Both the position numbers and the translations under genes were made by a program. Below the pieces are notes generated by a model. The model saw only the letters and a program-made list of their open reading frames with translations, searched no databases and was not told the DNA's origin. Positions 1 to 37,761 of a stretch of 37,761 bases of DNA are shown here, piece by piece (within the stretch, counting starts at the first letter, position 1; every line of letters begins with the position of its first letter). The DNA comes from an uncultured Myxococcales bacterium (GTDB lineage: Bacteria > Myxococcota_A > Polyangia > Polyangiales > Houyiibacteriaceae): contig CALCTH010000380.1 of assembly GCA_937893795.1 (NCBI GenBank), forward strand, positions 1 to 37,761. Reading direction: 5' to 3'.

Positions 1-2
1 GG

Positions 3-1238
3 GACGGCTATGGCGAGCTGGTCGTCGCGTCCTTCGGCTTGGGTGACGTCTCGCCAAGTCGGGCCGGCGCCGTGTACGTGTTCCGAGGCGGCCCCGCGGG
101 GCCGGCCTCCACGCCCTCGCAGACCCTGCGCAGCCCGAATCCCGGGAGCACCGGCTTCTTCGGTTTGTCGATGGCGGCGGTCGGTGACCTGAACGGGGAT
201 GGCTATGGCGACCTCGCCATCGGAGCGCCGACGGAGGAAACCGACCTCTCCGTGACCGGCCGCGCCTACCTCTATCGCGGCGGTCCGGGCGGGCTCGTGG
301 GGGCGCCGCTACAGCTCGACACGACGCGCTCCTTCGCGAGCTACGGCTACGTCACCGCGCCCGGCGACCTGAACGGTGATGGCTTCGCGGACCTGCTCAT
401 CGAGGACCCCGCGTTCGAGGCCTATCTCTTTCTCGGGCGGGACCTGCCGACGGCGACGGCCGATACGACGCTGACGACGCCGCCGCTCACCGATCCCCTC
501 GCGCTCTTTCCCACCGGCGTCGGCGCCGCGGGAGACGTGGATGGCGACGGCCTTCCAGACGCGCTCGTCGGCGCCAGCCGCGGGACCACGGACGGCGGCC
601 TGGTCCTCGTCTTCCCCGGGGCGGCGTCCGGCCTCGAGACGATGCCGCGTGAAGAGCTCGAGGTGAACGAGGACTTCTTCGTCATGGCTCTCGCCGGTGG
701 CGACCTCGATGGGGACGGCTACTCGGACGCCCTGGTCTCCTCCCTTCGGCGCGTCAGCACGCGGCCCTTCGTCGTCGAGGAGCGCTTCCAGCTTCATCGC
801 GGTGGCGAGGCCGGGCTCCGCTCGGTCCCCGAGACGCTCCGCGAGGCACCGGAAGCCATGAGCCCCGGCTTCGGGAGCTCGCTCGCCGCGCCCGCCGACT
901 TCGACGGCGATGGGTTCCTCGATGTCGGGGTCGGCGGGCCCGGCTCGAATCAGGCCTTCGTCTACTTCAGCGACGAAGGCGGCCTCGCCGAGACGCCTCT
1001 CGTCTTGGACGAGCCGCCGGGCGTGCTGGGCCGCACCCGCTTCGGCCAGGCCGTCGCCAGCGTCGACGTCAACGGGGACGGACTGGCCGATCTCGTCGTC
1101 GGAGAGTTCGAGCGCGAGGGCCGAACGCACCTCTTTCTCGGCTCTGCCGAGGGCTTGAGCGACGCACCGAGTCTGACGCTCCAAAACCCCGACACGGGCC
1201 GCGACGGCGGGGGCTTCGGATTGGGGCTCGCGTACTGA
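3..1238 (+). CDS. FG-GAP repeat / integrin-alpha-like beta-propeller protein (5' truncated by window edge)
   Basis: Frame stays open to the window edge (DGYGELVVASFGLGDV...); repeated GDLNGDGYGDLAIGAP / DGDGLPDALVGA / DVNGDGLADLVVGE motifs; ends LTLQNPDTGRDGGGFGLGLAY*. Confidence 0.9.
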   Translation, partial: DGYGELVVASFGLGDVSPSRAGAVYVFRGGPAGPASTPSQTLRSPNPGSTGFFGLSMAAVGDLNGDGYGDLAIGAPTEETDLSVTGRAYLYRGGPGGLVGAPLQLDTTRSFASYGYVTAPGDLNGDGFADLLIEDPAFEAYLFLGRDLPTATADTTLTTPPLTDPLALFPTGVGAAGDVDGDGLPDALVGASRGTTDGGLVLVFPGAASGLETMPREELEVNEDFFVMALAGGDLDGDGYSDALVSSLRRVSTRPFVVEERFQLHRGGEAGLRSVPETLREAPEAMSPGFGSSLAAPADFDGDGFLDVGVGGPGSNQAFVYFSDEGGLAETPLVLDEPPGVLGRTRFGQAVASVDVNGDGLADLVVGEFEREGRTHLFLGSAEGLSDAPSLTLQNPDTGRDGGGFGLGLAY

Positions 1239-1250
1239 GGCAGGCGCGAT

Positions 1251-3425
1251 CTAGGGGGCGAGCCGCCGGACGAAGACGGAGCCTGGGCCATCGCCGGGCG
1301 CTCCCACGAAGAGATGGGTGCCGTCGCTCGCGAGCGAGGCGCCGAAGTGGGCGCCGGCGCTCACCGTCTCGGCCCGCAGGTAGAGCGGTGCATCGACGGG
1401 CACGCCGGCGGGGAGGGGGTAGAGGAAGACGGTCCCGTCGCCCGGCGTCAGGTCCTCCGAGCGAAGGCGGACGTCCACGCCGAGCGGACCCCCGTCCGCG
1501 AGCGGGTCGTCCGGACTGCCCGCCGCCAGGTAGTCGCCCACGCGGGCGAGCGCGGAGAAGCCAGACTCCGGTCGACGCAGCGACTGCAGCAAACGCGGTG
1601 GCCCCGCGAGGTCCTCTTCGAACGCCTCGATGCCTGGCTCCGACGCCGTCCGGCCCTGGGCGGTGAAGAGGCGGGGGCCATCGATGATGAGGGCCGTGAG
1701 CTCCGCGGAGACGCGGCCGCCGAAACGCACGCCGTCCACCGTCGACCCGATGAAGAGCGCGCCCGTCCCCGTCGCGATGGCCACGCCCCGACCTTCCACG
1801 TGGAAGGTCCGCGCATCGTCGAAGCCGCCGAAGCGTTGCCGCCGGCCCTCGGGGTCCACCACCTCGAGCTGGCGGGGTCCCAGGATCACCAGCCGACCCT
1901 CGGCGTCGAAGGCGAGGGCCTGCACGGAGCCCGAGGTCATGAGCCGTTCGGGGCCCGTCCACAGGCCGCGCTCTTCGCGGAAGACGTCCACGTAGGGGCG
2001 GTCGAATCCGCTCACCGCCACCTGCCCCGGCCGTGCCGCGAGGCGTTGGCCGTAGCGCTCGTTGCGGAGGGGACGGTCCGGCTGACGCAGCACCGCCTCG
2101 AGGGCCCAGCCTTCGCTCTCGCGCCGGTAGAGGTGAACGCCGCCGTAGTCGGCACCCACGTTCGGCGCGCGCGCGAGCTCCGGCGCCGGGGACACGCCCG
2201 CGAGAGGAAAGCCGTCGCCCGGCGCGCCGATGGCCACCAGGTCTCCGGCGACGGCCAAGGTGCTGCCGAAGAGCATCGACTCGTGGGAGCGCGCCGGCTC
2301 CAGCGTCGCTACTTCGATGTCGGCGCAAGTCAACCCCACGAGCGTTTCACAGGGGCTCTCCACGTTGCAGCGCCCGTCGACGCAGCGCTCGCCGCTCGCG
2401 CAGGCAAAGCCGCACGCGCCGCAGTTGCTCTCGTCCACGACGAGGGCGCCGCGGTCGATGCTGCCGTCGCAATCGTTGTCGAGGCCGTCGCAGACTTCCG
2501 CGCTCGGCTCGGAGGCCGTGAGCGGCCGGACCGCGCACACCCCCGTCGCGCAGGACTCGCAGCGGGAGCACGCGCGGTTGCAGCAGGTGCCTCCCTCGCA
2601 GCGATCCGAGGCGCACTGGGCGTTCGTGCGGCAGCTCTGCCCGTTGCCGCGCCCGGCACCGGGGATCGGTCGGCACCCGTCGCCGGGCTGGCAGAAATGG
2701 CCGGGGCCGCAGTCGGAGGGCACGAGCGTGAACAGGCACACCCCCGCGTCGCAGCGCCCCGTGGCGGCGCAGTCGGGCACCCCGGCGCGACACTCGTCGT
2801 CGAACGCGCAGGAAGCGGCGCCGCAGCTCGGCTCATCGCCACGCCTGCAGTCGCGGGGCACGCAGCGTCCGCCGAGGCAGCGCTGGGTGCCGTCGCAGCG
2901 CACGTCCTGGCAGCTTCGCGTGACGACGAAATCGATGCGCGGGCCCTCCGCGGGGTAGGCGACGGTCGACCGAATCGTGCGCGCGTCGTCGAGCGGCGAG
3001 ACGAGCTCGAGCTGGAGGAAGCCCACGTTGGCGCCGAGCAAGGTGTCGGGGAAGATCGCGATGCGCTGGGCGGCGTTGGCCCAGTCGCGGCGCGGGTCGA
3101 AGCGCTCGGTCGTCAGCGGAAAGAGGCGGCGGTCGCTCGTATCGCGCACGAAGAGCCGAAGCTCGTCGAACTCCGCGCCGGGCAGCAGGTCCGTCCGCAG
3201 GAAGACCTCGACGGTTTGCGCGGGTTGAGGCCGCGGCGCCGGATCACACGCCGCGAGCAGCACGAGAGCCACGAGCATCGACGCGGCCGCGACGCTCGAC
3301 GCGGGAGCGCGCGTGGGCGTTGCGAAGGGGGTCCCTCGCGCTCCGCCGTGCCTGACCTCTGGTCCCATTCGCGCCACCTCCGCGAGCGAGTATACCCGGC
3401 GTTCCATCGGCGGTGCCGAGGTCAT
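1251..3425 (-). CDS. Large putative lipoprotein with Cys-rich MopE-like region (CDGLDNDCDGSIDRG) and C-terminal beta-propeller-like repeats
   Basis: 724-aa ORF; hydrophobic segment plus lipobox-like ASMLVALVLLAACDP; Cys-rich central region; FGSTLAVAGDLVAIGAPGDG-type repeats; true start may lie downstream of 3425. Confidence 0.85.
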   Translation of the reverse strand: MTSAPPMERRVYSLAEVARMGPEVRHGGARGTPFATPTRAPASSVAAASMLVALVLLAACDPAPRPQPAQTVEVFLRTDLLPGAEFDELRLFVRDTSDRRLFPLTTERFDPRRDWANAAQRIAIFPDTLLGANVGFLQLELVSPLDDARTIRSTVAYPAEGPRIDFVVTRSCQDVRCDGTQRCLGGRCVPRDCRRGDEPSCGAASCAFDDECRAGVPDCAATGRCDAGVCLFTLVPSDCGPGHFCQPGDGCRPIPGAGRGNGQSCRTNAQCASDRCEGGTCCNRACSRCESCATGVCAVRPLTASEPSAEVCDGLDNDCDGSIDRGALVVDESNCGACGFACASGERCVDGRCNVESPCETLVGLTCADIEVATLEPARSHESMLFGSTLAVAGDLVAIGAPGDGFPLAGVSPAPELARAPNVGADYGGVHLYRRESEGWALEAVLRQPDRPLRNERYGQRLAARPGQVAVSGFDRPYVDVFREERGLWTGPERLMTSGSVQALAFDAEGRLVILGPRQLEVVDPEGRRQRFGGFDDARTFHVEGRGVAIATGTGALFIGSTVDGVRFGGRVSAELTALIIDGPRLFTAQGRTASEPGIEAFEEDLAGPPRLLQSLRRPESGFSALARVGDYLAAGSPDDPLADGGPLGVDVRLRSEDLTPGDGTVFLYPLPAGVPVDAPLYLRAETVSAGAHFGASLASDGTHLFVGAPGDGPGSVFVRRLAP

Positions 3426-3638
3426 CGACAGACGGGCGGATCAGCCCAGCCGCGTCCGCGTCCGCGGCGTCTCGCTCCGCCGTCGCCGCGTCGACGGTCC
3501 CGTCGTCATGGGAGGCGCACACGAGGGACGACGAGAAGAGCCATGCGAGCGCGAGACGACGCAGCACGACGACCAGTCCATGCCTGCCGTAGCGAAGGGC
3601 CAAGAGGAGGGGCGATACTGATTGAGCGGGCCCTTCGG

Positions 3639-4607
3639 ATGACGCTCTCCGAAAATCCACTCTTCGTGTACCAGCACCGCCGTCACGGGAAGCGGACACT
3701 CGTCGGTGCCGTGTGCCTCGCCGCGGCGGTCTCGTGTGTCGGGAACGGACCAGCGCCCCCGCCGCAGACGCCAAACCAACGACGAAGCGAGCTGCGGTCC
3801 GCCGGCCTGTGTCAGTTCTCCGGCGACCCGGCACCCGCGCGGTCGGTCGACGCGCTTCGCCGCCGCGTGGACGGACTCTTGCGGGTCCCGCCGACCGATG
3901 TCGGTGCGTTGGCGTGTGAGCTCATCGGTTTGGCGGCGTCTTCGCCGTGCGGCGTCGGACAGCACGGCTTCAGTCAGTTCTATTTGGATACCCCGCCCGA
4001 GGTCGTGATGGACATCATCGGTGGTCTCGATGACGCCTGCAGCATCGAGCGGACCTATCTCAGCCTTGGGCGGCAACGCCTCGATGTGCTCGCAGGGGAG
4101 GCCCCGGCGGTGGACGCGGAGCGTGCCCTCGGAGCTTGGAAGGCCCTTCTCGACGAGGCGGCCGCGGACGCGTCGTGCCCGCCAGATGAGCGGTGGCCCG
4201 AGCGTGCCGCGGTGCACGCTGCCGTACGCTTTGCCTCCGACGTGATGACCACCTGGTCCCGCCTCGTGTGCGAGGACGCTGCCGTCGCCTGCGATGTCAG
4301 CGGGATGAACGGAACCGTCAGCATCGTCCCCGGTCCGTTGGACGAAGAGACGCTAGGCGCCGGGGCCGGACTTTGGTCGTGCGCGCTCGTCCCGTCGTCC
4401 GCCGACTCGTGCGCTCGACACGACCTCGCCAGTTGGCCGGAGACCCTCGCCGCGATGGCGCGGGGAATCGCCTTAGCCGACCGCTCAAATCTCCAGGACC
4501 CCAGGCTCGTGGCGATGGGTAACCACCGGCGAATGGACCTCTACGTCGTCGCGCGTGCCGGAAGGGTATGGGTCGTCGACAGCTTTGGTTCAGGATGGGA
4601 CCAGTAG
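3639..4607 (+). CDS. Hypothetical putative lipoprotein
   Basis: In-frame ATG at 3639 within the longer open frame 1314-4607; MTLSENPLFVYQHRRHGKRTLVGAVCLAAAVSCVGNG signal/lipobox-like start; upstream part of that frame is antisense to the 1251-3425 gene. Confidence 0.7.
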   Translation: MTLSENPLFVYQHRRHGKRTLVGAVCLAAAVSCVGNGPAPPPQTPNQRRSELRSAGLCQFSGDPAPARSVDALRRRVDGLLRVPPTDVGALACELIGLAASSPCGVGQHGFSQFYLDTPPEVVMDIIGGLDDACSIERTYLSLGRQRLDVLAGEAPAVDAERALGAWKALLDEAAADASCPPDERWPERAAVHAAVRFASDVMTTWSRLVCEDAAVACDVSGMNGTVSIVPGPLDEETLGAGAGLWSCALVPSSADSCARHDLASWPETLAAMARGIALADRSNLQDPRLVAMGNHRRMDLYVVARAGRVWVVDSFGSGWDQ

Positions 4608-4644
4608 ACTCGAGGTGGGCTTTGGCCGTGCCTTCCCGTCGCCC

Positions 4645-7600
4645 TTACGCCGTGATCGCATTCCCGCGGAAGATGCGGGCCAGGTAGCGGCTCTCCTTTG
4701 GGCTCGGCGCCGGGACCGCGCACTGGAGCACGGCGGCGACCATGCGCTTCCGCTCCTCGGCGACCTCCGCCTCGCTGCCCGGCTCCTCGGCGCGGGCGCG
4801 GCGGGTGAGCTGCACCTGGTTGATGGCCGGCATGGTCGGAAGTCGCTCGCCTTCGACGCCGAGCGTGACCGTGAAGGCGTGGAGCGTGTTCTTGGTGAAG
4901 AGCGCCAGGCCGAACTCCTCGCGCGTCGAGGCGCGCGAAGTGGAGGGCGTGAGCAGCACGATCTGACAACGTGGGATGAGCGCCGCGACCTTGGCGATGC
5001 GGAAGTGGTGGGTGATCTGGTCGCGCATCAGCGCGGCGAAGTCGTCGCGGGAGAGCACCCGGTCCCAGCGCCCGTCGTCGGCCGCGAGCGCGTTCAGCGG
5101 CAGCCGCTCGAAGGGCGTCGAGACCACCACGTCGACCTGGCCGAGCGCGAGGTGCGCGTCCTTCAGCCCCTGCTCCACGTCGTCGCCGCAGGCGTGCAGG
5201 CTGAGAATCACGTTCGGGTCGAGGCTGAGCCGCGTGCGCAGCGTATCGAGCGTCTCCTGCGAGCGCGCGACCACCGCCAGCGCCTTCACGCCCTGGCCGA
5301 TGAAGCCCTTGGCGATGTCCACGAGCTCCTCACGCATCGCGTCACCGAGAAGCACGACGGTGCGCCCCGCGAGCTGCGAAAGGTCCTCCTGCCCCGGCGA
5401 GAGCATCAGCTCGCCCTCCGTCACCGAGCGCTCGAACTTCAGGCCGCCCGAGGGGTGGAAGGTCTCGCCGCTGACGATCTCGTCGGCCAGGTGGAAGACC
5501 GTGGCGATGCCCACCTGCTCGTCCGTCGGCATCTTGTGCAGATGCAGCCGGTCGAGGATGCCGGCCTCGATCTTCTCCGCCGCCGCCTTCACGTCCTTCG
5601 TGTCGAAGAAGGGGCTCGGCGGCTCCACGAACTTCTCGAGGAAGCGCGCCTTCGCCGCCCGGTCGATGACGCCCGAGCCCACGAGGCGATCGGCGAGCTT
5701 GGGCGCGTTGTCGCCGCTGACCAGGAAGCGCGAGGACACGGCCTGCGCCCGGCCCTCGCGCACCTTGTCGAGGAGGCGCCGAATGGGCTTCGGCGCGTCC
5801 GGCCACTCGCCGAGGTCCTCGAGCTCGTTGAGCGCGAGGCGCTCGAGGTACCCGGCCACGTCGGCCCCCTCCGCGTGCGCGTTCAGCAGCGCCTCGTGCA
5901 CCACGTTCAGGCGCTTGTTCTCGAGGATCAGCCGCCCCCGTCGCTCGAAGAGCCCGGGCGCGCCCTGGAAGCCGCGGAGCCGCGCGCCATCGACGGGACC
6001 GGGCGCCAGCGCGTTGATCTGAATCTCCGGACCGAGGTGCCGCGAGAGGATCTCCGCCAGCGCGCGCTGCCCGGCCTTCGACACCGAGTAGTCGGCGCGG
6101 TTCGGGTAGGCCACGGCGAGGTACTTCTCGCCACCGAAGTAGCTCGACACGTTGAGAATGTGCCCGTTGCCGTGCGCCTTCATGCTCGGCGCGAACTTCC
6201 GGATGAGGCTGTAGTTGCTGATGAGGTTCGCTTCCTGGGTCCGGTTCCAGGCCGCGAGGCTCATGTCGACCACCATCTCCTCGGCGCCGCTGATGCCCGC
6301 GTTGTTGATGAGAAAGTCCACGTGGCCGAAGAGCTCCATCGCGTGGTCGTGGAGCCGCTGGAGCGCCGCCTCGTCGCCCACGTCCACGCCGCCGCAGGCG
6401 AGCCCGCGCCGCCCGGGCTCGCTGACGCCCACGCCCCGGCGCCCGTCGACGATCTCCTGCCGCGCACCCGCGAGCCGCTCTTCGTTGCGCGCGCTGATGA
6501 GCACGCGCGCGCCGGCGATCGCCAAAAAACGCCCGAGCTGGTAGCCGATGCCGAGGCTGCCGCCGGTGATGACCGCCGTCTTGCCCTGGTGCAGGCCGGG
6601 CAGGACGCGCTGAATGGACAGGGGCATGTCGGACTTGCCCGTCGCGCGCTCGATGGCCTTCGGCACCCAGAGGTTGATGGCGTCCATCTTCCGGACGCGG
6701 CCCGTGAGCGTGGCCGACCAGTCGGCGCTGAAGGCGAGGTTGTCGGCCTCGTCGTTGTCGAAGCGGACGAGCTGGTTCGGCAGGCAGCTCCAGGGGCGCT
6801 TGCCCTCGCGCACCGCGTGCTGCTCTTCGGCGCGCCAGACGCGAAGCAGCGCCTCCACCGCCGCGCGCTTCACGTCGTTGAGCAGGTTGCCCTTCCCGTC
6901 GTTCGGGTTGGTCACGAAGGTGACCGCCGGCGCCCGGTCCAGGTTCTTCCAGCGCATCAGGCGCCGCGAGAGCCCGGCGGCGAAGGCCACGGGGCCCACG
7001 ACCTCGCGGCGGATGAAGTCCTCCACGTCGGCGTCCTCGGCCGTCGAGAGCGCGTGGCCGTGCTCGCCGTTCGCGCACTGCGGGAGCACCACCACCCCGT
7101 CGAGGCGCCCGTAATGGTCCTCCATGAAGCGAAGGCCCCGCTCCACGGTCTGGGGGATCAGCGGGTCGAGATGCAGCAGCCGGTAGGGCCCAGCGTTGGT
7201 CGCCTGGATCCGGCCGCGCGCGCGGCTGTAGCCGTCGAGGCTGCGGAAGGCCACGGCGACCTCGGCGCCCCGCTCGCGGCTCCGCTCGGCGAAGGCGAGC
7301 GCCTCCTCGATGTCGCTCCCGCCGAGCACGAGCACCACGCGATCGTTCAGGTCGATCATGCGGTTGTCGGGCCAGGACACGAGCTTCGAGCGGCTCTGGG
7401 CCGGCACCTGCATGCCGTTGGTCACCTCGAAGGCGTGCCCGCTGAAGGCGATGGACTCGTCGGAGGCCAGGAAGGTGATGGCCCCGGCCACGTCGTCGGG
7501 CTTCGGGTAGCGCAGGGCAAGCGCGTCGTCGGTGCCGGGCCGCGTGTGCAGCATGAGCTCGCGGAAGTGTGCCGAGGTCGTGCCCGGCGTCTGGCCCTGG

Positions 7601-8292
7601 AGCTGGTCCATGGCCGCGAAGACCGTGTCGATGCGCTCGGACTCGATGGGCCCGGGGAAGACCGTGTTCACGCGCAGGCCCTGGTGCCCGCGGCCGAGCT
7701 CGCGGGCGAAGCCGAGGCTGAGCGCGTTGAGCCCGGACTTCGGCACCACGTAGGGGATGCGCCCGAAATAGGCCGTGCGGCTGAAGATGGTCGAGACGTT
7801 GATGATCGACCCGTTCACGCTCATGTGCGGCGCCGCCGCGCGCGTCATGTTCCAGGGCCCGCCGAGCAGGTTCATGGCCGCGGCGAACATCGTCTCCGTC
7901 CCCGCGTCCCGCGCGTCGTCCTCGGTGATCGGAATGTGCGGGAGCGTCGTCTTCGGTCCGGCGCCACCGGCGTTGTTCACCAGCACGTCGAGGCGCCCGA
8001 AGGTCTCGAGCGTGGCCTGCACCACCTGGCGGCAGGCTTCCGGGTCCGCCGCGTCGCCTACGCGCGCGTGGATCTTCGCCCGGTCGAAGCCCTCCTGGGC
8101 CAGCGCGTCCGCGAAGGCGTCGAGCTTGGCGCCGTTCCGCCCCGTCATCACCACCTTCGCGCCCTCCCGAAGGAGCTGGCGCGAGATGAAGGACCCGATG
8201 TTGCCCGCGGCTCCGGTCAGGATGACCACGCGGTCCTTCAACCGCGCGCCCCCGCGCGTCTGCGTCTCTCCCAGCGTTCCGTCTGCGCTCAT
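4645..8292 (-). CDS. mcr: Malonyl-CoA reductase (bifunctional, multi-SDR, 3-hydroxypropionate forming)
   Basis: 1215 aa from ATG at 8292 with GAGGGAACGAAGACG upstream. Two active SDR modules: TGAAGNIGS...GRIPYVVPKSGLN (YxxxK) and TGGSLGIGY...NRADYSVSKAGQR (YxxxK). Colinear with remembered C. aurantiacus Mcr, including INVSTIFSR, NTVFPGPIES, NLISNYSL, NVSSYFGGEK, LGPEIQINALAPGPV, GRLILENKRLN, VSGETFHPSGGL, LTRRARAEEP and terminal ARIFRGNAITA. Confidence 0.92.
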   Translation of the reverse strand: MSADGTLGETQTRGGARLKDRVVILTGAAGNIGSFISRQLLREGAKVVMTGRNGAKLDAFADALAQEGFDRAKIHARVGDAADPEACRQVVQATLETFGRLDVLVNNAGGAGPKTTLPHIPITEDDARDAGTETMFAAAMNLLGGPWNMTRAAAPHMSVNGSIINVSTIFSRTAYFGRIPYVVPKSGLNALSLGFARELGRGHQGLRVNTVFPGPIESERIDTVFAAMDQLQGQTPGTTSAHFRELMLHTRPGTDDALALRYPKPDDVAGAITFLASDESIAFSGHAFEVTNGMQVPAQSRSKLVSWPDNRMIDLNDRVVLVLGGSDIEEALAFAERSRERGAEVAVAFRSLDGYSRARGRIQATNAGPYRLLHLDPLIPQTVERGLRFMEDHYGRLDGVVVLPQCANGEHGHALSTAEDADVEDFIRREVVGPVAFAAGLSRRLMRWKNLDRAPAVTFVTNPNDGKGNLLNDVKRAAVEALLRVWRAEEQHAVREGKRPWSCLPNQLVRFDNDEADNLAFSADWSATLTGRVRKMDAINLWVPKAIERATGKSDMPLSIQRVLPGLHQGKTAVITGGSLGIGYQLGRFLAIAGARVLISARNEERLAGARQEIVDGRRGVGVSEPGRRGLACGGVDVGDEAALQRLHDHAMELFGHVDFLINNAGISGAEEMVVDMSLAAWNRTQEANLISNYSLIRKFAPSMKAHGNGHILNVSSYFGGEKYLAVAYPNRADYSVSKAGQRALAEILSRHLGPEIQINALAPGPVDGARLRGFQGAPGLFERRGRLILENKRLNVVHEALLNAHAEGADVAGYLERLALNELEDLGEWPDAPKPIRRLLDKVREGRAQAVSSRFLVSGDNAPKLADRLVGSGVIDRAAKARFLEKFVEPPSPFFDTKDVKAAAEKIEAGILDRLHLHKMPTDEQVGIATVFHLADEIVSGETFHPSGGLKFERSVTEGELMLSPGQEDLSQLAGRTVVLLGDAMREELVDIAKGFIGQGVKALAVVARSQETLDTLRTRLSLDPNVILSLHACGDDVEQGLKDAHLALGQVDVVVSTPFERLPLNALAADDGRWDRVLSRDDFAALMRDQITHHFRIAKVAALIPRCQIVLLTPSTSRASTREEFGLALFTKNTLHAFTVTLGVEGERLPTMPAINQVQLTRRARAEEPGSEAEVAEERKRMVAAVLQCAVPAPSPKESRYLARIFRGNAITA

Positions 8293-8320
8293 CGTCTTCG
8301 TTCCCTCTCGCAATAGCCGA

Positions 8321-11300
8321 TCAGCGCAGCGTGCTGGCGGAGCCGGTATCCCGGCGGGTGACGGCCTCACCGCGCGCCTCGGCGTCGCGGATGGCCCAGG
8401 CCTGGTAGAGCTCATCGCGGGTCTTCAGCCCGAGCCGCGGCAGCCCGTGCGTGAACACGTAGGTCGCGCCGGCGTGGCGGTTCTCCCACATGGCCTGATG
8501 GGCTTCGGCTACGCCGTCCCAGTCGACGGCCGTGGCCTCTACGATGTCGAGGCGCCCCGCGGCGACGCGGGCCTGCACCTCGGCGAACTCGCGCGCCGTG
8601 TTCAGGTGCGTGCCGCGGATCTCGGCCGTGGGCATGAGCACGCGGCGCTGCCGCATCCACACCTGTGGCGCGTAGAAGCTCAGGCGGCGCCCGCCGAGGT
8701 CCTCGGCGTACACGACCACGCCGGTGTTTGGTTTGACGAGTGAGGTCGAGAGCCCGAGGCCGTCGCGGCCCGCGCGCTCGAAGACCACGTCGGGCAGCCC
8801 GCGCTTGTCGAGCGGCGTCCGCAGCAGCGGCGCGATGGCCGAGCCCACGGGCTTGAGGGTGCGGTCGCTGAAGCTCCGAACGGCCTCCTTGAAGGCCGGC
8901 GAGTCCTCGAAGGCGTTCGGCAGCGTCATGAAGGGCCCGGGCGGGTCGAAGTCGTCGCCGAAGCGGCGCCGAAGCTCTTCGACGCTCACCACGCCGCCAA
9001 GCGCGCTCCCGAAGCCGAGCGAGGTCACCAGCTCGCGCTGGGGGATCGTGTCCGTGAGCACGGCGACCTTGGCCCCGAGGCCGCAGCCGATCTCGATGGC
9101 CTCGATGGCCACCGGGTCCACGATGCCGTCCTCCGCGCCGGGCCCGTAGATGACGAGGAAGCTCTTGCCCGCGCTCAGCCGCGCGCGCTGGAGCATGGCC
9201 CGCGGCGTCTCCTTGCCCGCCTTGCCGAGGAAGCTGAAGCGGTAGCCGCTCGACGCGCCGAAGAAGGTGAGCACGCCGCCGGGGCTCAGGAGCTGGAAGC
9301 TGCGGCTGAAGGCACGCTCGCCGGCGTGGCTCACGGCGTAGTCGACGGGGCCGTTCTTGCGTACGTCGGCCACGAAGTCCGCGCCGGCCTGCTCCCAGGC
9401 AGCCCATTCGCTCGCGTCGTCCGGGACCGGCGTGAAGATGGAGGCCCAGCGCGGGTCCTTCCGGTTCACGGGCTGGCCGCCGTAGCTGCGCACGCGCTCC
9501 GCACGCTCCTCCGAGCTGACCATGCCCACCACGTCGAGGCCCGTAGCCCGCGCGCCGCGGAGGCACTCGAGGCCCGTGCCCGTCGACGCGCCCTCCACGA
9601 AGAGGCGCTTGCCCGGCTGGATGTCGAGCGTGGTGAAGAGCGCGCGGTGAATGGTGCCCGCGTTGAGCCCGTAGGAGCCCGCCTCTTCGAGGGTCTGGCT
9701 CGCGAGCTTCTTGTGGAGCTGCGGCCCCTGCACCGTGAGGAACTGAGCGTGGCTCCCGTCGTTCCGCTCGTAGCCCTGAATGCGGAAATCGGCGGCCATG
9801 GGGTCGAGGCCCTGGTCCGGGCTCATCAGCTCGCTCTGGCCCGAGTAGATCGTGACTAGGTCGCCCACGCTGATGCGGCCTTCGCGAACGAGCTCCTCGC
9901 CGAGGCGCACCACGAGCGCGCAGCCGCCGGAGCCCGTGACGTGCACGTCGACGTCGCGCGGGTCGAAGGGCGAGACGGGGATGCCGGTGATGGCCCAGAT
10001 GTCGTTGTAGTTGATCTCGCTCGCCAGCATGAAGACGAGCGCCTCGCTCGGGCCGGGCTCCGGCGTGGGCACCACGACGAGCTTCTCGGCGTCCTTCGGG
10101 TCGCCGTGCGCCGGCGCGGCCGTGGTCGGGTCGCGCGGCACGCCGAGCGCGTACATGTAGGGCGGCACCGGCGTGACCCCGGGGTAGAAGCCGCGCGCGA
10201 GCGGGATCAGGTGGCCCGCCTCCTCGAGCTCCTGGCGCGTGGCCTCGTCCGCGTCCGGCGGGAAGGCGGCTTTGCGAAGCGGGAGCGGCGCGCTCCGCCG
10301 CTCGAGGAAGGCGCGAATGCCGACGGGCCCGGCGTCGGGGTCGACGATGGCGTCGGCGAAGGCTTTGCCCTCGGCCGCGAGGCCCGCGGTCTGGCCTTCG
10401 GCGAGCCCGGTCTCGAGCGCGGTGAAGATGCGCGCAACGGCGCTGCCCCGACCGTTGGCTTCGGCCTGGGCGATGGGCGCAGCGAGCGGCGTCCGGAGAT
10501 CCGGCGCGGCGATGGGTTGCTCGAGCCCCTCGAGGTAAGCGGCGCGCGCTTCCATGGCGGCGACCAGTGGCCCTTCGCCGTCGAGGTAGCTCCGGAGCAC
10601 GGCCACGGCGCGCTCGACGGGCGCTTCGGCGACCTCGTCGATCAGGCCGACCTCGAGGGCTTCGCGCGCCTCGAGGCCGCGGCCGTCGAGGATCATGCGG
10701 GCGGCGCGCACGACGCCGGCGTCACCGTGCTTGGCGTGCAGGCGCCGGGCCAGGCGCTGGGTGCCGCCATAGCCCGGGAGCAGGCGGAGGTTGATCTCCG
10801 GCTGCCCGAAGCGTGCGCCCGGGTCGGCCACGGCGTAGCCGCAGGCGAGCACCAGCTCGTTGCCGCCACCGAGCGCGGGTCCGTTCACCGCCGCGATGAC
10901 GGGCTTCGGCCTTCCGTCGGCGTCGCGGAGCCCCTCGAGCAGACCGAAGGCGGTCTGCGCGGCGTTCGGCAGCGTCTGGGCGCTGTCCCGGTCGCCGGCC
11001 TCGCCGACCTCCATCAGCTCCTTCACGTTGGCGCCGGCCACGAAGGCCTTGCCCGCGCCGGTCACGACGATGCCCACCGTCGAGGCCTCGCGGCCGATCT
11101 GGTGGAGCATGGTGTGCAGCTCGTCGAGCGAGCGCTCGTTGAGCGAGTTCACCGGCGGCGCGTCGATGACGACGAGCGCGAGGTATTTCCCGGTGCCCGA
11201 TCCCGCCGCAGTCTTCAGCTCGTGGCGCTCGACGCGGAGGTAGCGCGTGCGCTGCACGATCTTGCGCGCCTCGGCGAGCTGCCCGAACGCGCGCCAGGCC

Positions 11301-13738
11301 TGCACGGCCTCGCGAATCTCGCCGACGGACTCGGGGTTCCGGAGCGTCGAGGTGTCGCCGAGGGGCAGGTCGAGGAGCAGCGCGCGGAGCGTGCGCCGCA
11401 TGTACTTGCCCGAGCGCGTCTCCGGGAACTGGCTCACGACGAGGAAGTCGCTCGGGACGGCGGTGACGCCCTTCTCCGTGCGGACGAGGCCCTTGAGCCG
11501 CGCCAGATCGTCGTCGCTGATCTTCGCGCCCGGCGCGGGGATGACGAAGGCGATGGGCGTCTCGCCCTGCTGCTCGTCCGGCGCCCCGACGACGACGGCG
11601 TTGCCCACGGGGGAGTCCGGCCGAAGCACCTTGTCCCGGAGAATCGCGCCCTCGATCTCCTCGGTGCCGATGCGGTGGCCGGAGACGTTGATGACGTCGT
11701 CCGAGCGACCGTGGAGCGTGAAGGCGCCGTCCTCGTGCTGCCGCGCGTAGTCGCCCTGCGTGTAGGTGAAGCCGCCGGACCACTTGTCGAAGTAGACCTC
11801 GGTGAAGCGGCCCAAGTCGCCGCGCCAGGCGTCCGTGCCGAGCTTGTCCGCGTCGCCCCAGATGGTCTTCGCGAGGTAGGGGTAGGGCTTCGTGACGACG
11901 AGCTCGCCCTTCTCGCCGGGCTCGGCCTGGCGCCACTCCGTCGCGCGGCCGGCCTCGTCGCGGGCGGTGGCGACGCGCACCTCGGCGTCGATCCACGGGA
12001 GCGGCCAGGTCTTGGCGTCGGCCTGCAGGTCGAAGACGTCGCCCCAGGGGCAGGTGAAGACGACGCCGCCGTGCTCCGTGGCCCAGTAGGAGTTGATGTA
12101 GCGCTGGCAGACCTCGTCCATGGCGAACTGCTGCACGGCGGGGCTGACGGGCTCGGCGCAGAAGGTCGCGACCTTGAGCGACGACATGTCGTAGGCGGAC
12201 ATGTCGGCGGTGGACGCGGGGTCGGTCATGACCGACTTCAGGAAGGTGGAGCCGGCCTTGAAGATGGTCGCGCCGTGCCGCGCGATGATGGAGCTGAAGC
12301 GCCCGGCGTGCGGGAAGAGCGGCGAGCCCTCGGCGACGATGGAGGTGATGCCCATCGCGAGGGGCGCGCCGATGAGATAGCTCTGACCGGTGATCCAGCC
12401 CGGGTCGGCGATGACGTAGAGCCGGTCGCCCTCCTCGGCGCCGAAGACGGTGCGCATGGTGTGCGCGACGCCGCTCAGCCAACCGCCGTGGCCGTGCACG
12501 ACGCCCTTCGGCTTCCCGGTCGAACCCGAGGTGTAGATGATGAAGCAGGGCCAGTCGGAGCCCACGGGCAGCGCCGGGTGCGTGGCCGCGAGCGCGGCGT
12601 AGAGCGCGCGGTCGTCCAGCGCCTCCGTCTCGGGCGTGAGCACGGCCTCGCGGGCGGCCGCCACTAGGTCGTGGGACCACCGGTCGCGGGGCTGCACGAC
12701 GATGTCCTGCCCCGTGTAGCGAATGACGACGACGGTCTCGACGTCGTGCGTGGCCTCGGCGAGCGCGCGGGCGACGGCGGTGCGGACCTCGGCGCTCCGC
12801 TCGGCGGTGATCCCCTCTTCGGCGCGGAGCCCCTTGCCGAGCTCGCGCATCACGTCCGAGCGCTCGACGGTGATCTCGCCCGCGAGCGCGTCGGACACCT
12901 GGGCCGCGAGGCGCGCGGCCGCGTCCCCGAGGCCCTTGCCCTGCAGCACCTGCTCCAGCGCCGCGAGCGCCGTCGGCCGCGGGATGAAGTTGTCGAGGGC
13001 GACGTCGGTGAAGCGCTCCTTGTAGGGAACGACCTCGGCGTTGCGGTATCCGCCGTCGGCGGTGACGACGATCTTGGCGCCGGCGTCGTAGATGCGGTCG
13101 GAGAGCGTCTTGGCGCTGAAGCCGCCGAAGACCGGCGTGTAGATGATGCCGAGGCGCTTGGCCGCCTCCGTGTAGTAGAGCTGCTCGAGGATGTTCGGCA
13201 GGTTGAAGGCGACGCGGTCGCCCTTGCCGAGGCCGAGGCGCGTGAGCACTTCGGCGCGCACGATCGTCTCGACGAAGAGCTTCCGGTAGCTGACCGTCTC
13301 CTCGACGACGGGGCCCCCCTTGCCGCCGTTCTTGGAAGGGTCCCAGCGGTCGCCCTCGAAGAGGAACGCGGCCTTCTCGCCGTGGCCGGCCAGGAGGTGC
13401 CGGTCGACCTCGTTGAAGCAGGCGTTCGTCTGCGCGCCGACGTACCAGCGATAGAAAGGAGCGTCCGCGTCGTCGAAAGCTGTCTCCCAAGGGCGCCAGT
13501 CGCTCGCCGGCGCGTCCGTGGCCGCCTCGCCCGTCGCCGCGTCGAAGCCGCTCCACGCGCCCGTGAGGGGATCCCGCCGCCACCAGGCCTTCCGCGCATC
13601 GTCGTACCAATGGAGCTCGGCGGACGCGATGTCGCCGTGGAACGCCCCGGGATCACTCAGGGCTTGGGAGCGCGCATCGCTCTCGTGCTCGGCGCTCGAA
13701 AGGCGCCCAAAGATCTCCGTGCCCGCTCCGTCGGCCAT
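8321..13738 (-). CDS. pcs: Propionyl-CoA synthase, trifunctional (3-hydroxypropionyl-CoA synthetase / dehydratase / acrylyl-CoA reductase)
   Basis: 1805 aa with GAGGAGC RBS. AMP-binding motif YTSGSTGKPKGVVHG (~12537-12493) and Acs-type C-terminal lysine motif PETRSGKYMRR (~11428-11396); crotonase-fold segment NGPALGGGNELVLACG...GQPEINLRLLPGYGGTQRL (~11240-10280); MDR/crotonyl-CoA-reductase-like domain EINYNDIWAITGIPVSPFD...EGASTGTGLECLRGA...GGRRLSFYAPQVWMRQRR...AHQAMWENRHAGATYV...LPRLGLKTRDELYQAW (~10190-8321). Full-length colinearity with remembered Chloroflexus Pcs. Confidence 0.94.
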   Translation of the reverse strand: MADGAGTEIFGRLSSAEHESDARSQALSDPGAFHGDIASAELHWYDDARKAWWRRDPLTGAWSGFDAATGEAATDAPASDWRPWETAFDDADAPFYRWYVGAQTNACFNEVDRHLLAGHGEKAAFLFEGDRWDPSKNGGKGGPVVEETVSYRKLFVETIVRAEVLTRLGLGKGDRVAFNLPNILEQLYYTEAAKRLGIIYTPVFGGFSAKTLSDRIYDAGAKIVVTADGGYRNAEVVPYKERFTDVALDNFIPRPTALAALEQVLQGKGLGDAAARLAAQVSDALAGEITVERSDVMRELGKGLRAEEGITAERSAEVRTAVARALAEATHDVETVVVIRYTGQDIVVQPRDRWSHDLVAAAREAVLTPETEALDDRALYAALAATHPALPVGSDWPCFIIYTSGSTGKPKGVVHGHGGWLSGVAHTMRTVFGAEEGDRLYVIADPGWITGQSYLIGAPLAMGITSIVAEGSPLFPHAGRFSSIIARHGATIFKAGSTFLKSVMTDPASTADMSAYDMSSLKVATFCAEPVSPAVQQFAMDEVCQRYINSYWATEHGGVVFTCPWGDVFDLQADAKTWPLPWIDAEVRVATARDEAGRATEWRQAEPGEKGELVVTKPYPYLAKTIWGDADKLGTDAWRGDLGRFTEVYFDKWSGGFTYTQGDYARQHEDGAFTLHGRSDDVINVSGHRIGTEEIEGAILRDKVLRPDSPVGNAVVVGAPDEQQGETPIAFVIPAPGAKISDDDLARLKGLVRTEKGVTAVPSDFLVVSQFPETRSGKYMRRTLRALLLDLPLGDTSTLRNPESVGEIREAVQAWRAFGQLAEARKIVQRTRYLRVERHELKTAAGSGTGKYLALVVIDAPPVNSLNERSLDELHTMLHQIGREASTVGIVVTGAGKAFVAGANVKELMEVGEAGDRDSAQTLPNAAQTAFGLLEGLRDADGRPKPVIAAVNGPALGGGNELVLACGYAVADPGARFGQPEINLRLLPGYGGTQRLARRLHAKHGDAGVVRAARMILDGRGLEAREALEVGLIDEVAEAPVERAVAVLRSYLDGEGPLVAAMEARAAYLEGLEQPIAAPDLRTPLAAPIAQAEANGRGSAVARIFTALETGLAEGQTAGLAAEGKAFADAIVDPDAGPVGIRAFLERRSAPLPLRKAAFPPDADEATRQELEEAGHLIPLARGFYPGVTPVPPYMYALGVPRDPTTAAPAHGDPKDAEKLVVVPTPEPGPSEALVFMLASEINYNDIWAITGIPVSPFDPRDVDVHVTGSGGCALVVRLGEELVREGRISVGDLVTIYSGQSELMSPDQGLDPMAADFRIQGYERNDGSHAQFLTVQGPQLHKKLASQTLEEAGSYGLNAGTIHRALFTTLDIQPGKRLFVEGASTGTGLECLRGARATGLDVVGMVSSEERAERVRSYGGQPVNRKDPRWASIFTPVPDDASEWAAWEQAGADFVADVRKNGPVDYAVSHAGERAFSRSFQLLSPGGVLTFFGASSGYRFSFLGKAGKETPRAMLQRARLSAGKSFLVIYGPGAEDGIVDPVAIEAIEIGCGLGAKVAVLTDTIPQRELVTSLGFGSALGGVVSVEELRRRFGDDFDPPGPFMTLPNAFEDSPAFKEAVRSFSDRTLKPVGSAIAPLLRTPLDKRGLPDVVFERAGRDGLGLSTSLVKPNTGVVVYAEDLGGRRLSFYAPQVWMRQRRVLMPTAEIRGTHLNTAREFAEVQARVAAGRLDIVEATAVDWDGVAEAHQAMWENRHAGATYVFTHGLPRLGLKTRDELYQAWAIRDAEARGEAVTRRDTGSASTLR

Positions 13739-13911
13739 GCTCGCTCCTCAGCCCGGCGGGCCGCGCAGGGGGAGCGCGCGGGCTTCGCGGGGCCCCATGG
13801 CAATGCGGGCCAAACGTGAGAGAGCGCAATACCCACGGCTGGGGACGACCGCGTCGCGCCGCCGTGCTGTGTGCAGAGGCGGAGGTGGGAGTGTGGGCTG
13901 TCTAGAAGTGT
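13739..13911 (-). promoter_or_regulatory. Intergenic region upstream of pcs-mcr, probable promoter region (no defined boxes)
   Basis: 173-bp gap between the pcs start and the next gene; pcs and mcr are separated by only 28 bp, so this is the likely operon leader. Confidence 0.4.
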
Positions 13912-14466
13912 CTAGAGGCGCCCGGAGAGACGGTGTCGGCCCACCATTCCGGTGCAAGGAGTCGCGTCGGACCCCGTGAGCTCGCCGATTGCCCGTAATG
14001 AGTCGGCGCTTGTTCGGGGGTCTGCGAGCGCAGGCCAATCACATCGCTCATCGCCCAGCTGAGGAGGGAGTCCATCGGGACATGAGATGTCGTTGAAGCT
14101 TGGGTGCGAGAGCAGAGTCAGGATGTGCAGAAGCTTGATCTCGAGCGGAGGGGTTTCGTAGGCGATGGCACAGGCGAACGAAGGGCTACCCTGGTGGTCC
14201 CAAGTAATCTGGATCAGGGAGGCGTCCCCGCCTTCGGCGTCCGTGAAGACGAAGCTCCTGTCCGTGACCTCGCCGGCGGGCGCGATCCCGAACTGCGCCC
14301 GCGCCGCGTTGCACACGCTTTGGTCCACGCAGCCGGGCGTAGTACCGGCCGCACACCCCGTCAGAAGTGCCACTCCAATGATGGACGTTACTCGAACTAT
14401 CGGCGCCACCATGGACACGTGCGTTCCGAGACGACGACCTCGTGCAAACGGACGAGCGCCCATCAC
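13912..14466 (-). CDS. Hypothetical small lipoprotein
   Basis: 184-aa ORF (alternative start at 14412: MVAPIVRVTSIIGVALLTGCAAG); lipobox LLTGC. Confidence 0.7.
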   Translation of the reverse strand: MMGARPFARGRRLGTHVSMVAPIVRVTSIIGVALLTGCAAGTTPGCVDQSVCNAARAQFGIAPAGEVTDRSFVFTDAEGGDASLIQITWDHQGSPSFACAIAYETPPLEIKLLHILTLLSHPSFNDISCPDGLPPQLGDERCDWPALADPRTSADSLRAIGELTGSDATPCTGMVGRHRLSGRL

Positions 14467-14601
14467 GTTGCCTCCTGCGCTTTCCGGCGGTCTAGGACAA
14501 CCAACCGCCCTTGAACGGTGACACGGCCGCGTAGGCGCGGAAACCGCGAACGGCCGATTTCCTCCCCTCGAATCAATGTGGAGGTCCGGCGTCGCGGAAG
14601 A

Positions 14602-16542
14602 CTACGGCGCGACGCTCACGCCGAAGCTCTGGGCGTCGGGCGCGGTGCGGGGGTTTTGCAAGGTGAGCGTCGGGGGGCTGCTCACGCCTGCCGGCCCGCC
14701 CAGGAGTAGGTAGGCGCGGCCGGCGCGGATGGCCTGGCCGATGAGCAGGTCCGCGAAGCCGTCGCCGTTCGTGTCCGGCGTGCTGACCGCAGCCGGGTAG
14801 GCGCCGGAGCTCTCGCGCGGCAGGCGGAGCTCTTGGGCATCGGCGGCCAGCCCCGTCTCGCTTCCGAGGTAGAGGAAGACCGCCTCATCGCTCCGCACGA
14901 GGCCGAGGCCCACCACCACGTCGAGGAATCCGTCGCCGTTCATATCGGCCGGCTCGGCCAGCGTGCCGCCGAAGAGGTCGATGTCGAAGAAGCGCCGCGC
15001 CTGGCGGGCGCTGGTCGGGGTCGCCGCGGCGCCCTCGGTCCCGCCGGCGTGAAGCAGCAGACGCCCCGGTTGCCGACCAACGCCGTCGCTCCCCGGTGAG
15101 CCCACGAGCACGTCGGAGAGCCCGTCCAGGTCGAGGTCGCCACCCGCCAGCGCGGCGCCGTAGCGGGCGCGGAGCCTGCTCTCCGCGTCGTCGCGCAGCG
15201 TCACCGTGGCCGTGGCCGCCAGGCCCGAAGGGCTGCCGCGAAAGAGCAGCACTTCGCCCTCACCCTCGAAGATCTCGAAGAAGCCCACGGCCACGTCGGG
15301 AAAGCCGTCGCCGTCCACGTCGCCGGGGCCGCCGACCGAGGCGCCGAAGCCGGGGTTCCCTTCGTCTTCGGGGGGCGCACGCAGCGTGACGGCGGGCGTG
15401 CTCGCGATGCCGCTCTCGCCTCCGAGGTAGAAGAAGACCTCGCCTTCGCCGTCGCGCACGACGAGGTCGGCGAAGCCGTCGCCGTTCACGTCGCCGGGCG
15501 CCACCACGCCGCCGAAGGCGCCTGCGAGCAGGGGCCGAGGCGGTTCGAGCGCGACCGGGGTGCCCGTCGGGCCCGGCGGTCCGCCGAGCACCACGTAGGC
15601 CCGCCCGGCCACGAGCCGTCCCGTCAGCTCGCCCTCCGCACCGATGGCGAGGTCGCCATAGCCGTCGCCGTTCACGTCGCCGAGCGCGGCGATCGAGAAC
15701 CCGAAGACGCCGAAGGCGACGGCGTTGGGCGAGGCAAGCTCCACGTCGGGGCGCGTCCCGGGGCCGTCGGGGCCGCCCAGGTAGATGAAGACCGCGCCTC
15801 CCGCGACGTCGCTCGAGGCCGCGGCCTGAAAGGGCGCCCCGATGCTGAGGTCACCGTAGCCGTCACCGTTCAAGTCGTGGCGCGACCGGCCCACCAGCAG
15901 ATAGCGGGCGCCCGAGAACGCGCCGCAGCCATCGGGCCGACAGGCGGCGACGCGCCACACGTAGCGGCGGCCCACGGGCGGCGTTCGGTCGACGGGCAGT
16001 GGACGCGCGGGGCGTGCGCGCAGCACCTCGCCGGCCGACGTGGGCTCGCCGGGCAACTCCTCGTCCACCTCGGGACCCTCGAAGTCGCACGCTCGCCAGG
16101 GGCCGGCCGTGCACGCGGCCATCTGCACGCGGTAGCTGGACGCGCCGGCGACGGGCAGCCAGGTGAGCCAGGGACGAAGCGGCGCCGTGGCCACGCCGTC
16201 TTCCGCGTGCACGCTCCCGGTCAGCGCACCGAGCGCAGGCGCGCGCAGCACCGGCGCCGGCGGCGGGGGCCCGAGGTCCACGGGCACGTCGGGCCCGACG
16301 TCGATGGGGCCTTCGTCGAGGCCGGCGTCCACGAGGCCCACATCGACGGGCCCCGCCTCCACCGTCCCGCCGGCGTCATGCGGAAGATCGGCCGCCCGCG
16401 CGTCCGGTACCCCCGCGTCGTCCGTCCCGTCGGGGCTCGGCCGGCCGTCGACCAGCGAGCGGAAGCAGCCGCTCGCGAGGGCAGCCAGCGCCACCAGAAG
16501 GGCGGCGACGGAGCGTTGGCGCCACGGGCGCGGCGGGGGCAT
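14602..16542 (-). CDS. FG-GAP repeat putative lipoprotein (paralogue of the gene at 3-1238)
   Basis: 646 aa; LVALAALASGCFRSLVDG lipobox; repeated LNGDGYGDLSIGAP / VNGDGFADLVVRD / MNGDGFLDVVVGL; C-terminus LTLQNPRTAPDAQSFGVSVAP resembles the first gene. Confidence 0.92.
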   Translation of the reverse strand: MPPPRPWRQRSVAALLVALAALASGCFRSLVDGRPSPDGTDDAGVPDARAADLPHDAGGTVEAGPVDVGLVDAGLDEGPIDVGPDVPVDLGPPPPAPVLRAPALGALTGSVHAEDGVATAPLRPWLTWLPVAGASSYRVQMAACTAGPWRACDFEGPEVDEELPGEPTSAGEVLRARPARPLPVDRTPPVGRRYVWRVAACRPDGCGAFSGARYLLVGRSRHDLNGDGYGDLSIGAPFQAAASSDVAGGAVFIYLGGPDGPGTRPDVELASPNAVAFGVFGFSIAALGDVNGDGYGDLAIGAEGELTGRLVAGRAYVVLGGPPGPTGTPVALEPPRPLLAGAFGGVVAPGDVNGDGFADLVVRDGEGEVFFYLGGESGIASTPAVTLRAPPEDEGNPGFGASVGGPGDVDGDGFPDVAVGFFEIFEGEGEVLLFRGSPSGLAATATVTLRDDAESRLRARYGAALAGGDLDLDGLSDVLVGSPGSDGVGRQPGRLLLHAGGTEGAAATPTSARQARRFFDIDLFGGTLAEPADMNGDGFLDVVVGLGLVRSDEAVFLYLGSETGLAADAQELRLPRESSGAYPAAVSTPDTNGDGFADLLIGQAIRAGRAYLLLGGPAGVSSPPTLTLQNPRTAPDAQSFGVSVAP

Positions 16543-16552
16543 CGCGGGGAGT

Positions 16553-16939
16553 CTACCCCCCGTCTTGCCCGCCCTCTTCGAGCTCGCCTTCGATCGCGTC
16601 GTCGGCGTTCTCGAAGATCTCGTCGATCTCGTCGAGCACGTCGTCGTCGAGCTCGTCGTCGGGGATGGCCTCCAGGATGACGTGGAGGGCGCGCTTCAGC
16701 TTCGCCGCGCGATCCTCCGCGGGGTCCTTCTCGAGCACATCGCCGACCGCACCGAGCGCCATGTCGAGGCCCGGTACGGGCACCAGCTCCCCGGCGAGGT
16801 CGAAGATGCGCGCGAAGGCCTTCCGCAGCCGAGCCCTCCGCCGCTTGCGAAACTCGGGATCGCCGCGGCGTTCCTTCCGGCGCTCGCGGCGTTCCTTTCG
16901 CCGCTCCTTCCGTGCCTGTCTCCGTTCCTTGATTCCCAT
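16553..16939 (-). CDS. Small charge-polarised protein: Arg/Lys/Glu-rich N-terminus, hydrophobic/amphipathic middle, acidic C-terminus
   Basis: 128 aa: MGIKERRQARKERRKERRERRKERRGDPEFRKRRRARLRKAF...LDMALGAVGDVLEKDP...DDELDDDVLDEIDEIFENADD; GAGGGGAAA RBS upstream of ATG. Confidence 0.75.
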   Translation of the reverse strand: MGIKERRQARKERRKERRERRKERRGDPEFRKRRRARLRKAFARIFDLAGELVPVPGLDMALGAVGDVLEKDPAEDRAAKLKRALHVILEAIPDDELDDDVLDEIDEIFENADDAIEGELEEGGQDGG

Positions 16940-16976
16940 TTTCCCCTCCTCGGTGATCTCCGGGTGGCGCAGGCCC

Positions 16977-17744
16977 TCAGCGGTTCACGATGTCCAGCAT
17001 CAAGAGGCGCCGGTCGACGGCCGTCCGCGTGGTGCGTGCCGGGGGCGCTGCCGCCGTGCTGGGCACCGCGCCCGTGATGAGCGCGCGTTCCAAGCGGAGC
17101 GACTCCTGTCGCCGCAGCGCAGCCTCGGCGCGGGCGACCTCGGGAAGCGCCGCCGGCTCCTCCGCCGCGCCTTCGCGCCCGGCACCGTCCCTCACCGGGC
17201 GCGGCGCCGCTCCCTCGGACGCGGCGGCACGCTCCCGGAGGCTCGCGACGAGCGCTTGGAGCTCGGCGACCTCCTGCTCGCCCTGCTCGATCTGCTCCGT
17301 GAGGTGCCGGACGAGCTCGCGCTGCGCGTCCTCCTGCTCCTTCAGCGTCTCGGCCGTCTCGCGCAGGGCGTCCCGTTGCTCCGTGGAGACCGCGTCGCTG
17401 TCCGCCACGAAGCGCAGATAGAGGCGCCGCGACTCGAGGCTCGGGATGTCCCAGGCGCCCTTCACCACGCTTGCGAGGTCGACGGTCACCTGGTGCTTCA
17501 GGTCGAGACGATGCGCCGTCTCCAGGCGCTCTTGCTCGAGGCTGGAGGACACGAAATTGAAGAGGGTAGCCAGCACCGTGCCGACCAGCGTGACCAGGCC
17601 GACGGCGACGGGTGATTGCCACCAGGGAGCCTTCCCTTCCTTTGGCCCGCGCTCCATGAGCCTCGCGGCCACCGCGTCCACGAGCCGGTCCACCTCCGGT
17701 CCGGGCTCCGGCTCGGGCGTGGGTCGCTCGTCGAGCATCGTCAT
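16977..17744 (-). CDS. Single-pass membrane protein with cytoplasmic or periplasmic coiled coil
   Basis: 255 aa from ATG at 17744 (ATGA overlap with upstream stop 17741-17743); TM segment WWQSPVAVGLVTLVGTVLATLFNFVSS; long Glu/Gln/Arg-rich helical region LRETAETLKEQEDAQRELVRHLTEQIEQGEQEVAELQALVASLRERA. Confidence 0.82.
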   Translation of the reverse strand: MTMLDERPTPEPEPGPEVDRLVDAVAARLMERGPKEGKAPWWQSPVAVGLVTLVGTVLATLFNFVSSSLEQERLETAHRLDLKHQVTVDLASVVKGAWDIPSLESRRLYLRFVADSDAVSTEQRDALRETAETLKEQEDAQRELVRHLTEQIEQGEQEVAELQALVASLRERAAASEGAAPRPVRDGAGREGAAEEPAALPEVARAEAALRRQESLRLERALITGAVPSTAAAPPARTTRTAVDRRLLMLDIVNR

Positions 17745-19498
17745 GACGGCACCTCCACCTTCAGCCAGTCCTTCGGACCGATCAGCGTCGGCCGCTGCGG
17801 ATAGCCCATGCGCGAGACGCGCGTCGCCACCGACCGAGCCACCGCCTCGTAGCTTTTGGCCCGGCCCTGACGGAGCGTCCTCGCGAGGCTCCACGTGAAC
17901 GCCCCGTAGGTCTGCGCGCCCACGCGGTGCTCGTAGGCGAGCTCCCGTTCGCGGCAGGCGTAGAAGAGCAGCGGCATGTAGGGGCCGTAGTGATTCCGGC
18001 GCTCGCGAAGCACGTCGTAGGTGTCCTTCGGGAGCTGGCGCACGTGGCGCGCGAGGCCCACGCGCCGCGTGGAGGGCGGCGCGCTCACCTTCGGTACGTA
18101 GACCTCGGCCTGCGCCGGGAGCCGCGGCTCCCAGCGGCCCCTGTCGTCCCACTGGAGCATGCGGTGCCGGATGTCGTCCGGCGCCTCGAGCCCCCGCGCG
18201 CGCACGGCGCCGTTGCGGGTCATGCCACCGGAATGACAGCAGTCGAAGATGGCCAGGAACTGCGCGTCGTAGGGGAGCTGCGCGTAGAGCCGGTAGAAGT
18301 CCGAGTCGACGACGGCGCGCTCGAGGGTCCAGTCGAAGTCGAAGGGCACGAGGCACTCGTCGACGCGGTCGATGGTCTCGAAGGTCCCGTAGCCGGGAAG
18401 CTGAGCGCCGTGTCCGCTGAAGTAGAGGATGCGCTGGTCACCCGGCTGCACGCCGTGAAGCAGCCACTCGATGCGTTCCCAGATGTTGGCGGCGGTGGCG
18501 CGACCGTCGAGGAGCACGCGCATGTTCTCCGGCTCGAAGCCCCGCTCCTGGAGCGCCTCGCTCATCAGGAAGACGTCGTTCTTGCAGCCGGCGAGTCGCA
18601 TCGCGTCGTCCGGATACTCGTTGATGCCCACCAGCAGCGCGCGGCGCTTCGGCACGACCCGGCGGGCGATCCCCGCGACCTTCACCTCACGGGACGCGGG
18701 AGCGCTGAGATCGCCAGCCACGACCTGGCGGCGGGCGTTCGCCTGGGGCCCGATGAGCAGGGGCCAGACGTCGTCGCTCGCCTTCGCGTGCCGAAAGTAG
18801 GACTCGGCGCGATGGTCGGCGCCGGCGCCGCGCGCGTCGAAGGGCGTGACCACCTGCACGAAGTTGGGCGCGGCCGGCAGACGCACCGGCGCCGTGAAGA
18901 CGCCATCGTGCGGGTTGTACTGGTGGAGCCAGAGGCGCGCCTGGTCGAGGGGCTGGATCCGCCCGCCCATGAACTGGCCCACGACGAAGTGGTTGCCGAT
19001 CTGGGAGCCGACGCTGAGGAACGACCGCTCGCCCACGAGCGAGGGGTCCATCGTGAAGGCGTCGTACGCGATGAGGGAGCCCATGCTGTGACCGATGACG
19101 ACGTCGGGTGTCGTCTCGGCGATGCGCGCGGCCAGCCGGTCCCGCAGCTTCGCCCGGAAGGCGTCGTCCTCGACCCACTTCACGACCATGCCCGCCGACC
19201 AGCGCAGGCTCGTCCTCACGTCGCGGCCAAAGCGGCCCCGCGACCCCAAGGCGCCGCGGAGGCCCCCCGCCACCAGCTTCGCCAGCGCCTCCATGGCGTC
19301 GAGGAAAGAGACGTCGACGTCCTCGAAGAGGTCGTCGTAGTGGACGAAGTCGACGCTCACGTCGTCGGGCGCGTGGCCCGCGCCGGCCACGCCTTCGCCG
19401 ATTGCGTCCCTCCAAAGCCCTTCCCAAGGCCCGCCTGGCTCGTGGCGGTTGATTCCGTGAATCGCCAAGATGCGCGTCGATGTCATCGCCCCCTCCAC
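17741..19498 (-). CDS. Alpha/beta-hydrolase (lipase-like) - caspase-family (peptidase C14, metacaspase-like) fusion
   Basis: N-terminus ILAIHGINRHEPGG...DVVIGHSMGSLIAYDAF (GHSMG nucleophile elbow); C-terminus RRALLVGINEYPD...LRVLLDGRATAANIWERIEWLL...ILYFSGHGAQ (His) ...FLAIFDCCHSGGM (Cys); alternative start at 19486. Confidence 0.9.
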   Translation of the reverse strand: MEGAMTSTRILAIHGINRHEPGGPWEGLWRDAIGEGVAGAGHAPDDVSVDFVHYDDLFEDVDVSFLDAMEALAKLVAGGLRGALGSRGRFGRDVRTSLRWSAGMVVKWVEDDAFRAKLRDRLAARIAETTPDVVIGHSMGSLIAYDAFTMDPSLVGERSFLSVGSQIGNHFVVGQFMGGRIQPLDQARLWLHQYNPHDGVFTAPVRLPAAPNFVQVVTPFDARGAGADHRAESYFRHAKASDDVWPLLIGPQANARRQVVAGDLSAPASREVKVAGIARRVVPKRRALLVGINEYPDDAMRLAGCKNDVFLMSEALQERGFEPENMRVLLDGRATAANIWERIEWLLHGVQPGDQRILYFSGHGAQLPGYGTFETIDRVDECLVPFDFDWTLERAVVDSDFYRLYAQLPYDAQFLAIFDCCHSGGMTRNGAVRARGLEAPDDIRHRMLQWDDRGRWEPRLPAQAEVYVPKVSAPPSTRRVGLARHVRQLPKDTYDVLRERRNHYGPYMPLLFYACRERELAYEHRVGAQTYGAFTWSLARTLRQGRAKSYEAVARSVATRVSRMGYPQRPTLIGPKDWLKVEVPS

Positions 19499-19559
19499 GC
19501 AGAGCCTTCCACGCGCGGCCCGCGGGGCCGCTTACGCACGATTTCGGCAGGAGCGAACG

Positions 19560-20171
19560 ATGAGGCTGCGCGACGTTCTGGTGTCTCAGCTGGCCAAGCC
19601 CCACGGCGTCTTGACCGGGCCGATCTCGCGGCTCCTGAACCGCGGTAACCGGCTGATCACCGCGCACACCCTCGGCGCGCTCGAGCTCACCGACGAGAGT
19701 GCCGTCCTGGAGGTCGGCTTCGGGGGCGGCGTCGGCCTCGAGATGGTGATGGAGCACGTGCCCGAGGCCCGGCTCGTCGGCATCGACCTCAGCGACGACG
19801 TCGTACGCCGGGCCCGGAAGCGCTTCCCGACGCTGGATCTTCGCCAGGCCTCGGCCGACGCGCTGCCCTTCGAGGCGGAGTTCGACGCGGTCTTCGCCGT
19901 GAACGTCGCCTATTTCTGGGAGAGCCTCCCGGACGTGCTCGCAGAGCTGCTGCGGGTGCTGCGGCCGGGAGGGCGCCTCGCCCTCGGCGTGCGCCCCGCC
20001 GCCACCTGCGCACGCCTGCACTTCGCCGACGCGGGCCATCGCGAGTGGGACCCCGCGCAGTACGGCGACGCGGCGCGCGCGGCAGGCTTCGTCGACGTGC
20101 GCGTAACCCGCATGCCCGACCCGGGAGGCGGCGCCTACGTGGTCCTCGGCCATCGCGCGCCCGCGCCGTGA
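19560..20171 (+). CDS. Class I SAM-dependent methyltransferase
   Basis: 203 aa from ATG 19560; VLEVGFGGGVGLEMV motif I, GIDLSDDVVRRARKRF, LRQASADALPFEAEFDAVFAVN, LLRVLRPGGRLALG. Confidence 0.88.
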   Translation: MRLRDVLVSQLAKPHGVLTGPISRLLNRGNRLITAHTLGALELTDESAVLEVGFGGGVGLEMVMEHVPEARLVGIDLSDDVVRRARKRFPTLDLRQASADALPFEAEFDAVFAVNVAYFWESLPDVLAELLRVLRPGGRLALGVRPAATCARLHFADAGHREWDPAQYGDAARAAGFVDVRVTRMPDPGGGAYVVLGHRAPAP

Positions 20172-20189
20172 AGCGCGCGTCGCGACGGG

Positions 20190-20864
20190 TCACTCGTAGT
20201 TGATGACGAGCAGGGTCTTCACGAGGTCGACGCCGTGCGCCCGCCCGGCGGAACCGAGCCGCTCGAGTTGCGCTTCCACGCGGGATGCGCGCACGTGGCG
20301 CGCCAGACCCCTGCCGTAGCCCGGGAAGACTGCCTGGAACCAGGGGTAGACCAGCGCCTCGGGCATGGCCGCGAGCTCGACCTCGACGCGCGCCGAGTCG
20401 CGATGCCGGACCGTGGCGTCGATGAAGTCGAAGTAGAGCGCGAAGCCCCGGGCCATGCGGATTGCCGCGCCCGCGGGCGTCACGAGCTTGGCGAGGAAGC
20501 GGTAGACGCCGCTCACGTCGGCTTCCGCCTGCGCCGCGGAGCGGACGTGCACGAACTCGGGGAAGCTCGTCCCCGTGAGGCGTCCGCAGACGAGGCCCGC
20601 CTCGACGAGCGGTACCAGGTCGTAGGAGCTGCTGACGAGGAAGGCGTCCTCCTCGAAGAAGGCTCGCGTTTCCGGACGAAGCTCCGCCGCCTGCGCGTCG
20701 AGGCCTCCCGGCACGTGCTCCGCCACGTAGCGCTGATGCGCCAGGAAGGTGCCGCCCTTCGCGCGAAAGGGGCTCTCGCCCGGGGGGAAGGGCCACGCCG
20801 CGAGCTGCTCGGCGATCGCCTCGTCCACGCTCCCCGCGTCCGGCAGTGGGGTGGCCGCATTCAT
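20190..20864 (-). CDS. Hypothetical protein
   Basis: 224-aa ORF, convergent with the methyltransferase; no recognised motif. Confidence 0.65.
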   Translation of the reverse strand: MNAATPLPDAGSVDEAIAEQLAAWPFPPGESPFRAKGGTFLAHQRYVAEHVPGGLDAQAAELRPETRAFFEEDAFLVSSSYDLVPLVEAGLVCGRLTGTSFPEFVHVRSAAQAEADVSGVYRFLAKLVTPAGAAIRMARGFALYFDFIDATVRHRDSARVEVELAAMPEALVYPWFQAVFPGYGRGLARHVRASRVEAQLERLGSAGRAHGVDLVKTLLVINYE

Positions 20865-20933
20865 GCACGACGCATGAACGGCAGTTCTCTCGTCGGCTGT
20901 TGCCCGGGGCGCGCGAAAACGCCTTCGCCCGGG

Positions 20934-22913
20934 TCAGCGTCCCGTGGCCGACGTGCGCGGCGGCCGCGAAACGGGCAGACCGCCCGCCGCCAGCCGCTCG
21001 CAATAGACCTCGCGGATCACGCGCTGGAGCGCCTTCCGGTCGAGGGGTTTCGTCAGCACCTCGTTCATCCCGGACTCCAGGCACGCGCGGCGCTCGGCGT
21101 CCACGGCGCTCGCCGTGAGCGCCAGGATCGGTCCCGCGTGGCCCTGGGCCCGGAGCTGTCGCGTGGCCTCGAGACCGTCCATCACCGGCATGTGCACGTC
21201 CATGAAGACGAGGTCCGGCGTCTCGTCGGCGACGGCGGCGGCCACGAGGCTTCCGTCGTCCACGAAGCGCGTGCGCACCTGCGGGAAGAGAGCCGCCAGT
21301 GTCTTTTCCACCACCAGCTGGTTCACACGGTTGTCCTCGGCCACCAGCACGGAGAGCGCGATGCCGGTGTCGTCGGGAGGCACGACCGTCGCCAGAATCG
21401 ACGGCCGGACCTCCTCCTCCGCCTGCGGCAAGGGCAGCGAGATCCGGAAGGTCGTGCCCAGCCCGGGCGTGCTCTCGACCTCGACCCCACCCTCCATGGC
21501 CTCGACCAGCTGGTCGACGATGGCCAGGCCCAGCCCGGTACCGCCGAAGCGGCGCGTGGTTCCCGCGTCCGCCTGCCGAAAGGGCTCGAAGATGTGCTCT
21601 AGCTGGGCGTCTCCCATCCCGATGCCGGAGTCCTCCACCTCGAAGACCACGCCTCCCTCGGGCCCGACGAGCACGCGCAGCGTCACCTGGCCCTCCCTCG
21701 TGAACTTCACCGCGTTGGAGACCAGGTTCGAGAGCACCTGCCGCAGGCGCGTCGGGTCGGCCACGTAGGCCGGGGCCAGGTCTCGGGAGACCTCTCTCCG
21801 GAGCGTGACCGTCGCTTGGCCGCGATGAAGCGCGAGCACCTCGTCGGCCAGCGCCGCCAAAGCCACGGGGCGCAGCTCCAGCTCGAGCTCGCCGGCCTCG
21901 TACTTCGAGAAGTCGAGGAGATCGTTCAGGAGCTGGCGAAGCTGGCGTCCGGAGGATCGAACGACCTTCAGCGTCTTGCGGTGCTCGGCCGCGAGCTGCC
22001 GGTCGTCGAGCACGGCGTCGACGAGGCCCAGCACGCCGTTCATCGGCGTACGGAGCTCGTGGCTGATCGAGGCCAGGAAGGTCTGCCGGGCGGCGAGCGC
22101 GTCTTCGGCGGCCTTGGTAGCGGCGACGAGCGCGTTCTCCCGCTCCACACGCTCGCGGAGGTCGTTCCACACCACCAGGTGCGCGGGACCGCTCGGGAGC
22201 TGCACCCGGCGGAGAAAGACCTCCATGGGGAGCTCGTCACCCGCGGCCGTCTGGTGCATCCAGAAGAACCGGTGTCCGCCGCGCTCCTCGGAGATGCGGT
22301 CCATTTCCTCGGATTTCTCACGGGAGAGGCGACCGTCCGGCTGCCGCTCCGGCGAGAACTCCGCGGGGTGGCGGTCCAAGAGCGCGACCTTGTCGCGTAG
22401 CCCGAGGATCTGCACCGCGGCGTCGTTGCACTCGCGGATACCGCGGTCGTCGAAGATGAGGTGCGGTGCCGTCGACGCCTCGAAGAGGATGTGGAAGTGC
22501 TGGCCCCACTGCGACGCCTCCGTGACGTCGGCGAGCACGGTCACCTCGAAGGGCCCGCGCCGAGCCGGCGCGAAGACGAGGGAGCGTTGCTCGCCGTCCG
22601 AGAGCCGGATGGGCACGATGGGAGTCACGGGCCAGTGCTTCGCACGGTCGCGCTCGTAGAAGGCGAGCTGCTCGTCGTAGCGCGCGTCGCCGTGCACCGC
22701 GCGGAGGAGCTCCGGCATGGTCCAGGATCCGCGATGGGGAACCCCGAGGAGCTCGCGTGCCTTGGCGTTCACCCATACGCGGCGGCCCACGGCCACGAGA
22801 AGGCCGAGACCCAGCGGGTCGATCAATCGCCGAACGCCGGGCCCCAGCACGCGAGACGCGACGCGCAGCAGGGGGGCGTCGCGAGGGTCCCTTTCTCGTG
22901 GACGCCGTGGCAC
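20934..22913 (-). CDS. Hybrid sensor histidine kinase / response regulator (PAS-HisKA-HATPase-REC), soluble
   Basis: FLASISHELRTPMNGVLG H-box; VLSNLVSNAVKFTREG N-box; EDSGIGMG, FGGTGLGLAI G-boxes; REC: VLVAEDNRVNQLVV...DLVFMDVHMPVMDG...LTASA...TKPLD. Open frame extends to 23240 but overlaps the next gene; GTG near 22913 is a provisional start. Confidence 0.85.
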   Translation of the reverse strand: MPRRPRERDPRDAPLLRVASRVLGPGVRRLIDPLGLGLLVAVGRRVWVNAKARELLGVPHRGSWTMPELLRAVHGDARYDEQLAFYERDRAKHWPVTPIVPIRLSDGEQRSLVFAPARRGPFEVTVLADVTEASQWGQHFHILFEASTAPHLIFDDRGIRECNDAAVQILGLRDKVALLDRHPAEFSPERQPDGRLSREKSEEMDRISEERGGHRFFWMHQTAAGDELPMEVFLRRVQLPSGPAHLVVWNDLRERVERENALVAATKAAEDALAARQTFLASISHELRTPMNGVLGLVDAVLDDRQLAAEHRKTLKVVRSSGRQLRQLLNDLLDFSKYEAGELELELRPVALAALADEVLALHRGQATVTLRREVSRDLAPAYVADPTRLRQVLSNLVSNAVKFTREGQVTLRVLVGPEGGVVFEVEDSGIGMGDAQLEHIFEPFRQADAGTTRRFGGTGLGLAIVDQLVEAMEGGVEVESTPGLGTTFRISLPLPQAEEEVRPSILATVVPPDDTGIALSVLVAEDNRVNQLVVEKTLAALFPQVRTRFVDDGSLVAAAVADETPDLVFMDVHMPVMDGLEATRQLRAQGHAGPILALTASAVDAERRACLESGMNEVLTKPLDRKALQRVIREVYCERLAAGGLPVSRPPRTSATGR

Positions 22914-22980
22914 CTCGAAGGACCGTACGGCGCCTTTCCCGAGGACTTCAGGCCGAGACGCGTCGCCTCGCGCTCCGGGC

Positions 22981-25325
22981 TCAGAGCGCGAAGTCGTAGA
23001 GCGCCTGGTCGTCCTGGTAGCTCGACGCCACGACGCGCCCCCCTTCCATGGCGACGTAGAGGCCGAGCCCCAGTCCGGCAAAGCGACGTCGCGGCCGGAA
23101 GGTGTCTTCGAGCGCGTAGCTGTCGCCGGGCTGCCGTTCGTAGACGCGAATCTCGCCCACGCCCGCGAGGCCGTCGACCTCGGCTCCCGTGACGCCCACC
23201 GCGAGCCGGTCAGCGTCCATGGCCATGCCGGGGCCCACATCCGGGACGACGTCGCTCCACACCTCCACGAAGACGCCCGCCGAGCGCCGATGAACGGCGA
23301 CCCGGTCGGTCTGCGGCGCGTAGGTCGCGAGGTAGTCCCCGGAGAGCGCGACCGCGCTACCGAAGTGGTCGAGCACGCTCGGCGTGGGGTCTTCGATGAT
23401 CTGCGTTTGGACGAAGTCCGCCGTCGCGCTCGCGCGCTCGTAGACGAAGACCCGTCCGTTGCGGAGCGTCGAGGGATTCCCGCTCGAGGGCTCCTCCGCG
23501 ACCACGAGCGTGTTGCCGTCGAGGCGCACGAGCTGGCCGAAGTTCATGTCGAACTGCGTCGGCTGCAGATCCGACATGAAGAGCTGCGACTGGGTCCAGG
23601 TGCCGCCGCTCCGTTCGTAGACGAAGACGCGCCCGTCGCCGCCGTTCCAACGCTGCGCCGCGAGGACGAGCGTCTCCCCTTCGATGGCGCTCTTGAAGGC
23701 GGTCCCATTCTCGCTCGGCGATGCGAAACCCATGAGGTCGGGCTCCAGCACCTGCTCGAGCGCCCATGCGCCGCCCGGGTCCTGCACGTAGACGTGCGCC
23801 AATCCATAGGGAGCCATGGACGAACGCGAGGTCACCACCGCGCGTGTCCCGTCGGTCGATGCTCCCGTCACCGTGCGGCTCGCGGGGCCGGGGATCGCCT
23901 GCTCGAGGGACCAGCCGCCCGGGTCCCGCCGGTAAACGTCCGTCGCAGCACCGTGGGACGCGACGAGCCGACCATCCGCGAGCCCGAAACGGCGACCGAA
24001 GGTGAAGACGTCCTCGCTCGTCGAGGCCGTGAGCGAGTGGACCGGCGCGAACTCGCCCAGGGCGTCGTCCGCGAAAGCGTGCACGGCGCCGGTGCTCGTC
24101 ACGTCGGGGCCGGTGGCCTCGTTCGCGGCGCCGACCAGGGCATGGCCCGGTGTCAGCGCGACGTCGCCGCCGAACCCTGCGCTCGCGTCCGCATCGTCGC
24201 CGTGTCGCGCGAGCCGGCTCGTCTCGCTCCAGCTGCCGGCGAAGTCGTAGACGTAGGCCGCGCCCGCATTCGGCGCGTCGCCGTCGGCGCCCGGCGCGCC
24301 CACGAGGATGCGCGTCCCCGCCAGGGCCACCTCGCTCCCGAAGTAGTCGTCGTGAATCCGTCGGACGCCACCAGCTTCGCCACCTCGGCGAAGGACCCCG
24401 CGGCCGGGGCGTCGAAGACGTAGACCGCGCCGGCGTCGTTCGCGCCGACGAGGTCCGCGTGCCCCGCCCCGATGACGAGGCGCCTCGCGCCCCCGGGGAG
24501 CTCTTCGAGCGCGAGGCCCGCGCCGAAGATGTCACCCGTCGCGGCGTCGCCCGCGGTCAGCGTCTGGTCGAGCGCAAGCGCCCCTCCGGCGTCGGGCTCG
24601 AAGATGAACACGCTGCCCGCGTCGGCGTTCTGCGCCAGGTCGCGGCGAAGCGCGGCCACGGCCACGGTGTCGCCGTCGATGGCGACCTCGCTCCCGAACT
24701 TGTCCGAGGCAGCGGGCGCCGGCGCCGTGAGCTCGTCGGTCTGGAACCAGGTACCTGCCGACGAGCGCTCGAAGACGAAGGCGGCGCCGGCATCCGTCGC
24801 CCCGGAGTGGTCCCGGTCGACAGCGCCCATCACGAGCCGCTCGGCGTCGGCGTCGATCGCCACGGAGCCCCCGAAGGCCTCCCAAGGCTGGCGCGGATAG
24901 GGCGCGCGCAGCGTGGCGGCGAGCTCCCAGCCCACCGCGGCATCGCGCTCGTAGACGTAGACGCTGCCGGAGCGAAGGGCGCCGGGCTGATGGTCGCGGG
25001 GCGCGCCGATGGCCAGGAAGGTGCCGGAGATCGCGACGGCGCTCCCGAACTCTTCGTCGGCGGGCGAGGGCGAGGTGATGCGCTGGTCGAGGGACCAGAC
25101 GTCGCCGCGGCGCACGTAGGTATAGACGGCTCCTTCGCGGGAACCCTCCTGATAGGCGCCCACGGCGGCCCGGAGCCCGCTGACCGACACGCTTCGGCCA
25201 AAGCGGGCGTAGTCGTCGAGACTGCTCGCCTCGAGGCGCTGCGTCTCTCCGGCGCACGCCGCGAGCAAGGCGCACGTCGCCATGACCGCGCGCCTGCCGG
25301 CGCGGCGGGTGTGGATCCCTCCCAT
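22981..25325 (-). pseudogene. Beta-propeller lipoprotein gene split by an apparent single-nt frameshift near 24355 (ORFs 24153-25325 and 22981-24330)
   Basis: N-terminal ORF: MATCALLAACAGE lipobox and repeats FGSAVAISGTFLAIGAPRD / FGSEVAIDGDTVAVAA; sense ends at KLVASDGF|TTTTSGARW. The other frame resumes mid-repeat DDYFGSEVALAGTRILVGAPGADGD and continues the same family to 22981. Could be a true pseudogene, an assembly indel or recoding. Confidence 0.75.
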
Positions 25326-25540
25326 GTTCCCTCCCTGGATCGCCCAGCTCCCCGCTGGACGGGCCCTGTGTACCAGGGTTGGAATTTTCCGTCAAGAATA
25401 GAATACGAACGAGCATGCCGGCCGGCTCGGCTCGGTCGAGCGAGGCGGTCGCCTCACCCCGTTGTCATGCAGACCCAAGGAGAGGCACGGTCCGGGGGTT
25501 CGCGCTCGGGGCCTGCGGGCTCCGAGGAAGAGAGGGACGG

Positions 25541-25864
25541 ATGAAGATGAACCGGTGGATGACTCGTTGCGCGATCGCGCTCTTCGCTGCGGTGCTGGTC
25601 GCACCGGGCTGCAGCACGGAGGACGCTGCGTCGCTCTGCACGAACACGTGCGGGACGGCGAACGACGCCGAATGCGACGATGGCGGCCCGGACTCGCTCT
25701 TCAGCATCTGCGCGCTCGGCACCGACTGCAACGACTGCGGCCAGCGCTTCTGCAGCAACACCTGCGTCGACGCCGACGATGGCTTCTGCGACGACGGGGG
25801 TCCCGGTGCCGAGTTCTCCATCTGCGAGTTCGGTACCGACTGCAATGACTGCGGCGTGCGCTGA
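25541..25864 (+). CDS. Small Cys-rich putative lipoprotein with two ~37-aa tandem repeats
   Basis: MKMNRWMTRCAIALFAAVLVAPGCST lipobox; repeats LCTNTCGTANDAECDDGGPDSLFSICALGTDCNDCGQR / FCSNTCVDADDGFCDDGGPGAEFSICEFGTDCNDCGVR. Confidence 0.85.
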   Translation: MKMNRWMTRCAIALFAAVLVAPGCSTEDAASLCTNTCGTANDAECDDGGPDSLFSICALGTDCNDCGQRFCSNTCVDADDGFCDDGGPGAEFSICEFGTDCNDCGVR

Positions 25865-25902
25865 CGGGCTGCGTCCAGCCGTTCCGCAGCGCGCGGTGAG
25901 GC

Positions 25903-26988
25903 TCAGAGCGTCGGGTAGTCCGTGTAGCCCTCGGCGCCGGGCGTGTAGAAGAGGTCCATGCGGACCTCGTTGAGCGGCGCGTCCCGCTGGTAGCGCTGCA
26001 GCAGATCCGGGTTGGCGAGGAAGGGACGAGCGAAGGCGACGAGCTCGCCCTTCTTCGCGGCCAGGTCGGCCTCGGCGCGCGCCGCGTCGTAGCCCCCGCT
26101 CAGGATGATCGCGCCACCGGCGAAGCCGTCGCGAATGCGCTGCTTCACGTCGGCCGGCACCTCCGGCGCGCCCATGGCGCTGTGGTCGACGGTGTGGATG
26201 TAGGCGATGCCGAGCGCGCGGAGACCCGCGGCGAGGGCGCCGTACTGGTCGTCGATGCCCTCGAAGGGAGCGAGGTCGTTGAAGACGCCGTAGGGCGAGA
26301 GGCGAATGCCCACGCGGTCGGCGCCGATGGCGTCGGCCGTGCGCCGGGCGACCTCGAGGGCGAAGCGGTTTCGATTCTCGGCCGAGCCGCCCCATCCGTC
26401 GTCGCGCTGGTTCGTTCTCGGGTTGAGGAACTGGTTGACGAGGTAGCCGTTGGCGCCGTGGATCTCCACGCCGTCGAAGCCCGCGCGGACGGCGTTCTGG
26501 GCCGCGCTCACGAACTCCTCGATGGCGCTCTCGACGTCGTCGCCGCTCATCGCCCGGGGTGTGGGATGCGGCTGCGGTCCTTCCTGGTCCGTGTACATCT
26601 CGCCGGGTGCGACGATGGCCGAAGGCGCAACGATCTCGGCGCCCTCGGGGAGGTTCAGGGCGTGCCCGATGCGCCCCACGTGCATCAGCTGGGCGAAGAT
26701 GGCGGCGCCCTCCTCGTGCACGGCGTCCGTGACGAGGCGCCAGCCCTCGACCTGGGCGTCGCTGAAGAGGCCCGGGATGCGCGGGTAGCCGAGGCCGTTG
26801 GGGCTCGGCGACGTGCCTTCGGTGATGATCAGCCCGGCGCCGGCGCGCTGCCGATAATACGTGGCCATGAGCTCGTTCGGCACCGACCCGAGGGCCCGTG
26901 AGCGCGTCATGGGCGCCACGACGGCGCGGTTCTTCAGGGTGAGGCGGCCCAGGGTCGCGGGCGAGAGGAGGTGCTCGAGCTGGGGCAT
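25903..26988 (-). CDS. Old yellow enzyme family flavin oxidoreductase (alkene / N-ethylmaleimide reductase-like)
   Basis: 361 aa; LLSPATLGRLTLKNRAVVAPMTRSRA...YYRQRAGAGLIITEGT...FAQLMHVGRIGH...GFDGVEIHGANGYLVNQFLNPRTNQRDDGWGGSAENRNRF...FARPFLANPDLL. Confidence 0.95.
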   Translation of the reverse strand: MPQLEHLLSPATLGRLTLKNRAVVAPMTRSRALGSVPNELMATYYRQRAGAGLIITEGTSPSPNGLGYPRIPGLFSDAQVEGWRLVTDAVHEEGAAIFAQLMHVGRIGHALNLPEGAEIVAPSAIVAPGEMYTDQEGPQPHPTPRAMSGDDVESAIEEFVSAAQNAVRAGFDGVEIHGANGYLVNQFLNPRTNQRDDGWGGSAENRNRFALEVARRTADAIGADRVGIRLSPYGVFNDLAPFEGIDDQYGALAAGLRALGIAYIHTVDHSAMGAPEVPADVKQRIRDGFAGGAIILSGGYDAARAEADLAAKKGELVAFARPFLANPDLLQRYQRDAPLNEVRMDLFYTPGAEGYTDYPTL

Positions 26989-27047
26989 GGCGTGTCGTCC
27001 TTTGCCGCTCTGACGCAGCGGCCGCCCCGGCGTGACCTGGGAGTTGC

Positions 27048-27527
27048 TCAGCCCGCGAGACGAGCCCGCACCGCGGCGAGGAGCGCGTCCAGCGTCGGCA
27101 CCTGGGCGATGCCGTAGCGGGCGCACACAACGTCCACGTTGCCCTTGCGCCAGTAGCCCTCGGGACAGCACACGACGACGCCCTCGTGTCGGGCTACGAG
27201 GCCGAGCTCCATCAGGCTGATGGGCGCGCGCGTATTCGGAGCCAGATACATGGCGACGAGCGAGGCGTGCTCGAGGCCCGTGAGCTCCCACTCGACCTGT
27301 CCGCGGAACTGGGGGTCCGCGAGCTCCTGCTTCCAGCTCGAATCCCAATCCGGTCGCCGCGGGTTGAGCACGTCGACGTCGAGGTCGACGAGGCCCTCCG
27401 TCAGCCATCGCTGCCAGTCCGGCGCCTCCCCCATGTCGATGGAGCCTGCGAGGAAGACGCTCGGGGCGTCCCGGGGCGTCCAAGCATGGGGTGGAACGAA
27501 GCTCCGCACGTGTCCATTCTCCGCCAT
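27048..27527 (-). CDS. Nucleoside 2-deoxyribosyltransferase-like protein
   Basis: 159 aa from ATG 27527; PSVFLAGSIDMGEAPDWQ...DVDVLNPRRPDWDSSW...QVEWELTGLEHASLVAMYLAPNTRAPISLMELGLVA. Confidence 0.75.
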   Translation of the reverse strand: MAENGHVRSFVPPHAWTPRDAPSVFLAGSIDMGEAPDWQRWLTEGLVDLDVDVLNPRRPDWDSSWKQELADPQFRGQVEWELTGLEHASLVAMYLAPNTRAPISLMELGLVARHEGVVVCCPEGYWRKGNVDVVCARYGIAQVPTLDALLAAVRARLAG

Positions 27528-27759
27528 GTGAGGCGCGCCGTGAACCAACGATTCGCCCGCGTGACGAAGCCGCGCTTGTCTGGGCCGGCATGCTCCGGAC
27601 AGATTCCGGCGCGTGCCCGACCAGCAGCACCCGGACGGCGGGCGCCTCGAAGTGCCCGCCCCCGAAGCCGACGTGGGTCCCACCGAAACGGTCTCCGGTC
27701 CTCGAGCGGAGCCGCCCGCACGGTGACTCGTCTTTGGAGGAGCGCAGCGAGAGGACGGC

Positions 27760-28359
27760 TCACGGCCACACCATGCTCAGCGCGAGGCGGAGGTCCTCCG
27801 GGCCGTCGATGCCGGCGCGGTTGCCAACGGGGCTGAAGCGGAGCCCGCACGCGAGGGCGGCCTCGTGGTCCCAGCTGCCGTCGCCGAGGTAGGCGCCGTC
27901 GCGGCCCGGAAGCTGCGCGGCGGCGTACGCGAGGAGGGCGGCCCGGTCCTCTCCCGACTCCGAGGTGGCGAGGAGCGCGACGTCGCTTCCCAACACCGCG
28001 AGCTTCCGGCGGGCGACGCGCGCGAAGCCGCCGGTGGCCACGCCGTGAGGTACACCCGCCGCGCGTAGCGCGTGGAGCGCCGCGAGCGCGCCCGGGCGGG
28101 GCGGAGGCGGATCCGCGAGGAGCGCCCGCTGCCACCGGCGTTCATGGGCCCGCGCGATGGCCTCGATGGCTGCCGGCCCGATCCCGAGCGCTGTCAGGAT
28201 CGCGTGATCCGTCGATGCGCCGAGCGCGGCCCAGTCGGTCGTAGAGAGGGAACGGCCCAGCACCTCGGCGAAGGCCGCCGCGAAGAAGGCGTCCTCCCGC
28301 GGGCTCGTCAGTAGGAGGGTGTCGTCGAGGTCGAAGAGCACGAACATCGCGTGTTCCAT
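27760..28359 (-). CDS. HAD-superfamily hydrolase
   Basis: 199 aa; MFVLFDLDDTLLLT motif I; GVATGGFARVARRKL; YLGDGSWDHEAALACGLRFSPVGN. Confidence 0.88.
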   Translation of the reverse strand: MEHAMFVLFDLDDTLLLTSPREDAFFAAAFAEVLGRSLSTTDWAALGASTDHAILTALGIGPAAIEAIARAHERRWQRALLADPPPPRPGALAALHALRAAGVPHGVATGGFARVARRKLAVLGSDVALLATSESGEDRAALLAYAAAQLPGRDGAYLGDGSWDHEAALACGLRFSPVGNRAGIDGPEDLRLALSMVWP

Positions 28360-28398
28360 GCCTGCCGTTCACGCGAGGCCCCGCGAGCCCGCCGCGGC

Positions 28399-30810
28399 TC
28401 AGTCCGGGAAGTCGAGGCGTCCGATGGCGAAGGAGGTCGTGCCGCCAAAGCGCGTGAAGACGCCGCCGGTGTAGAGAGCGCCGTCGTACACGGCCATGGC
28501 CTGCACCAGGTCGCCGGGCTGGTCGCCGACGGCGGTCCAGCTTCGTCCGTCGAAGCGGAGGAGCAGATCGCTCGCGAAGGTTCCGTCGCCGCGCTCGAAG
28601 ATGCCGGCGGCGAAGAGGCCACCGCCCACGGAGGTCAGCTTGCCCGCGAAGACGCCGGCGGGCGCTCCCACGGCTTCGAAGCTCCCGCCCGCGAGGCGCA
28701 CCACGTTCGGAGCCGCCGTGCCCCCGCCGGTCCGGTCGAACCATCCGCTCACGAAGAGCGCACCCTCGTGAAAGATGGCGTCCTCGACGAGCTGGTCGGC
28801 CTCGAGGCCGTCGCCCACCGGCTCCCAGGTGCCCTCGCGGAGCCGCGCGATGCCGTTGGCGCGCACGCCGTCGATGCGCGCGAAGTTGCCCGTCACGATG
28901 AGCGAGCCGTCGGCCGGGTCGACCACCACGCTCCGAAGCTCCCCGGCGAAGGCCCCCTCGACCGAGGTGGCGAGGGCTTCCCAGGCGGTGCCGTCCCATC
29001 GCGCCGCAGCGACGGCGGCGCTGCCGTCGCGCAGCCGGTCGAAGAGCCCCACGGCCACGAGGCTGCCGTCGTCCTGGAGCGCCAGATCCGTGACCGAGCC
29101 CGAGGGCCCGCGGCCGAGCGGCGTCCAGCTCTCGCCGTCGAACACGTGCACGCCGCCCATACCGCGGTCTTCCTGCAGACCCGCGACCACGAGCGGGCCC
29201 GTGCCGTCACCGAAGTCGCCGCGCAGGCCTGCGCTCCCGTCGCCGCGGCGGCGCTCCGTCGCCAGGAGCGAAGCGACACCGCCGGCCAGGCCTTCGCCGA
29301 GCGCCTGCCAGCCCCCCGAGACGAGCTGCGCGACGTTGCGCGCCTCGACGTCACCCGCGACGTCGAAAGAGCCACCGACGTAGAGGCCGCAGGTTCCCTC
29401 GGAGGCGAGCGCCTGGACCGCGCCGTTGATGCCGCCGATGTAGCCCGGCGACTGCTCGCGGAGCGGCTCCCACTCTTCCCCGTCCCACTTCGCGACGCCG
29501 AAGGTGGTTCGGCCACCCGCGAAGGAGAACTGCCCGCCGAAGTAGAGGGAGCCGTCGGGCATGGCCACGGAATCCCGCACGTTGACGCTCTCGAGGCCGA
29601 CGCCGAAGCCGGTCTTGGGCAGGCCGCCGCCCATCCCGTCCCAGCGCGTGCCGTCCCAGCGCGCGACGTCCACGGCGGGCACGCTTCCGGCGCGGATGAA
29701 GCGGCCGCCGGCGTGGATTTCGCCCGCCGCAACCAGCACGGTCTCGACGTAGCCGAAGCCGAAGGAGGCGGCGACGCCGCCCCCCACGTACTCCCAGCCG
29801 CTCCCCGTCCAGCGGGCGATGCTGCCGGAGACGTCGCCGTCCTCGAGCGCGAAGTGACCACCCGCGATCAGGCTGCCGTCGTCGTCCCGGGCCAGGCTGT
29901 TCACCATGAAGAAGGGCCGCAGCGAGCGGGCCTCCCAGGAGCCGCCGACGAGACAGGCGACGCCGTCGGTCTCCAGGGCCCCGACGGCCCCGAAGAGCCC
30001 GCCCACGCAGATGCCACGCTCGTCGGCGAGCACCGCCTCGATACCACCGTCCACGCCGTCCGGGTGAACCGCGTTGAAGGCGGTCCCGTCCCAGCGCGCG
30101 AGGCTCGCGGCCGCGATGCCGCCGATGGCGTCGAAGGCCCCGGCCACGAGCAGCTCACCCGACACGTCCGTCTCGAGCACGCCCGCGGCCGGCGGCAGCG
30201 TGGCCATCTCCTCCCAGCGGGTCCCGTCCCAGCGGCTGAGCACGCGCGCGATCTCGCCCGTGAAGGGGTCGAAGGGGCCCTGCCAGAGCGCGTGCAGCTG
30301 GCCGGAGCCGTCGACGGCGAGGTCGAAGACCATGCCCGGGAGCCCGTCACCGAGGGCGCGGAAGCGGAGGCCGTCCCAGGCCACGACGTTCATGATCTCG
30401 AGGCTGCCAGCCCCGCGGAGCTCACCGCCGATCACGACCTCGCCGCTCGGTAGTCCGACCAGCGTCTCGACGGGTCCGACGACGCCGGGGAGCGTGAAGC
30501 CATCGCTCCAGCTGCCGGCGCTCGTGTCGGCCGGAGGCGCGCTCTCGAGGCAGACCGGCGTCGTGGGACCGCCGGCGTCCGGCGCCATGTCGACGCCCAT
30601 GTCGTCCGGGCCGAGGTCCTCCCCGGCGTCGGGCTCCGGCATGCCGGCCTCGGCGTCGGGCAGGGCCATGTCGAGCACGTCCGCGTCGGGCATGGCTATG
30701 CCCGAGTCCATGGTGCCGTCCATGCGCGAGCCACCGTCGGAGCAGGCGACACCAAAAAGGCAAAGCGCAACGCCGAAGCGCGTCGCCTTCGCGTGAAAGA
30801 CCCTACGCAT
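28399..30810 (-). CDS. Large putative lipoprotein with beta-propeller 'WDGTxW' repeats
   Basis: 803 aa; FGVALCLFGVACSDGG lipobox; repeated VARWDGTRWDGMGGGL / ARWDGTAWEALA / RFDGRSWTAVGDQ motifs. Confidence 0.9.
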   Translation of the reverse strand: MRRVFHAKATRFGVALCLFGVACSDGGSRMDGTMDSGIAMPDADVLDMALPDAEAGMPEPDAGEDLGPDDMGVDMAPDAGGPTTPVCLESAPPADTSAGSWSDGFTLPGVVGPVETLVGLPSGEVVIGGELRGAGSLEIMNVVAWDGLRFRALGDGLPGMVFDLAVDGSGQLHALWQGPFDPFTGEIARVLSRWDGTRWEEMATLPPAAGVLETDVSGELLVAGAFDAIGGIAAASLARWDGTAFNAVHPDGVDGGIEAVLADERGICVGGLFGAVGALETDGVACLVGGSWEARSLRPFFMVNSLARDDDGSLIAGGHFALEDGDVSGSIARWTGSGWEYVGGGVAASFGFGYVETVLVAAGEIHAGGRFIRAGSVPAVDVARWDGTRWDGMGGGLPKTGFGVGLESVNVRDSVAMPDGSLYFGGQFSFAGGRTTFGVAKWDGEEWEPLREQSPGYIGGINGAVQALASEGTCGLYVGGSFDVAGDVEARNVAQLVSGGWQALGEGLAGGVASLLATERRRGDGSAGLRGDFGDGTGPLVVAGLQEDRGMGGVHVFDGESWTPLGRGPSGSVTDLALQDDGSLVAVGLFDRLRDGSAAVAAARWDGTAWEALATSVEGAFAGELRSVVVDPADGSLIVTGNFARIDGVRANGIARLREGTWEPVGDGLEADQLVEDAIFHEGALFVSGWFDRTGGGTAAPNVVRLAGGSFEAVGAPAGVFAGKLTSVGGGLFAAGIFERGDGTFASDLLLRFDGRSWTAVGDQPGDLVQAMAVYDGALYTGGVFTRFGGTTSFAIGRLDFPD

Positions 30811-31041
30811 GAATCACCTCACTCCCAACGTACAACGCTCACATTGACAGAGAAGATTCGTGCTGGCGACACCGAGAAGGTCTTATTCACTCCCCAGCAA
30901 AGAGCGTGACGGAAGGGCGAATCGCCCATGAAATGATGGCTTCGCGAGCATGCTATATGCCATATTTGCACCATCGACGAGCGCGACGGGGTGAAGGTTT
31001 CTCGCCGACGTGGGACCGGGAGTGCGGAACTCGTGAGGTGA
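30811..31041. promoter_or_regulatory. Divergent AT-richer intergenic region with short dyads (GGGCGA-A-TCGCCC at 30915-30927; ATATG-C-CATAT at 30955-30965)
   Basis: Dyads read directly; lies between a minus-strand lipoprotein gene and a plus-strand HTH regulator. Confidence 0.35.
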
Positions 31042-32055
31042 ATGCGAATGGTGAAGGCCGTGGAAGAGGGGATGGACTACGAAGCGCTCGCGAGCGACTT
31101 TCTGCGCGCGCTGCGCGGAAAGCGATCACAGGCGAGCTTCAACCGGCGCCTTGGAAAGCGAAGCAACGTCGCCTACCGCTGGGAGGCGGGTCTTCGCTAT
31201 CCGACGGCTGCGGAGACCATGTACGTGGCCTCCCGTATGGGGAACGACCCGGTCGCCGCGCTCCGCCGCTTTCACGCGATGCATCTCGCCGGTCGCGCCT
31301 TCGCGGGCGCTGCGGACGACCCGACGAACCTCGCGTCGATGCTCGCGGCGCTCCGCGGGGATCTGCCCATGGCCGAGCTCGCGCGGCGCTGCGGGCGCAG
31401 CCGGCACACGGTGGCGCGGTGGCTCAGCGGCGAGACCCGGGTGCGGCTGCCCGACTTCTTTCGCGTGCTGCAGGAGGGAAGTCGAAGCCTCCTCACCTTC
31501 CTCGCGTGCTTCCTCTCTCCGGCGGTGCTGCCGAGCGCGCGGGACGAGTGGGCGCGCGTGCAGGCCATCGGCGACGAGATCCGCGACACGCCCGAGGCGC
31601 TCCTCCTCTTCGTCGCGATGGGCCTCGAGAGCTACCGGCAGCTGAGCCGGCACGAGCCCGGCTTTCTCGGAGCCCACGTCGGGCTCACGCCGGAGCGGGA
31701 GGCGGCCGCGCTCGCCGTGCTCTCCCGGGCCAAGGTCATTCGCTGGAACGGTCGTCGCTGGGTCCTCGACCGCACCGAGGAGCTCGATACGCGGCGCTAC
31801 CCGGACATGTACGTGCCGCTGAAGCGCTACTTCGCCCAGCTCGCCCTCGAGCGCCTCGACCACGTCGAGGCCGATCGCTTCAGCTGGGTGCTCCTGGGCC
31901 TCGACGAAGCCGGATTGAAGGAGCTTCGCGAGGCGCAGCGCGCCTTTCACGATCGCCTGCGTGACCTCGGCGCCCGCAACCGTCGCGTCGAGCACATCGC
32001 GCTCGTGAACATGCAGGCCATCCCGCTACGCCTCGGCGACGGGCCCGGCGCCTGA
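31042..32055 (+). CDS. HTH transcriptional regulator resembling the TIGR02147/DUF4423 family
   Basis: 337 aa; two HTH-like segments (SFNRRLGKRSNVAYRWEAGLRYPTAAETMYVA; MAELARRCGRSRHTVARWLSGETRVRLPDFFRVL) followed by a DUF4423-like C-terminus. Confidence 0.7.
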   Translation: MRMVKAVEEGMDYEALASDFLRALRGKRSQASFNRRLGKRSNVAYRWEAGLRYPTAAETMYVASRMGNDPVAALRRFHAMHLAGRAFAGAADDPTNLASMLAALRGDLPMAELARRCGRSRHTVARWLSGETRVRLPDFFRVLQEGSRSLLTFLACFLSPAVLPSARDEWARVQAIGDEIRDTPEALLLFVAMGLESYRQLSRHEPGFLGAHVGLTPEREAAALAVLSRAKVIRWNGRRWVLDRTEELDTRRYPDMYVPLKRYFAQLALERLDHVEADRFSWVLLGLDEAGLKELREAQRAFHDRLRDLGARNRRVEHIALVNMQAIPLRLGDGPGA

Positions 32056-32068
32056 GGAGGTTCGCCAG

Positions 32069-32659
32069 CTAGGCCGGGGGAAGGGGCAGCGCGCCGCGCG
32101 CGTGGGCCTCCGCGAGGAGGCCGTGCACGGCGCGGCGCCGTCTCACATGATGCCAGCGCAGGTGGCCCCATCGCGGGTCCTTCTGGAGCCGGCCGAACTC
32201 GGCTCGGTAATGCGCGTGCTTCACGAAGCTCCACGCGACCACCGAGGTCTCCGGGTCGAGGCTTAAGAGGTTGCGCGCGTCTTCGCGGTTGCCGTTCCAG
32301 AGCTCTTCGCGCGTCACCACCCGCCGAAGGGAGCGCCACGCGCAGCTGGCGGTGGTCAGGGCCCGCGGAAGGTCGCGCCACCCGCTGCAGTCCGCCGCGG
32401 GCCAGATCCGCGCGCGATGCATCGCGTAGGTCCCATCGATGACCCAGCGCGAGGCCGCCGCCGCGAATTCGTCGATGTGCGCGTCGACCTCGTCGTCCGG
32501 CGCCTGTCGCCAGCCCGCCTGGTGCCGCAACCGATCGAGCTCGAGATGGGCATAGCCGAGCTCCGAGAGCCGCCGCGCGAAGGTCGACTTCCCGGCGCCC
32601 GAAATCCCCACGACCGCCACGCGCTCGGCGAAGGCCGCCTCCGGCACGGCTCGTATCAC
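32069..32659 (-). CDS. P-loop NTPase / adenylate-kinase-like (topology-modulation-type) protein
   Basis: GTG start 32659 with GAGGGG RBS; VAVVGISGAGKSTFARRLSELGYAHLELDRLRH Walker A; DGTYAMHRARIWPAAD. Confidence 0.78.
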   Translation of the reverse strand: MIRAVPEAAFAERVAVVGISGAGKSTFARRLSELGYAHLELDRLRHQAGWRQAPDDEVDAHIDEFAAAASRWVIDGTYAMHRARIWPAADCSGWRDLPRALTTASCAWRSLRRVVTREELWNGNREDARNLLSLDPETSVVAWSFVKHAHYRAEFGRLQKDPRWGHLRWHHVRRRRAVHGLLAEAHARGALPLPPA

Positions 32660-32663
32660 CCCC

Positions 32664-33209
32664 TCAGAAGTCGTACCCGATGGCGTGGAGCACGTCGTCG
32701 GGCGCCGCGGAGAGCAGCGCACAGGGGATCTCCCACATCAGGAAGACGTCGTTTCCGTCCCGGATGGAGTTCGGCAGGGACTCCTCGCTGAAGTACATGG
32801 CGCCGCCCACTTCGATGGGACCCGTCGCCGGGAAGCGGTCGTCGACCGAGGGCAGGCCCTCGAAGCCCTCGTAGTAGGCCCGGGCGTCGATCTTCACCCA
32901 GCATTGCTCCGGCGTGGCGGGGACGAGCTGCTCGTAGAAGCCGCTCTCCACCTCGACGGTGTGGGTGGTCGACGCGCCGTCTGCCGTCTCGATGGTCACC
33001 GAGTGGCTCCCCTGGGGCAGCTTCGTCTCGAAGTGCTGGCCGGGGCCGAGGTTGTTCGGGAGCTGCCCGTCGAGGCGCACAGTGACGCCCTGCGCGTCGG
33101 GTGCGTGCACGTGGAGCGTTCCCTCGCCCGCCGTGTACCGGTAGCCCATCGAGCCGCCGACGAAGAGCACGGCGATGCCGGCCACGGCCATTCGAATCTT
33201 CCTGAGCAT
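32664..33209 (-). CDS. Hypothetical exported or membrane-anchored protein
   Basis: 181 aa; N-terminal hydrophobic MAVAGIAVLFVGGSMGY; PEGA-like segment GVTVRLDGQLPNNLGPGQHFETKLPQGSHSVTIETADG. Confidence 0.7.
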   Translation of the reverse strand: MLRKIRMAVAGIAVLFVGGSMGYRYTAGEGTLHVHAPDAQGVTVRLDGQLPNNLGPGQHFETKLPQGSHSVTIETADGASTTHTVEVESGFYEQLVPATPEQCWVKIDARAYYEGFEGLPSVDDRFPATGPIEVGGAMYFSEESLPNSIRDGNDVFLMWEIPCALLSAAPDDVLHAIGYDF

Positions 33210-33335
33210 CGTCTTCCTCCCGCGGCGCGCTGAGCGCCATACCGTTCGTGCTGCGCCTACCGGGAGCGAGGGTCGCAGGTCAAGAGAGAAGGGTCCGTTG
33301 TCGGGGACCCCGTAGATGCGTCAGTCTCGGGAGCC

Positions 33336-34205
33336 ATGACGAGCCTCGCCAAGGCCCCGACCTACGCCCATTCCGGCAAGGCCACCCCGCGCGGGCTGGT
33401 GTTCGGCTTCGCGTCCCTCGTGGTCGCACCCTTCCTCGGCGCGCTCTACGCGGTCGGGATCTTCACCATCCCCTTCATCTACCTGAACGCCATCCTGACG
33501 CTGGTCTTCGGCGGCTTGCTCGGCTTCGGCATCGCATCGGCGCTTCGCTCGGGAGAGGTGCGGAGCGCGTTCCTCTCCCTAGCCTTCGTCGCCGTGGGCA
33601 CGGCGCTCGCCTACTACGTGCACTGGGCCGTGTGGCTGAATCGCCTCAGCGAGGGCGAGCTCGCGCTGATCGAGGCGCTCCGCCCGGACGTGATGCTCGA
33701 CTTCATCGGTGGCGTCTACGACGTCGGCGCGTGGAGCCTTGCCGGGAACGACGTCTCCGGCATGGCGCTCGGCGCCGTGTGGGCCGTGGAGCTCGCGCTC
33801 ATCTTCGGGGCGAGCTTGCTCGCGGGCTTCACCATCGCCACGGGGGACGTCTACTGCGAGTCCTGCGGTCGCTGGTGCGACAAGCACGACGACGTGCTCG
33901 CCCTCGACGGCACCGCCGATCCCGGCGCGCTCCAGTCGCGCCTGGCCGCCGGTGACCTCGCGGTCCTCGGCGAGCTTCCGCGCGTCACCCAGGGCGACCC
34001 GACCTGGTTCCAGATCAACCTCCAGCGCTGCCACGGCTGCGGCCAGACCAACACGCTGAACCTCGACCGGGTGACGCTCACCGCGGACGACAAGGGCAAA
34101 GAGCAGCGCAAGGAAGACCGGCTCCTGGAGGGCCTGCTGCTCACGCCGGAGCAGGCCGATTGGGTCACGCGCGTGGGCGGCGGGGATCCCTCCTACGCGG
34201 GCTGA
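33336..34205 (+). CDS. Multi-pass membrane protein with C-terminal zinc-ribbon-like Cys pairs
   Basis: 289 aa; several hydrophobic segments (GLVFGFASLVVAPFLGALYAVGIFTIPFIYLNAILTLVFGGLLGFGIA...), then YCESCGRWC...LQRCHGCGQTN. Confidence 0.78.
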   Translation: MTSLAKAPTYAHSGKATPRGLVFGFASLVVAPFLGALYAVGIFTIPFIYLNAILTLVFGGLLGFGIASALRSGEVRSAFLSLAFVAVGTALAYYVHWAVWLNRLSEGELALIEALRPDVMLDFIGGVYDVGAWSLAGNDVSGMALGAVWAVELALIFGASLLAGFTIATGDVYCESCGRWCDKHDDVLALDGTADPGALQSRLAAGDLAVLGELPRVTQGDPTWFQINLQRCHGCGQTNTLNLDRVTLTADDKGKEQRKEDRLLEGLLLTPEQADWVTRVGGGDPSYAG

Positions 34206-34239
34206 CGTTCCGCGCCCGCAAGACGGAGGTCGAGCGCGA

Positions 34240-34821
34240 CTACTTCCAGCGGCCCTCGAGCATCGCGCTATCCGGGCCCGTCGTGTGGCCCCGGACGACG
34301 GGCTCCTTGCGACCCGCCGTGCGGAGCATCTCCTCCGTCGCGGCACATAGACCGCGCACGACGAAGTCGTCGATGCCCGGGAAGTCGCTGATGAAGAGGC
34401 GCCCGTGACCCTCGCCGGACTCGGTCCGCACGCTGCCGCGGTCGTAGCCCTTGCGCACGAGCGTCGGAATCCGGTCCGTCATCGAATCGTCGTCGACGAA
34501 GCGGAGGAAGACTCGCCAGATGCGCTTCATGGTGCGCTGAATCGACGCTCGAACCGTCGCGACGTGAAGTGCCGGCACGGGCTCCCCCGTGGCCTCCGAA
34601 AGAGCCTCGTAGGCGCGCTTGACCGCGTCGAAGGGGACCCAGCCGACCGCCGTCGCGTAGCGTAGCTCGTCGCCCACGGGGCCGAGGGTCGCGAGGCAGG
34701 CGTGGACGCGGTCCTCGCCGAAGCGGTCGAACCAATACTCCCGCTGCGCGATGAAGACCGCCGCCGAGAAGCGTGGTCCCGGGCCGGTGGACGGCGTCTG
34801 GTTCGGGCGCACGACGGGCAA
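34240..34821 (-). CDS. Hypothetical protein, possibly related to the myxobacterial DUF2378/TIGR02265 family
   Basis: 193 aa; size and C-terminal layout are reminiscent of this family, but recall is weak. Confidence 0.6.
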   Translation of the reverse strand: MPVVRPNQTPSTGPGPRFSAAVFIAQREYWFDRFGEDRVHACLATLGPVGDELRYATAVGWVPFDAVKRAYEALSEATGEPVPALHVATVRASIQRTMKRIWRVFLRFVDDDSMTDRIPTLVRKGYDRGSVRTESGEGHGRLFISDFPGIDDFVVRGLCAATEEMLRTAGRKEPVVRGHTTGPDSAMLEGRWK

Positions 34822-34894
34822 GCGTACGACACGCGTCGCCCTTCGTTGAGGTGCGCCGTCTCGGTCGCGCGTGCCTCGACGCCGCGCGCCGCCC

Positions 34895-36193
34895 TCAGGG
34901 CGCGCCCGCGTCGAGGTCCACGCCCGCCGCCGAGACCTGGGCGCTGACCCGCCAGGCGTTGCAGTCGCGCAGTGGATCGCAGCCGCCCAACGAGCACCTC
35001 CCGCCCGCGCAGACGGAGTCCGGGGGCGTTCGCCAGTCGCCTCGGTCCCGCGGGTCGCACTCCTCGCTCAGCGTCAGCGTGGTGGCCAGCAGCCGGCAGA
35101 GAGGGGCCCGGAGCGGCGGGTTCTGGAGCACGATGCCGAGCGTGTCCTCTACCTGAATGTAGCCCTCCAGCGTGCCCCCGGGTGCGAACCCGACGATCTC
35201 CACCGCAGGGTCGCGCGTGCCCGCGCAGGTCCGGCTGGCGTCGAGGTCGAGCGTCAAGCGAACTCCGCGCAGCGGGAGCTCGAAGGGAAGGCCGCTGCCG
35301 GCCGAGCCCGCGATGGGGAACGAGACCACCTCGGTCGCGCGTTCCGTCGTGAGCTGATCGCCCGCGTAGCTCGCCGCCAGCCGGATGGGGCCCCAGCGTC
35401 CCGCGTCACGCAGCAGCGGGTTGTCCGAGCGGGCGTCGGTGGGCGCGTCGTCGAAGCGGAAGAGATCGCTCGCCGCCGGATCGTCTCGAGAGCCGCCCCC
35501 GAGGGAGACGGACACGCGTTCGTCTCCGCCGTCGACGCTCACGAGCACGTTCAAGCGTTCCGCGTCCACGAAGCTCTGGACGAGCCCCGGCACGAGCGGG
35601 GCTCCGCCGGCCGCCGGCACCGCCAGCGGGCCCGGTGCCTCGAAGGCGAAGCTGTTCAGGCGCACCACGACCGCGTCGCGTCGCGCGATGTTCGAGGCCC
35701 GGAAGCAGCACGCGCCCAGCAGTCCCTCGGGGTTCGGGATCTCGTCCCCGGCCGGACAGTCGGGGTTCGGCGCCACGTCCATGTCGATGGGGAGGCTCAT
35801 GTCGCCAACGCCCATATCGGCGCCCATCGGGTCGCAGGTGTCCGTTTCTGGGACGACCGCGCAGGTCCCCGCGTCGCGGAGCGCCTGCATGGCGGCGACC
35901 TCCGGCGCGCAGCCATCACACTCCGGCGCGCCGCAGCTCTGCAGTCCGACGCAGAGCACGAGCGCGTCGATGGCCTCGGTGCACTCGGCGTTCATGTTTC
36001 GGCGCCGGAGCTCGTTTCGGAACTGAACCTGCTCCGCGACGCAGGTCGCCCGGTCGCGACGATCGAGCAGGCCGCAGGTCACGGCGCGGTCGCAGACCGC
36101 GGTGACCGGTCCGGGGGCGTCGTCGCCGCAGCCCGCCGTGCCGAGCGGCGAGGCCAAGAGCAGAAGAAGCGGCCACGCGGGGAGGGAACGCAT
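34895..36193 (-). CDS. Hypothetical Cys-containing lipoprotein
   Basis: 432 aa; LPAWPLLLLLASPLGTAGCGDDAPG lipobox; CDRAVTCGLLDRRDRATCVAE Cys-rich N-terminus. Confidence 0.82.
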   Translation of the reverse strand: MRSLPAWPLLLLLASPLGTAGCGDDAPGPVTAVCDRAVTCGLLDRRDRATCVAEQVQFRNELRRRNMNAECTEAIDALVLCVGLQSCGAPECDGCAPEVAAMQALRDAGTCAVVPETDTCDPMGADMGVGDMSLPIDMDVAPNPDCPAGDEIPNPEGLLGACCFRASNIARRDAVVVRLNSFAFEAPGPLAVPAAGGAPLVPGLVQSFVDAERLNVLVSVDGGDERVSVSLGGGSRDDPAASDLFRFDDAPTDARSDNPLLRDAGRWGPIRLAASYAGDQLTTERATEVVSFPIAGSAGSGLPFELPLRGVRLTLDLDASRTCAGTRDPAVEIVGFAPGGTLEGYIQVEDTLGIVLQNPPLRAPLCRLLATTLTLSEECDPRDRGDWRTPPDSVCAGGRCSLGGCDPLRDCNAWRVSAQVSAAGVDLDAGAP

Positions 36194-36315
36194 GGGCAGA
36201 CACCCTAGTCCGTGCCCGAGCCATTGGGGTCACCAACCTTCGCAGGGCCGGCGCGTTCACGAGCGGCGCTTCAACCGTGTGCTCTCTTCCAGTATCGTCA
36301 CATCGGGAGGTAGTG

Positions 36316-37761
36316 ATGGGCGGAATGGCGCGTACGTGGGCGGTCGGCGCGGTGGCGCTGGCGTTGGCGGCCTGCGGCGACGAGCCCGCGCCGCTCCCCT
36401 CCGCGACGGGGGGCGCGACCTTCGTCGACGCCGGCACGCCGCTGGTTTCCGGCGCGACCCTCGCGTCCATCGTGGCCACCCAGGGCCTCGTCGATTGCCT
36501 CGGCGGCGCGCGCCTCGATTTCGAGCGGGACCCCGCCGGGCGCCCGATCCTCCCGGGAGATCGCCTCGAGGAGCGCTACCGGGCCTGCGGGGTGCGCCTC
36601 GCCTGCGCGGATCCTGAAGGCGAGGCGCGCCCCTGCATCGCCTTCGACTCCGCGGCGCCCACGGGTGGAGACGAGGACGTGGGTACGCCGCACGAGGACT
36701 TCGGCGGCCCGGGAATCGGCGTCGGCGGCGCGGCGGGCGAGCCCGGCGCCAACGACCAGCCCGAAGGCAACGTGCTCATCATCTCGGAGAACGACGCGGA
36801 CCGCGACGGCGACGGCCGCATCGACGTGCCCGACGACCTCGGCGGCGGCGGCGAGATCGAGATCTTCTTCGACGAGCCGATCGACCTGGTGGGGATGACC
36901 GTGCTCGACGTCGATCGCGACGAGCGCGATGGGTTCGTGCAGCTGGACACGGGCGGCGAGGAGATCCTGCCGCGCCCGCTCATCAACTTCGGGAGCAACT
37001 CGCGCCAGATCGTGCCGCTTCGGGAGCCCCCCGACGTGCTTCGCATTCGCGTGCGTCTTGCGGGCTCCGGCGCCATCGCCGGCCTCACCTTCCTCTGTGA
37101 GGGCGGCGGGCTCTTCGCCGATGCCGACGGCGACGGCTTCGGCGACCCCGCGAGCCCCTCCACGTCCTGCGTGCCCGGGCCGGGCTTCGTGGCCGACTTC
37201 TCGGATTGCGACGACACGGACCCGGAGGTCTTCCCCGGCGCGCCCGACGCGCCCGACGACGCGTTCATCGACGCGAACTGCGACGGGCTGGACGGGGACG
37301 CCGAGCGCCTCGTCTTCGTGGCGCCGGACGGTTCCGACGGCGGCGACGGTACCCGCGAGCGCCCCTTCGAGACGCTTCCTCGCGCCATCGCGCGCGCCAG
37401 CGCTAGCGGCTTCGCGGTGGCCGTCCACGAGGGACTCTACGAGGACGACGAGGCTCTCGAGCTGGACGAGGGCACGTCGGTCTACGGCGGCTACTACCGC
37501 GACGGGGCCGGCGAATGGCGCCGTGGCGCCGGTCACCGAGCGACCCTCGAGGTCCACGGGGGGCCCAGCGACTCCTCGGAGGTCATCGGCGTGCTCGCGG
37601 AGAGCCTCCTCGTCACGACGGTCTTCGAGCGTGTCGACGTGGAGACGCAGGCCGATGGCGTCGTGGGCCGCTCCTCCTTCGGCATCGTGGCGACCGACTC
37701 CCCGGGTCTCGTGCTTCGTCACCTCGCCGTTCGCGCGGGCGATGGCGAGGACGGGGTGGAT
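36316..37761 (+). CDS. Lipoprotein with MopE-like putative metal-binding motif and likely DUF1565/beta-helix C-terminus (3' truncated by window edge; absent from ORF track)
   Basis: ATG 36316 with GGGAGG RBS at 36305-36310; MGGMARTWAVGAVALALAACGDEPAP; DADGDGFGDPASPSTSC...DFSDCDDTDPEVFPGAPD...DANCDGLDGD; FVAPDGSDGGDGTRERPFETLPRAIARA... Confidence 0.88.
   Translation, partial: MGGMARTWAVGAVALALAACGDEPAPLPSATGGATFVDAGTPLVSGATLASIVATQGLVDCLGGARLDFERDPAGRPILPGDRLEERYRACGVRLACADPEGEARPCIAFDSAAPTGGDEDVGTPHEDFGGPGIGVGGAAGEPGANDQPEGNVLIISENDADRDGDGRIDVPDDLGGGGEIEIFFDEPIDLVGMTVLDVDRDERDGFVQLDTGGEEILPRPLINFGSNSRQIVPLREPPDVLRIRVRLAGSGAIAGLTFLCEGGGLFADADGDGFGDPASPSTSCVPGPGFVADFSDCDDTDPEVFPGAPDAPDDAFIDANCDGLDGDAERLVFVAPDGSDGGDGTRERPFETLPRAIARASASGFAVAVHEGLYEDDEALELDEGTSVYGGYYRDGAGEWRRGAGHRATLEVHGGPSDSSEVIGVLAESLLVTTVFERVDVETQADGVVGRSSFGIVATDSPGLVLRHLAVRAGDGEDGVD

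Follow-up and report, generated by a model that had tools for sequence, protein, structure and literature searches.

Results

Organization of the operon

The window, which denotes the entire 37,761-nucleotide stretch of DNA that was analyzed, carries an intact predicted two-gene pcs-mcr operon on its minus strand. The first gene, pcs (8321-13738, minus strand), encodes a complete predicted propionyl-CoA synthase of 1805 residues (trifunctional), and the second, mcr (4645-8292, minus strand), encodes a complete predicted malonyl-CoA reductase of 1215 residues (bifunctional) when read from the ATG at 8292. Direct reading of the sequence revealed an intergenic gap of 28 bp (8293-8320, minus strand), a Shine-Dalgarno-like GAGAGGGA ahead of the mcr ATG (8309-8302, minus strand), and a Shine-Dalgarno-like GAGGAG ahead of the pcs ATG (13749-13744, minus strand). 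The longest mcr ORF begins at 8415 and overlaps pcs; the ATG at 8292 is the predicted start that fits the homologues, which do not support the extension to 8415. Third-position GC was 0.95-0.96 in both ORFs, a strong coding signal, and a scan for sigma-70 promoters returned no match.

The predicted Pcs is a single chain of ∼1800 amino acids that combines an ACS-type 3-hydroxypropionyl-CoA ligase, an enoyl-CoA hydratase, and an MDR-type enoyl/acrylyl-CoA reductase in that order (Pfam domains AMP-binding, ECH_1, and ADH_zinc_N). Residues 12-1786 matched PDB entry 6eqo, which we take to be Pcs although the depositors' title reads only "acetyl-CoA synthetase", with a score of 1911 bits, far above chance. 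Alignment with relatives from Woeseiaceae, Halieaceae, Chloroflexota, Erythrobacter, and Gemmatimonas revealed that the ligase has kept the ACS phosphate loop, the A8 hinge, and the A10 catalytic Lys (ETRSGKYMRR), that the hydratase has kept both crotonase Glu residues, and that the reductase has kept its nucleotide-binding loop.

The predicted Mcr is of the ∼1220-residue type, with N- and C-terminal SDR halves that can be aligned end to end with solved Mcr. Full-length matches were obtained to PDB entries 8hi4 (1031 bits) and 8hjw (958 bits), both far above chance and both presumably Mcr (the depositors' title is only "SDR"), and the protein also matched the separately solved enzyme halves 8hi5 and 8hi6. 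The alignment indicated that the glycine-rich NADP motifs and the Ser-Tyr-x3-Lys motif are kept in both active SDR domains. No NCBIfam model spanning the whole of Pcs or the whole of Mcr was among the matches listed. Because solved Pcs and Mcr were matched over their full length, unrelated multi-SDR or PKS-like proteins are ruled out. The first-pass annotation had described two adjacent minus-strand ORFs, pcs and then mcr on the coding strand, separated by 28 bp, and had assigned them to these two enzymes; the arrangement is present as claimed, and the assignment is supported by homology over the full length, by the intact catalytic motifs, and by gene order.

Phylogeny and gene order

A Pcs scan that used one genome per species covered 84,980 species, and 80 Pcs loci were kept. 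The nearest Pcs sequences were those of a Woeseiaceae MAG (72% identity), Pseudohaliea rubra (71%), and Luminiphilus syltensis (69%), with Chloroflexus and Erythrobacter Pcs at ∼53-54%. The corresponding Mcr values were 65, 65, and 64%, with 43-47% on the Chloroflexus/Erythrobacter side. The Pcs, Mcr, and concatenated trees were congruent, placing the window at the base of a Halieaceae/Woeseiaceae clade and outside Halieaceae; support for the clade including the window was 100 in each of the three trees. The window sits on a long end branch (0.35-0.42), so its position inside the clade is approximate. By these trees, both genes are of the gammaproteobacterial type (Halieaceae OM60/NOR5 and Woeseiaceae) rather than of the Chloroflexus or Erythrobacter type, and a Chloroflexota origin is ruled out.

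Where the flank was long enough, mcr in most loci lies directly after pcs on the same strand (Halieaceae, Woeseiaceae, Sphingomonadales, Rhodopila, and Gemmatimonadota); mcr is upstream of pcs in a few Chloroflexales loci and is not nearby in the Chloroflexus loci. Among 16 loci compared, further neighbors were common only to three close Halieaceae. Because the other neighbors differ between loci, pcs-mcr behaves as a two-gene module. The first-pass annotation had noted reported homologues in a few marine proteobacteria; the range of the pair is wider, with adjacent pcs-mcr also in Gemmatimonadota, Rhodopila, and many Sphingomonadales. Occurrence of the bi-cycle outside Chloroflexota has been reported (PMC9802188).

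Five Pcs loci on long branches (L090, L061, L062, L063, and L101) had no Mcr in the flanks examined, and there Pcs possibly serves 3-hydroxypropionate breakdown. Plasmid carriage of the pair was considered and rejected, as no PLSDB plasmid had an Mcr at E 1e-80 and Pcs was confined to haloarchaeal megaplasmids. Full-length Pcs of ∼50% identity was present on plasmids of Natronococcus sp. CG52, Natrinema zhouii, and Natribaculum; on the N. zhouii plasmid, a B12 mutase and MeaB are encoded near pcs, which suggests 3-hydroxypropionate use without Mcr.

Genomic context and origin

Around the operon are genes for FG-GAP proteins, a hybrid kinase, a caspase-domain protein, and lipoprotein-like proteins whose MopE-type motifs are weak; none of the adjacent genes is a lipid or polyketide gene. 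FG-GAP repeat proteins encoded at 3-1238 (plus strand) and 14602-16494 (minus strand) bracket the operon. A clean duplication of these two genes was rejected, given that they are only 44% identical and in opposite orientation. The ORF at 1314-4607 (plus strand) is probably spurious, being antisense to a better-supported gene at 1251-3278 (minus strand). The 549-residue product of 17741-19390 (minus strand) combines a caspase-like Peptidase_C14 domain at residues 248-536 with an N-terminal region whose GHSMG motif resembles that of lipases/hydrolases; the next gene on the same strand (16977-17744) encodes 255 residues. At 31219-32055 (plus strand) there is an HTH regulator with a DUF4423-like C-terminus, of which more than 10 weakly similar copies (27-36% identical) occur in another genome (G041).

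The host genome comprises 6.42 Mb in 738 contigs, with an estimated completeness of 92% and contamination of 3.9%, and the window is its contig 380. With that degree of contamination and fragmentation, and with no second Pcs-bearing genome among those searched in the phylum, the contig might be a binning contaminant from a high-GC gammaproteobacterium or another organism; we regard this as very improbable. The GC content of the window (71.6%) fits the bin, and its tetranucleotide profile correlates with the other contigs at 0.84. The operon itself correlates with the bin at 0.77; the corresponding values were 0.717 ± 0.045 for the bin's other 9-kb pieces and 0.21-0.62 for loci taken from different organisms. 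Third-position GC is alike in the operon and its flanks, and genes in the flanks have relatives in genomes of the same family and order, one of them also having a 48% identical copy on another contig of the bin. All of these properties argue against contamination.

A search with the Pcs reductase region detected Pcs in only one of 284 genomes of the phylum (189 genera), namely this one, and none of 57 near relatives had a full-length Pcs. Among the papers searched, none names 3-hydroxypropionate, Myxococcota, and propionyl-CoA synthase together, and Myxococcota are not mentioned in the text of PMC9802188. The pair is thus of a known enzyme kind, in a phylum where no prior report and, among the genomes sampled, no other Pcs was found. 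Such rarity, together with a position within a gammaproteobacterial clade, suggests that this lineage received the genes by transfer, and horizontal transfer is the likely origin of the operon here; the tree alone would also fit the opposite direction. Insertion by a visible mobile element was rejected, because no tRNA, Rfam family, integrase, or flanking direct repeat was found at the locus.

Carbon metabolism of the host

The first-pass annotation had proposed a genome search for acc/pcc, mutase, and mct genes. Such a search located accA, accD, and a PccB/MmdA-type carboxyltransferase (a propionyl-CoA-carboxylase-type subunit, 819 bits), but neither a clear methylmalonyl-CoA mutase nor Mct. 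Contig 219 (L121:3720-11406) carries an operon for a B12 mutase, MeaB, crotonyl-CoA carboxylase/reductase (ccr), and an acyl-CoA dehydrogenase (mcd), with a RamB-like regulator divergent alongside. The ccr product scored 495 bits against TIGR01751 (cut-off 379) and matched PDB entry 4gi2, and among solved structures the acyl-CoA dehydrogenase came closest to 6es9 (full length, 536 bits) and to the methylsuccinyl-CoA dehydrogenase 8ciw. The operon is predicted to encode the core of the ethylmalonyl-CoA pathway. Its mutase is probably ethylmalonyl-CoA mutase by operon context, as the sequence did not separate the two mutase types. The genome has two PF01642 genes, this mutase and an IcmF, and besides these no clear methylmalonyl-CoA mutase was found in the 92% complete genome. 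With the ethylmalonyl-CoA operon present, the pcs-mcr pair is not the sole possible route from acetyl-CoA to C3/C4 compounds. A near-complete ethylmalonyl-CoA pathway is also reported for Ca. Houyibacterium (SG8_38) (PMC10576062).

Isocitrate lyase was not found in the host genome; in the same search 18 of 58 genomes matched, some weakly. The genome has only two CoA_transf_3 genes, neither of which matched the Mct model (their best models were succinate-glutarate transferase-like), and PufLM was not found. At a completeness of 92% and with 738 contigs, the genome gives these absences little weight. Without isocitrate lyase, Mct, or PufLM among the genes found, a complete 3-hydroxypropionate bi-cycle is unsupported, and the earlier caution that full autotrophy cannot be claimed was right, as Mct was not found. 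PufL/M-type reaction centers are described for several Polyangia families in PMC10576062, a study that checked the 3HP bi-cycle (KEGG M00376) and whose accessible passages report only CBB cycles. A 9.2-Mb genome of the same family (G005) has two PufL/PufM-type genes.

Discussion

By the established chemistry of the Mcr and Pcs families, conversion of malonyl-CoA to propionyl-CoA costs three NADPH and one ATP to AMP. In the route that we propose, acetyl-CoA carboxylase would make malonyl-CoA, Mcr would convert it to 3-hydroxypropionate with 2 NADPH, and Pcs would activate, dehydrate, and reduce this intermediate to propionyl-CoA, using CoA, ATP (to AMP), and 1 NADPH; one bicarbonate per acetyl unit would be carried into the C3 unit. 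Alternatively, external 3-hydroxypropionate could be the input. The propionyl-CoA would be used anaplerotically or for biosynthesis, with bicarbonate co-assimilated with acetyl units during heterotrophic growth. Propionyl-CoA carboxylase and a mutase would give succinyl-CoA, a step for which no clear methylmalonyl-CoA mutase was found. Enzyme activity and expression, which way the operon was transferred, the flux, and what becomes of the propionyl-CoA are all inferred here.

Most likely, the pair channels malonyl-CoA, and with it fixed bicarbonate, into propionyl-CoA that serves anaplerosis or mixotrophic co-assimilation. More fully, we consider it probable that a myxobacterium, very probably a polyangian one, horizontally acquired a Halieaceae/Woeseiaceae-type operon that would convert malonyl-CoA to propionyl-CoA for anaplerosis or biosynthesis, with heterotrophic bicarbonate co-assimilation or the use of external 3-hydroxypropionate. 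An anaplerotic route from acetyl-CoA would be useful to a cell in which no isocitrate lyase was found. Against the anaplerotic reading stand the lack of a clear methylmalonyl-CoA mutase and the ethylmalonyl-CoA pathway, which already offers an alternative acetate route.

Propionyl-CoA could instead be mainly a building block (for odd-chain or methyl-branched lipids, or as a polyketide starter or extender) or the pair an NADPH sink. Myxobacteria are rich in polyketides, and propionyl-CoA may not reach succinyl-CoA if the mutase is truly missing; however, a PccB-type carboxyltransferase is present, a mutase can be hidden by the incompleteness of the genome, and the surroundings of the operon are devoid of lipid and polyketide genes, and we consider this alternative unlikely. 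The operon might also belong to a complete autotrophic cycle, either the 3-hydroxypropionate bi-cycle or the 3HP/4HB cycle, the rest of which was missed in the fragmented genome, seeing that Mcr and Pcs are two key enzymes and that an HP/HB cycle has been claimed in Luminiphilus of the Halieaceae (PMC9802188), whose Pcs and Mcr share the clade of the window. The bi-cycle needs Mct and SmtAB, however, and neither of the two CoA_transf_3 genes fits the former; PufLM was likewise not found, and we judge a full cycle to be highly improbable. For Actinobacteriota, such enzymes have been proposed to function in the assimilation of organic substrates, for example acetate, propionate, and 3-hydroxypropionate (PMC9802188).

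A bolder and more tentative possibility is that, in this non-phototrophic myxobacterium without a glyoxylate shunt, the native ethylmalonyl-CoA pathway and the acquired Mcr-Pcs bypass meet at propionyl-CoA, and together could fix a substantial amount of inorganic carbon while the cells grow heterotrophically, perhaps as predators. To our knowledge, such a combination in a non-phototrophic myxobacterium has not been described.

Mcr and Pcs serve as markers of carbon-fixation potential. Their occurrence as a compact, apparently transferred operon of a heterotrophic myxobacterium suggests that having both genes need not by itself mean autotrophy and that pcs-mcr may behave as a portable module. 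With this locus, bicarbonate co-assimilation in Myxococcota can be tested on a concrete case, and biochemists gain a sister sequence that branches at the base of the Halieaceae/Woeseiaceae enzymes.

Among known systems, the phototrophic Myxococcota of PMC10576062 very probably belong to the same phylum as the host, whereas the genome of the window shows no PufLM. The Chloroflexus bi-cycle enzymes have the same domain architecture and catalytic motifs as those of the window, with Pcs ∼53-54% identical (the Mcr of a Chloroflexaceae MAG is ∼45-47% identical), but Chloroflexus mcr is not beside pcs and its bi-cycle gene Mct was not found in the host genome. Erythrobacter/Porphyrobacter have the same proteins and gene order as the window and provide the structures 6eqo (Pcs), 6k8s, and 6k8v, yet their enzymes are only ∼53% (Pcs) and ∼43% (Mcr) identical to those of the window and form a separate clade. 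The window lies outside Halieaceae on its own long branch, in a host of another phylum with a GC content of 71.6% and with no PufLM found. The Halieaceae (Pseudohaliea rubra, Luminiphilus syltensis, and HTCC2080) and the Woeseiaceae MAG nonetheless share the gene order, short gap, and gene lengths of the window, and their enzymes, 60-72% (Pcs) and 59-65% (Mcr) identical to its own, join it in one well-supported clade.
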